Source: Phaseolus vulgaris
Taxonomy: Eukaryota; Streptophyta; Magnoliopsida; Fabales; Fabaceae
Direction of reading: 5' to 3'
NCBI RefSeq assembly: GCF_000499845.2
Contig: NC_023754.2
Location: forward strand, 6,712,477-6,776,476
Length of the DNA stretch: 64,000 nucleotides
Of this stretch, positions 1 to 64,000 are shown piece by piece. The translations under genes and the position numbers were made by a program. Numbering within the stretch: the first letter of the stretch is position 1; each line of letters starts with the position of its first letter. The notes below the pieces were generated by a model. That model did not search any database and was not told where the DNA came from. It saw only the letters and a list, made by a program, of their open reading frames with translations.

Positions 1-420
1 ACTTGGTCGGACAATGCCACCTTTTCTATGGTCGTCAGGACCAAAGGAACACCAATACCTACATTGAGATGGTATTAAACTCTGAAGTAGAATGCAAAAA
101 ACAATAACGATGAAGAAGTGATTCCCAATGAAGACAATTACAACTTACAAAATGTACTCTAGTATCCCATCAACCTTTTGCTTGAAAGGCGTTGATGGAG
201 ACCGTCGACGCCTTGCTTCAACATGAAATCTTGTAGGACATTCTTTATTATTGGATTCACCCCTCACAAAATCATCAACTCTAGCAAATGGTATTAGAGC
301 AACTCTATCTAATTTATCATGCCAACCTTCCACTTTTGACCACACTAGGTCAAGAGAGGAAATTTCCAATGTGGGAGGATTTTGTACTGGAAGGGATAAA
401 ATTGCATCCCATCTGGCCAT
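1..420 (-). CDS. SWIM zinc-finger family protein, N-terminal exons (partial gene)
   Basis: The first coding exon is 420..149, starting at an ATG whose product begins MARWDAILSLPVQNPPTLE. It ends at a GT donor (148-147) after ILEYI. A 90-bp intron (148..59) follows with its AG at 60-59, and exon 2 (58..1) continues in frame as LYWCSFGPDDHRKGG before leaving the window. I recognise this start from the plant-wide family annotated as SWIM-type zinc finger proteins (Arabidopsis At1g60560-like). That family's molecular role is not established and its zinc-binding SWIM and transposase-like parts lie downstream, outside this window. The KECPTRFHVEARRRR stretch fits the conserved basic N-terminal region. 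A CAG at 450-448 could be the acceptor of an intron in the 5' leader. The family call rests on remembered similarity; the exon structure is seen directly. Confidence 0.85.
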
Positions 421-1837
421 GGTATATTAACACGAAATGAATTTTTCCTGTTTAAAACCCACTATCAATTGATTTTGCAATTAGCATTATAATTATGATG
501 TCCAATCTCCAAAGAAACTGCAAGCACAGTTGAAGACACTGTCATTGTGACAATATTCTAAATTGTACAAAGGAAGTACAGTTGAAGGAAAGGTTCCCAT
601 GAATTTCATGATTGTAAATTCTTTTTAAAGGAAAGCAAGGATTAGAGGAAGAACTGGATTAAATGGAAGCCAAATAAATTCAAATTGCAAGAATAGGAGG
701 AAAAAGTGCTACTACTTCAATCACACACAAACACACACTAGCAGACTCAAATACTTCTAATAATATTAGGTGTCAAAACCATATAAAATATAACTTTCAA
801 TTCATCTAATTACCTTTAAACTTACATACAAACAGTTATTTAACTGAAAATCAAAATATATTATTTTACTTTACTATCCAAGACTATTATTACCAATAAC
901 TGACAGGAGCAACCTAAAAAGATGCTACCATGCTACACATATACAAATGCTAAAAAATACAGTCAAAATTAAAGAAATATTTGTCTTTAAATCAAAATTC
1001 ATAGTCTATATATGGTGTCTGTCATCAATCTACAGCATAATTAACAATATGAACAACAAAAGCAACAATACAAAGAGAGAGATAGAGGAATGAATTTAAC
1101 ATGCACTGCCAAAAGTACGACTGAACATAGAGTAGCTATTTAAGCAGTCAAACTCAAGATTCTATTCAGACTCAGGAACTGGATACAGAATCGTAAATCA
1201 TTTACATGATATATGAAACTAATATGAATATGCATTATGCATATAACATAGCATAGCATAAATCAGAGGGGAGAACCCGTATAAGACACCACATGCTTAA
1301 TTAATAATCATAGGGTCCTGTTTGGAGGAAACTTCTCTACAAGCACATCCAAGAGAGAGAAATGAGAAGGATAGTTGGGAAAGCTGAAATTAACTTCTGC
1401 ATAAACTAAAATTTAGCCTATATACGAGTTAAAATTCAGATTCTGAGAAAACTAATAGACATTAACTTCTACAAATTAGCTAATCCTTCTCATTCTTCTC
1501 TCACAGGTCTTCCTTCAAATATATTCTTAATTGATAATCATAAATTAATAATCATAAAAAACTCAATACCTAAACTCCGTACATAATTGATAACTCCACA
1601 AGTGATAAATGACAAATAATGCAAGTTGAAATACGTAGTAGTGCCTAGTGACTACTCCTAGTACAAAACACAAGACATGAACCAGTGAAGCACAGAAACA
1701 GAGAAGCCAAACAGAGTTTTAAGCTATGGTCGCAGTGGTTCCGGCAACAGCTTTGGGGGTTGGGTTTGTGCTAGAGGTTGAAAAAGACGCAGTGTTGGGG
1801 TTACAGACGAAGTTACTTTTGGACTTTCTTTCAGGGC
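421..1837. other. Upstream noncoding region of the SWIM gene
   Basis: No supported coding sequence. The minus-strand leader of the SWIM gene lies immediately next to its ATG, with a possible intron acceptor 28 bases upstream. The rest is AT-rich and presumably holds the 5' leader intron and promoter. I could not pick a transcription start. Confidence 0.4.
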
Positions 1838-2740
1838 AATTGCTTCCCGCACCATATCACCACCTGATTTCACGAAAAAGACGAAACTATCCACCATATC
1901 ACCACCCGATTTCACGAAAAAGACGAAACTATCCTTAAAAAAAAATTCTGAAATATGTGTTCTAGATTATTTTTTTCCGAAACAAAATTTTATATTACGG
2001 ATTTTTTTATCCATAATGGAATTTTTATTTTTTTTCTCGATTTTCATTTTCAAAACATAATAATCTCTTTTCCAGATTTTTTTTCCTCGAATATATTATT
2101 TTTTTTTTGGATTTTTTTTTTCTGAAATAAAATTTTAATTTTTTTTTTGGATTTTTATTTCCGAAACTCAATAACCACTTCCAGATTTATTTTTCCAAAA
2201 TATATTATTTTCATTTCCGAATTTTTATTTCCAGAATTAAGGGTATTTTTGGAAATTAAAAAAATATGTTGGGTGCAGGTTAAAAATGATTGGGTGTAAG
2301 AAGCATTTGCATTTTTAACCTGCACCCAACATATTTTTTTAATTTTTAAAATTATCCTTTATTCTAGAAATAAAAATATAGAATTGAAAATAATATATTC
2401 CGTAAAAATAAATCTGGAAGAGGTTATTGAGTTTCAGAAATAAAAATCCAAAAAAAAAAATCTGAAATTGAAAACAATACATTCTAGAAAAGCATATCCA
2501 GAAGAAAGATTATTGTGTTCTAGAAATGAAAATTCGGAAAAAAAATGAAAAACTCATTATGGATAAGAAAATCCGTAATATAAAAAATTCGTTCTGGAAA
2601 AAAAAATGCGAAACACATATTCCGGAAAAGAGAGTCTGGACGGTATTTTTATATGCACCTATTTTTTTAAGGACATTTTCGTCTTTTCCACTGGAATTGG
2701 GTGTAGCAATATGGTGCAGGAAGCAATTGTCTTCCTCTTA
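1838..2740. mobile_element. Foldback / hairpin MITE-like element with long inverted repeats
   Basis: The two halves are imperfect reverse complements over about 430-450 bases. The left outer part (CAATTGCTTCCCGCACC near 1840) pairs with GGTGCAGGAAGCAATTG near 2715-2735. The left CGAAAAAGACGAAACTATCC pairs with GGACATTTTCGTCTTTTCC near 2670-2690. The innermost part is a perfect 31-bp stem (2258-2288 with 2310-2340) around a 21-base loop. It has no coding capacity. A Mutator-type foldback origin is possible, but I found no clear target-site duplication. The transcript would form a long hairpin. Confidence 0.7.
1851..1934. repeat. 42-bp tandem duplication
   Basis: Two adjacent copies (1851-1892 and 1893-1934) differ at one base (CACCTGATTTC versus CACCCGATTTC). 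They lie in the left arm of the foldback element. The right arm has only one counterpart, so the duplication arose after the inverted repeat formed. Confidence 0.9.
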
Positions 2741-3296
2741 TGGGCTTAGATTTTCCAGGCCCAAATCTAAAGTAAAAGAAGAGAATTGTAGGAGGCAATT
2801 GCTTTCTGCGCCTGATATTTTTGAACTTGCACTCGATGTTTAATGTGAAATAATAAAAATATTTTTTTTAATTTTAAAATAAAAGCTCCGAATAATTTTT
2901 GTTCAATTTTGTATATGAAATAATTTTGTGTTTATTCTATTTTCATAAGCAGTTTAGTTATGCTTAAATTTACATTTAAGATGAGCGACATAGACACAAA
3001 ATTTTCTTACGATAAACAATTATAGAGTTTTAGAGAAAAACATAATGTAATATAATTTTAAAAAAAATTACTAGTTTGTATTTGTATATGATACAATCAT
3101 ACCAACCATTTTTTAAGAGATACTGGTAATTATAGCACAAATCATTTAAAATAATACTTTCACCATATTTTAATTATTTTTCAATTTTAGTTATTCAAAT
3201 TTCATATTTACATAAAAGAGGAAAAAAATATTAACTTTAAATGTAAGTATAAATTTTTATATTATTATTTTAAAAAGAAACAATTCTCTTAAAAAA
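2741..3296. other. AT-rich intergenic stretch
   Basis: No gene supported. A second CAATTGCTTTCTGCGCC, similar to the foldback end, occurs near 2795; beyond it the sequence is AT-rich with no recognisable domain. Confidence 0.4.
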
Positions 3297-3666
3297 AACT
3301 TTATCAAGCATGTCTTAAACTCATCAGAATTTAGAGCATAAGTGATAATGCTCTTAGCAATACAATCATATTGAGCTCTTTTATTTTCACTCTTAGTCCA
3401 TTGGGACCAAGGTTACTCAATGAAACACCATCTTTTTTTCAAATTTGGGTACAAAATGGCCATTTACAATAGCAACCCATATTCCTCTATCAATTGATTC
3501 AAGAAAGATTTTCATTCTAATATTCCAGAATTGATAATTCAATCCCTAAAACAAATGTGGCCTATTTATTGAAGCACCTTCCCCAAAGAGTAGTTTTCAG
3601 CCATTTTAAAAGGTCTAAGGATAAAAAACTTGAATGACTTTCAAGAACTCAGCTCCTGATGCCAAT
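3297..3666 (-). pseudogene. Sirevirus-like Copia gag remnant (5' end of a minus-strand element)
   Basis: On minus this stretch matches, base for base in many places, the gag start and primer-binding region of the complete element at 58246-58630. The shared parts are the GKGASINRPPLF region, the WKVRMKIFMES region and the untranslated segment ending at the LTR border (GATGCCAAT next to TGTTAG). It has several frame disruptions and is truncated at about 3297. It joins directly to the LTR on its right, which is therefore the 5' LTR of a minus-strand element. Confidence 0.75.
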
Positions 3667-4718
3667 TGTTAGAACTAAAGGCCTTAAACAAGAGGGGGTG
3701 AATTGTTTTTTAAAGATTTTTGCAAGTATTGAAGGTAGAGTGAAAGACTATGAAGAATCAATCAATTAAAATTTTGTTCAGCCAAATAGGAAACTGCTTT
3801 TAGTTTGATTCCGAAAAAGTAACCTGTTGTTTTTTACAAAACAACCAGTTGTTTATACCAACAAATTTGAAAACCAAAGATAAAACGGTTTAATGAGTGT
3901 AGGGATAGAGAAATTCACACAAGATGTTTATATTGGTTCACACTTAATCAAGAGTTACATCCAGTCCTCAGCTAACCACTGAGAATTCACTATGTAATCA
4001 AACCTAGATTACAAACCACACACCAAAAGTGATGATCTTGAACCCCTCAAGAACACACACCACTTTTGACAAAACACACAATTTCCAGAAACACTTTCTG
4101 AAACTACATCACACTAGTACACACAGAAATACAATGTTTAGTGAAGAAGGGAATATAATACACCTGCGTAAAATCAAAGATTAAAGTTCAGAATTATAAG
4201 ACAATCCTATTCCACACTTGAGATTATCCAAAAGCTCTTTGAAATCTTGAAAACTATTTTTGATTGATCTCTCTTTTTTAGTTAATGCATAGGAGCATAA
4301 AACAATCTTTTTATACTCCAATCAGATGGTCAAAGCTAAAATCAAGAACCAAACACAATTTGAATCATTTAAAACAAATTGGAACAACTTAACATTAAGG
4401 TTTTCAGAAAAACAACCAGTTGAATTCTCGAAACAACCGGTTGAATTAGTATGATAACAAAACAAAGCCAAACTTTTCAAACTCATTTTAAAAGCCACTA
4501 AGTGTCAAACAATCGGTTGAATCGACATTTCAACAGATTGAAATTTCACACTCTTAAGAAAACTCATCTTTTTCAAAAGGATTAAGATTCAATTAACCTT
4601 GGATAATCTTAAATAGTGGATTAACAATTAAAAGACTACTAGACACACACATAAAAAAACAACAAAGTCTCCAAGCATCCCTCTTGAATTTGGAGACATC
4701 AAAGCACCTTGTTCAACA
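3667..4718 (-). mobile_element. Sirevirus-like LTR (5' LTR of truncated minus-strand element)
   Basis: The boundaries are TGTTAGAACT at the left and TTGTTCAACA at the right, the same TGTT...AACA termini as the LTR pair at 50479 and 58631. It contains several AACAACCAGTTG-type near-palindromes typical of this family. Its right edge falls inside a Copia reverse transcriptase reading frame on plus, so this element inserted into an older Copia copy. A matching TSD cannot be shown because the other end is lost. Confidence 0.75.
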
Positions 4719-4878
4719 TATGTTTCTCAACCTTCTGGCTTTAAAGATAACAAATATCTTTAACATGTTTTCAAGCTAAAAAAGGCTCTATATGGATTGA
4801 AGCAGGCACCTAGGTAGTGGTATAAGAAGCTTAGCAATTTTCTCTTATCTCATGGCTATGAGAGAGGAAAAATTGATA
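4719..4878 (+). pseudogene. Copia reverse transcriptase fragment
   Basis: Plus-strand translation reads YVSQPSGFKDNKYL, then, after a stop, KLKKALYGLKQAPR, and after a second stop WYKKLSNFLLSHGYERG. This is the conserved Copia/Sirevirus RT segment just upstream of the YVDD motif. The fragment starts where the adjacent LTR ends and stops abruptly near 4878, where the sequence switches to the extra ORF found downstream of pol. An internal deletion has therefore removed the end of RT and RNase H. Confidence 0.8.
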
Positions 4879-6674
4879 AGTTTTCACGTGGGTGCGCAAA
4901 AATTAGAAAAAAGGGTTCTAGTCTTCATCACAACATGGATGCTTACACCAAGAAGGAGTAATCATTTAGTTCTGACCGAAGAGGACCTTGTGTTGGTATA
5001 TTGCATTATGAAAGGAATAAAAGTCAATTGGATTTATATCTTCAAGGAGCACATGCTCAAGTCAATCAAGCTAAGTGACTATAGATTTCCCTATTGTAAG
5101 AATTAATGGCCTTGACAAGAGAAGGGTGAATTGTTTAAGGAAATTTTTTCGCAAATACTGGCTAAGAATGAAGATTGATGTTGATTTCAAATCAAAGAAT
5201 CAGATTAACCAAGAAAACAAATTTGTTAAAACTGTTATAAAAAATTTAACCGATTGTTTAAGACATCAGAAAATAAATCACAATTCAAACAGATTTTAAA
5301 TGAGTGAGAGAGAGAAGATCACAAAAACAATTATATTGATTCACTCCTTACTAGAGTTACATCCAGTCTCCAGAAAACCATTGGGTATTCACTAGGTAAC
5401 CAACAACAGATTACAACACACCACAACCTCAAAGAGGTGATCTTAACCACTCAAGAACTCACCCTCTTTGACTTCACACGCACAGTCAGAACAATCCTCT
5501 GACCTTACAGATACAAGAATTCAAACTAAAGAACAATTACAAGAGAATATGGAACATATTACACCTGATTACAGGAAATCACAGTTGCTGCTAATCCACT
5601 CTTTAACCAAAGCACAACCCAAAGCAATCTTGCTTTCTTGAATCCAAACTTTCACAAAATCTTTTTTGAAACACTTGTTGTGTGTTTCAAATAAGAAGGG
5701 GAATCACAGTTTTATAACTAATCAAACTAGGCGTTTTAATCAGTTAAACTTGAGCCAAAATAGTTTGTAAATAACTGAAAACAGATTTAACAGTTTTATG
5801 AAAAGCTGTTAAGAAATTCAAAAATCAACTGGTTGAAAAGAAGATTTAACCAGTTGAATTGGTTTTGACAGTTAAGTCAACCAAAACTAGAACATTTCAA
5901 AAACCCTTCACATAGGCTGAGGAAAAACAACAGATTAAAACGAGAAATCAACAGGTTGTTTTTGACTTAGCTTTGAAAAACATTTTTCTTTTCAAAAACC
6001 AGATTGATTTAGTTGTGAATTGATTTAGTTGTGAATTGATTTGGAGTGGATCTAGCAAATTCTAAACTAACTAGAACAAAAACCCTAAATACAACAACAA
6101 GATCTCCAAGTTGTCTTCATGGATTTGGAGGCATCAAAGCTTCATGTTCAACACCTATGTTATTCTAATTTCTAAATTTCTTCAATATTTTGAGGTTAAT
6201 TTTGAGAAAGAACTAAATGAAACAATCAAGCAATCACATGAGATCAATAATGGATCATTAGTCAAGATGGGCTTTGTGAAAATGAATGACAGGTGGGTAA
6301 GCAAAGAAGATGAGTACCGTATGGCTAGATAAAGTCATGGTGTTGGACCTAGTGGGACAAGTGGAGTTGTTGATGATTACAACTTGCAAGCCATGGTACC
6401 ATATGTTCCTCTAGTTGAAAGAAGTGAACCTCTTTCTAGTTTTGAAAGATTGATGGTGAACAAGCTTGATTTCATCTCTGTAACACAGAAGGAACATTAT
6501 GAAAGGGCTGAAGCAAGGTTTGAACACCTTGATCAGCAAATTGAAGCAATGCAAGAGCAACTGTTAATTTTATACCATTGCGATGATCAATTTTTGTTTT
6601 TGTTGATTTTAGTCTCTCCATTTTTTTTCTATTTGTTGAAGACAAATGGGGGAGAAAAATATTGTTGTTGTTAA
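4879..6674 (+). pseudogene. Extra (env-like / Transposase_32-like) ORF of a Sirevirus-like Copia element, split by a solo LTR
   Basis: Two segments (4879-5094 and 6154-6674) form one reading frame when the inserted LTR at 5095-6153 is ignored. The first contains ITTWMLTPRRSNHLVLTEED; the second starts VILISKFLQYFEVN and later reads SSFERLMVNKLDF and EHLDQQIEAMQEQL. The same protein, in the same order, lies at 54934-56130 on minus in a better-preserved element. It resembles the domain called putative plant transposon protein; its function is unknown. One stop (after EDEYRMAR, near 6330) breaks the second segment. The sequence past 6640 (AAATGGGGGAGA) looks like a polypurine tract, so this ORF sits between pol and the 3' LTR, the place of env-like genes in Sireviruses. 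Confidence 0.7.
5095..6153. mobile_element. Solo Sirevirus-like LTR with 5-bp TSD
   Basis: The LTR runs from TGTAAGAATT to ATGTTCAACA (1059 bp) and is flanked on both sides by CCTAT (5090-5094 and 6154-6158), a perfect 5-bp target duplication. It contains no internal element sequence, so it is a solo LTR left by recombination between two LTRs. It interrupts the extra ORF exactly at a tyrosine codon. The internal A-rich repeats and the GGTGAATTGTTTAAGG start match the 3667 and 50479 LTRs at family level. Confidence 0.92.
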
Positions 6675-7397
6675 AACACCATTGTTGGATTCTTTTTTAT
6701 ATTTTGAATGTTGTGTGTTTCTTGTAGGGGTTGTCCGAGAGTGCATGTAAGCATCTTTGCTTACTCGACTCGAGGTTGGGGGACTGTGTGTCTCCTATAC
6801 CTACTCAGTTTCTTGGCAAAGTTGTTGACTACTTGGATATTTTCCGCATGGGTTGCTCGATAAACTTATCGCTAGCTTGAACGTTATGACATCGTTAAAT
6901 CGGTCGATCGATCTTCCCAACCACCTGCGGCCAAGCCTTAACTAACCTCTTTCTCAACAAAATTTCTTAAGCATGAGCCGAAACCAAAAATATCATTTAC
7001 AATGTTCCACTTAAAGAGGTGATTACAGGTACAAAGAGGAGAGAAAAAGAGGGAGAGAATTGACTTTTTTGAATCTAAAATTAGACATTTATATTTGGAT
7101 AAATTAGTGCACTAATACTCTAGTTAAAAACTAATAATCCTTAAACGGAAGCACATAATAATAAAGGGTAAGTAGGTAACTTCACTCATCCTTAATTCTA
7201 TTGAAAGGTCATACCAAGTTAATCAACCAAAAACCATTTTTAGTATCTAAATCTAAATCTAATACAATTGTAGGTAGCACAAACGAAAGCTTTTTCCACG
7301 TGTCATTCTCACGTATTTTTGGGAAAAAAAATTTAGAAAGAAAATTACTTAAAGAAGAAAGGTGGATGATAGTTGTCGTTTTGCTGTCAAATTAATA
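6675..7397. other. Noncoding, retroelement debris
   Basis: No gene. Near 6773-6795 there is a purine-rich CGAGGTTGGGGGACTGTG stretch, which could be a polypurine tract and LTR start of another Gypsy remnant. One copy of a 39-bp exact repeat shared with 9654-9692 lies at 7245-7283. Confidence 0.35.
7245..7283. repeat. 39-bp exact direct repeat, copy 1
   Basis: It starts ATCTAAATCTAAATCTAATA and continues without mismatch for 39 bases. The identical sequence recurs in direct orientation at 9654-9692, 2.4 kb downstream. The flanks differ. Confidence 0.9.
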
Positions 7398-8562
7398 TGA
7401 TTCTAGCGTAGACTTGTGTAACACTAGAGAGATGATAGTATAATTGTGGACAAATGTCCCCAAGTTGTCTCCCAACGAATCCAATAGTAAAATCAGTTGA
7501 TCAGGGTTTAAAATCTACCTGCAAGCAATAAAAGTTAGCAATAACAATAAAGATAAAAAGGGGGTTTGAGATAGTTGTGCAGAAAATATAAAAGAGATTA
7601 AAATAGCAAATAAAAAAAAACGGTTGATCCCAAGTTCTTCCACCATTGAATTCTTCACAGGTTCTCTAAAGATTAATCTTTTCTCAATCCTCCAACAGAG
7701 CTCAACCAGATTGAACATGCGCCGATCTGATACAACTGAAACTCACCAGTAAAGCATGCGTCTACTAGTTTAATCAATACCCACTTTGTTCCATGCGTAT
7801 ACTCCATGGGAATGCTTACCTCCTCTCCCTTGAATCATGCGCCCAAGAAATTAATTAGAACAAAGCGAACTAACTAAGAAACCAAAGTTTAAGATAAGGA
7901 AGACTCTCAATCATGCGTTCAAGTACAACCTCTCACAAAAACTAGTTTTCCAGGAGATTAGACAATAAAAACAACTGCTATAGAGAATTAAAAATCGAAA
8001 CTTTTATTGAACAAAACCTCAGAACTCAATGGGGAATTACAAAAGAATCAACCAAAAAGGTTTAGCCTTCCATGCGGAGACAAAACAAAAGAATTACTAA
8101 GAAGAAAATAAACTAAGAAAACCCTATGCAGCTCTCTCTTTTTCTCCTTGATGCTTGTGTCCTTTTATAGGCTTTTCTGCTCCAAGGATCTTGGGAAAAT
8201 ATTGCAGTTTAGATTTTGTAAACAGTTTCCACTTTCCATAATTCTTTTTATTTTGCATAAGATTTGCTTCCAATTCTGTTTCTGGAATCTTGTAGCTTTT
8301 ATTTTCTCTTTCTTCTCCTCAAAATATTTTTTCTGTTTTGGTTCAAGAAGCAACTTGGACTTTTACATATTTGGCCCATTCACAAAGGTAGATGCTTCCT
8401 CTGGATAATTTACTCTAAAAACACAAAATTAATAATAATAATAGTTAAGGCCTAATTAAACCCAATTATAAGAATATTAATTAAAACAATGGATTTATTT
8501 ATTATTATAGTCCAAAAATCTATGAATAAGGCTAGTGAGTGTGAATAAATATATGCTCATCA
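7398..8562 (-). mobile_element. Possible Athila-like LTR
   Basis: Bounded by TGATTCTAG and TATGCTCATCA, so it has TGAT...ATCA-type ends. On minus it starts TGATGAGCATATATTTATTC and contains a long untranslated segment with AATAAAAGTTTCG, consistent with an LTR transcript end. No flanking TSD and no internal coding part is visible, so this is a tentative call. No protein-coding gene is supported here. Confidence 0.35.
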
Positions 8563-8565
8563 GTG

Positions 8566-8663
8566 GACACGTGTCACAAGCAAATGCTCTCTCATTCAGT
8601 TGGGCTCAAAGGTCGACACATGTCAAAAATTGATGCTCTCTCATTTAGTTGGGCTTAAATTCA
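8566..8663. repeat. 49-bp imperfect tandem duplication
   Basis: The copies at 8566-8614 and 8615-8663 share GACAC.TGTCA, TGCTCTCTCATT.AGTTGGGCT and their spacing. They differ at several positions. Confidence 0.75.
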
Positions 8664-8689
8664 AGAACTAACCCAATTCCTCTTCTCCC

Positions 8690-8965
8690 CAATTCCTCTT
8701 CTCTACCAAAATTAGGGTTTCATAATAGGGTTTCAGATTTTTTCTGCTGGCACTGCCTTCCATTTTTCCTTTCCTATGTATCACTATGCAATGCAAAATC
8801 CAACAGATGTTGTAGATATATCACAGAGCACCATTTTCAGGTAATCCTTTTTGAATTTGAATTTACGATTTCTCACTCCGCTTTACCTCTCTCTCAAACC
8901 CTCATACCTTTCTCTCTCCGAAACCCTAATTATCTCTGAAACCCTCACGCTCCTCTCCTCTGCAA
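8690..8965 (+). promoter_or_regulatory. Telo-box-rich, pyrimidine-rich leader region
   Basis: At least five AAACCCT(A)/TAGGGTTT motifs occur in 270 bases (near 8711, 8725, 8898, 8922 and 8970), in both orientations, embedded in CT-rich sequence. Such telo-boxes are known in promoters and leaders of plant genes for ribosome biogenesis and translation. A splice donor (TTTTCAG/GTAATCC, about 8840) follows, and a possible second leader exon lies at 9420-9467 (CTGCAG/GAGATC ... CAGAAG/GTATTT). This looks like the 5' end of a spliced transcript feeding into the Helitron-derived region; whether it is active is unknown. Confidence 0.5.
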
Positions 8966-9653
8966 ACAAAACCCTATCATTAATGTTTTTCACAATTTTG
9001 GTAGTTGTGATGATGGCGTAATGGAAAACTCTTTTTTCCAATAAGAGATTTGTAGAAATGACGCTTAGTTTTGAAATTTGAAATGGTAATGACTATCACT
9101 ACATATACGATGTTGTATTGAGCATTTTATGATTTGATTTTGGTTTTTTGGTTTTTCATTTGAAATTGGGGTTTTCTGAGTTTGCTATGGTTGTTTCTAT
9201 TTTTTTTCTCTTCCTGTTCTTTTTTGTTTTCTTCTATTTTATGGGGTTTTCTGAGTTTGCAAATGTTTATTCATTTTCTTCAAATGTTCGTGTGTTCATG
9301 TGTTATTTGGTGTTTTTGATCCAAGTTCAAAAGGTCTGTAAAAGTAATTGTGTTTGTGTTTATTATTATTATTATTAATATTATTTTTTAGTCTAATGAT
9401 ACTTTCTTACTTCTGCAGGAGATCTAGTGTAGTTCCATTTTGGCGCTTCTGATCCAAATTTCAGAAGGTATTTTAGCGCTTCTAACAGTTCTCAAAGAAA
9501 AGATTGATTATGCACAATTAACAATTTCAAAGAAAAGATTGATTATGCAAAATAATATTAGTTAAGATGCTTGGTTTGAAATGGACATACATCCTAAATT
9601 ACACCCGTTTTAATTTATTTCATGACTTCTAATAATTAGATGAAAGAAATCTA

Positions 9654-9692
9654 ATCTAAATCTAAATCTAATACAATTGTAGGTAGCACAAA
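9654..9692. repeat. 39-bp exact direct repeat, copy 2
   Basis: Identical to 7245-7283 over all 39 bases, same orientation. Next to it, the fragment ATTAGATGA occurs on both sides of this copy, which could mark a filler or template-switch insertion. Confidence 0.9.
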
Positions 9693-10954
9693 TTAGATGA
9701 GAATGAACAACTTATTTTGATGATTAGTAGGCACAGCCTGCCGCAGAGCTATATGCATAGTAAAATTGATATCATAGTAATATGAACTATAGAACATTCA
9801 ATGGTACAAAAAATAACATTTGAAGCACACTATTGAATTTGACAGATAATATGACACATTCAATATCTACCTTGGGAAGCAACAAATATCAATAGACAAT
9901 CTTTTCTAGAATTTTTCATAAAATGGGCCTTTTAAATCTTTGTCAGGAAATTTTGTAAACAAAGCATATAACTTTTGGAATGTGCAAGTAACTTTTCCTT
10001 GCATTATATTATTAGATTATTGTTACAATTTGACTGTTTTTTCTTAATCTCTTTTTTCTACCTTAATTTGTTTTTTCTTTAGCAAAATAAGCGTACCATG
10101 TAGTACACATATGGTAATAAAATTACATTAAAGTAAGTCATTATTCTGCACATCATTGGAATAAGCCAATTATCAAAAAGTCAAACTGCATCCAAAATTT
10201 CATTGGTTATTCCCGCTCTAAACTTTCTGTGATTTCAGTAGGTATTTGTAAAATTGTTTTGTGAAAAGAATTTAACAACCAATGATCTTCAGTATCAACA
10301 TTATATGCATATGGAGCCAGATGAGTCAAAGTTGGCAAGAAATCGAAGGAAGATCATCCTTCAGAATAAGTTACACGGAAAGGCTACAAAAGTTACAACA
10401 GGTAGTACCACAAATGCAGTTCATGTTTTTATATACAATTTAAGTTCACCCTTCATTACTTGATTTGTTCATACACTGAGATTAAAGTTACAAGAAACCT
10501 ATTTTAAGAATATTTAGATGAAGTTTTGTATGTTGGTCATTATTTCATGGTAATGTATTAGAATGAGAACTGGATTGCAGATATGAGTGAAAAATCAAAC
10601 AACAATCCAACAAAGAAAATGAAGATGGTTTTGAACCAAGAATGTAGAAGGCAGAGGAATAAGTTAAGTAGTACTTCATATGGATTAAACTACACACACA
10701 AGATGGTTTCTGTCATAGAGAGTAAGGAGGAGTGGTGTTTGTCAAGTGATGTTAATTTACAGGGAAAAGTTATTCATATTTCAGGTTTGGTTTTATATTC
10801 ACTAAATTTTTTAGGCTTTAGAATGAAATTTTTATCAATTAGCTGCTAATGTATTTAATATACAAATTTAAATTTTAATGCAGATGTACATCACACTTCA
10901 TCCGAAAATGCAACAGAGGAAGTTGACATTGTTGTTACTTCGGAATATACAACC

Positions 10955-11732
10955 TGATCCTGCCTGTTGACCGGAACGCTGGAAACTGCCTCGTCAACGG
11001 ATCGACGTGCACACCGCTTCTCACCTCCGTTCCTCTTCGGGATCTACCTCAAGAACCTGCAAAGAAACAGTACGGCGCCGCTGCGGCCGATCGCACTCCA
11101 ACGCTCAAGTCAGTGACGGTATCACCAAATACTAAGAGAACAAGAACCGTGCAAATCCTCTCTCACAGTCAGCTCTATCACTCGCAAGCGTAAAGTGTAT
11201 AAACTGAACGTGCGTACCTCAGAAAGTTTGTTAAGAACTCTTATATACCTGGTAGCTTTCTCTCTCCTGGCAGTTACAGACTTGGACACGTGGCTCGCAT
11301 CCAACTGTACACGTGCCATCATCTGGAGGCTCCCTGACTTGGCGCTGCTTCTACTCTCATTTTGGCTAAGTTACTTATGCATGGTACTGCCCAGTGCATA
11401 GCTAACTTGGGAGTGCGATCTCTACTGGAACTGGCGAGTTAGGGGCCTTCATACACCTTCCCTGTGGTCTCGCCGGCCGCCTTCATAATCTGCTTCTCCT
11501 TCATCTTCGGCGATGTGCTTGCTCTGGCGATCTCCAATGACTAGGTCGCCTGAATCTACATCTGGCGACTTCATCTTTAACCTGGCGATCGCCGATTCTG
11601 GTAGCTGGAAATCGGAACACGCCAATATAACAACTGGCGACTACCTTCCCTTCTGCCAACCTGGCGCCTTGTCAACACGCCTATACTGTAGCAGGATGCC
11701 ACGTCATCACACCCGACCACCAGGGCGGTACA
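10955..11732. mobile_element. Solo Tat-type Gypsy LTR with 5-bp TSD
   Basis: The ends are TGATCCTGCC and GGGCGGTACA (778 bp). It is clearly homologous to the LTR pair at 28293-29080 and 39475-40269, with more divergence than that pair has from each other. The flanks CAACC (10950-10954) and CAACC (11733-11737) are a perfect target duplication. It inserted into exon-like block C of the Helitron-derived region; the paralogous block at 13290-13450 shows the uninterrupted sequence. Confidence 0.93.
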
Positions 11733-12079
11733 CAACCCAAAAGAGAAACTTATTAGCTACAAATCATGGAGAAGAGTGTAATTTTTCAGCGACTCAGTAT
11801 CAGACTTAGAGAATAGGCAACCCTCATATCCTTTAAGTACAAGTAAGCTTTAAGGCTTTTCTTATAAAGTGATATTACAAATCATTATACAAATTACCAA
11901 ATGTATATAATAGCCTTTACCTGCACTTAATTTTTCTTCTAATCAAAACACACTACAATCAGTTGCACAAAGGAAACCATATATGTAGATTCATCTAGAT
12001 GAGGCAAAGTATGCAAGAGACCGAAGGAAGTTTATGCTTCATAAGAAGTCACAAAGGAACGCTACCAAACTTACATGTA

Positions 12080-13006
12080 TAACCTCATATAGAGTTAGCT
12101 CTGATACCACATGATGTGAATGTAACTACAAGATGATTCTTGACATTCTTAGGAACAACTTGAGCTGGATTTGAAAGGCACTTTACTTTAGAATTGGATC
12201 AATGTTCTAAATTCAAGAACTCACCAAAACTAAGCACCAACCAAGACTCATATTGAAGTCCATGTATTGTCAAATTGAATCAAAACAAAAGGAAAGAAGA
12301 ACAAGAATTAAAACTGGACAGAATTAAGAAACTAGCTACTGAACCGAAAAAGAAACAAAGAACAAAGCTGGAAAACAGAATGTAAACGGTAGAAAATGAA
12401 GGAAACACATTAGGAAATGAAACTACCGAATGGAAAATTGAAGAAAGGAAAGAAGACACTTATATGAAGATGCTTGCTGGATTTTGAGGATTGGAAGAAG
12501 CCATTCACGCCACTTGGAACCTTGAACCAAGATAAGTGATGGAGTGTCACCACTTGAAGCTCACCATAGCTCACAAGATAAGGCAAAGAAGAGGAAGACT
12601 CAAAACTCACAAATTCTCTCCCAAATTGAGTATAGTCTCTCTACTATAAAATTCCAATCTGAATTGTACAAGCTAAGCACCTTTATTTATAGCCTAGAGG
12701 TGCTGAAAATGCAAGCTAAATGGCACACAAATGCAATGAAATTCGGTTTGGCACCCCCTAGGCTCCTATCTACACTCCCCCCTAGACTCCCTTACTACTT
12801 ACACCTTTTTATTACATTCACACCCCTATTCTACAAAAGAAATAAGAAGAGCCATTTTATTATACTCTTGTCCCAAAGCTCTTGCCATGCTCCTAGTAAT
12901 TCGTTGGGCTTGGGCCCCTTGTTGGGTTTGGACCCCTTGATGGGCTTGGGCCCCTTGTTGGGCTTGGGCTTCATGGCCTAGAGCATCCTCTACTTGGTTT
13001 CCATCA
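12080..13006 (-). mobile_element. LTR-like repeat with initiator-Met-type primer-binding site
   Basis: The LTR body spans 12112-13006 (TGATGTGAAT ... TTCCATCA). Immediately to its left, on minus, lies TGGTATCAGAGCTAAC (about 12094-12109), a standard tRNA-iMet primer-binding site, so this is a 5' LTR plus a few internal bases of a minus-strand element. A second family member lies inverted at 52866-53864. Near 12900-12975 there are four degenerate copies of a TTGGGCTTGGGCCCC unit. No TSD was found and no protein is encoded. Confidence 0.65.
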
Positions 13007-14283
13007 GTTTATCTTTTTGTAATATAGAATTTAAGTTTATTTTTTATGACTTCATTTATTCATGTATTTCAGATAGAAACGAGAGCAAAGAAAGTTCTCA
13101 CACGAACACAATGTCTTTTGGAGAAGGAAATTTTGTTTTAACAACAGGTATACAAGAATTTGAATATTTCAGGTTTTGGCCTTATATGCTGTTAATTATT
13201 ATAGTTTAGAATGTAAGTTTTATGAATTAACTGCTACCGTATTCAATCTTCAATATAAGAATTAAAAATCTCATGCGTATGCAAATGACAGTTCACCCCA
13301 AAATGCAAGACCTGCCATGGTTGTTACTCCACAATATACAACCCAAAGTAAACACCTAACATTTACAATTGATGGAGAAAATTGTAATTTTTCACATAAT
13401 GCAATATCAGACTTAGAGAACTGGCCACCCTCATGTCCTTTTAATACAGGTTAGTGTTAAGTCCCTTCTTATAAAGAGATATTAAAAATTATTATGTAAA
13501 TTACTGATATTTTATAATATGCTTTACTTGCAGTTAAATTTTCTTCTAATCAAAACACACAACAATCAATTGCACAAAGGAAACCATTATCAGATTTGAA
13601 TTATAGTAAGTGATTTGTTAAGCCTTGAAAATGGATTGATTTGGAAACATATTTATTTGTTAGAGATTTCAATTAATAGTGCAATTGGCATTTGTCATAT
13701 GACAGGTAATCCAGTAGCGTGACATATATCTTCTCTATGTTCCAAAGTTCAAAATTCATCTTTGAAGACATTGTTGAATACATCGAACCAGGCATCAGGA
13801 ATTGATGAAGAACACATAGGTTGCCATTCTATGCCTTGCCATATGATTTTAGTAATTACTTTTTTCTATGCACATAGTCTTCATATCAATAATTTGTGTA
13901 TTACAGGAAGAATTGAACATCTTCAATGTTCTGAAGTTGGACAATATTCTTACTCTGTCTCTCAAAAGAAAGTTAATAAATTTCCTGTGAACATCACGAA
14001 TTCCATTACCAAAACATTACATTATGTTGAATCCTCTTCAAATTTTGAACATGATGGTAACTCATACAAGTTTCTTTAACCTGTTTCCTTTTGATGTATA
14101 CAAAATTGTTATAGTTTTATAAATATGATTCTTATTATTTATCTCAGATGATGTACACAACAGTTTTAGAAGTGAATTATATTCAAAATTTGAATTGCAA
14201 GGTTAACACATTATTATTAATTGGATGATAGTACATTGTAATATAAGTCCTCATTGGATTTAACGTTTTTGTAGTACATTGTT

Positions 14284-14856
14284 TATCATAATTTGTTGAC
14301 TGACATGACGTCTCCTGGGTACTTTGAGTATGGAACAATACTTTGTCCGACAACTGAATCAGTAGAGCAAGTGAATGATTTTATTTTATCTCTGTTAAGT
14401 GTTGAAGAAATAACTTATCTTAGCTCGGACACACCTTGTCAATTAGATGAAAATCAAGCCAATGGTCTTTGTAATGGAACAAGGTTGCAAATTATTGATT
14501 TGAAGAAGAATGTTATTTGTGCAACAGTTCTTACAAGATCAAATATTGGTGATAAAATATTCATTTCACGAATGAATTTGATTCCTTCAGATACAAGTAT
14601 AACATTTAAATTCCAGAGAAGACAATTTCCAGTAGCTTTATGTTTTGGAATGACAATCAATAAAAGTTAAGGTCAATCACTAAGCAAAGTTGGTTTATAT
14701 CTTCCACGTCTAGTTTTCACTAATGGACAATTGTATGTTGCTATTTATAGAGTTACAACGAAAGAAGGGTTGAAAATTCTGATTCTTGATGAAGATGGAA
14801 ATGTAATAAACAGGACAAAAAATGTTGTTAACAATGAAATTTTTGACAATATTTAA
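14284..14856 (+). pseudogene. Helitron (PIF1-like) helicase C-terminus
   Basis: The frame reads MTSPGYFEYGTILCPTTESV, ... NGLCNGTRLQIIDL, ... FKFQRRQFPVALCFGMTINK, then a stop (TAA 14668-14670) where the family has glutamine. It continues in the same frame as GQSLSKVGLYLPR, LYVAIYRVTTKEGLKILILD, to TAA at 14854-14856. These are the last helicase motifs of plant Helitron RepHel proteins: the NGTR segment, the TINKSQGQS motif and the LYVA.SRV motif, here with S changed to Y. The Rep (HUH) domain and the Walker motifs are absent from the window, so this is an internally deleted, non-functional remnant. The 3' CTRR/hairpin end was not identified. Confidence 0.88.
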
Positions 14857-15239
14857 AAGTAATAAAATTATATCATAAACCTGCGTGGTAGCATGATTTA
14901 ATGTGTTGTTAACCAAATTTTGTGTGTGTAGAAACGTGCATTGTTCTTCATAATTTATAATTGAGTTATTAAACTTTTATAATGAATATTTTTAGTCTAA
15001 ATTATATAAATTATTTTATATTTAAACGATTTATTTATTTACATTATATTATAATATAATGTTCATGTGTTATATATTTTAATTTCAATATATTAATTTT
15101 ATTTATTTATTTGTATATACTAATTGTTGGTTATAGACTATTTTTTATACATTAATATTTACATTATAATTAAAATATTTATTAATATATTAATAATAAA
15201 TCTTTCCCAGGTTAAAGATATAGTTTCTTCACATTTGCA
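14857..15239. other. AT-rich intergenic stretch
   Basis: Very AT-rich sequence between the Helitron helicase remnant and the CLT promoter. No gene or clear repeat boundary is visible; a Helitron 3' end is expected here but none is convincing. Confidence 0.4.
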
Positions 15240-15507
15240 CACTTACTCTTTTCTATATATTAGCCACTCACTTCTTTCTATACATACATTAGTCAATACA
15301 AAACGTATTGATGTACAGCGGTACTATTATACAAATACCACCTTTCATTTCCAAAAAATCCTAAAACACAAGATTTTATACAAAAACACAGTTTCCGATT
15401 CCTTTTCTCTGTTCTGAGTTCAGACCAATGTGACTTGCATTCACTCTCTCCCATTCTCTCTCTTCTTTCTCTCTGCACTTCAGATTCTCAAATTACGTCA
15501 CGCAACC
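15240..15507 (+). promoter_or_regulatory. Promoter and 5' leader of the CLT gene
   Basis: A TATA-like CTATATATTAG lies near 15252-15264. The CT-rich leader (CTCTCTCCCATTCTCTCTC, 15443-15470) comes just before the start codon. An in-frame upstream ATG at 15430 would add 26 residues. I chose the ATG at 15508 (context CAACCATGAC) because the residues after it look like a plastid transit peptide. Confidence 0.5.
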
Positions 15508-18500
15508 ATGACGTCACTTTTCCGGCGCTCCCCCGGCGCCGGCTCCACCTTGTCATGCAGCCAAATTCGCCTCCTCTGTCCACCGAGCACCGCCGCGGTT
15601 CGATACGGCTACTCGCCTAGGAGACCGAGAATCGCGCTGCGACTGACGCAGCCGCCGTGTGCGGCGAAGTACGGCAGCGCATGGTCAAGATCGGGATTAG
15701 AAGAGGAGGGAGAGAAGGCGGGACCGCTCTTGTGCGCGGTTGAGGAGTTCCCGGCGGAGAGTGGGCGGAAGAGCGGGAATCGTTCGGCGGAGGTGATTAT
15801 CGCCGCCGCAGTGACGGTGGTTATGGGTGTTGGAAACAGAGTACTGTACAAGCTCGCGTTGGTTCCTCTGAAGAACTACCCGTTCTTCCTGGCTCAGCTT
15901 GCGACCTTCGGGTACTTCATTTTGCTCAATGTTTCTGTTTCTTTGTTCTTGTTGAATTTATTGATTCGGTGCTGAGTTTTTAATTTAATTACGTGTTTGA
16001 TTATTTTTGATTCGGTGTTGAATACATTTTTATTTGTTTTTTAGTGTGTGCTGAATATGCTTTTGGTGTTAAATATATTTAATGGAGCTCTCAAATTTTA
16101 GTTGACAAACAAACAACTCCTTCAATCTTGTTTGTTGACTTATTCGTGATTATTTGTGTTTTTTAATTATTACAATTGCTAACGGTAAACACAGTGCAAT
16201 TATAATTTTAGGTAATATCATAAGGGAAAATTGAAAACTTGAGAGAAATATCGAATAGAAAATGTAACGCCATTCACTGTAAGGACAAATTGGAAGAAGA
16301 AAGGGAGCAAAATTGAATAGTTTATTTCTTTTCTATTTTGGGGGTGAATCTTCTTAATCTTGAGGAGTGAGTTTTAGTTTCTAGTGCTGATATTTGGTAG
16401 AAAAGGGAACTATTTGATGGTGTAAGGTTGGGTAAGAATTCGGAGTCATTCTGTAATTTCTGTTGTTAGATACAAGTGTAAAGCAACGACTTTATGTTTT
16501 GTATGAATTATGAATGAAATAAAATAGAGATAAAAAAAATAGAAAAAAGAAATATAGAAAGAGTATCTGCGATTTTTTTGCCCGATTGTTTGGATTGATG
16601 AAAGAAAATCAAGAATTAAATAACAAATATTTTTGTATTTATTTATTGATAATTTTTATTACATTATTTAAAATTTAAATTAATTATTTATTATTTTTTA
16701 AATTGTTACAAAAAATTATTTACTTATTTTAAAAAATTTGTTATATGGGTATTGATGAACCAATTTCATATGTAGAAGGGCTGATGCAATTTTCACGAGA
16801 CCCATTAAAGTCTTCACATTCCCTTCATTTCAAGGATAAACAACTCTGGAAGTTAATTTCTTCTATCCTACTTATTTCATTCTCTCCTATTTTGACTTAA
16901 AACAAACAATGTGGGCAAAGGAAACATGATATTGATAGGGTATTGGGGAAGTAACCAAGATGTGTTTGATGCGTAGGGAAGTAACCAGGATTAAAATATG
17001 ATGTGACATTTTTAAGTAAATGCCTCTTTATCAGTAAATGCCAATAAGAATTATTTTTAAAATGTTCAAAATTTATGAAGATTAAAATCACCAATCTTTT
17101 TGGAAACCTGGATTAAAAAATATTTTATCCTATTACATGTTCTTCTGCCGCTTATTTATTTAATTTATATTGCTACAATATGGCACCTTGCAATTTGAGA
17201 AAAATTGCTTTTACATTAAGTTTGTCACATTAGTCCTAAAAATAAGAAAATTAAAAATAAGCTCTTAAAAATGTAAATTATCAGTCACTTTATAGCATGT
17301 TTTAGGATCTATGTTTTCTAACAAATTCATGTTCAAAACAAAAACCTTGAATGATGCCGTAGCAAGTACATCTTGCTTCCAGTTGATCCATGTCCAAACA
17401 TGCCATTAGTCCAAAATTTAAAAAGTTCCACGACTTATGATAATATTATATATCTTTAAAGAACTTGTTTTAAATTTCTTTGGTTTTGGAATTAATGTAA
17501 GAACGCATTACACCTTGAGGACCAAAATGGTATTTATCCATATTTTACTCTATTCAATAGTATGGAATGCAGTCTATCTTGAAGGTTGTAGTGTTTACAA
17601 GAGTTATTATAACTAACTCTAATGATATTTTCTTTCTTTCAGATATGTAATTGTATACTTCTCTATCTTGTCTATCCGGTACCGTATGGGCATTGTCACT
17701 GACGAGATGTTATCAATGCCTAAAACTCCATTTATAGTTGTTGGTCTCTTGGAGGCTCTTGGTGCTGCCACAGGAATGGCAGCAGGAGGTAATGTTTGTC
17801 CTAAATTATTTTCCTGTCTCATGTCAAATAATCAAAATTCTTAGGTGCTACATTTTCGGATTGTTTAAGTCGATTCCATCAAATTTCATATTTTCATTTG
17901 TAAACTATAAAAAATATTAAGACCAAGAAAAGAACAGAAAAGAAAAGCAGCTGCAGACATATTGTGAATGACCATAAAATACATTATAATCTTTAACAAC
18001 AGAAATTTATCATAAAATACATTATCTTTACTATCAACAGTTTTGTTTAAAATGCAAATGTTTTTTATGGAGTTTTTATCAATTTTAGTTTTTCTGGATG
18101 AATTAAACACATTAGTTAATATAAGATGTTATATGTTTTGAAGATTCTTGATTTCATTGTTGTTCACATTTTATGTTTTCGTCTTCAAATCTAATTTATG
18201 ATGGATATTTTCCTGCTGCCTTTTCCATATTTTGTAAATATTGTTGGAGATAGGAAGATAAATGTTTGGATTGTACAATTTTGATTAGTTTATAAAATGT
18301 TCATGTCTGAATTTCATTTAATTATTTGTTTCCCTCTATTATATCAGCAATGCTATCTGGAGCATCAATTCCAATTTTGTCTCAGGTAAAAACCATTGGA
18401 AGTCAATGCCCTTTACATTTTATCGCTATAATGAAATATAAAAATTTTGGATTTATTCAGACTTTAGATATAAATGAAAAGTAATTGAAACTGTAAGTAT

Positions 18501-21500
18501 TTCCTTAGTAAAATTTTTCTATTAGATATGTTCATAGAAGTTGATCCACCTAAAGAAGCGCAGTTTATTCCCTTGAATATGTGACATGCTTTATGGGTGG
18601 TCAGAGGTCCCAAGCGTAAACAATTCCCTTGAAAACACGGTGATAGAATGTAACCATCCTTATCTAACCTGTCAAAATTAATAATGTAGTGTATATAGCT
18701 TATTTACCATACATTTTCTAGCTCATCTATTCAACTTGCATTGATTTATCATAAAATGTAAACTAAAGGTGGATAATAAACTTATCTATATTATCTTGCA
18801 GGCTTTTCTTGTGTGGCAAATTCTCCTCTCATTTATTATTCTTGGGAGGCGATATAAACTCAACCAACTACTTGGATGCTTTCTTGTGGCAATTGGTGTA
18901 ATTCTCACTGTAGCAAGGTCAGTCCATGTTAATTTTATAGATGCTAGGTTATGATGGCTCATATTTGACTGCACTCTTGAACCATGAACCTTTAGGCAAA
19001 AGAACCTGGTCTACCATGATATTGAACATGAATCAACATATAAATCTGGATGGTCAAATAATTTCTGCCACAATTAATGGTTACTTATGTTTTGTTTGGT
19101 CAAATTGATTCAAGTTCATCTCTTATATGGCTGTTCAGTATTTCATGTTAATTCACCCTCTCTCAGAGCCTTGCTTTTAACATGTGAGTTTATGGCGGTG
19201 TGGTGTGGATCACAAAAGTAAACTTACTCAATGATTTCAAATTTTATCAATAGATTTCATGCTGAACTTCAAAGTCAAACTTTTGGTATAAATCTATGTG
19301 ATTCCATTAGTTTATTCACTCGTATGGTTTTTAAAACTAAGTCTTAAAAGCAGTTTTATTTAGTATTTTGGCATAGTGTAATTTTTTTTAATAAATCTTG
19401 TTCTTCTGTAATTAGAGCATTGACATAACTTCTTGTAACATCACATATATATGTTGCAATCTTGTGTCTAGGCTTGTGGCTTTCTGGTTTTACACCTTGT
19501 TTACTTATTGTAGTGGATCTGGTGCTGGACATTCATTGAAAGAAGCTGGTATATTTTGGAGTCTTTTAATGATAGTTTCATTTTTATTCCAAGCAGCTGA
19601 TACTGTTCTGAAGGTGGTTGTCTATTTTAATGATTTTTGCATGTTCTGAGATTTTGAATTGTTTCCCTATGGTGACTCATGACCTTTTCATACTTTGTAG
19701 GAAGTAATTTTTTTGAATGCAACTCGAAAACTGAAGGTGTGTACATTGATGAATTCTCTTAATTCATATGTAATGTAAATATGACTTTGGAAATGGAAGG
19801 CATATCACAGGGCCATTTTGGACTAATTGTACTGCTGGTGCACTTGGTAACATAAGAGACATCTGCCTCAAACTTCCATAGAGAAAGAACGATGTTACTA
19901 AATTTAGGTAGAACCTTCACAAAAATAGCTGAAAATTATTTGACAAATTTTTTAAAACTTCTTACAAATCAGAAGTCACTATACTATTACTCATGGCTGA
20001 TAGACTCATTTATATTGTGAAGTCAAACAATAAACCCTTTTGTCATTCAAGGTTCTGAAGTAAAAATCATCCCTTTTTGTATGTTTGTTAGTTATTGTTG
20101 TTACACTTTCTGATATGATAATATTGTAATCAATATCCAATGTTTTCTGAAACAGGGGGGTTCTCTGGATATGTTTGTTGTTAATTCATTCGGATCTGCA
20201 TTCCAGGTGCATTGCAATTGTCATGAAATTTGCATTTTTTTTATTTAGAACATAAATAAAATGGATGCCTAAATGCATGATGCAATGCGGACTGTAGGCA
20301 CTGTTCATATGCCTTCTCCTCCCCTTCTTATCAAAATTATGGGGCATCCCCTTTAGTCAACTTCCAAACTATCTTAAAGATGGTGCTGCCTGCTTTCTGA
20401 ATGTTGGGACACTGTCTAGAGGTAAGCAGTTATGTTCTCTTCTCCATATTGTCATTTCTTACAGAAGGCGATAACCAAAAGACTGTCTTTTGGTTATCAA
20501 ATGGTGTTATCTTAGAGTCAAAGTTCATCAATAATATTTATTACCTTGATCTACCCTCAAGTCACGAGGAAAGGTTATTTTACATGTAAAATAATTCAAG
20601 TACATAAAATGGCTGAATGAGAACCCCACATATGAAAATAAAATAGAAATAGAAATCTTACTGAGCCAAAAAGTCAGTTTTCCCCTTCAAATATTATCTT
20701 TTCGTTTTCATAATTTTTTCATCTGTTACTGAATGCGAAATTCTTAAGCAAAACCTAGAGTTGTGGTAGTTTGCATGCATTTTGCTGATCATATAGTCCT
20801 TGTGGGAGAATGGTGAGAGAGAATAAATGGTAAACTAGACTTGTGGAGAGAATCTTTGAAGCTACATGGTTTCTGTTCAAGTAGATGTAAGACAAAGTAC
20901 ATGGATTGTAAATTTGATGTGCTGACGTTGAGTTACGGTTGAAAATTAGAGAATTGGATAGTATACCATACCACAAGTTGCACAATTTAGATGTTTTGCA
21001 TCTCTCTTATAAAGTAATATGGAGGACTGCTTCAAGGATTATTTGCGATAAAAATGTGTTGCTCAAACTCTGAAGGAAAATTTTATTGCACAGCCAAGAG
21101 CTAATGATGAGGGCGTTGCAGTGGATGAGTAGACACACAAGAGCAAAAAATAAGATTGGGAATGATTCGAATGAAGGTATTAGAGTTTAGAAGAAAAGTA
21201 GGAGAGACACATACCTAAGAGGTATGGCCATGAGAAGAAGAAATATAGAAAGAAGCCCAAATAAGAAGAGTTGATCAAATGGAGAATAGTCCAATAACTA
21301 AAGGTAAAGGAAAACCAAAAGAGCTAATTGAAACAATTAAAAGAATTATAATTTATATGCATTTCCATAGATTTGGCTTTTGATAGTATGTAATGGCATC
21401 ATTTGATCTATGTAGCAAAATCCACCTAGGAAAAGGCTTCTGTTGTAACTTGAAACATGTAAATAAGCACAATATTTCAAATTATGTTTTCTCCTTTTCT

Positions 21501-23974
21501 TTGTGTTTCGTATTTTTTGTTAAAAGTTTCAATACTTTTTTCAACCTAATTTATAGGAAGTCTGGCAGATTTTGAATGTTATTTGTGTGATTACAAAGAC
21601 AGAACAAGAAAAGATCTGGCATATATGATTACTGATAGGGTTCGGCCTGAGGGTTTGGTCGTCATTATCAATGCTGACAGTGGTAGATGGTAGCTAATTA
21701 AATAAAATGTTATTGCATTCGCATAGTTTATGAATATTTAAACTGTTCCTGGCCAAGTTGGTTTCAAATCCGTATTTTTTTAGTTTCTTTTTGTAATTCT
21801 ATTAATAAACAATTGCAGAAAGTAATTTTGCATTAGAATTGGTTTGCAGGATGTGACGGTGCTCCCCTGCTTCCCTTGTTGTTTATTGTTGTTAACATGG
21901 GCTTCAATATCTCATTGCTTCATCTCATCAAGATCTCTTCTGCTGTTGTCTCTTGTCTAGCCTCCACATTTTCAGGTATTTGATTTGTTTCTTTCGAAAT
22001 ATATATACGTTAATGTGGAAATTATTCATGAGACATATAAAGTGAATAATAGTAATGTTTCAGTGGAAGAAAATGGACAACTGTAACCCGTTACAATTAA
22101 GAAATCATGGGTACAATATTTGCAATTTTAGAAATATTGACTAAAGTCATGAGGAACGGTTAATAGTTAGCCAAAACCTAGCTCTATTAACCACTTTTCC
22201 ATGTATCAGTACACATGTGCTAAATGGGAAACTTTAGCTTGTGCTAAATGGGAAACTTTAGCTTGTGCTAAATGGGAAACTTTAGCTTGTTTGTAAGGAG
22301 GCTTCTCAACTCGATTCACTTTTGTGCATGCAAACTTATTATTGAAACTATTCTCACAACTTTCTTCTTCATCTCTGATTGTAAGAATAGATCTAGCAAC
22401 TAGAAAATAATAATAGTTTTCACAAGTAAAAAAACAATTTTTCGTCAGCACTTTTGGCTGCCATTTCACACAAGGTGAAGTCTGACTGGCCTAGTAAAAA
22501 CTAACCTAGTTCATCTCAGAGCAAGAGAAACTTGAAATATTTTACTTTTATATACTTGTGATTTTCATTCACGTCAGAACTTAGATTACCTAATCTTTGC
22601 TATTTAACAAGCAATGTTTTAAATCTCAGATAGCGGTACGAAATGGCCTGCTCTAAAAACACTAAAGCATGATAGTGTATAGTGTGGGATAGCCCCTATA
22701 CTCAATTATTTTTCTGTATTTTATATAATGTATATGCATATGAATTCTCAAAAATGATAAAAAATACTCAAAATTAAGTAATATTCATAATTAACAATAA
22801 AAAGTCATAGGTGTCTTAAACAAAACCTACAATACAAGTAAATATCATAAAATATCAAATACAAGTTTTGTAGATATAGGAATCATCAATTATCACATTC
22901 TTCGAAATCCAAATTTTCTTTATCATTTTCACAATTATTACATCCATAGATTTCACTTTTGGAAATTAAAATCTCAAAATTAGTCTCTAAAAAATTGCTG
23001 ATGTAGTTGTTCATTGGAATTTTGGGAATCAACACTATAGCAATGCTCTAGTGGCCACTATTGAGCGACACTAAACTGTTTCAGTGGCGGGCAGAGGCTG
23101 CTCCGTAACAGCACTACAGTAGTCCCTGTAGTGGGTGGAGAAACCGCTATATCCCATTATTTAAAACCCTGATTACAAGTAGTGTTTAATATAACATGTT
23201 TAATTAATGGTATAGTTTTAGGTCTTTTGGTTAGTTAGTTCATTAATTAAATTGTTCACTGCTGTGCTGTCATTACAGGAGTTAATCCCAGGTTTTATGG
23301 TGCATTTGGGTATATAACATAGTTAAGTGCCATTTCAGAAAGTTTCTATGAGATGTGGACTTTTATGCTATAAATTTGACCATAAAACATACTGGATACC
23401 GAGTAAGCTAAAAAGAGCCTATTTTGATAAAACATTACTAGAAGCTTATTGAGATAAAAAGGGGCTTAAGGAAATCATGAATTATTTTCGTAGTTCCCCT
23501 TGATTGTCTTGTCAAAGACTTTCACTATATTGGCATGAATTTGAATACATGGGTATATGTGAGTGTGTATATATATTTTGAAGAAAGGTTTATATATTGA
23601 GATTGTTGAGTATTGTGTTATTTGGTGGGTGTATGGGGGATATATGCGATTTTTCTTGCTTTAGAAGACGAGGGATTTGCTGAAATATGGAAGTGTTATT
23701 TTCTTTCCTCCATTTGTTTTAATTTTACATTCTATTATAGATTCTTGGTTATTGAAAATTCTAAGGAAAATCTAACTGTAGTGGTTCAATTTGGGTTGTG
23801 GCAGTTCCAATAGCAATCTATGTGTTCACGCTGCCATTGCCATACCTTGGTGTTGGGTCTTCTCTTCCAGCAGGCTTTGTTGCAGGGGCCAGTATTCTTA
23901 TCATGGGGTTACTCATTTATTCATGGACCCCTTCAAGTGGTTCTTCCAGTGCATCCATTACAGCATCCACCTAG
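15508..23974 (+). CDS. CLT: CLT protein (CRT-like plastid thiol transporter), ten exons, complete
   Basis: Exons: 15508-15911, 17643-17788, 18348-18385, 18802-18917, 19514-19613, 19701-19736, 20156-20206, 20298-20421, 21850-21975, 23805-23974. All introns are GT-AG, phases join, and the total is 1311 bases (436 codons plus TAG). The product matches plant CRT-like transporters (Arabidopsis CLT1-3), drug/metabolite-superfamily proteins of the plastid envelope known to export gamma-glutamylcysteine and glutathione. Residues 1-90 are Ser/Arg-rich (likely transit peptide); the first membrane segment is about 95-117. Family-typical stretches are SGASIPILSQAF, LLGCFLVAIGVILTVA, SGSGAGHSLKEAG, GGSLDMFVVNSFGSAFQ, CDGAPLLPLLFIVVNMGFN and the C-terminal PLPYLGVGSSLPAGF. 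The length is normal for the family. The substrate is inferred from the family; which CLT paralogue it is cannot be decided here. Confidence 0.95.
20775..21345 (+). pseudogene. LINE (L1-type) reverse transcriptase fragment in CLT intron 8
   Basis: Frame-broken plus-strand translation shows MHFADHIVLVGEW, then INGKLDLWRESLKLHGF, CKTKYMDCKF, later EGKFYCTA, WMSRHTRAKNKIGND, and a K.KGKPKELIETIK tail. This is the order of the C-terminal half of plant L1-type RT (active-site FADD, KTEYM.C.F, LKGKFYRTA, WMSGKTR..RIRN, RGRGRPKKT). The active site reads FADH and there are several stops, so it is an old fragment co-oriented with the host gene. No poly-A tail or TSD was resolved. Confidence 0.8.
22217..22288. 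repeat. 24-bp x 3 tandem repeat in CLT intron 9
   Basis: Three perfect copies of a 24-bp unit starting GTGCTAAATGGG and ending TTTAGCTT, at 22217-22240, 22241-22264 and 22265-22288. The length could be polymorphic. Confidence 0.95.
22612..23171. mobile_element. hAT-like nonautonomous element in CLT intron 9
   Basis: The left end CAATGTTTTAAAT...ATAGCGGT mirrors the right end, which on the reverse strand reads CAGGGTTTTAAAT...ATAGCGGT. These are the CAGGG-type termini seen in many plant hAT elements. The flanking 8-mers TTAACAAG (22604-22611) and ATTACAAG (23172-23179) agree at six of eight bases, consistent with an old 8-bp target duplication. It is 560 bp with no coding capacity. Confidence 0.7.
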
Positions 23975-24118
23975 AGAAGCTTGGAGTTTCCCCAAGTCAC
24001 AAAGGTATATAGGTATAGGTTGCACCAACCCTCATTACAAGCAATGTTGATATTGCCGATCAAAAAAAAAAAAAAGAAGCAATGTTGATGATGATCACAA
24101 GGGATACTCTTTTCTTTT

Positions 24119-24124
24119 AATAAA
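24119..24124 (+). terminator. Candidate polyadenylation signal of CLT
   Basis: AATAAA lies 145 bases after the CLT stop codon, within an AT-rich 3' region. No competing AATAAA is closer. Confidence 0.5.
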
Positions 24125-24409
24125 GTGAAGTGAGAGATAGTCCTTCCAGAAATTACCACATAGGTTTTATCACTCGCATCTTAAGGATAGATCTAAGTTC
24201 AAATTTTGTCTACATTTTTCAATGATAATTTTGAAAAATGGAGTGGAAAAGATATTTCATTAGAGGAAATATGAGAATGTCTTGTAGGAGTTCTAGTGTT
24301 TTTTTTGTTCTACCTCAGGATTTTCCAACTTCATTTGGGTAGATATTAATTTTGCTGGAGCTAGTGCCAGCCCTTCCAATATTGAATAAGTTGATGTTCT
24401 CTGAACTTT

Positions 24410-24412
<3 letters not shown>

Positions 24413-24456
<44 letters not shown>

Positions 24457-24520
24457 ATAGAATGAAGATTTGAACCAGCGATGCGAGTTCCTCACTGACC
24501 CAATAGGTCAAATTTCTATA
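24413..24520 (-). mobile_element. Short SINE-like tRNA-derived retroposon with 42-base poly-T/A tract
   Basis: An uninterrupted run of 42 T (24413-24454) adjoins, on minus, a segment holding GGTTCAAATCT, a match to the pol III B box. About 30 bases upstream is TGGGTCAGTGA, similar to an A box. The A(42) tail follows the B box by only 13 bases, so this is a very short or truncated SINE or tRNA-derived retropseudogene. No TSD was confirmed. Confidence 0.5.
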
Positions 24521-24962
24521 TCTAAAATTATACTTTTTAAGATTAAGCACCAACTTACAGTTACTGTAAATTATTTGTTGTATTTATAAAATTGTAATAA
24601 AAAAGTTATGTTTTAAAAATTACAATAGCTCAATGTTAAAAGTTAAATATTTTGATTTCAATAAAATCAAGTTCATTAAAAAATTGTCTCGGATTAAAAT
24701 CATAATAAATAAAAATACTTGAAATCATAAGGAAATACAAATATTATTAAAATAGAAAATAAAGTGAAAATCAATACAATAGTAGTATAAAAAGTTAAAT
24801 AATATTAAAAATTTGTCATAATAGATGTATGAAAATGTATACTAATTAATAACTAAAACAATTCATATATCCTTCTCCCTCTTCCCTCTCTCTATCTCTC
24901 TATATATATTATTAGTATATATAATATTAGTGATTGTGTAATATTTATTTTCTCAAAATAAA
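24521..24962. other. AT-rich intergenic stretch
   Basis: No gene. AT-rich, with short TATA and CTCTCT runs near 24885-24915; it ends at the Copia LTR border. Confidence 0.4.
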
Positions 24963-25503
24963 TGTGGGTTATGACTCACCTTTCCGTTTTCTTAACATAA
25001 TTGGGAGGTTACTTGTCACAATTAATTATAATCAAATGGAGGTTTTTTACTACAATTAATTGTCATCAAAGAGAGGTTACTTACCATTAATTGTCATCAA
25101 AGGGAGGTTACTTACCATTAATTGATTTGATTATTGTTGTCTCCTAGAACCACTGTATATAGTGACTTCCTTCAAGCAATGTAACACACAACAAACAACA
25201 ACACACACTTGCTTCCTCTATCTTTTCCTATACTCTCTATTTCTTCTCTTGGATGTAAGTGTTTAACCCATATAGAGAGAATTTGTTTTGAGGCTATTTA
25301 TCTATTAGCATGAGAGGAATTCATTGTACTCCCAATACCGTTATAGTGGAAGTTTTGGCTTTCTCGCCGATGGTTTTTTACCTCTATTCAGAGGGGTTTT
25401 CCACCTAAAAATTTATGGTATCATTCTCATTTTTCCTTGTTACTTTAATTTCTCATAATCTTTTGGTTGAAATTATCACGCTTCCGCACACGATATCCCT
25501 ACA
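24963..25503 (+). repeat. Copia 5' LTR
   Basis: Starts TGTGGGTTATGACTCACC and ends ATATCCCTACA, directly before AA and the primer site. It contains three TACTTACCATTAATTG-type sub-repeats and a TATATAG TATA-like motif near 25157. Confidence 0.93.
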
Positions 25504-25544
25504 AATTGGTATCAGAGCTTTTTCGATAATTCAACCAAGATCTG

Positions 25545-28292
25545 TTGTTCAACAATGTTGAAATTCGATACATGACCAAAAGTCTTGCAAACAAACTCCG
25601 GTTAAAGGAGCGACTCTTTACACTCCGAATGTCCGAAGGTACTCACATCCAATCTCACCTTGATGAATTTAATTCCATCATAATTGATTTGGAAAATTTG
25701 GATGTTAAAATTGATGACGAGGATAAAGCCGTTCTACTTATTCTTTCTTTACCACCCTCGCATCGACAATTCAAAGAAATTATGTTATACGGTAATTATC
25801 TTACCTTAAGCTTTCATGATGTCAAGACTAATTTACTAGCCAAAGAAAAATTTGATACTCAAATTCATTCTGAAAGTTCTGGTGAAGGATTAATAGTTAG
25901 AAGGAGAAACCAAGAGAAAGGTAGGAACAATAAGTATAAATCTAGGTCAAAATCTAGAGGCAAGAACTCCAAATATTGTCATTATTGCAGGAAAAAGGGA
26001 CACGAGATCTCTGAATGTTATAATTTGAAAAATAAGCAAAATAGAGAAGATAAGGGAAATGGTAAACAACCAGAAAAATTTGCCGAAGCTAGTATTGTTG
26101 AAACTGAATCTGATGGGGATTGTTTTGTAGCTTCCAACACTGAACAAAGGTCTAAAAATGAATGGATTCTTGATTCTGATTGTACTTTTCATATGTCTCA
26201 CAATAGAGATTGGTTTACCACATATGAACTAGTTTATAATGGTCTAGTTTTGATGGGAAATGATGCTCAATGCAAAGTTGTTGGTGAAGGAACAATCAAA
26301 ATCAAGACACATGATGAAATTGTTAGAACTTTAACAGGTGTCAGATATGTCCCTGAGTTGAAACGAAATCTCATTTTCTTAGGCACCCTTGAATCTCATG
26401 GGTGTAGATACTTAGCTGAAGGTGGAGTCTTAAAAGTGTCTAAAGGAGCTCTTGTGTTACTAAAGGCAATTCGATGTGATAGTTTGTATGTGCTGTAGGG
26501 TTCAACAGTTACAGGTTCTGCAGCTGTTGCCTCACCCAACAAAGATAACACCAAGTTGTGGCATATGAGATTAGGCCACATGAGTGAGAAGGGAATTCTA
26601 ATCCCCAAGAAGAAGGGTCACCTTGGTAACCACTGTACTGGAAATGTTGATTTCTGTGAACATTGCATTTTTGGTAAGCAGAAAAATGTTAGTTTTTCTA
26701 AAGCCATACACAGAACCAAAGGTACTTTGGATTATATTCATTCAGATCTTTGGGGTCCGTCAAAAGTTCCATCCAGAGGTAAATATCGTTATATGATGAC
26801 AATTATTGATGATTTCTCACGAAAACTGTGGGTGTATTTTCTCAAACATAAGAATGAAACATTTTCCACTTTTAAAGACTGAAAATTATTGATTGAAAAT
26901 CAAACTGGCAAGAAGATAAAGAGGCTAAGGACAGACAATGACCTTGAGTTATGTTCGAATGAATTCAATGACTTCTGCAAGAAAGAAGGCATTTCCAGAC
27001 ACCTCACCATCCCAAGTACTCCACAACAGAACGGGGTTGCAGAAAGAATGAATAGAGCTATCCTGAAGAGAGTTCGTTACATGCTCTCCCATTCTGGTTT
27101 GAGCAAATCTTTTTGGGCTGAAGCGGCTTCAACGACATGTTATCTGATACATCGCTCTCCTAACAGATCAATTGATTGCAACATTCCAGAAGAAGTTTGG
27201 TCAGGTAACCATGTTGATTATTCTAATCTTAAAATATTTGGTTGCCCTGCTTATTCTCATGTAAACGAGGAAAAATTAGAATCTCGTGCTAAGAAGTGCA
27301 TTTTCTTAGGTTATGGCTTAGGGGTTAAAGGCTATCGTTTATATGACCTAGAATCTCACAAAGTAATTCACAGTCAGAATGTGACCTTTAATGAAAATGC
27401 TATGCTCTCCTCTGTAAAAGATACTGTCATTTCCTCAATTGATACAGGTGACCAGGAAGATGCTCGAGAGGAGGTGGAGTTTGAGATTAAAACATCCGTT
27501 CATGAGGAAAACGTTCCCAATTCCTCTAGTACTCAAGATGATAAAGACACTATTATTGATGGTACAAATGAACATTTGAGTCCACATGAGCAATGTCCAC
27601 CTAAACGACGAGGGTTACCACAACCGTGGTCTATGGCTCAAGAACTTCCACAACAGAGACCAAGAAATCCGACTCAAAGATTAATTGCAAAATCTGCCAA
27701 CATTGCTTATGCTTTAACTATTGCACAAGAGATGAGTGAAGAAGGTGAACCCAATAATTACTCTGAAGCTATCTCTAGTGATGACTCAACAAAGTGGATT
27801 GCTGCTATGCAAGAAGAAGTTGAGAGTCTTCTAAAAAATGAAACATGGGAATTGGTGAAGTTACCAAAAGGAAAACAAGTAATTAGTTGCAAGTGGATCT
27901 TTAAGAGAAAAGAAGGGATCCATGGTGTTGAGAGTATAAGGAATAAAACAAGATTTGTTGTAAGAGGTTTTGATCAAGAAAAATGTATTGACTTTAATGA
28001 AGTATTTTCTCCTGTTGTTCGTCATACTTCAATAAGTATATTACTTGCTTTAGTTGCCTTGTATGATTTGGAGCTGGAACAGTTAGATGTGAAAACTGCT
28101 TTTCTTCATGGTAATCTTGAGGAAGAGATTTACATCCAGCAGCTTGAGGGGTTTGTTGTTCCTGGAAAGGAGAACCATGTATGTCGTTTGAAGAAATCTC
28201 TCTACGGCTTGAAGCAATCACCAAGACAATGGTATAAGAGGTTTGATTCTTTCATGGTTGGACATGGCTACTCCAGAAGTAGCTATGATAAT
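25545..28292 (+). pseudogene. Copia gag-pol, 5' part (gag, protease, integrase, RT start)
   Basis: Gag lacks roughly its first 90 residues: it begins close to the family segment YMTKSLANKL. It keeps the zinc knuckle CHYCRKKGHEISEC. The protease active site reads WILDSDC where Copia has DSG, a glycine-to-aspartate change. After a TAG stop (26496-26498) comes the GAG-pre-integrase region (LWHMRLGHMSEKG) and the integrase core with YIHSDLWGP, then a TGA (26880-26882) in place of Trp, then RTDN and STPQQNGVAERMNR. RT follows (WIFKRKEG, LDVKTAFLHGNLEEEIY, KKSLYGLKQSPRQW) and stops at the Gypsy insertion. At least two stops and a protease mutation make it dead. Confidence 0.93.
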
Positions 28293-29080
28293 TGATCCTG
28301 CCTGTTGACCGGAGCGCTGGAGAGTGCCTCGTCAAAGGATCGACGTGCACACCGCTTATCACCTTCGTTCCTCCTCTGGATCTACTTCAAGAACCTGCAA
28401 AGAAACGACACGGCGGGCCGATCGCACTCCGACGCTCAAGTCAGTGACGGTATCACCAAATACTAAGAACTAGAACCGTGCAAAAACTCTCTCTCACAAC
28501 AGCTCTGTCGCTCGCAAGCGTAAAGTGTATGAACTGAACATGCGTACCTCAGAAAGTTCGTTAAGAGCTCTTATATACCTGGTGATTTTCTCTCTCCTGG
28601 CAGTTACAGACTTGGACACGTGGCTCGTATCCAACTGTACACGTGCCATCATCCGGAGGCTTACTGACTTGGCGCTGCTTCTACTCTCATTTTGGCTAAG
28701 TTACCTATGCATGGTACTGCCCAGTGCATAGCTAACTTTAGGAGTGCGATCTCTACTGAAACTGGCGAGTTAGGGCCTTCATACACCTTCCCTGTGGTCT
28801 CGCCGGCTGCCTTCATAATCTGCTTCTCCTTCATCTTCGGCGATGTGCTTGTTCTGGCGATCTCCGACTGCTTGGTCGCCTGAGTCTGCATCTGGCGACT
28901 CCATCCTCAACCTGGCGATCGCCTATTCTGGTAAACTGGAAGTCGGAACACGCCAACTTAACAATCGGCGACTACACGTGCCTCCCGACTTCCTTCCTAA
29001 CTGCCAACCTGGCGCCTTGTCAACACGCCTACACTGTAGCAGGGTGCCACGTCATCATACCCGACCACCAGGGCGGTACA
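28293..29080 (-). repeat. Tat-type Gypsy 3' LTR
   Basis: 788 bp, TGATCCTGCC ... GGGCGGTACA on plus; nearly identical to 39475-40269. It lacks 7 bases near 28402 (ACACGGCGGGCCG versus ACACGGCACCGCTGCGGCCG). Confidence 0.97.
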
Positions 29081-29437
29081 CAAGCCCCCCAGTCTTAAGC
29101 GAAGACTTGTCTAGCGAAAAGACTGAAAGAGCCTTCGTTAGCGCCGGTCTACGTGGCACTGACGCAGAATTCCAAGCGATAGTACTTTCTGCTGCCCTGA
29201 CGCTCCACCAAACCCTTCGCGCATCGTTCGACACGTGGCTCTCATCAACGGCTATCTTCATCTGCCGTTAGCGCTTCCCCAAACCATTTCGAAAACCCTT
29301 AAACCCATTACGTTCCACTGTTCCATCACCTTTCTTCGTGTTTGCAAAACGCTCTAACTTCCCTCTGCGAAAACTCTCGACGCTCTTCAAAGTTCCAGAT
29401 CACCATCTTCCTCCCTCGTCTTCCTGATCATTGAAAG

Positions 29438-32314
29438 GTAATTACTTTTCTTCATCTACTGGGTTTCCTTGCATTTTCACCGATTTGCATCATCCTGTAA
29501 CTGCCTGGTGCATACGCTGTGGGTCGTTTCTCCATTTCTCTTCTGCGTAACTTAGGGCTTTGTCGATCGTCGCAACGAACTCACATTCGTTCGTCGTTTC
29601 ACCTTCCTTCCATGACCGAGTCAGCCTCTGTAACCCCCTGATTGCTTTTCCTTTCTTCTTCCTTTGCAGTTGCTATCATGACTCGCACAAAGATCACCCC
29701 GAACCCCCCTCCATCAGCACGAAACCCTTCTTCACAAGCGCACGACCCAACCCAAGTTCGTGGCGCTCCCTCTTCGCAGGCTGAGAGGCCTGCATCTTCC
29801 CAAACTGCTCTGGCCCAGGCGACTCCACCAAACGCTGGAGGAGCCCCCGTGCCTCTGCCAGACTTCAAATCACTATATCCTTGGGCCACCCCGACCCTTC
29901 TAAAGGAGACCTCGTCGGTGAACACTACGGGAGCAGTTCTGCGGTTGACAAAGGGGGATGAGGCCTATCAATCGTTTCACAAGGAGCACGATGAAAGGAT
30001 GATGGTGCTGCCTTGCCCCGCCGCTCTGCCAGTATGCGCTGATGACAAAGTGAGCGCCGACGGGCCCTTTTGCTTTGTTTACACAACTTTCTTCAAGAAA
30101 GTCAAACTCAGATTTCCCCTCACCCGATTCGAGAGGGAACTCTTGACCGAGCTCAACATTGCTGCCGCCCAGCTTCACCCCAACAGCTGGGCGTTTGTTC
30201 GAGCCTTTCAAATAACGTGCGACCACCTGGGGCTGCCTGCGTCGGTGGACGTGTTTTTGTTCCTTTTTGAGGCCAAGCACCCAGGAGACCGCCTGTGGGT
30301 CAGCCTGAATGCCATTGCTGGGAGATCCATTTTTACCATCTTCCAGCAATCATACAAGGACTGGAAGGGGAAGTTCATCCAGGTTCGCGCAAACGATAAA
30401 GACACTTCCCTTCTCGACGGTTTCCCCTTGTACTGGGTGGATAAGGGGAAAAAGGAGTCCAAAAGCTGCTTCAGGAGGCCCAGAAGTCCTGATAGCATGG
30501 GAGCTTTGGACCGAGACCTCTGCCTATTCTGGAAGAGGGTGTCGGATGCCAACATAACATTCCTGACCCCCACCCTGATCTCCTTCGAATTCTTTGAGGA
30601 CCAGCTAGAATTCCAAATAGGTTAGGGTGCTACACTCTTGTTTTGATATTCCTTCTGATACTGTTTCTGGGCGTCTTGTGCGATACGCACAAGACTTTGG
30701 TTTTACCTTTTTTTTGCATATACCTGTTTTGCTGTTTCATTGCCTCATACACCCATCTCTTTCTTCTCTGAGCTAACTCATGCATTTTCGTTTCATGCAG
30801 ATAATATGTTGGGTAAAAACATGCTCGCCGACTTAAAGGCGCTCGCCCGAAACCACGGGTTGGCGACCGGTTCCCAGACGGTTCCCAACTCGGCGGTCGA
30901 GAAGGCTATCGTTCATGGGCGATCACCGCCCAAGGACCCCACCCAACGAAAGAAACTGGTCCTTAAGAGGCCAAAGCGAAAAGCCCCCCAAGTCGTCCAA
31001 GAGGAGGAGGAAGAGGACGACGAGGTCACTGAGGATGGCCTCGTTACAAAGAGGAAAAGGGTGGCACCACCTTCACCGCCTGCCCCACCCCCTCTTCCAG
31101 CTTCAACACCACCATCAACACCTGCTCCTCCTCCCTCATCGCCAACACCACCAGCCCCTTCGCCACCAGTCCAAGCAACTCCACTGGCCACTGCGCCACC
31201 AGCAGCTGAGGCTCAAGAGCCAAACTTTCTGGAGGACCCCCCAAGTGCCTCTACGCCCCATATCTCAGCTGGAGGGGGCCCTCCTTCAAACGCTTCAGCT
31301 GCAGAGAACATTCCGACCGGGGATGAGGTTGCTCACACCTCTCCAATTCTAATTACCGAGTCCCCGGTTGCGTCGCCACACCAGGAAGCAAACACTGAAA
31401 ATCCTGCTAAGGAAGGTGGCGGCGAGAACCCTCCACAAGCCCCCCTGGCGCCTCTCCAGGCATCCAACCTTTCCCTTGAAGTCATAAGGATGTGGGAACC
31501 TCTGACCGCCAAACTCAAAACCATTGCAGAGGATATCCCATCGATCATAACGAGGGCTGTGGAGAGCTCCACCAGGCGGCTTCAAGACGATCTCTACAAC
31601 CTCAAGACCGAAAATAGCACTATGAAGGTTGAGGTGGAGAAGGTGTCATTCAGCCTGACGCTCGCGGAAATGGAACACTCTCGAGTAGAGGATGCCCTGA
31701 GTACCGAGCTTAGGCTGGCGCGCAAGGAAGCTGCTGACCTTCGCCGCAAAGTCCATGAACTTGCCCAAGAGAAAGTTGAGCTAGAAAGCAAAATCGTGCC
31801 TCTGCGCACCAAGGCGAGCGACCTGGAGGCTCACATTCAAGCTAATGCCGATAAGGTACAAAAACTGGAGCAAAGGTCAATCGACCGTGAGAAGCTACTT
31901 GGGCAAGTAGAGAAAGCGAGAGACGACGCCATGGCTGATCTCGCCGAGGCAAACAAGGAGAAAGGGAAGATGGCTGCCGAGTTGGCCCAAGCTCAAACAG
32001 AATCCAAGAAGGTTACTGACGACCTTCTCCATGCTCAAGAGACCAACAAACAACTCCAAAAACAGGTTGAAGAGCAGGGGCAGCAGAACAAGGAGCTCAA
32101 GAAACAGGTTGAAGAGCTTCAAGGACAATTTGAAGAACTTAAGCTAAATTCTGCTCAGATTTTGACTGCTGGATTCGAAGCCGCTCGGCAGCAATTCGCA
32201 TGCCTATTCCCTGATCTCGACCTCAGCATGGTGTCGTTAAACAACGAAGTAGTAGATGGAAAGGTCGTTCCCGCCGAAGGCTCAACCAATTCCATCCCAT
32301 CTGCTTCTTTATAA
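29438..32314 (+). CDS. Antisense ORF (Transposase_28-like plus coiled coil) of the Tat element
   Basis: Reads opposite to gag-pol. A possible leader intron runs 29438-29669 (AAAG/GTAATT ... TTGCAG/TTGCT), followed by ATG at 29678. Coding exon 1 is 29678-30620, the intron 30621-30800 (ATAG/GTTAGG ... ATGCAG/ATAATA), exon 2 is 30801-32314. Joined, they give 818 codons with no stop. Residues about 95-310 (LPDFKSLYPW, FTIFQQSYKDWKGKF) resemble the domain called putative gypsy-type transposon (Transposase_28). Next comes an acidic patch and a Pro/Ala-rich linker, then a coiled coil of about 230 residues rich in Glu/Lys/Gln, ending near VVDGKVVPAEG. Antisense ORFs here are known in Tat elements; their role is unknown. 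It is intact although the sense pol is mutated. Confidence 0.85.
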
Positions 32315-32939
32315 ATTCACTTGTATTTACCTTGTAAAAACTCTTGCATATGTGCTTTGAACAGACGCTTATTTTAATCACAAGACTTGGATATTCTTTC
32401 TTCTGACTTCTTTTGGGCGCTTTTGCCTTCTTTGTATGTTTAACTTTGTCGATTCTAACTTAGCGATTTTGCAAATGCGGCCTTTGACGTAACTGCCTTG
32501 AGTCAATTCAAACTTAAGCAATAATCGCTTCAAACAACTCGTGCTCTTGAGGCACTAACCTGATCATAAGAACAGCTTCCAAGCAACAAACTGTAACTCA
32601 ATCAACGGTTCAAACAACGTCCCACTCGACCTGCTTTATCAAACAAGTCTTTCAATCTTCTCGCCGTGTTTGAACTTTTCCCAATCGCCAAGACCTCTTG
32701 GCAACACCAGCTTTTCCTGGCCCCGTGCTTTGGCAATCGTTTCTTTATCTGGGGTAGAAACGCCCTTTGGGATCTTCCTTTGCCCCCTTGAACTTCAGAG
32801 CAAAAGACCGGCTGACTAGGTGTTCTCTTCGAACCTACCTTAGCCACCTTTCAACTTCTTCCACCCTCTTCGCCACACCTGAACTCGTTCAAGACGAGAA
32901 GGATTTTATCTTGCCTACGCTCGCATGTAAGCGAGAAGG
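32315..32939. other. Tat element spacer
   Basis: No ORF of substance. This is the region between the antisense gene and the tandem-repeat block, where transcripts from both strands would converge. Confidence 0.5.
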
Positions 32940-33520
32940 TCTTCGACTCGCCTGAACTCGCTCATCGGCGAGAAGGACTTTCACTCGCCTGAACTCGCTC
33001 ATCGGCGAGAAGGTCTTTAATGGGCCTTATTTCGCACAACGACGATAAGGACTTTATATGGTGCCTCAACTTGCCCAGGGTGTACATCTCCTCCCCCCCG
33101 GATGCACTGAGGACCTTTCTCTTTCTCGCCTGCACTCGCTCAACGGCGAGGAGGTCTTTAACTGGCCTTAGCTCGCGTAACGGCGATAAGGACTTTATAT
33201 GGTGCCTCAACTTGCCCAGGGTGTACATCTCCTCCCCCCTGGATGCACTGAGGACCTTTCTCGCCTGCACTCGCTCGACGGCGGGGAGGTCTTTAACTTG
33301 CCTCTACATTGCCCCAGGAGTTACATCTTCTCGCTCCCAGAAACACGGAGGACTTTTTCTCTTCCTCGCCTGCACTCGCTCGAAAACTTGCCTCAAAACG
33401 CGCGCGGGCGTTGAGGTCTTTCATCTGGTGCCTCCGATCGCCGAAAGACGATGAGGACTTTGAAAACTTAACTGGTGCCTCCGATCGCCGAAAAACGATG
33501 ATGACTTAAAATCTTTTAGA
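32940..33520. repeat. Tandem-repeat block in Tat element spacer
   Basis: Two nested periodicities are visible. A 35-bp unit (TCGCCTGAACTCGCTCATCG...) occurs twice at about 32948-33017. A 135-141-bp unit starting GGCCTTA..TCGC occurs at 33023-33163 and 33164-33298, followed by decayed copies to about 33520. Each contains GGCGA..AGG.CTTT submotifs. The second Tat-type element has an unrelated 45-bp array at the equivalent place. Confidence 0.85.
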
Positions 33521-33757
33521 AAGCACGCGATATGTCTTTTCTTGCCTTAAATCATGTACAAATGACAAGGTCTTTCTTCAAAACTTTTGAAAATATCACA
33601 CATGCAATCTGAAAACACCTTATACTTCGAAAACTCTTCTTTTATTGGGTGGCCTCATTAAAAACCCTCCTTAGGGAAAAAAGAGTGCCCCCTTGAAACT
33701 GTTTTAACAGAGACATTGTAATGTAACATTTTGTGTTTGTCTTTACTTACAAAGCTC

Positions 33758-36700
33758 TCAACTATAGTACAACTTCAGGTGTGTGGCGTTCCAGGTACGA
33801 GGGATCGCCCCTCCTTCCAGCGTCTCTAAGCGGTAGGCTCCGTTCCCGAGTGCCTCGGTTATTCTGAACGGTCCAGTCCACTTGGGTGAGAGTTTATTCT
33901 CCATCTCGTACTGGTGGGCCTTCCTCATCACCAGATCGCCTTCTCTAAACTGCCTTGGCATCACCTTTGAGTTGTACCTTCGCTCGACCCTTCTCTTCAC
34001 CGCCTCAGCCTTCAGCCTTGCCTCCTCCCTGACTTCATCCAGTAGATCCAGGTTCAGCCTTCTTTCTTCATTCGAGCCTTCCTCTATGAAGTTCTGGAAT
34101 CTCGGCGAGCTTTCCTGGATCTCCACCGGAATCATGGCATCACACCCATAGACCAAGCTAAACGGGGTCTCATGGGTTCCTGACTGCTCGGTGGTGTGGT
34201 ACGCCCAGACTATACGGGGCACTTCTTCAGCCCAACTTCCCTTGGCTTTCTCAAGCCTTCTCTTCAAACCTCTCAATAACACCCGATTAGCTGATTCCAC
34301 CTGGCCATTCGTCTGAGGGTGCTCGACGGATGCAAACACTTGTTGAATTCCAACCCCTTCGCAAAGCTTCTTCAACAGGTGGCTTGCAAACTGCGTCCCA
34401 TTATCTGACACCAGGCGCTTAGGCACTCCAAACCGGCACACAATGTTCTTCCATACAAAACCTTCGATCTTGTGTGCGGTGATCTGGGCCACTGGTTCTG
34501 CTTCGATCCACTTGGTGAAATACTCAATCGCCACCACCAAGTACTTCATCTGCCTGATCGCCAGCGGGAAAGGTCCCAGGATGTCGATTCCCCAAGTATG
34601 AAACGGCCAAGGGCTATAGATCGACTTCAACTCCTCGGGAGGTGCCTTATGCCAATCGGCGTGCTGCTGGCATTGTTTGCAGCACTGGGCATACTTCTTG
34701 CAATCTTCTCTCATGGATGGCCAATAGTAGCCTGCACGGAGAGTCCTCGCGGCCAGAGCTCGACCCCCGACGTGACTTCCACATATTCCTTCGTGGAGCT
34801 CTGCCATAATTCTCGTGCACTTCCTAGCTTCTGTTGGATCCAGCGGGAGGAGGCCATCCGCCAAGCACCGCTTGTACTGTGTTATCCAAGTGTCTGGCTC
34901 ATGGCTGGCGCAGACCTGCATGACGTTCACCTTCTCTCCTCGGCATGCTCTGATTCTCGGCGATCTCAGAGTTTCCTGCGTCAAAGACTTATGGCTTCTC
35001 GCTGCTTTCTCCGTCGACTTGCTTATCTGAAGGACCAGGTGATCTGCTACAAACGCCCTCGGCGTCTTCAGAGTTTCTTGAATCACCGTCCTCTGCCTAC
35101 CCCCCTTGCCTGAGCTGGCGAGCTTAGCAAGCAAGTCAGCTCGGGCATTCTGTTCTCGGGGCACATGTACCACTTCAAAAGAGGCAAAGGAACTCTTCAA
35201 TTCCTGCACATACGCCAAGTAAGCCGCCATTTGTGGATCTTTAGCCTGGAACTCGCCTGTTACTTGCCCTGTGACTAGCAGCGAGTCACTCTTAGCCATC
35301 AGCACCCTAGCTCCCATCTCCTTAGCCAGCAGAATCCCGGCGATCAACGCCTCGTACTCTGCTTGATTGTTGCTGGCTTTGAAGGCAAATCTCAACGATT
35401 GTTCGATCAGCACGCCGTTGGGTCCTTCCAATATGACTCCAGCACCGCTACCCTGCTGGTTCGACGATCCATCCACCGAGAGTACCCAACGGAAGTCATC
35501 TCCTTCAACCCGCGTCGCCTCTGATGAGAGCTCGACTACAAAATCTGCAAAGGTTTGCTCCTTGATCGGGCCTCGGGGCTCATACTTAATGTCAAATTCT
35601 GACAACTCCACTGCCCATTTTACCATTCTTCCCGCAACGTCAGGTTTCTTCAAGACCTTCTGGATGGGCAGGTCAGTCATCACCAGTATTGTGAAGCTGT
35701 GGAAGTAGTGGCGCAACCTCCTCGCCGAAAACACCACAGCCAGCGCAGCCTTCTCAAGGGCCTGATATCTCGTTTCTGGGCCCTGCAGCACCTTGCTCAC
35801 AAAATAAATAGGCTTCTGAGCCTGATCTTGATCCTGGGCGAGCACCGCACTCCCCGCCCTCTCAGTCATAGCGAAGTACAACCTGAGAGGGATTCCCGCC
35901 AGCGGTTTGCACAGAACCGGCGGACTCGCCAGATACTCCTTCAGCTTGACGAAAGCTTCCTCGCACTCTTTCGTCCAAGCGAACTTGTTATTGCGCTGCA
36001 GACACTGAAAATAGGGATGCCCCTTTTCTCCGCTAGCTGACACGAAGCGAGATAGGGCTGCCATCCGACCTGTCAGCTGCTGAACCTTTTTCACCGTAGC
36101 CGGGCTTCTCATCGCCAAGATGGCGGCACACTTGTCCGGGTTAGCTTCTATTCCTCTTTCAGTCAAGAGAAAACCCAAAAATTTTCCAGCCTCCACGCCG
36201 AAAATGCATTTCTCCGGGTTGAGCTTCAACTTGAACTTGGCGATCGTCGTGAACAATTCTTCCAAGTCTGCAACGTGCTTGCTTTTCTCCTGTGAGGTCA
36301 CGACCATGTCATTGACGTAAGCTTGCACATTCCTTCCCAGCATTGGTGCAAGTACTCGATCCATCAACCTCTGGTACGTGGCCCCCGCGTTCTTCAGCCC
36401 AAAGGGCATCACCTTATAGCAGTAGCACGACCTCTCCGTCATGAAGGCTGTTTTTTCTTCATCCATGGGATGCATCTTGATCTGATTATAGCCCGAGAAG
36501 GCGTCCAGGAAACTCAGTAGCTTGCACCCTGCAGCACTATCAACCAGGGCATCAATGCTTGGTAAAGGATATGAATCCTTTGGGCAAGCTTTATTTAGAT
36601 CGGTGAAATCGACGCACATGCGCCATTTCCCGTTGCTCTTCTTCACCAGTACGACATTCGCCAACCATTCAGGGTACTGGACTTCCCTGATGTGGCCTGC

Positions 36701-37291
36701 GGCGAGGAGTTTCTGGGTTTCATCCCTGATCGCCTGCCTCCTTTCCTCGTTGAATTTCCTTCTCCTTTGTCGCACTGGTCTCACCATGTTGTCCATTGCC
36801 AGATGATGGCACAGAAAGTCGGGATCAATCCCGGGCATGTCCGAGGCGGACCATGCAAACGCGTCCAGATGCCGCTCAATCACCTTGGCGATCTGGTCTT
36901 GGAGATCGACTTCCAGAGATCTTCCCAGCTTGAAGATTTTCCCTCCGATCTCCTTTTCGAGCCACTGCTCGATAGGTTTGGGCCTGGATTCTCTGGCGAT
37001 CACCGCCTTGGCGATTTCCAGTTCTCTCGCTTCCTCGGGGCGATTCCGCGCCTCTTCCTCCTCCAGGCCAGCATTCCTCTCCCCCAGCTCTGCGTCTATC
37101 ATCTCTACGTCCCTTCCGGCGGCCTCCTCTGTTACCGGCGGTCTGGGCTTCACACCGGGAGGCGGGGTGGTTGTAACATATCTCACTGATCTTTTATTCT
37201 TCAGGCTATTCTCATAGCACCTTTTCGCTTCTTTCTGATCAGACTTTATCGTGATCACCACCCCTTCCATCGATGGCAACTTCACCTTCAT
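33758..37291 (-). pseudogene. Tat-type Gypsy pol (RT, dual RNase H, integrase) with mutated RT active site
   Basis: 1177 codons open. RT occupies about residues 190-370 (LVKKSNGKWRMCVDFTDLNK, FSGYNQI, MPFGLKNAGATYQ). The active site at residues 325-328 is YVND instead of YVDD; the Asn codon AAT is at 36313-36311. The first RNase H is about 455-590, and a second, archaeal-type RNase H (LSVDGSS, NNQAEYEALIAG, VPREQNARADLLAKLA) about 605-735, a Tat hallmark. The integrase has an H..H..C..C finger (CGSHVGG...CKQCQQH), then the catalytic WGIDILG, SDNGTQFA, and E in TNGQVESAN. It ends IPRTWNATHLKLYYS. The reading frame begins only after a stop that separates it from gag, so the first codons are really the end of the protease region. 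Loss of the first RT aspartate should abolish polymerisation. Confidence 0.95.
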
Positions 37292-37336
37292 GTGCCGTGT
37301 CGACGGAATGGCACCTATCCTGTTAAGAGTGGGCCT

Positions 37337-39157
37337 TCACAATAGGATGTTATACGCTGAGGGGGCATTTACGATGAGGTACTTGATTTTCTCTGTCCTC
37401 GACCCAGCCTCATCTGTAAACGTGGTTCTCAGCTCAATGTACCCCCTGACCTCCACCTGGTCGCCAGCGAACCCATACAAGCATCCTCCATAGGGCCTTA
37501 GCTGGTCAAGGGGCAATTCCAGCTGCGTGAAAGTCGGCCAGAACATCACGTCAGTCGAGCTTCCTTGGTCCACCAGAACTCTGTGGACCTTCCTTCCCGC
37601 CGTGATCAACGAAATAACAATGGGATCGTTGTCATGAGGCACAACGTCCCGAAGATCCTGCTTGGTGAACGTAATGTCCACTTCCGGCGAGTGATCTTCA
37701 AACATGTCCACTGCCATTACCGATCGCACGTACTTTTTCCTCTGCGATGCGGTGCATCCACCACCTGAGAAACCCCCTGCAATGGTGTGGATCTCCTCAT
37801 GGATAGGCATCTCGTGTTGCTGGGCTTCTCCACCTGCTGGCTGGGAACTCGACGCTCCTCCGGTCCTTCTGTCCAGCAGATAGTCGTTTAGGAACCCGCT
37901 CTTAACCAGATCGTCGAGCTGGTATCCTAAAGACAAACACGAGTCCAGGTTGTGGCCAAAGCACTGGTGGAACTCGCACCAGGCGTCCGGTTTTGACCCC
38001 AGCACCTTGTCGCCCACCTTCTCGGGCGCCTTCAATCTAGCAGATATGTTAGGGATAGCGATCAGGTCCGCTAGTCCCATGACGAATTTGTGCTTAGGCG
38101 GGCGATTGTACTCTCGGCGTGCTGGTTGTTGGCGTGCTGGTGGTTGGCGCGCTTGGCTTCTTCCCTTATTTCTCCTATCGTAAGGATAGTGAGTCCTTTG
38201 GTCTTTTCTGGCCGCCGCCGCCATTTCCAGCACCCTCTGTGGCTGGATCCTGGTGTGGGCGCGCGGCCTGGCGGGAGCCACGCTGCCTCTCTTCTCGGCG
38301 ACTTCACTCTCGTCGGCGATGTGGGCCACCGCAAGTCGCCTGACTTCAGCAAACGTCGCTGGATGAGCCCTGATCAAGGCCTCGCAGAATGGCCCTGGCT
38401 GCACGCCCTTCTTGAAGGCATAAACCAACATTTCTTCATCCTTGGCTGGCGATCTGACCATCTGCGCTCCGAAGCGATTGAGGTAGTCTCTGAGGGACTC
38501 CCCATGGTACTGCCTTATGTCAAACAGGTCATAGGACACCCTGGGTGGTGCCTTGTTCACAATGTACTGCTCGACAAAGATTTTCGAGAATTGCTGAAAA
38601 TTGGTTATGTGGCCATTAGGCAGGCTCACAAACCACTCCATCGCCGTTCCTTGGAGCGTACTCACGAACATCTTGCAGTAGACGGCGTCCGACCCTCCCG
38701 ACAGCATCATCTGTGTGTGGAACGTGGTCAAATGAGCTTCTGGATCCTCCACGCCGGTAAAAACAGCTTTAACCGGGACCACGCTCGTGGGAATTGGCGT
38801 GTCGGTAATCGCCTGAATAAAAGGCATTGGGAACACACGAGGTGGCGTCGACGGTGCCACCTCTTCAGCAGAAGAACGTCCCTGCTGCTCCTGAAGAGCT
38901 CGACGCAGCTCCTCAGCTACCTTGCTGAGCTCCTCATTCCTGGCGCGGGAGGCGACCAGGTCCTCATGTATCCTTGCCTGCTCCACGCGCGAGGCTTCCA
39001 CAGTCGCCTGCAACGAGCGCATCATCTCTGCCATTTGCGCCATGGTCATGGCGGCGTCGCCTTCAGCAGCGACGGGAGCCACGGGACTGGAACGATTGCT
39101 TCTCATCTTTCTCATTAACTTCAGCGAACCACAGGAATACAGCAAACAACACTTCAA
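37337..39157 (-). CDS. Tat-type Gypsy gag-protease
   Basis: 606 codons open; a likely start is the Met at about 39115 (MRKMRSNRSS) rather than the first codon. The Retrotrans_gag domain lies at about 125-270 (AVFTGVEDPEAHLTTFHTQM, TAMEWFVSLP, FVEQY, ESLRDYLNRF). A basic linker follows (YDRRNKGRSQARQPPARQQ), then CEFHQCFGHNLDSC as the small zinc motif, and the protease with VLVDQGSSTDVMFWPTF. The frame ends at TGA (37337-37339) inside YNILL*RPTLN, where the family has a glycine. The next bases continue the conserved motif into pol, so this is a nonsense change in what was one gag-protease-pol frame. Confidence 0.93.
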   Translation of the reverse strand: MKCCLLYSCGSLKLMRKMRSNRSSPVAPVAAEGDAAMTMAQMAEMMRSLQATVEASRVEQARIHEDLVASRARNEELSKVAEELRRALQEQQGRSSAEEVAPSTPPRVFPMPFIQAITDTPIPTSVVPVKAVFTGVEDPEAHLTTFHTQMMLSGGSDAVYCKMFVSTLQGTAMEWFVSLPNGHITNFQQFSKIFVEQYIVNKAPPRVSYDLFDIRQYHGESLRDYLNRFGAQMVRSPAKDEEMLVYAFKKGVQPGPFCEALIRAHPATFAEVRRLAVAHIADESEVAEKRGSVAPARPRAHTRIQPQRVLEMAAAARKDQRTHYPYDRRNKGRSQARQPPARQQPARREYNRPPKHKFVMGLADLIAIPNISARLKAPEKVGDKVLGSKPDAWCEFHQCFGHNLDSCLSLGYQLDDLVKSGFLNDYLLDRRTGGASSSQPAGGEAQQHEMPIHEEIHTIAGGFSGGGCTASQRKKYVRSVMAVDMFEDHSPEVDITFTKQDLRDVVPHDNDPIVISLITAGRKVHRVLVDQGSSTDVMFWPTFTQLELPLDQLRPYGGCLYGFAGDQVEVRGYIELRTTFTDEAGSRTEKIKYLIVNAPSAYNILL

Positions 39158-39449
39158 CCACGATCGAAACAGCGATCAATCGGAGAAAACTCAAGAAACT
39201 GCGCAAGAAACCAAGAACACCGCAAACCTTCGCAGAAAACCACAAAAGAACTCGAACCTCCACCAGACAGATTGCGCGCAAGCAACCAAAGACCTCACTC
39301 CACCGATTAAAAGCCAAACAATCGGTACAAAACACAAACTCACCGAACGAAACTCAAAGAAGCTGCAAACGACGGTTGCACCAGCACACAACCGCGCAGA
39401 AAACCTCGAAAACTTCCACGAACTCACGCTGTGGATGGGAGCACGTTTT

Positions 39450-39474
39450 ACACGGCCCCACGGTGGGCGCCTGA
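39450..39474 (-). promoter_or_regulatory. Tat element primer-binding site
   Basis: Directly after the 5' LTR (minus reading) comes GGCGCCCACCGTGGGGCC. A TGGCGCC-type primer site is usual for Tat/Athila Gypsy elements, unlike the TGGTATCAGAGC site of the Copia elements in the window. Confidence 0.75.
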
Positions 39475-40269
39475 TGATCCTGCTTGTTGACCGGAGCGCT
39501 GGAGAGTGCCTCGTCAAAGGATCGACGTGCGCACCGCTTATCACCTTCGTTCCTCCTCTGGATCTACTTCAAGAACCTGCAAAGAAACGACACGGCACCG
39601 CTGCGGCCGATCGCACTCCGACGCTCAAGTCAGTGACGGTATCACCAAATACTAAGAACTAGAACCGTGCAAAAACTCTCTCTCACAACAGCTCTGTCGC
39701 TCGCAAGCGTAAAGTGTATGAACTGAACATGCGTACCTCAGAAAGTTCGTTAAGAGCTCTTATATACCTGGTGATTTTCTCTCTCCTGGCAGTTACAGAC
39801 TTGGACACGTGGCTCGTATCCAACTGTACACGTGCCATCATCCGGAGGCTTACTGACTTGGCGCTGCTTCTACTCTCATTTTGGCTAAGTTACCTATGCA
39901 TGGTACTGCCCAGTGCATAGCTAACTTTAGGAGTGCGATCTCTACTGAAACTGGCGAGTTAGGGCCTTCATACACCTTCCCTGTGGTCTCGCCGGCCGCC
40001 TTCATAATCTGCTTCTCCTTCATCTTCGGCGATGTGCTTGTTCTGGCGATCTCCGACTGCTTGGTCGCCTAAGTCTGCATCTGGCGACTCCATCCTCAAC
40101 CTGGCGATCGCCTATTCTGGTAAACTGGAAGTCGAAACACGCCAACTTAACAATCGACGACTACACGTGCCTCCCGACTTCCTTCCTAACTGCCAACCTG
40201 GCGCCTTGTCAACACGCCTACACTGTAGCAGGGTGCCACGTCATCATACCCGACCACCAGGGCGGTACA
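39475..40269 (-). repeat. Tat-type Gypsy 5' LTR
   Basis: 795 bp, TGATCCTGCT ... GGGCGGTACA on plus, followed by the TSD copy ATAAT. Confidence 0.97.
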
Positions 40270-41300
40270 ATAATTATGTCTATTTTCAAAAAACATCCGA
40301 TGGGTCATTTATATACTTGTTGTTATATGTTGATGACATGTTGATTATCGCAAGAGATAAATCTTTAGTTAACAAGTTAAAGGCCCAACTTAGTAGTGAA
40401 TTTGATATGAAGGACTTAGGTCATGGCTAGAAAATTTTAGGAATGGAGATCAACAGAGATCGTCAAGTTGGAAAACTTTTTCTATCACAAAAGAAGTATG
40501 TTCTTAAGATGCTTGACAAATTTGGAATGCGAGATTGCAAAGTTGTTAATACTCCAATTGCTGCCCACTTCAAGTTGTCATCAGATCAGTGTCCATAATC
40601 AGACAAGGACAAAAGGCGCATGTCACATGTCCCGTATTCAAATGCAATTGGAAGTCTCATGTATGCTATGGTATGTACTAGGCCTGATTTAGTTTATGCT
40701 GTTAGCATTGTTAGCAGGTTCAGGCATAATCCAGGCAAGACACACTGGGAAGCCGTTAAATGGATACTTCGTTATCTGAAAGGTTCTCCAGATCTTGGTT
40801 TGGTATTTGATCAACATAGAGCCGATCCCGGAGGAGTAGTTGGCTATGTTGATGCTAACTATGATGGTGATTTAGATTGGAGAAGGTCACTTTCAACCTA
40901 TATTTTTACCCTATGTGGGTCTGCTATCAGCTGGTATTCTTCACTTCAAGCCATTGCGGCTTTGTCCACCACTGAAGTAGAATATATCGTTGCTACAGAA
41001 GGTATGAAAGAGGCTATATGGCTTCGAGGCTTGGTAAGTGAACATGGTCTTCAACAAGATGTTCTTGTTATATTTTGTGATAGTCAGAGTGCTGTCCACT
41101 TAACCAGGAACAACAAGTATCACCCAAGAACCAAGCACATTGAAATTAAGCACCATTTTATCCGAGACATTGTTGATACGGGAGATATAATTGTTGAAAA
41201 AATTCATACGACCGAAAATCCTGTAGACATGTTGACCAAGCCACTTCCACTGGCTAAGTTCGATCATTGCCTGAACTTAGCTGGTATTATCCATACTTAA
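40270..41300 (+). pseudogene. Copia pol, 3' part (RT active site, RNase H)
   Basis: Continues the interrupted Copia frame: NYVYFQKTSDGSFIYLLLYV with the intact YVDD, then a TAG (about 40427) in LGHG*KILGMEI. A TAA (about 40596) follows SSDQCP. The rest is open: SLMYAMVCTRPDL, the RNase H motifs VGYVDANYDGD, STTEVEYIVATEG, IFCDSQSAVHL, RTKHIEIKHHFIRD, and the C-terminal NPVDMLTKPLP. Both stops fit C-to-T type changes of Arg/Gln codons. The purine-rich GTGGAGATT precedes the 3' LTR. Confidence 0.93.
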
Positions 41301-41355
41301 TCAAGGCTTCAAGGCGAGAGAGTGTTCCAGTCAAAGGCAAGTCAACGTGGAGATT

Positions 41356-41888
41356 TGTGGATTATGACTCACCTTTTCGTTTTCTTGACATAATTGGGAG
41401 GTTACTTGCCACAATTAATTGTAATCAAATAGAAGTTTCTTACTACAATTAATTGTCATCAAAGGGAGGTTACTTACCATTAATTGATTTTATTATTGTT
41501 GTCTCTTAGAACCACTATATATAGTGGCTTCCTTCAAGCAATGTAACACAACAAACAACAACACACACTTGCTTCCTCTCTTTTTTCCTATACTCTCTAT
41601 TTCTTCTCTTGAGTGTAAGTGTTTAACCCATATAGAGAGAATTTGTTTTGAGGTTATTTATCTATTAGCCTGAGAGGAATTCATTGTACTCCCAATACCA
41701 TTATAGTGGAAGTTTTGACTCTCTCGCCGATGTTTTTTACCTCTATTCAAAGGGGTTTTTCACCTAAAAATTTCTGGTATCATTCTCATTTTTCCTTGTT
41801 ACTTTAAATTCTCATTTTTCCTTGTTACTTTAATTTCTCATAATCTTTTGGTTAAAATTATCACGCTTCCGCACACGATATCCCTACA
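41356..41888 (+). repeat. Copia 3' LTR
   Basis: 533 bp, TGTGGATTATGACTCACC ... ATATCCCTACA. Contains a tandem duplication of a CTCATTTTTCCTTGTTAC segment near 41787-41838 that is absent from the 5' LTR. Confidence 0.93.
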
Positions 41889-41893
41889 GTAAA

Positions 41894-42168
41894 AGTAAAA
41901 CGATATTTCGCCATAATAATTTATTATGTTTTAAAAAAAAGTTGTTACTAGAATATAAGCCTCTTGTGTAGTTTTCAAATATAAAAGTCATTGTGGAACA
42001 ACCTAAGAACAAAATGTGATTCAATGTTGGAAGAAATGGTCATATTATGTTAATTTGACAGGTATAACAAAAGTTGAAGCATTGAATATACCCATAAGTT
42101 AATCTAATTCTGTAGCCTTAAATGACATTGGATGAAGCAAATGAGAGTTATTTGATTGGCTGAGATAT
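41894..42168. other. Intergenic spacer
   Basis: No gene or repeat recognised between the Copia LTR and the Mutator-like element's target duplication. Confidence 0.4.
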
Positions 42169-42519
42169 TCGAGACAAGACAGCTTCTTCCTACACCTCCA
42201 TGACTTCTTCTCCTACCCCCATACTAAAAGTACATTTACTAATATACCCCTCAGTAAAAATATTAAAAAAATTAAAATAATAGTTTAATATACCTTTAAC
42301 CTACCCAATCTTCACTTTCACTTTCACTTTTGTGCGTTTTCTCTCTGTTCCTTCCAGCGGCGCCGCTCCACACCTCCATTCGAAGATTTTTTCTCTTCAT
42401 CTCTCTTCATCTCTCTAAACTCCACATTCTCTAGCACTCACACATCCAAAGTCTCCTCTTCACAGGTTAGTAAGTTGAATTTTCCAAATTTTTCATTGCT
42501 TTTGAAACCTGCTGCTGTT

Positions 42520-42915
42520 GTGTAATCCGTTTGTAGTGTAATCCGGTACGCTGTGCATTTTTTCATAATAGGCACCGGATTATGTAATCCGGTACAGTTG
42601 TGAATGTAAAGTAATACCGGATTACTTAATCCGGTATAGGTTATTTTAGTAATCCAGTACTGTGTGCATTTTTTCATAATAGGCACCGAATTATGTAATA
42701 ATCCGGTATAGTTGTGAATGTAAAGTAATATCGGATTACTTAATCCGGTTTAGTTTATTTTAGTAATTCTGAATTAGGTAATCCGATTTAGGTATTTTAG
42801 TAATTCAGGATTACGTAATCCGGTTTAGGTTTACATTGTGTGTGTTTCGGATTATGTAATCCGGTTTAGGTTTACATTGTGTGTGTTTTGGATTATGTAA
42901 TCCGATAGTGTTCTT
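42520..42915. repeat. Left subterminal repeat array of the Mutator-like element
   Basis: Many copies of the near-palindrome GGATTA(T/C)GTAATCCGG and GGATTACTTAATCCGG. A unit of about 112 bp (GTGCATTTTTTCATAATAGG ... AGTAATCCAGTA) is duplicated at about 42553-42776. A 41-bp unit (GATTACGTAATCCGG...GTGTTTCG) is repeated at 42809-42849, 42850-42890 and in part after 42891. These could be transposase-binding sites. Confidence 0.9.
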
Positions 42916-43067
42916 ACAAAGTTTGCATTTTTGTGTTTTTGTTATATATTTAGTTTACAACCCACTTGTGAAAAACTTTTTTTAAATTTTATATTATTAC
43001 ACAAATTCATGATTATATTATTTATTATTTGTAAATAATTGAAATTTAAATTGTGTTGTGGATAGAT

Positions 43068-44989
43068 ATGGCTAAAACTAGAGGTGGTGGATCTCAGGAT
43101 CATGATCGCAGAAGACTGACGGCATCTATCCGTAGAAGAGACCGAGGTGGTGTCGAGGAAAGGATTGATGATGATGTTCATATTGATAATGACAATGAAC
43201 AAGAATTACAGAATGATGACCAAGTAGACCACAGAGAAGGGTTTCCTGGAGGACCTTCTGATATGTCTTTACTGGTAAATTTTGCTGACCATGTTGCTGT
43301 TAAGCTTTGGGAGGGTGAGGTAAGAACGAAAAAACCTTCAATTAAATTATCTTTATTAATTATTGTTTAAATTTATTTAATTATATTTAATATATACAAC
43401 ATTTATATTAGGATCGGGGAAAACTTAAATTGGTATCTCACGGTAGGAAATTACGTAAATTTGGGATTCCTCATGCTAATATTGAGCTACTTGTACAAAA
43501 TTCTGGATTGTTTAGTTTGTGCAATATAAGTTATGAAGTGGGTGACAAGGGATTGATTTCAGCCTTTGTCGAAAGGTGGCATCGGGAGACAAACTCCTTC
43601 CACCTTCCCGTAGGTGAGATGACCATCGCACTTGATGATGTGTCATCTCTTTTACACCTCCCCATTTTGGTTCAATTCCCAACATATGTGCCCTTAGAGT
43701 ACAACGGAGCTGCAACAATTTTAGCTGAGTTACTAAGGGTGGATGAGACTCGGGGGAAGGCTGAGATGAGGCAGTGTCGAGGCGTCCACGTACGATTGAG
43801 TTGGCTTCGAGATATATATGAGGAATGTTGCGCTCAAGAGGCTTGGGAGTGTGCTGCCAGGGCTTACTTGTTGCATCTGCTTGGATGCACTATTTTTGCA
43901 GATAAAAGTGCCACCTCTGTATCTATATCGTACTTATTGTTATTCAGCAATCTACATATGTGTCATGGATATACATGGGGAGCAGCAACACTTACATATC
44001 TATATGAGCAGTTGGGGGATGCATCTTATTTTAACACGAAGCAGTTGGCCAGTTATGCGACACTGATTCAGGTATGAAACCATACAAATAATTAACAATC
44101 ACATGTTACATTCCATAATGTTTTGTATTAAATATTTTATAGTTAATATTATTGAATTACGTAGGCATGGATTTATGAGCACTTTTCGGGCATGGGAAGA
44201 AGGGATATTAATCCCTCATATGACGATGTACACCCGCGGGCAGCACGGTATATTGTTGCCCATCAGATTTGCGCAGTTGGTGATGTGCGGGCGCAGTTGG
44301 ATGGGGTCACACACGATGACATCATCTGGACTCCGTATGAGGACCATAGATTGAGTAGACCATTTGAGACCATCTATTTATTCTCGGGTCACTTGCGATT
44401 GGGCAGCTTATCACATAGACATATGCCCGAGCATGTTTTGCGCCAATTTGGGTACGAGCAGAGCATTCCATCATCACCGATGGCGGCTGAGGCTCCTAGT
44501 GCACATGTCATTGATCAAAGGTGGTTGCAGTTTGATCACCACGTGGTGACAGGTTTGAGAGTTGCTTCTAGTCCATCTGCATGTGTTCCTGAGTACATGT
44601 CTTGGTTTAGGACGGTATCACACCCATACATTCGCAGAGGTGAACTTGGAGATCGACCCAGTGTTGTACCACGTCATCGCCTTCGTAGTCCAAATGCTGA
44701 GCAGGCAGGTCATTCATCTCAAGATGAGCGTGCACATGCGATAAGTTTTTTTTTTTATTGTTATGTGATTAAACAATATATTTAACAAGTTTAATTTATT
44801 TTGAAATTGGTGAAGGGTATATTTAGGCGCATTGTTAGTATCCTCCAGCGCATGATAGATTGTCGTCAGGTCACTGCAGGCACTGAAGCATATAAGAGTA
44901 CGGAGGCAGCGCTGCAGTTAGCCCGGAGTGTGTCAGATGACGGGGCAGTCCACACGAGACGATCACGTAATGTTCGTGGACGTCGTTGA
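43068..44989 (+). CDS. Plant mobile domain (PMD / MAIN-like) protein inside the Mutator-like element
   Basis: Exon 1 is 43068-43319 (MAKTRGGGSQDHDRRR ... KLWEGE, GAG/GTAAGA). Exon 2 is 43412-44071 (DRGKLKLVSHGRKLRKFG ... YATLIQ, CAG/GTATGA). Exon 3 runs 44165 to about 44740 (AWIYEHFSGMGRRDINP ...). A last exon is about 44816-44989 (GIFRRIVSILQRMIDCR ... RRSRNVRGRR, TGA). I could not fix the last intron's donor. The core has SAFVERWHRETNSFHLPVGE and the IALDDVSSLLHLPI helix, typical of the plant mobile domain found in MAIN-like nuclear proteins and in many transposons. Function in the element is unknown. It is open and probably expressible if the last intron splices. Confidence 0.85.
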
Positions 44990-45292
44990 TATTTTTTTAT
45001 TACATGATTGTAATGATAGTAACTTTGTATGTGTACAATATGGTTTAATTAATTTATGTTATAGTGTTTGTTATTTTATTTTTTATCTGACATAAATGCG
45101 AATAAATTATGAATCGAAATTGAAGTAATAAATTATGAATCAGAACTTAAGTAATAAATTATGCATAAGAAACCGACATAATAAATTATGTTTACATCAA
45201 TCGTCTCCAAGGTTCACATATGTCGGGCTAATACTGATTAATTGGGTAAAAGATTGCATCCGAGCAATGTAATATGATGACCATAACCTTGC

Positions 45293-45392
45293 CTATGGGT
45301 AACAATGTGTACACCATAAAATGTCAGCGGTAGGTATGGGACAATCATCAAGCAATTTTACCTGCACCACAAATGGAAATTAGCAAACAAAG

Positions 45393-45431
<39 letters not shown>

Positions 45432-48118
45432 GTGTTGAGTAATATCCTTACCTGCACAAAGTGTGAATCATTCACATGACCAATACATAGTAATCGGTGT
45501 AGACTAGCATCGGTAGGGGGTGCAGTACGCAATGGAAAAATAGTAATATTTTGTTTCAATGACAAACAAACTAAGATAATATTGTATCTGCTTGCTATTA
45601 AGTATCCCATATCCGGTATTGTCATCCATTTTTCAACACTAGCCTGCAAAATGCAATAATGAAATTAGATTGCATACAAGTTCAATTAATCAATGCACAT
45701 GAGTCTTATGAATATGCACTTACCACTGACAACTCATCTACTAGTAAGGACCTCTTGATATCTTCTACTCGTTGATGACCACCTAACAATGTTGCGTATT
45801 CTTCACGCCACTGAGATATTTCTTTGAATAAATCCATTCTGATGAGTGGCCATGACTCTTCACCCATCCCCAACAATGAGGCAATAGCACGAATCCCACA
45901 ATGTCCATCAGCTTTAACATCTATTACATCCAAAATATAAGAGTGACATTTCAGATGAAATTGATCAAGCATTGGAATTGCATTGGTGTTGGTCATCACC
46001 TTAACCTTTCCCTTACAAGTATTCAAAGATGATGAACTATCATTTACAAAATGGATGCGATCTACATGCTCAAAATATGAAGGGGTGCGTTTTGTAGACC
46101 TCTGAAATTTATTTCCTTGACTCTTTTGAGATCCTTTTGTCTTAACTACATTAAGTGATGCACATAATGTTGTCATGTCCGGATAGGCAATTTCACGCAA
46201 CTTGTTTTTGATTGTCACTTTGCCACAAATATCAACCTCGTCGAACCGGGATAGAATCACATCCCGTTCTTGTTGAATTGACAACCGAGATGATGAATCA
46301 CATTCAGATAAACCTGAAAAACTTAGTCTCGTCCACATAACATGAACTTCATTAAGAGTATTGACACCCATAGCATACCTGGCTAACTTACAAGCACATG
46401 GTAATCCGTGAGTCTGTCTGAGTATACATCCACATCGTTCACTATCAAACCCCACATCATTGACCCGATCAAACTCTTCAGCAATGAGAATTAAAGCATG
46501 TTTAGATATAGAGCCAACCAACATTTTATACAATTGCACATTGAATGTGTGTCCTATCACATGTAGACTCATTTGAAATGATGCCTTAATCTCGTTATGT
46601 TGAAGTATAATAACATGCTTGATAGCATCCCAACACGAGCACAAGTCTCCCATGCTATTTTCTAATATTCGTTTCAAAGACCAATGAGCTGATTCAACCC
46701 TGTATAAGTATAAAACATAATAAAACAATTACACATTATACACGTTCTAAACAAAGTAAAAGTATTCATATACCTGTTTGATGTTGTATTTCCCAAATGC
46801 ATTAACAAATTTGTCCAACACTTGACAAACTTTTCTTTGTGCGGAATAATCCAAGTGTTCTTCACATATTCAAAAAGTAATGGCCACGGTGAACAAATAG
46901 TTTCAAAATTTTTCACAAACTCATCAAATTTACCAATCTCTGTACAGTCAATGATAGTCTTCCATGAATCCATCACAACTTCCCAAGCCTCGACTGAATC
47001 TACCAACATTTTACACTTTGCTTTAACATTCTTATTGATGTGAAACCGACAAAGAAGATTTCTTGTTTTAAGAAACACAATATTGATGGCATTCATCAAA
47101 GCAAGATCTCTATCACAAACAATGACTTCAGGCCCCACATGCGATGTCAAAAGTGACCCTCTAAATTTTTGTAATGCCCATATGAAGTTCTTTTCTTTCT
47201 CGCTAGATAAGAATGCAAAACTAGCAGAAAAGGACAAACCTGTACAAGTTACACCAACAATCTCAAGCAAAGGCAGTCGATATTTGTTTGTTTTGTAAGT
47301 TGTATCCATTAAGAATACAATGTTAAATGCATTCAAGAGTTTCACAGCATTAGGATGAGTCCAAAAAATATCACTAACAATATTTGAAGACTCATGACAC
47401 GTACTCCAGTGAAGATAGTTGTCACGGTCTAACAACATCATTAACTGTTGTAATTCAGTTCTTGGTCCTCTAACTGATCTCTTGTACGAGTATCTTGCAT
47501 TGTATATTTGCTTTATTGTTGTCATATTATCCTCATTATTCTCCTTCAAAGTACGTAGAATGTTACCTGGCTTAACCATGCTTTTAGTCATATCAACAAG
47601 CATTGAATGTTCATTCGTTTTTAATCTTCCTGCATATGGATGACCAACTAAGGTATCATACAAATCATGATTATGAGTACCACATATTACCTTAAGTACC
47701 CAACCTTGACCCTTTCCAACAGGTTTACCTCGCAATTTAAAGGGACATTCACATTTTCGAGTACCAGTTACACTAACCTCCAAACCATCTTTATACTTTC
47801 TATAACTACCCCCCCTTTCACAGCCTAACAAGACATATGTCTTTCTCCCTTGCTTACCATTTGCTATGTCAGACCTAATAATGACAATAGCAAAACCAAG
47901 TCCATAACCAACCCTACGGACCCATTCAAGTAAGTCTTATCGCGAAGGAAACACCTACACAAAGTTATTCTAACAATATTACAAAATCACTTCTTCAAAT
48001 TATAATGCAATAAACATAAATGAAATGAAATTTTATTCACCTCATCTGTTGTAAAATGGATACCATAGTCCCCTTCAAACAATCCATGTTGATGCACAAA
48101 ATTCATTAATTCTTCCAT
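45293..48118 (-). pseudogene. MULE transposase fused to OTU cysteine protease; one premature stop
   Basis: Five exons with GT-AG borders: 48118-48041, 47954-46774, 46699-45724, 45643-45452, 45361-45293. Joined they give 831 residues with one in-frame TAA (47939-47937, about codon 32, in VFPSR*DLLEWVRR). The order is a FAR1/WRKY-GCM1-type DNA-binding region (CERGGSYRKYKDG ... CECPFKLRG ... GTHNHDL), then MULE transposase with D in FLMDTTYKTN, D in VIVCDRDLALM and E in NRVESAHWSLKR. A SWIM-like CGCILRQTHGLPCACKLA is followed by an OTU domain. The OTU Asp/Cys site is ADGHCGIRAIASLLGMG and its late His is in IGHVNDSHFVQV. The transposase would cut and paste the element; the OTU part resembles deubiquitinating proteases. 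The fusion is seen directly; activity is inferred. Confidence 0.92.
45394..45429. repeat. (AT)n microsatellite in the last intron of the transposase-OTU gene
   Basis: About 18 uninterrupted AT dinucleotides, between exons 4 and 5. Confidence 0.95.
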
Positions 48119-48119
48119 A

Positions 48120-48660
48120 CTTACACCTTCATTCATAAAACATAAATTTTAATTTTATTATAATTTCCATAAATTCACATATGCAAAACAAAAATAGCAT
48201 AAGATTTTGTAATTGACAACTTGACTTCCGGATTGTATAATCCATAAGTCAAATTTTAACAGCATAATGAATTCCGGATTACGTAATCCATAAGTCATTT
48301 CAGGTGACTTCCGGATTGTGTAATCCATAAGTCAAAATTTTCACAGCAAAATGACTACCAGATTGTATAATTCTTAAGTCATGTTTGATGTTCCAAATTG
48401 TGTAATGCGTAATTGAAATTCATATAGCAAAATGAGTACCGGACTACGTAATACGCAAGACATATTGAAAGTTCTAAAATCACTTCCGGATTGTGTAATC
48501 CATAGTTCATTTGGTACCGGATTACACAATCCGGAAGTATGAATTTGGCAGGTTCCGGATCCGGTATGCTCAAAAGTTATCTAATCCGAAACGCTTTACT
48601 TAAGCATTGGATTATGTGATCCGTGGATCCACCGGATTAACTAATGCGGAAATATTTATT
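48120..48660. repeat. Right subterminal repeat array of the Mutator-like element
   Basis: Repeated TTCCGGATTGT(A/G)TAATCCATAAGTCA units and CCGGATTACACAATCCGG palindromes between 48225 and 48655. They are of the same core type as the left array but arranged with different spacers. They lie upstream of the transposase start codon (48118) and so also cover its promoter. Confidence 0.85.
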
Positions 48661-48717
48661 TAAGGCAGAAGAATGAGAATGAGAATGTACCTCACCAACG
48701 GTGCCAATGCCAACACC

Positions 48718-48783
48718 ACCTACCACCGCTGCTACCTACCACCGTGCACCACCTACCACCGCTGCTACCTATCACCGTGCACC
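48718..48783. repeat. 33-bp tandem duplication, CCACC-rich
   Basis: Two copies (48718-48750 and 48751-48783) of ACCTACCACCGCTGCTACCT..., differing at one base, inside a CCACC-rich stretch (48700-48880) just inside the right terminal repeat. Long open frames occur on both strands here but only because of the repeat composition. Confidence 0.9.
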
Positions 48784-49002
48784 ACCTCAACCACCTTCTC
48801 AAGCACCACCTCCAACACCACTTCAAGGACCACTTCAAGGACCACCACCACTCAAGCTCCAGATGCACCCCACCACACGAAGTAACTTCCTTTCTCATTT
48901 TTATCTTTTTACTGAAGAATAATTTTAGTATTTTTAAATTTTATGGAGGTGCCCGAAATGGAGGTAATCATGGAGGTGCAGGAAGAAGCTGTCTCGAGAC
49001 AA

Positions 49003-49540
49003 TCTTTGTCTTATTATGTTGTGACAGTATTTGACTATACGTGTTGTGTTTTTGTACTTAATATGTTTTCACATTATTATTTGTTAAGCAGTTCGATTTA
49101 CCAAAAGTTAAGGGAATATTATAGTTTTGGAGATTAAAATTGGACGAAGTGGACTAACAAATTTATGTAACGTCAAAATAGAAAAAAAACAAGTAAAATA
49201 AGAGTGTTTATATTGATCTTTTGTATCAAACGTTCAAACTATTCAAGTTATTCCTGTGTTATTGGCAATGATTTATAATTATATTTATGTTTTTAACCCT
49301 TTTATGTCTCGAATTTTATATTGCTTACTTCTTTATTTCAAACTATTCTCTTAATTTCGAAGCACTTTACTTTTGGGAGTATTTAAATTTACCTTTTTTT
49401 GAAAATAATGAAATCTTGTTTAAATTTACTGTTGAAAGTTTCATTACTTTCAATAATTAATATTGATGTTATTTTTAAGAGTTAACTATTGAAATTTTCT
49501 TTATAGTATAATTTTAATAGGAAAAATATTATTTAGGAAG
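49003..49540. other. AT-rich spacer
   Basis: No gene or repeat recognised between the Mutator-like element and a Copia LTR. Confidence 0.4.
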
Positions 49541-49860
49541 TGTGATGTAAGGACTCTAAATTGTGATCGAATGTCTTGTAGAAACTAATTGAAGGAAATA
49601 ACAGAAGATAAAAAGTTGTAGAAAGTGATTGAATGTAATTGCACGAAATTGCAAAACTGCTGAACTGTATATTAATTTTGATTTATTTTAATAATATATA
49701 TATAATACAATTACAAATACTAGAAGCTATAAAATAAGAATACTAAAAACACTGTAAACTGACCATTAATACAATAATAACGGTAAATAGTTTACGGGTA
49801 ATAAAATCAGAATTAATAATCAACAATTAAGGCTAATAAAATCTGAATTAATAACCAACA
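49541..49860 (-). mobile_element. Probable 3' LTR of the second Copia element
   Basis: On minus, the purine tract AAGGGAGGA after the RNase H gene is followed by TGTTGGTTATTAATTCAG at 49860, a typical LTR start. The other end is placed at the TGTGATGTAAGG near 49541; that border is a guess because the partner LTR is missing. Confidence 0.6.
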
Positions 49861-49867
49861 TCCTCCC

Positions 49868-50473
49868 TTAATTTTGATTTGGAACAACCTTCATGCCCAA
49901 CATATCTCTTAACTTGATGAAAGCATCAATCTTTAATGGTTTAGTGAAAATATTTGCAATTTGAGCTTCTGATATGCAGTATTCCAATTTGATCATGTTC
50001 TTCCCAACTTGGCCTCGCAGGAAGTGATATTGAATATCAATGTGTTTACTTCTTTGATGAAAAACCGGATTCTTTGCAAGATTAATGGCAAAGACATTTT
50101 CAACATAAATCTTAATTGGAACATCTAGATTAAAACCAATTTGAGTCATTATATTGCTGAGCCAAACTGATTGACAAGCACTTGCTGCTGCTACATACTC
50201 AGCTTCACAAGTAGATAATGCAAAAATTGACTATTTCTTTGATGACCACAAGCAAACTGTCTTTTCGATCATAAAACAATTACCACTAGTGCTCTTCCTA
50301 TCATCTGAATATCCACCCCAATCACTATCTGAGTATTAGACGATCTCAATCTTCTTAGATGAAGAGTAAAATAGACCGAAAGCTGTAGTACCTTTGATGT
50401 AGCGCATAATTCTCTTTACAACTTGTAAATGAACTTATCGAGGTGACTCCATGTATCGACTAACCAGTCACAC
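49868..50473 (-). pseudogene. Second Copia element, end of RT and RNase H
   Basis: On minus, just after the TSD AACAT, the frame resumes as VV*LVSRYMESPR*VHLQVVKRIMR with two stops, followed by RNase H parts (KIYVENVFAINLAKNPVFH, RSKHIDIQYHFLR) and IFTKPLK. It is the continuation of the RT at 59744-60664; the 9.3-kb element between them is an insertion. Confidence 0.9.
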
Positions 50474-50478
50474 AACAT

Positions 50479-51637
50479 TGTTAGAATAGATGACTTTAAA
50501 CTAGACGGGGGGGGGGGGGTGAATTGTTTAAAGAGGATTTTCGCAAACTTTTCAAACAAAAATGAAATTATCTCAAGAAACAATTGATTCAGAAATTCAG
50601 TTTGCCAAAACAGCAAGAAAAAGCTACAGTACCAGAAAAAAAATCAGTTGTTTCGCATAAACAATCGGTTGTTTATACCAGCAAACAACAAAATAAAAGT
50701 GAATTTAAAGAGTTAGAGATAGAGAGATTGTACACAATTGTTTATACTGGTTCACTCCAAACCCAGAGCTACATCCAATCTTCTCAGAAACCCTGAGGAA
50801 ATCCACTAAGCAATCACACCTTGATCACTTACACAACAACCAAGAGAATTACCTTGAACACCTCAAGAAACACACTCTCCTTGGCCAACACACCAACACT
50901 AAGATTGCTGATCTTGATCCCCTCAAGAACACACAACCAATCTCAGCAAACACAAAAACGAAACTTGTTTTACAGAGTACAAGGATTACACTTGTTACAG
51001 AAGATAATCTGAAATCAATACAAGCAGAATCCTATTCCATACACTTTGATCAATCACAAACTCTTAGCAATCTCAGCTCTTTGAAAAAACTCAAAAACTC
51101 TTAGCAAAAACTTGTCAAAGATTAATTGTCAAATATGTTTTTCTGAATTTATTCAAAGATGTAGTTTGTTATCAAATCTTAACAAACTCTTAAATTGCAT
51201 TTAAAGATTGGTCAAAGCATTTAATGACTGGAGCGTAAGCAGTTAAAACATTTAAAACTCAGTCAAAGATAATACAGTTTTTCTGTTATGGTCCCAAAAC
51301 AATCAATCGGTTGTTTCCTCGAATCAATCGGTTGTTTTGGTACTTAACAGTTCAACCATTTTAAAAACAGTTTTCAATCTTGTTCTCAAAACACCTAAGT
51401 ATAAACAATCGATTGTTTCGACAAAACAATCGGTTGTTTTAACTTAGTTTGAAAACATTTTACTTTCACAAAGATTGAGAATGCCTATGCTTTAGATTTA
51501 ATCAAAGAGTGGATTACAACATCCAAACTACTCTAGAACTAAGCTAAACCAGCACAGCAACATCAAGCACAACAGAGGCTTCAACATCCTCCAAAGGATT
51601 TGGATTTTTCAAAACTTGAACACCACTAGGTTCAACA
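50479..51637 (-). repeat. Sirevirus-like 3' LTR
   Basis: Contains at least five AACAATCGGTTGTTT-like near-palindromes (about 50640, 50662, 51300, 51322, 51405-51440). It is 46 bp longer than its partner, owing to two segments lying between such motifs. Confidence 0.95.
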
Positions 51638-51655
51638 ATCTCCCCCTATTTGATG
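51638..51655 (-). promoter_or_regulatory. Polypurine tract
   Basis: On minus, AAATAGGGGGAGAT ends at the first base of the 3' LTR; it is the plus-strand primer site of reverse transcription. Confidence 0.85.
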
Positions 51656-51853
51656 AAGACAAATCCCTGATGCTTGTGTTGTCAAAATGTAAATTTTATT
51701 TGAATATATTACAACTAATGTCATAGTCCTAATTCTAATTTGTCTTGTTGCCTCCACTTGATCCAATAATATTTTGGTTCAGTGATGAAGTACGACTTCC
51801 ATCATTCGGTGCCTGAAATTAATTAAAATATGTTTAGGGTTAATTTTCAAATT

Positions 51854-52350
51854 TTAAAAAATAAATGAAAAGAATATTATATATCCAAGGAGTGTGCATG
51901 AAAGCCCATACCCTCCTGGCAATGCATATTCAACAGATGATTGCTCACTTATTGGGATGGAAGGTTTAAGGCCGTATTCACTGGTTGCACCAAACTCACT
52001 AAGCACTTCTACTGACACATCACCCTCCAGTACTCTCACAACCTAATTAATTCATTAATTCATCCATCATAACTTAAGTTAAACAAAGCTTATTCAAATT
52101 ATATAAACAACAACAATTAAAAAATAGAGAAAGAAAAAATAACATGTGATAAATTAATGATTTAAAATAGGAGAAATGTGAAATGAATGTATAGAGATAT
52201 TATTAATTACCTGACTCATTTTGGACACCTCTTTGTTGAGTGCCTTATGCTAAATGCAACACAAGTCACCATACAAGGCATTAGTTGCTTGTCATAAATC
52301 TCCTTTAAACGTGGATCCACAAGCCCTTCAAAACTTCCATCCTCCATTGC
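51854..52350 (-). pseudogene. PERK-type receptor kinase C-terminal fragment, two exons
   Basis: Exon a (52350-52211) reads AMEDGSFEGLVDPRLKEIYD, ... VTCVAFSIRHSTKRCPKMSQ and ends at a GT donor. Exon b starts at 52042 after AG with VVRVLEGDVSVEVLSEFG and runs to about 51854. This is the end of the kinase domain and the tail of proline-rich extensin-like receptor kinases (family pattern LVDPRL, RHSA.RRPRMSQVVRALEGD). A one-base loss in an A-run before MSQ shifts the frame. The intron is kept, so it came from genomic DNA, not cDNA. No promoter or N-terminal part is present. Confidence 0.85.
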
Positions 52351-52359
52351 CTTTGTAAT

Positions 52360-52865
52360 ATGCAGACTTGTAATCTTAAAATTGTTTCTTAAATAATAGT
52401 TAAACATTCAATGTATTCCTAATTTAAGTAATCATGAAAAAAAATTGTTTAAGGCATGGATAGCATACACCAAAAACAACCTAGGAAACAGTTCTTACTC
52501 CAAAATTCACTTAAAACAATGACGTGGCATGGATAGTAAAAAGCATGTAACCATAAACCAAAAATATTTAGATTCACCTCAAACAAAGATGAACAAAAAT
52601 AATTGGGCGCTGCTTCACCCTTATTCATCTCCATATACAACACATCAATGTGAAAACTAATTGTATGATACTTATAAAGGTTAATCTTTTGGCAAAGAGA
52701 TGCAAAGAGGCCATACTTGGGTTGTGGAAGAAATCTTGCAAGAGGTAACAGTTTCCTTAGATCAATGTAAAACTTGTCACCAGCTGACTAAGAGGTAGCA
52801 ACAATCCCTTCCATCATTTTAATCGAGAAGCATTGCAAGTTCACAAAGAAACCACCATAACATCA
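52360..52865. other. Element interior without recognised gene
   Basis: Noncoding sequence between the PERK-like fragment and an LTR-like repeat. It may include intron of the captured kinase gene; nothing else is recognised. Confidence 0.35.
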
Positions 52866-53864
52866 TGATGAGAATCAAAAAGATGTTATCAATAGAAGAA
52901 ATGGACAAGGGCCAAAGCATTTAAAGTTCTTCTTATTAGTCTTTGCAAAAGATGAGGCCCAAGCCCAAAGCCCAAGCCCAAGAAGGACCAAGCCCAAGAA
53001 GCCCAAGTCCAAACCATGAGGGGCAAGGCCAAGCATTAAATAAAAGAGCATCATTTGAAGGACTCTTGTAGGAGGTGTGGATATTAAATAAATAGGTGTG
53101 AATGTATTAGAGAGAGTCACATTGTCCATGTGACTTAGTAGGGGGTGTAGGTGTAGTTTTTAGGAGGTGTCATAGTAGAAAAAGGTCACACCTCCCATGT
53201 GACTTGTTTTTGGTGGGAATTTCAAATGAGTTTCATTTGAATTTTCCCACCTATTTTTCAGCACCTCTTAGGCTATAAATAAGGTGCTTGCCTTTGTAAA
53301 ATTCAGATTTGGAATTTAGAAGTAGAGAGACTATACTCAAATTTAGAGAGAAATTGTGAGTCTTGTTGTCTTCTTCTTCCTTTGCCTTATCTTGTGTGCC
53401 AATGGTGAGCTTCAAGTGGCGGCAACCTTGCACTTATCTTGGAACAAGGCTCCAAGTGGCGTGACTGAATTTCCAAAGTCTCAAATCCAGCAAGCTTCAT
53501 TCCATAAGTGTTCTTTCTTCCATTCCTTTCAATCCCATTCGGTAGTTTCTTATTGCTTAGTGTTTTCTTTCATTTCCACCGTTTAAATTTGTGTTTTCCA
53601 GCTTTGTTTTCAGTTTCTGTTCGGTACAGTAGCTTAATATTTCAATTCTATTCAGCTTTCAATTCTTGTTCTTCATTCCTTGTTGTTTGATTCCATTTGA
53701 CAATATATGGACTTCCATATGAGCTTTGGTTTGGTGCAAAGTCTTGGTGAGTTCTTGAATTAGAACATTGATCCAATTCTAAGTAAAGTGCCATTTCATG
53801 ACCAACTCAAGTTGCTCCTAAGAATGTCAAAGAATCATGTATTCTTGTTATTGCATTCACATCA
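52866..53864 (+). mobile_element. LTR-like repeat, same family as 12112-13006, opposite orientation
   Basis: Runs from TGATGAGAATC to TTGCATTCACATCA. It shares the AAGCCCAAGCCCAAG-rich part, the CTATAAATAAGGTGCTTG TATA-like segment (about 53271), the TTGTGAGTCTTGTTG leader and the ATTCACATCATGTGGTA end with the other copy. The bases after its end (TGTGGTACCA) are a decayed version of the primer site seen at the other copy. No TSD was confirmed. Confidence 0.65.
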
Positions 53865-53912
53865 TGTGGTACCACATCACTACTTCGTTCCAAAATAAAA
53901 GCAACCAACAAG

Positions 53913-54299
53913 TTAAAAAAGAAAAAGAAAGAAACCCACTGATTTATTCATGGGGCCGAATATTTCATCATTTTTCCCAATATGAGTCATGTTTTTGAGA
54001 TAGATAGGAACAATGAAAAAGGGAATAAGCTTCGTTCCAATCGTTAGTAATGGAAGAAAAACAACCTCACATTTGGAAGGTGGCCCATCGTCGCGAAAAC
54101 CGCGCATCCTCCACCACCATGACCAAATCCACCTCTACCGCGACTGCCATCGTCGCAACCACCCTTGAAATCGCCACCGTTGCGGCCACCTCTGAAACCT
54201 CCACCGCACCCACCTCCTCTAGGGGGTCTCATTGTTTAGTGATTAGAGAATGCAACCACAGAGAGTTGCCAAGACAACGTTTCGAGGTTTTAGGGTTTT
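53913..54299 (-). pseudogene. GAR1: Captured GAR1 (H/ACA snoRNP subunit 1) fragment with telo-box promoter
   Basis: From the ATG at 54232 the frame reads MRPPRGGGCGGGFRGGRNGG, a GAR-rich N-terminus. After a frame change near 54105 it continues [13 protein letters not shown], then [20 protein letters not shown] and EIFGPMNKS. This is the conserved core of GAR1 (family IPFFNAPIYL.NKT.IGKVDEIFGPIN), the H/ACA small nucleolar RNP protein of pseudouridylation. About 8 residues are missing between EVV and IPFF. Upstream at 54299-54288 is AAAACCCTAAAA, a telo-box usual in promoters of ribosome-biogenesis genes, so a promoter and 5' exon seem to have been captured together. The frameshift makes it non-coding now. 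Confidence 0.85.
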
Positions 54300-54874
54300 G
54301 GGGACAACGCTGCCGAAAATAGGTTTTTGAAGAGAGATGAATACTTTAATGTTGGGGCCACTATTGGGCTTTCTTGGGACTAAAATGGTGAGTGGGCGGA
54401 GAGTTGCAGAGAGAAGATGATGGATGTGGCAGAGAGAAAATGGTGAGTGAGACAATGATTTGCGAAGAGAAGATGGCGAGTGTGCATAGAGAAGGCGGAA
54501 AGCGGCGGGGAGAAGACAGTGAGTACCAGAGAGAAAATGGTGAGTGGGACAGTGAGTTGCTTAGAGAAAATGGTGGATGTGGCGGAGAGAAGAAGAAGAG
54601 CGGCAGGGAGAAGACGATTTGTGGCAAAGAGAAGAAGAAAAGGTTTCAAAGAGAAAGCGAATTTGAAAGGTTTTAGAGAATAAATTTTGGGAAATATTTC
54701 AAAATTACGTGGAGGGAACGAAACGCGGGAGAACACTATTATGGCGGTTCTAAATGTCATATTTTGAAGGATAATTATGGCGGTTATAAAGTTGTCGTAT
54801 TGTACAGATAATAGTGGCGGTTTTTAATAACCGCCATATTATAACCGCCACTACATACACGTTTTTTTGTAGTG
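54300..54874 (-). mobile_element. CACTA-type transposon end adjoining the GAR1 fragment
   Basis: Read on minus, the segment starts at 54874 with CACTACAAAAAAAC, a typical plant CACTA terminus. Subterminal AACCGCCA/TGGCGGTT motifs in both orientations follow (54741-54855). Between these and the GAR1 leader is an imperfect GAGAGAAGATGG repeat (54392-54640). The opposite CACTA terminus was not found; it may have been lost or displaced by the LTR-like repeat. Confidence 0.65.
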
Positions 54875-54933
54875 CCAGATATAACAGCAAGAAAACAATC
54901 AATTCTTCCGATAACCAATCAGTTGTTTTTCCT

Positions 54934-56130
54934 TCATTCTTCTTCATCAGCAAACTGAAGATCAAAGATTTGATTCTGGACGGCTTCAATCTGTTCATCC
55001 AGAGTCATGAACCTTGCATCCATGTTGTTGAATATGTTATCAATGTTCTGGAAGTTGCTAACACACAGATCATGAAGATTCCTTTGATTCTCCCCAAAAG
55101 TATCAAGCCTATTGATCATGTATCTTTCAAAAGAAGTCATGGTTGGCATTCCATCTTCCTGATCTCTAGCACCAGCACTAGGTCCAGCATCTTGATAATC
55201 TTCAGGTGGATATTCATGTTAAACATCCATATCAGCAGGTTCATCTTGTTCAAGATTAGCAGCACCACTAGATGAAGCACCATGATCACCATCCTAACTA
55301 ATCCATTTTCCACCTACTTTGGTAAAACCCATCTTGCTGAGTGATCCATTGTTCAACTCTTGAGTTGACTTGACCAACTCAGAAGTTTCATCTTCAAGGT
55401 TAACTTCAAAATAGAGTAGAAATTTAGATATCAAAACAACATATGGATAATGATAATCACCTAACCTCATGGCTTTTTGCATGTGTTCTTTGATGATATG
55501 GATCCAATTGATTCTGATTTTCTTGGTGATGCAGAAGATATATACCAGATCTTCTTCAGTTAGCACATAATGATTACTCCCCCTTGGAGTTAGAATCCAA
55601 GTTACAATGAGAGCAAGCAATCTCTCATCAAGCTTTAGACCTCCAACCGAGCATGTACTTACTTGAGCATGTTGATTCTTCAAGCAACTCTTGTAGAATT
55701 GAATTTTGTTAAAATCCTCCACCACTCCAAGGTTTCCCTTGTTGATTCTAAGACCAGAGAACTTGAGACCAGCAACAATAGTCCACACTTCATGAGTTAT
55801 CTCCATTTCTACACCCTTCACATGAGAAACTAGATTGTTTCCCTTAAACTTTAGGTTTGTGTAGAACACCCTCACCAAATCTGGATATATGTTTCCCTTC
55901 ATCTCCAGGAACTTTCTGAGAGATTGATCCTTGAGCATTCTTCTCACATTATCAAGCTTTTGACTTTTCAGCCAATCAAAGCATACAACCTTGGGGTTGT
56001 TTATCTTCTTCATACTTGTTTCATACCTATACTTCTCAATGAGATCATTGTCTCCAGAAAACCAGCCTTCTAATCTTCCTCCAGACCTTACAGCTCTGGA
56101 TTTGACTCTCTTTGAAGTGGGAGGAGTTGA
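54934..56130 (-). pseudogene. Extra (env-like / Transposase_32-like) ORF of the Sirevirus-like element
   Basis: Open from about 56130; the first Met is at 56013 (MKKINNPKVVCFDWLKSQ). The main part contains YPDLVRVFYTNLKFKGNN, LIVTWILTPRGSNHYVLTEE and HYPYVVLISKFLLYFEV, then stops at TAG (55294-55296) after GKWIS. The same frame goes on through ASSSGAANLEQDEP, a TAA near 55219, then TSFERYMINRLDTFGENQRN and MTLDEQIEAVQNQIFDLQF. The order matches the copy at 4879-6674. It resembles the domain called putative plant transposon protein. The C-terminal part is predicted coiled coil from its heptad-like pattern. No signal peptide or membrane segment is obvious, which argues against a true envelope protein. 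Confidence 0.75.
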
Positions 56131-56885
56131 TTCTATGATGGCAGAGACGAAAACAGAGAAGAACTCACTTCACAGATTGGTTGTTCTTGTTGAAGAGATG
56201 TGCACCAGATTTTATAGCAGAAAAAGAATCAATTTGAATTTAATTTCATTAGTGGGTACCTGATTTTCAGAGAGAGAGGACTTGACTCTGCTCTGCACAG
56301 AAAATGTCAGAAAAAGCTGAGAATCACATGGTCTTCACCTGTGATCTTTTACTAGTCATTAAGGTTCTTGAATTTCCAAGATTTTGGAATATTTTCCTTT
56401 ATGACTGTTGTGACTTCTCTCTGAACATGTTCAACTTTCAACACAAATTCTTTGACCAAGATTGTCTCTTTGAATTGATCTACAACGGGTAGAAATTTAA
56501 ACTAGCAATTAAAGCAATTTCTTCATAGTGCTATCAGACACAAAACAATCGGTTGTTTTTCTGCAGCAGTTAAAACTGTTTTTGAATTTTAACCATGAGC
56601 AGAAGGAGTTCAAAGCAGATGACATTGATCATAAAAAGATTGTTTAACCATGAGAAAGAACTTTGAAACAAAAATTAAGAACAAATAAAGGAAAGTCTTA
56701 TCCTTATTTTGATTCTTCAATGAGCCATGTGCTTTATGATCAAGAAGCCTCTTTTCACTGTTGAGGTCTTTTGCACAACATTGATTCAGCTTCAATGACT
56801 GTCTTTTTCTTCAAGAACTTGATCAGATGACTCAGTCCCTTCTTTTTCTTTAGTTTTCCTGCATAAAAGATTTCAAGTAGCAAGA
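56131..56885. other. Element interior, no gene recognised
   Basis: Noncoding between the extra ORF and the end of gag; pol should lie here but is absent. It contains one AACAATCGGTTGTTT motif near 56545. Confidence 0.45.
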
Positions 56886-58629
56886 TTTGGTCCCCTTACA
56901 AATTTGGGTCCGTTTGACTTCTCTTTGCAGTTAGAAACTTCATATCCCTTAGGAATCCATTTCATAAAACCTCTTGGAACAGAGTGGCCTTTCTTCATGC
57001 AGTAAAAGCATGTAACAATCGATTGTTTTGTCTTAACAATCGGTTGTTTTTATGATTTTCTTGAAAAACTTTTTGAAAATTTATCTTGCTTGTTCTATGG
57101 ATTAAAGCCTAAACCAGCATTTCCAAAAACACAACTTTGAGATGACAAAACATTCTCAAAGTTAGATTTCTCCTTTGAAAGCTTGTCCACAGTTTCAACA
57201 AGATAGTGAACCTTTTTCTCAAGATTTTCACAATTTTCACAAATGGGAGTATCACACTTGCAAGAAGCATTTTTGAAATAGTTTTCCAATTTTTCAAAAT
57301 CACTTTTTGCTTTTTCCAGATCTTCTTCAAGTGATTTAACTCTCTTTTCAAGCCAACTGTTAAGATCTTTCAATCGGTTGTTTGAAAGAACCAATCTATT
57401 AGCTTCATCATGTGTTTCTTGAAAAGCTTCAAGCAATTCATTGTAATTTTGTTCATTTAAGGAAGCACATGAACTTACCTCACTTGATTTGCAAGATTCA
57501 TCATCATTTTCAGCTACCAAGCATATGTTTGCTTTCTCATCTTCACTTGATGAAGAACTTGATGATGGAACCTCATTATCATCCCAAGCTACGTAGGCTC
57601 TTTTTGTCTTGCCTTTCTTCTCTTTGTAGTTAGACTTTTTCTCTTTGCTCTTGTTTGGACAATCTGCCTTTATATGACCTTGCTCACCACAACCAAAACA
57701 AGTATAGTTATTTGAATTAAAATCATTGGATTTCTTGTTTCCATACCTATCTTTGTTGTTGTCTTTGTTACGGTTTCTCATTTGGAATTTGCTGAACTTT
57801 CTTGACAGCAAGCTAAGGTTTTCCTCATGACTATCATCACTGGAATCTTGCTTTCCCTTGTGCTTGGATGCTTTCAAGGCTATGCTCCTTGTGTGCTTAT
57901 CTTCACTCTCTTGAACATTGAGTCTATTCATCTCTAGCTCATGTTTCCTAAGCTTTCCAAACAAAGAAGCAACACTTAATGATGTTAGATCTTTAGATTC
58001 AGAAATAGCAGTTACCTTTGGTTGCCATGCTCTATCAAGACATTTCATGATCTTGATGTTCAGTTCTTCTTTATAAAGGTCTTTTCAAGGCTCATAAGGT
58101 GATTGATGATGTGCGTGAATCTTTTCTGCACCTCAAAGATGATTTCTCCTTTAAGCATTCTAAACATCTCATACTCTTGGATAAGAGCATGCTTTCTAAC
58201 TATTTTCACCTCATTTGTTCCTTCATGAGTGACTTCCAAAGTGTCCTACATTTCTTTTGATGATTTGCATTGCGAGACCCTGAAAAACTCATAAGAATTT
58301 AAAGCAGAGGTTATAATATTTATGGCAATGCAATCGAATTTGGCCTTTTTGCTTTCTGCATCAGTCCATTGAGACCATGGTTTCTTAGTGGATCCATCCT
58401 TTTCAAACATTGGGACAAAAGGACCATTTTCAATTGCATCCCAAATTCCTTTGTCAAGAGATTCCATAAATATTTTCATTCTTACTTTCCAAAACTGGTA
58501 GTTCAAACCACAAAACAAAGGTGGTCTATTAATTGAAGCACCTTTCCCAAAAGGTAGTCTATCAGCCATTAAAAAAAACTTTTTAGGATCAACTTGAATA
58601 ACTTTCAAGAACCAAGCTCTTGATGCCAA
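56886..58629 (-). pseudogene. Sirevirus-like Copia gag
   Basis: Starts close to the primer site with MADRLPFGKGASINRPPLFC inside the open frame ending at 58246, then WKVRMKIFMESLDKGIWDAI, the gag N-terminal region of Sirevirus-type Copia. A TAG (about 58245) replaces Trp and a frameshift lies near 58085. The second block (58048-57095) has the zinc knuckle CFGCGEQGHIKADC, an acidic serine stretch (PSSSSSSSEDEKA) and a long coiled coil (WLEKRVKSLEEDLEKAKSDFE...). After LGFNP and stops, a second knuckle-like CFYCMKKGHSVPRGFMKWIP appears near 57010-56960 and ends about 56886. Protease, integrase and RT do not follow. Confidence 0.9.
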
Positions 58630-58630
58630 T

Positions 58631-59743
58631 TGTTAGAATAGATGGCTTTAAACTAGAGGGGGGGGGGGTGAATTGTTTAAAGAGGATTTTCGCAAACTTT
58701 TCAAACAAGAATGAAATTATCTCAAGAAACAATTGATTCAGAAATTCAGTTTGCCAAAACAGCAAGCAAAAGCTGCAGTACCAGAAAAACAATCGGTTGT
58801 TTATACCAGCAAACAACAAAATAAAACTGAATTTAAAGAGTTAGAGATAGAGAGATTGTACACAATTGTTTATACTGGTTCACTCCAAACCCAGAGCTAC
58901 ATCCAATCTTCTCAGAAACCCTGAGGAAATCCACTAAGCAATCACACCTTGATCACTTACACAACAACCAAGAGAATTACCTTGAACACCTCAAGAAACA
59001 CACTCTCCTTGGCCAACACACCGACACTAAGATTGCTGATCTTGATCCCCTCAAGAACACACAACCAATCTCAGCAAACACAAAAACAAAACTTGTTTTA
59101 CAGAGTACAAGGATTACACTTGTTACAGAAGATAATCTAAAATCAATACAAGCAGAATCCTATTCCATACACTTTGATCAATCACAAACTCTTAGCAATC
59201 TCAGCTCTTTGAAAAAACTAAAAACTCTTAGCAAAAACTTGTCAAAGATTAATTGTCAAATATGTTTTTCTGAATTTATTCAAAGATGTAGTTTGTTATC
59301 AAATCTTAACAAACTCTTAAATTGCATTTAAAGATTGGTCAAAGCATTTAATGACTGGAGCGTAAGCAGTTAAAACATTTAAAGCTCACTCAAAGATAAA
59401 ACAGTTTTTCTGTTATGGTCCCAAAACAAACAATCGGTTGTTTCCTCGAATCAATCGGTTGTTTTGACACTTAACAGTTCAACCATTTTAAAAACAGTTT
59501 TCAATCTTTTTCTCAAAACACCTAAGTATAAACAATCGGTTGTTTTAACTTAGTTTGAAAACATTTTACTTTCACAAAGATTGAGAATGCTTATGCTTTA
59601 GATTTAATCAAAGAGTGGATTACAACATCCAAACTACCCCAGAACTAAGCTAAACCAGCACAACAACATCAAGTACGGCAGAGGCTTCAACATCCTCCAA
59701 AGGATTTGGATTATTCAAAACTTGAACACCACTAGGTTCAACA
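58631..59743 (-). repeat. Sirevirus-like 5' LTR
   Basis: 1113 bp; close to 50479-51637 but lacking two short segments between AACAATCGGTTGTTT motifs. Confidence 0.95.
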
Positions 59744-60664
59744 AACATAACATATGTCGGGTCTAGTACACGTGAGATATCTAAGGCTCCCAACAATCTG
59801 TTTAAAGTATGTTGCATTTATAGTTCGCCCATCACCTTCCTTCGTGAGCTTAATTCCAATTTCAATTGGAGTCTTAACTAGGTTTGAATCCTCCATCTTA
59901 AACTTCTTTAAAAACTCAGTAGCAAATTTTCTCTGATGAATGAAGGTTCCATCGTCTCCTTGGATGACCTCAATGCCCAAAAAGTAGGACATAAGACCGA
60001 GATCAGTCATCTCAAATTCCTTCATCATGATACGCTTGAAGTCACCAATCATTTTGAGATTACTTCCTGTAAAAATCACATCATCAACATAAAGACATAA
60101 AATTAGCAAATCTTCATAATCATTAGTCTTTACATAAAGACCATGATCTGATGCACATTTTTTGAATCCAGTGGCATGAATAAATGAATCAATCCTTTTG
60201 TTCCAAGCTCTTGGTTCCTGTTTAAGACCATATAAAGCCTTAGTTAGTCTGTACACCTTCTCCTCTTTACCAGATTGTATGAAACTCGACGACTGCTTTA
60301 CATAAACCTCTTCTTCAAGTGGTTCATTTAGAAATGCAGACTTAACGTCCATTTGATGAATTTTCCATTGCCTTTGTGGAACTAAAACAATGATTAATAT
60401 CACTGCTTCCATTCGAGCTACAAGAGAAAATATTTCTTCGTAATTATAGCCTTCTCTTTGCTCGAATCCCTTTGTCACCAACCTTGCCTTGTATCTATCA
60501 ATCTCACCATTTGCTTTCATTTTAATTTTGTACATCCACTTCACATCAATTGCTTTGTGTCCTTTTGGAAGATCAGTGAGCTGCCATGTATTGTTTTTCT
60601 CAATCACCATCAATTTTTCATTCATAGCCTCTTGCCAGTTGGGGGTGTTGAATGACATCTTCAA
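59744..60664 (-). pseudogene. Second Copia element, reverse transcriptase
   Basis: The frame reads NTPNWQEAMNEKLMVIEKNN, WMYKIKMKANGEIDRYKARL, MDVKSAFLNEPLEEEVYVKQ, KALYGLKQEPRAW, the intact active site CLYVDDVIF and the region LRYLTCTRPDICYV, where it is cut by the LTR insertion. A frameshift near 60655 separates it from the upstream DSEPVRLEDV linker. It belongs to a different Copia group than the element at 24963. Confidence 0.93.
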
Positions 60665-60926
60665 GTCTCACGGGTTCTGAATCTGCAAGAAAAGCAAAGT
60701 GAATCAAATCTCCATTGTCATCAACTTCATCATCAAGATTTACTTCACAATCTTGAAGGTGTACAGGTTGTCACTATTGCCTTCTTGGTCGCTCCATCAT
60801 AGTTGCAATTGGAGTTGCAAATTCAGGTTGAATTACAGCTTCAGGTTGAATTGCAGGTGCTTCAAGAGTGATTCCATCTTCCACATCATCGTTCAAAATG
60901 TAAATATATCATTTTTTTGAATCCAT
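60665..60926 (-). other. Copia linker between integrase and RT
   Basis: Low-complexity acidic and repeated GCAATTCAACCTGAAG-type sequence on minus, frame-broken; the usual variable linker of Copia pol. Confidence 0.5.
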
Positions 60927-61275
60927 TTAAGTTGCTGCATTCCATTGCCATTCCTCATCTTCGAAAAATGTAACATCACGACTGATAATCACCTTCTTTG
61001 TCATTGGATTGTACAATTTGTATCCCCAATGCTTATATCCAATGAAAATGGTCTTCTCTGCCTTATCAGCCAACTTCGATCTTGCTGCCTTGGGGATTAT
61101 GAGCGTAAGTAATTGACCCAAATACCTTCAAGTGTTGCACATTGGGTTTGAATCCGCTCCATGCCTCAATCGGAGTTGTGTTAGGAACACTCCGAGTGGT
61201 TGATCTGTTTATCAAATATACCGCACATGTTATGGCCTCATTCCAAAAATAATTTGGCATACCTTTCGAAAGATT
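60927..61275 (-). pseudogene. Second Copia element, integrase C-terminal part (truncated)
   Basis: On minus: LSKGMPNYFWNEAITCAVYL, INRSTTRSVPNTTPIEAWSG and HLKVFGSITYAH, then after a frame break KLADKAEKTIFIGYKHWGYK and the segment VIISRDVTFFED. The sequence changes near 61270 into part of a Gypsy antisense ORF, so the 5' half of this Copia is missing. Confidence 0.88.
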
Positions 61276-61530
61276 ATGCTCGACACCGTGAGGAGCGTGA
61301 GGCTGCCAACCGTGCGTGGGAGTCCACCGAGACAATGTTGCATAACAAGATAAACACCTTGGATGCAACATTAGAAACTGCCAAGAACGAAATTACCCAT
61401 GCCTTCGTAAACGGGTTCAAAGGGGCGGTTGAGCAAATTGCGGTTGTGCAACCGACCTTGGACACATCCCCGCTAGATCCCTTCAAAAGTGTCATTGATG
61501 GGAAGATCGTTGAAGACGAGGACTGCTAAG
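61271..61530 (+). pseudogene. C-terminal fragment of a Tat antisense ORF (second Tat element)
   Basis: Plus frame: RHREEREAANRAWESTETML, a coiled coil, then AFVNGFKGAVEQIAVVQPTL and SVIDGKIVEDEDC with a TAA/G stop near 61530. The end corresponds to the antisense gene of the first Tat element (GFEAARQQFACLFP ... VVDGKVVPAEG). It is cut off at its left by the Copia junction. Confidence 0.75.
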
Positions 61531-61750
61531 GGACGAATAACGACTGAGCTTATAAAATGTTTTCGCAGATACCTCTTTTGGACCATGTTTGCTTACGTGT
61601 CTGTATAATTATGCATTTTATGACATGCTATAAACATATCTGGCTATTGTGCTTTTTGTGGTATAAAAATTTGGATTACTTATGAATTTACACATGCCAC
61701 TAAATTTGTTCGCTTGTATGTATGTTTTTTGTTTTGTTTTGTTTTTTTAA
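61531..61750. other. Tat element spacer
   Basis: Noncoding 3' region of the antisense ORF, pyrimidine-rich; nothing recognised. Confidence 0.4.
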
Positions 61751-62020
61751 CCAAGCACTGTGCTAGGCACCATGTCCAGTCATGGATTTTTCATCCAAGC
61801 ACCTTACTCTTGGCACCATGTCCAGTCATGGATTTTTCGACCAAGCTCCTTACTCTTGGCACCATGCCCGGTCATGGATTTTTCAACCAAGCACCTTACT
61901 CTTGGCACCATGTCCAGTCATGGATTTTTGACCAAGCTCCTTACTCTCGGCACCATGTCCAGTCATGGGTTTTTGACCAAGCTCCTCACTCTTGGCACCA
62001 TGTCCACTCATGGATTATGC
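61751..62020. repeat. 45-bp x 6 tandem repeats in Tat spacer
   Basis: Six units of 44-46 bp starting CCAAGC(A/T)CC at 61751, 61795, 61841, 61887, 61932 and 61977, each with GGCACCATGTCCAGTCATGG. Unit length divisible by three keeps two plus frames open by chance. Confidence 0.95.
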
Positions 62021-62288
62021 AAACCAGCGTCCCACTGGGCAGAATGTCCGATCCTAATTTTGCTGCTCTAGCTCGTTGCCAGGGAGCATTACGCTCTTGC
62101 CTCCTTCCGATGCCGAGTTAATATTTGCCTAAAACATAGGCTTGACATAGAGTAAGTAGAGAAGCAACATACGTACATATTCATGAAACACCTTGTTACT
62201 TTATTATAAATGTAAATGGTTGTGCCAAACAAAAACACGAAAAGCAAAGGACCCAAATTCAAAAGACAACAAACCAAAATACATAAAA

Positions 62289-64000
62289 CTAACTGTAATA
62301 GAAACGTAAACTAGCCACATTCCATGTTCTCGGGATCTTGACTCCTTCCAACGTCTCCAAGTGATAAGCTCCCCTGCCTCCCACAACACGTGTACGATAA
62401 GGGTCGATCCATGTTGGTGCTAGCTTTCTGTCCTTGGACGCTTCTCCCGCTTTATTCAAGACTAGGTCGCCCTATTTATATTCCCTAAGATGGACCCTGC
62501 TCTAATGCTTCTGCTCTATCTTGTGCTTCTGAGCGACTTCCCTTGCCCTAGCCTTGTTCCTCAGTTCCTCAATGGTATCCAATTGAAAGCATCGACCATC
62601 TTCTGACTCTCTTTCTGAGAAAATCTCCACCCTCCTAGACAAAAGTTCTACCTCAATGGGTAACACATCATCACCTCCATACACTAGTCCGAATGGCGTC
62701 TCCTTTGTAGTTGTTTGTACCATCGTATGATATACCCATACAACCTCGGCCAACTTGTCCACCCATCCTGCCTTAGTTGCTCCTAACTTCTTCTTCAAGC
62801 CATTCAAAACAATCTTATTCGCTGCTTCTGCCTGACCATTAGACTGTGGGTGTTCTACCGATGAAAATACTTGTCGTATCCCTAATTTTTCACACATGAG
62901 GCTCCCCTTCCGACTGGAAAATTGCATCTCGTTATCTGATATCAGCTCTTTTGGCACTCTGAATCTACACACTATCGATCTCCATATAAACTTAGCAATC
63001 TTTTCTACTGTGATAGCTGTCAAAGGTTCTGCCTTGATCCATTTCGTAAAGTATTCTATGGCTACCACAACGAATTTATATTGTCTTACCGACATAAGGA
63101 AAAGACCTAGAATATCAATTCCCCATATGAAAAAAGGCCACGGGGCTACCAACGAATACAATCATTAAGATGGAATTTTATATCATTCGCAAATTGCTGA
63201 CACTTATCACACCGCTTGACATACTGCTCGCAAGACTTTTACTGCCAATGATCGCCCCCCCGATATGGTTACCACACACCCCTTCATGAACATCCTGCAT
63301 TATCCCGATCTGCTCCAACTCATCTACACACCAAAGTAAAGGCATCGAAAAACCCTTTCTATATAATACCCCTTGTATCATTTTATACCTACTAACATTC
63401 CTTCTAAACACTCCCCAGGTCTCTACCTCCTCTGGCTCTGTACCTTCTGTAAAGCAGCGCAAGTACATCTCCGTTCATCCCGATCTACTTTGTATCTCGA
63501 ATATTTCTCCCATTATTACACTAGGTGCCGTTAAGTTCTCCTGTATGACTGGCCTGTGATTGGCTAGCCGCTTGGTACTTGCTAACTTGGATAACAAATC
63601 TGCCCGAGCACTTTGATCCCGAGGTACGTGCACTAATCCAATGTCATTAAAATTTTCTGCCATTTCTTTTACCTTCTCCAAATACTTGGCCATATGTGGA
63701 TCTCGAGCTTGGAAATTTCCTGCCACTTGTTTTGTTACTAGCTGTGAGTCACTTCTTTCTACTAACTTTCTGACCCCCATGTCACAGCCAACCTCATCCT
63801 GGCTAATAGAGCTTCATATTTTGCCTGATTGTTACTCGCTTGAAAGGCGAACTTCAGTGATTGTTCCACTAGCACACCATCGGGTCCTTCTAGAATTATT
63901 CATGCGCTACTTCCCTGGACATTAGACTAGCCATCTACCAAAAGAATCCATCCTCCCGAACTTTCGCCAACACATTCCTCCCCCGAAATTACCATCTCAG
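62289..64000 (-). pseudogene. Second Tat-type Gypsy pol, 3' part (RNase H, integrase), runs off window
   Basis: From the right edge on minus: archaeal-type RNase H (KLVERSDSQLVTKQVAGNFQ, VHVPRDQSARADLLSKLAS), then VLYRKGFSMPLLWCVD, the integrase finger region (HEGVCGNHIGG), WGIDILG and SDNEMQFS where the family has SDNGTQF. The last integrase Glu is in NGQAEAAN, and the C-terminus KIPRTWNVASLRFYYS ends at TAG (62289-62291). Stops at about 62500 and 62476 and frameshifts near 63165 and 63470 make it non-functional. It is related to, but well diverged from, the pol at 33758-37291. Confidence 0.92.

What the first reader, a model, noticed from the sequence alone, without database searches (positions are those of the whole stretch)
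42169..49002. Mutator-like element with two cargo-type genes: a plant mobile domain protein and a transposase-OTU protease fusion
A perfect 9-bp target duplication (TCGAGACAA) and about 26-bp terminal repeats delimit a 6.8-kb unit holding a PMD gene and a MULE transposase whose C-terminus is an OTU cysteine protease with its Asp-Cys and His motifs. MULEs with ULP1-type SUMO proteases are known in plants. An OTU domain fused to the transposase, paired convergently with a PMD gene, suggests a transposon that edits ubiquitin marks on its own transposase or on host silencing factors. I do not know of a standard description of this pairing. The boundaries and domains are seen; the function is inference.
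Basis: partly seen in the sequence, partly recalled or inferred. Interest (0 to 1): 0.88.

Follow-up and report, generated by a model that had tools for sequence, protein, structure and literature searches.

The report
Bean transposon with OTU-protease transposase
This is one damaged copy of a repeated jumping gene of common bean whose transposase ends in a ubiquitin-protease-like domain and which also carries a plant mobile domain gene: a variant of a known kind whose extra parts have untested roles.

Summary
Window 42169-49002 is a Mutator-like element of Phaseolus vulgaris: perfect 9-bp target duplication, terminal inverted repeats, and two convergent genes, one PMD and one MULE transposase with a C-terminal OTU fold. 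Pfam misses the OTU in the window sequence, but a predicted structure of a relative matches OTU proteases in 50 of 50 listed rows. It is a family: all 20 other copies fetched (best 20 of 39 further matches) carry at least fragments of both genes, convergently, and 11 of 18 with both ends have perfect 9-bp duplications. This copy is damaged (two in-frame stops in the transposase, abnormal PMD splice donor); one copy, L038, keeps the transposase-OTU frame open. Novelty is limited: Dupeyron 2019 lists PMD, often antisense, for seven plant MULE groups and an OTU gene in a cnidarian MULE; Ginger1 transposases can end in OTU. What I did not find described is a FAR1-like transposase + OTU + convergent PMD, with arrays of the palindrome CCGGATTAnnTAATCCGG near both ends and none in the middle in all 19 elements examined. 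OTU and PMD function is inference; recent copies show no detectable purifying selection on the OTU (dN/dS 0.94, 0.61-1.51).

The parts
42169..42177 (.). target site duplication, left (TCGAGACAA)
   Evidence: identical to 48994-49002
48994..49002 (.). target site duplication, right
42178..42210 (+). left terminal inverted repeat (weaker similarity to about 91 nt)
   Evidence: arms 42177-42210 / 48961-48994, 88% complementary; blastn 71% over 98 columns, E=2e-7
48961..48993 (-). right terminal inverted repeat
42575..42905 (.). left subterminal array, 7 units of CCGGATTAnnTAATCCGG at <=3 mismatches
   Evidence: 3-8 units on this side in all 19 elements
48228..48649 (.). right subterminal array, 7 units of the same palindrome at <=3 mismatches
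   Evidence: 3-8 units on this side in all 19 elements
43068..44989 (+). PMD gene: exons 43068-43319, 43412-44071, 44165-44740, 44816-44989 (last exon by comparison with P0223)
43535..44611 (+). Plant mobile domain PF10536 (split by the intron 44072-44164)
   Evidence: E=1e-36 and 2e-12
44741..44746 (+). abnormal splice donor of the last PMD intron (AT where GT is expected)
   Evidence: GT in 12 of 15 alignable other copies, AT in L047, AA and TT in the poorly aligned L032 and L046
45293..48118 (-). transposase gene: exons 48118-48041, 47954-46774, 46699-45724, 45643-45452, 45361-45293; four GT-AG introns
47028..47318 (-). MULE transposase domain PF10551 (candidate DDE residues at codons 243, 307, 422)
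   Evidence: the DDE assignment rests on recalled motifs
45296..45981 (-). OTU cysteine-protease-like domain, codons 660-831 (introns 45723-45644 and 45451-45362); Asp 45909-45907, Cys 45900-45898, His 45463-45461
47937..47939 (-). in-frame stop TAA, codon 32
45293..45295 (-). in-frame stop TAG, codon 832; the frame beyond resembles the C-terminal tail of relatives

Best explanation
It is a damaged copy of a repeated, TIR-bearing Mutator-like family in common bean. The family has two convergent genes: a FAR1-like DDE transposase ending in an OTU cysteine-protease-like domain, and a separate PMD gene. Shown: anatomy, copies, target duplications, predicted fold. Inferred: the transposase binds the ends (perhaps the subterminal palindrome arrays) and moves the element; the fused OTU removes ubiquitin at the transpososome, most simply from the transposase itself or from local chromatin or repair proteins; the PMD protein blunts host silencing by imitating or titrating host MAIN/MAIL proteins. 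I put the identity at about 0.95 and this functional scheme at about 0.3; the confidence below is for the identity with the scheme as a working hypothesis.
For: TSD and TIR. PMD and MULE domains. OTU fold: 49 of 50 VIA-align rows (two of them under general deubiquitinase titles, taken as OTU from recall) and 50 of 50 Foldseek rows; the other row is the ISCth4 transposase, on the transposase part. Asp/Cys/His kept in 101 of 121 rows of relatives covering all three. Transposase-core and OTU distances correlate, Mantel r 0.90, 0 of 2000 permutations as high, 14 sequences, with similar mean divergence 0.38 and 0.37. Fragments or more of both genes in 20 of 20 fetched copies; 11 of 18 copies with both ends have perfect 9-bp TSDs. 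Transposase core dN/dS 0.42, 0.30-0.66. L038: 864 of 864 codons open with all six candidate catalytic residues. Host PMD proteins MAIN/MAIL1 act in TE silencing, and Ikeda 2017 speculates that MULE-captured PMD serves anti-silencing (PMC5418596, passages).
Against: OTU dN/dS among recent copies is 0.94 (0.61-1.51) and PMD domain 0.73 (0.54-1.08): no significant constraint in this set. The OTU Cys is Tyr in 25 of 217 non-gap rows of relatives. 5 of 20 copies lack OTU sequence inside the element. Only 1 of 19 aligned elements keeps the whole transposase-OTU frame, and its PMD has a stop. No enzymatic, expression or binding data.
Confidence: 0.85

Rival explanations
1. The OTU and PMD are passengers: acquired long ago, they persist by copying with the element and have no present role in transposition or silencing.
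For: OTU and PMD dN/dS among recent bean copies is not distinguishable from 1; Cys to Tyr in 25 of 217 rows; copies lacking the OTU exist.
Against: Among 14 legume sequences the OTU is no more diverged than the transposase core (0.37 against 0.38) and the triad is kept in 101 of 121 rows. Recent copies mostly record decay after insertion, which pushes dN/dS towards 1 for any gene.
Confidence: 0.25
2. The OTU acts as a processing protease on the element's own proteins and not as a deubiquitinase.
For: The domain is fused to the transposase C-terminus. No substrate is known.
Against: The fold matches enzymes acting on ubiquitin and ISG15; no ubiquitin-like part appears in the Pfam scans of the element's frames.
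Confidence: 0.08
3. The pairing is local: a PMD host gene fragment was captured by this copy alone, or two insertions lie side by side.
For: MULEs are known to capture host sequence (Ikeda 2017 passages).
Against: 20 of 20 other copies carry PMD and transposase sequence in the same convergent layout; 6 of 9 further copies held only as short loci (L022-L030) have PMD sequence beside the left end.
Confidence: 0.02
4. The palindrome arrays are binding sites of the PMD protein or of the transposase, making this a VANC-like sequence-specific anti-silencing system.
For: 3-8 units near each end and 0 in the middle in all 19 elements, 0 outside the element in 57,184 window bases; VANC targets are likewise short motifs in tandem arrays in non-coding parts of VANDAL elements (PMC5735166, abstract and passages).
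Against: No binding data. Such arrays may serve the transposase alone or be inert. 9 units also lie in 72,803 bases of copy flanks, not followed up.
Confidence: 0.3

Closest known systems
Plant MULE groups with PMD (Dupeyron 2019, PMC6446971, Table 1 groups 42, 45-50)
   Same: MULE transposase plus PMD, often antisense; 9-bp TSDs where given; TIRs of tens of bp or more where given
   Different: No OTU is listed for these groups; FAR1 is listed for other rows (groups 1, 35, 36 and a Phytophthora subgroup of 50)
MuDR-6_HM (cnidarian MULE, Dupeyron 2019 group 14)
   Same: MULE with an 'Ovarian Tumour Gene'
   Different: Animal host; no TIR and no PMD listed
Ginger1 DNA transposons (Bao 2010, PMC2836005, passages)
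   Same: Transposase with a C-terminal OTU or Ulp1 domain
   Different: Gypsy-integrase-like transposase, not MULE; animal hosts; no PMD in the passages read
Kaonashi/VANDAL and melon, rice, grape ULP1-MULEs (PMC2528002, PMC13317346, passages)
   Same: MULE carrying a cysteine protease of the ubiquitin-like-modifier kind
   Different: ULP1 domain, in Kaonashi in reverse orientation to the transposase; here an OTU fused to the transposase
VANC anti-silencing in VANDAL21 (Hosaka 2017, PMC5735166, abstract and passages)
   Same: Element with arrays of a short motif in non-coding parts
   Different: VANC21 motif is YAGTATTAY arrayed in one orientation; here an 18-bp palindrome near both ends; binder unknown
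Legume proteins named FAR1-RELATED SEQUENCE, PKS-NRPS hybrid synthetase or OTU domain-containing protein
   Same: Same transposase-OTU family; 43-66% identical to the window over the aligned OTU-end piece in all but three of the 120 listed rows (those three, P. vulgaris, 90%)
   Different: Names are automatic and several look wrong

Membership tests
Mutator-like elements (MULE) | MULE transposase domain | tested here: met
   PF10551 E=5.6e-25
Mutator-like elements (MULE) | 8-10 bp, usually 9-bp target site duplication | tested here: met
   9 of 9 in the window; of 18 copies with both ends 11 perfect 9 bp, 3 perfect 8 bp read off the output, 2 at 8 of 9, 1 at 7 of 9, 1 at 3 of 9
Mutator-like elements (MULE) | terminal inverted repeats (in most groups) | tested here: met
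FAR1/Jittery-type MULE | FAR1/AFT N-terminal DNA-binding domain | tested here: inconclusive
   AFT 24.6 bits over cut-off 21.6; FAR1 15.1 under cut-off 28.1; at E<=10 FAR1 in 10 and AFT in 12 of 28 relatives; no tree with Jittery was made
OTU protease superfamily | OTU fold | tested here: met
   predicted model of relative P0026: 50 of 50 listed Foldseek rows OTU; the window protein itself was not modelled
OTU protease superfamily | Asp, Cys and His catalytic motifs | tested here: met
   codons 684, 687, 806 in the window; 101 of 121 rows of relatives
OTU protease superfamily | match to the curated Pfam OTU or C65 model | tested here: not met
   none for the window piece at E<=10; weak in relatives. 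Profile and fold comparisons find the relation
OTU protease superfamily | deubiquitinase activity | not testable with these tools
   needs an enzyme assay
Plant mobile domain family | PF10536 match above cut-off | tested here: met
   127.3 and 47.4 bits, cut-off 34.9
Kaonashi/ULP1-MULE | ULP1 protease domain | tested here: not met
   the protease-like domain is OTU; no ULP1 match in Pfam scans of the element's frames
Pack-MULE | no transposase, captured host fragments | tested here: not met
   transposase present
SWIM zinc finger | Pfam SWIM match | tested here: inconclusive
   no SWIM row for the window protein nor among the 16 families listed for 28 relatives; a Cys-rich CGC...PCAC motif is present

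The most novel reading that the evidence does not exclude
A two-protein counter-silencing transposon: the PMD protein or the FAR1-like transposase recognises dense palindrome arrays near both ends, and the transposase-fused OTU strips ubiquitin from the transposase or from chromatin held there, so that family members escape host silencing.
Probability: 0.18. Interest if true: 0.75.

Novelty: new variant of a known kind. Interest (0 to 1): 0.45.

Why it matters
Ubiquitin- and SUMO-directed proteases recur in unrelated transposons (ULP1 in MULEs and CACTA, OTU or Ulp1 in Ginger1) with no tested role in the passages I read. A repeated bean family with an OTU fused to the transposase, a PMD gene, one copy with an open transposase-OTU frame, and conserved subterminal palindrome arrays offers a concrete system for testing whether such proteases help transposition or evade silencing. 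It also points to doubtful automatic names in legume annotation: 10 of the 120 rows listed are called 'PKS-NRPS hybrid synthetase'.

Tried and rejected
Chance TSD/TIR: rejected, family copies carry their own different duplications. PMD captured by this copy alone: rejected by 20 of 20 copies. PMD fused to the transposase as in grasses: not seen, 0 of 342 fetched proteins match both at E<=1e-5, but these were only the best 120 rows of each of three searches (338, 135 and 718 proteins found). Relatives in viral contigs and genome contigs, which hold no plant genomes: none. Linkage by scaffold length: P0029 (transposase-OTU) and P0246 (PMD) share a contig length of 388,983 in Vigna radiata, P0219 and P0257 one of 918,354 in Sesbania; suggestive only, positions unknown. 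Purifying selection on the OTU among recent copies: not found. Rows dropped before dN/dS: L032, L035, L046, L049 (poorly aligned or too short), L048 and L050 (second end not found); 15 sequences kept, of which only pairs with dS above 0.02 entered (44 pairs for the OTU). The many stops of L032, L046 and L049 probably come from misalignment. Methylation-type decay of the palindrome: not shown; CpG positions changed in 134 of 872 cells, other C/G positions in 208 of 872. The first full-length model is poor outside the OTU and part of the core (mean pLDDT 49).

Literature. None listed a paper whose title or abstract start describes an OTU fused to a plant MULE transposase; the library holds only CC0, CC BY and CC BY-SA papers, and Babu 2006 (NAR), cited by Ikeda for the first PMD-MULE, is not held, so an earlier description cannot be excluded. 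Divergent subfamilies in the bean genome could not be tested for pairing because the genome search did not complete.
Full report
OBSERVATION. The element lies at 42178-48993, flanked by TCGAGACAA on both sides. Its ends form inverted repeats (34 nt, 88%; 71% over 98 columns, E=2e-7). A PMD gene reads rightward (PF10536, E=1e-36 and 2e-12) and a transposase gene leftward (PF10551, E=5.6e-25): convergent, with 303 bases between their stops on my gene models. The transposase model has five exons and four GT-AG introns.

THE OTU DOMAIN. Single-sequence models are not enough: the window piece has no Pfam OTU or C65 match at E<=10, and of the 14 sequences of alignment A1, the window piece included, 7 match C65 and 3 match OTU, only weakly. 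A profile of A1 against PDB sequences gave 7 hits at E<=10, all OTU proteins, best 0.011. Two predicted models support the fold strongly. The full-length relative P0124 (10-residue mean pLDDT 50-87 over the OTU) gave OTU proteases in 49 of 50 VIA-align rows and the ISCth4 transposase in the other. The relative P0026 (10-residue mean pLDDT mostly 74-95 over the OTU, dipping to 58-64 near residue 300) gave OTU proteases in 50 of 50 listed Foldseek rows of 97 found, best DUBA/OTUD5 at 8.4e-5. These are models of relatives, not of the window protein. Asp, Cys and His are present in the window and together in 101 of 121 rows of relatives that cover all three; Cys is Tyr in 25 of 217 non-gap rows, so probably inactive forms exist.

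SOURCE AND FAMILY. The best protein relatives are from Phaseolus vulgaris. The genome search answered once: the window is G000:C6:6712477-6776476 in a 537.7-Mb genome, and the left 300 bases have 40 scored matches, the window's own included, out of 204 candidates. I fetched the best 20 of the 39 others at about 10 kb. All 20 carry PMD and transposase matches on opposite strands; PMD covers 470 or more of 496 residues in 17, and only 82 and 35 residues in L032 and L049; transposase coverage runs from 112 to 831 of 831 residues. Coverage was counted over the whole fetched stretch, and in L034 part of it lies outside the element. Because copies were chosen by the end next to the PMD, the transposase at the far side is the more independent part of this result. 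OTU sequence inside the element is near complete in 11 of 20, partial in 4 and absent in 5. Of 18 copies with both ends, 11 have a perfect 9-bp duplication, 3 a perfect 8-bp one read off the output (L031, L034, L039), 2 match 8 of 9, 1 matches 7 of 9, and 1 matches 3 of 9, the last with an uncertain right end. Of 9 further copies held only as short loci (L022-L030), 6 have PMD sequence beside the left end and L025, L028 and L030 have none.

STATE OF THIS COPY. The window transposase has in-frame stops at codons 32 and 832; after the second the frame runs on into a tail like that of relatives. The last PMD intron starts with AT, against GT in 12 of 15 alignable copies. Of 19 aligned elements (18 copies and the window) one, L038, has the transposase-OTU frame open over 864 of 864 codons with all six candidate catalytic residues; its PMD has one stop. 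So the family, not this copy, is the thing of interest.

EVOLUTION. Core and OTU distances among 14 sequences (13 relatives and the window, thinned from 36 relatives with both parts) correlate at r=0.90, 0 of 2000 permutations as high, with mean distances 0.38 and 0.37: consistent with an old fusion and comparable long-term divergence. Among 15 recent bean sequences dN/dS is 0.42 (0.30-0.66) for the core, 0.51 (0.30-0.92) for the N-terminal part, 0.74 (0.46-1.29) for the linker, 0.94 (0.61-1.51) for the OTU and 0.73 (0.54-1.08) for the PMD domain. Only the N-terminal part and the core are clearly constrained in this set. Pairwise comparisons share branches, so the intervals are rough.

PALINDROME ARRAYS. 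CCGGATTAnnTAATCCGG at <=3 mismatches occurs 14 times in the window, 7 near each end of the element, and 0 times in the other 57,184 bases. In all 19 elements there are 3-8 units on each side and none in the middle. 9 units occur in 72,803 bases of copy flanks, unexplained. Over 218 units, CpG positions changed in 134 of 872 cells (130 transitions), other C/G positions in 208 of 872 (94 transitions), A/T positions in 74 of 1744 (72 transitions). Changes at CpG are nearly all transitions, but CpG positions are not the most changed and transitions prevail at A/T positions too, so methylation-linked decay is not shown; on checking I took that support out of the novel reading and lowered its odds from 0.20 to 0.18. 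VANC proteins bind short motifs arrayed in non-coding parts of their elements (PMC5735166, abstract and passages), the closest working model.

WHAT IS KNOWN. Ikeda 2017 (PMC5418596, passages) reports PMD-C captured twice by MULEs, as fusions in grasses and Amborella, and speculates on an anti-silencing use. Dupeyron 2019 (PMC6446971, passages with Table 1, and section 6 part 1) lists PMD for seven groups with flowering-plant hosts (42, 45-50), in several sometimes or often antisense, and an OTU gene in a cnidarian MULE. Bao 2010 (PMC2836005, passages) describes Ginger1 transposases with C-terminal OTU or Ulp1 and suggests a role of the ubiquitin pathway in transposition. ULP1-MULEs are described in PMC2528002 and PMC13317346 (passages). 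UniRef already names two relatives 'OTU domain-containing' (P0169, P0170). So each part is known; the combination in a FAR1-like legume MULE, and these palindrome arrays, are what I did not find described in the ten searches named under Tried and rejected.

VERDICT. A well-supported new variant of a known kind; the functions of the OTU and the PMD remain open.

Noticed in passing
42575-42905 and 48228-48649, and loci L031-L047 and L049: Arrays of the palindrome CCGGATTAnnTAATCCGG near both ends of every element examined (19 of 19), none in the middle; 9 further units in copy flanks are unexplained.
   Followed up: partly
25186-41738: A copia-type retrotransposon (193-nt repeats at 25186 and 41546, 95% alike, probably in its LTRs) appears to be interrupted by a gypsy-type element whose repeats at 28416 and 39605 are 100% identical over 300 nt.
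   Followed up: partly
29642-32314: Inside that gypsy-type element two long open frames run opposite to gag-pol (33758-39175, minus strand): one matches Transposase_28 PF04195, the other matches coiled-coil models below their cut-offs.
   Followed up: no
50640-59744: Repeats about 8.1 kb apart, 96-97% alike, around an open frame 55294-56169 (minus) matching Transposase_32 PF20167.
   Followed up: no
relatives P0034 and P0035 of Glycine max and others: The OTU Cys is Tyr in 25 of 217 rows, suggesting forms with an inactive OTU.
   Followed up: no
relatives P0139, P0151, P0162, P0167, P0177, P0178, P0179, P0188, P0191, P0192: Transposase-OTU proteins of legumes are named 'PKS-NRPS hybrid synthetase' in public records, probably a misannotation.
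   Followed up: no
15418-15975: Open frame with a partial CRT-like transporter match PF08627, perhaps the first exon of a host gene.
   Followed up: no
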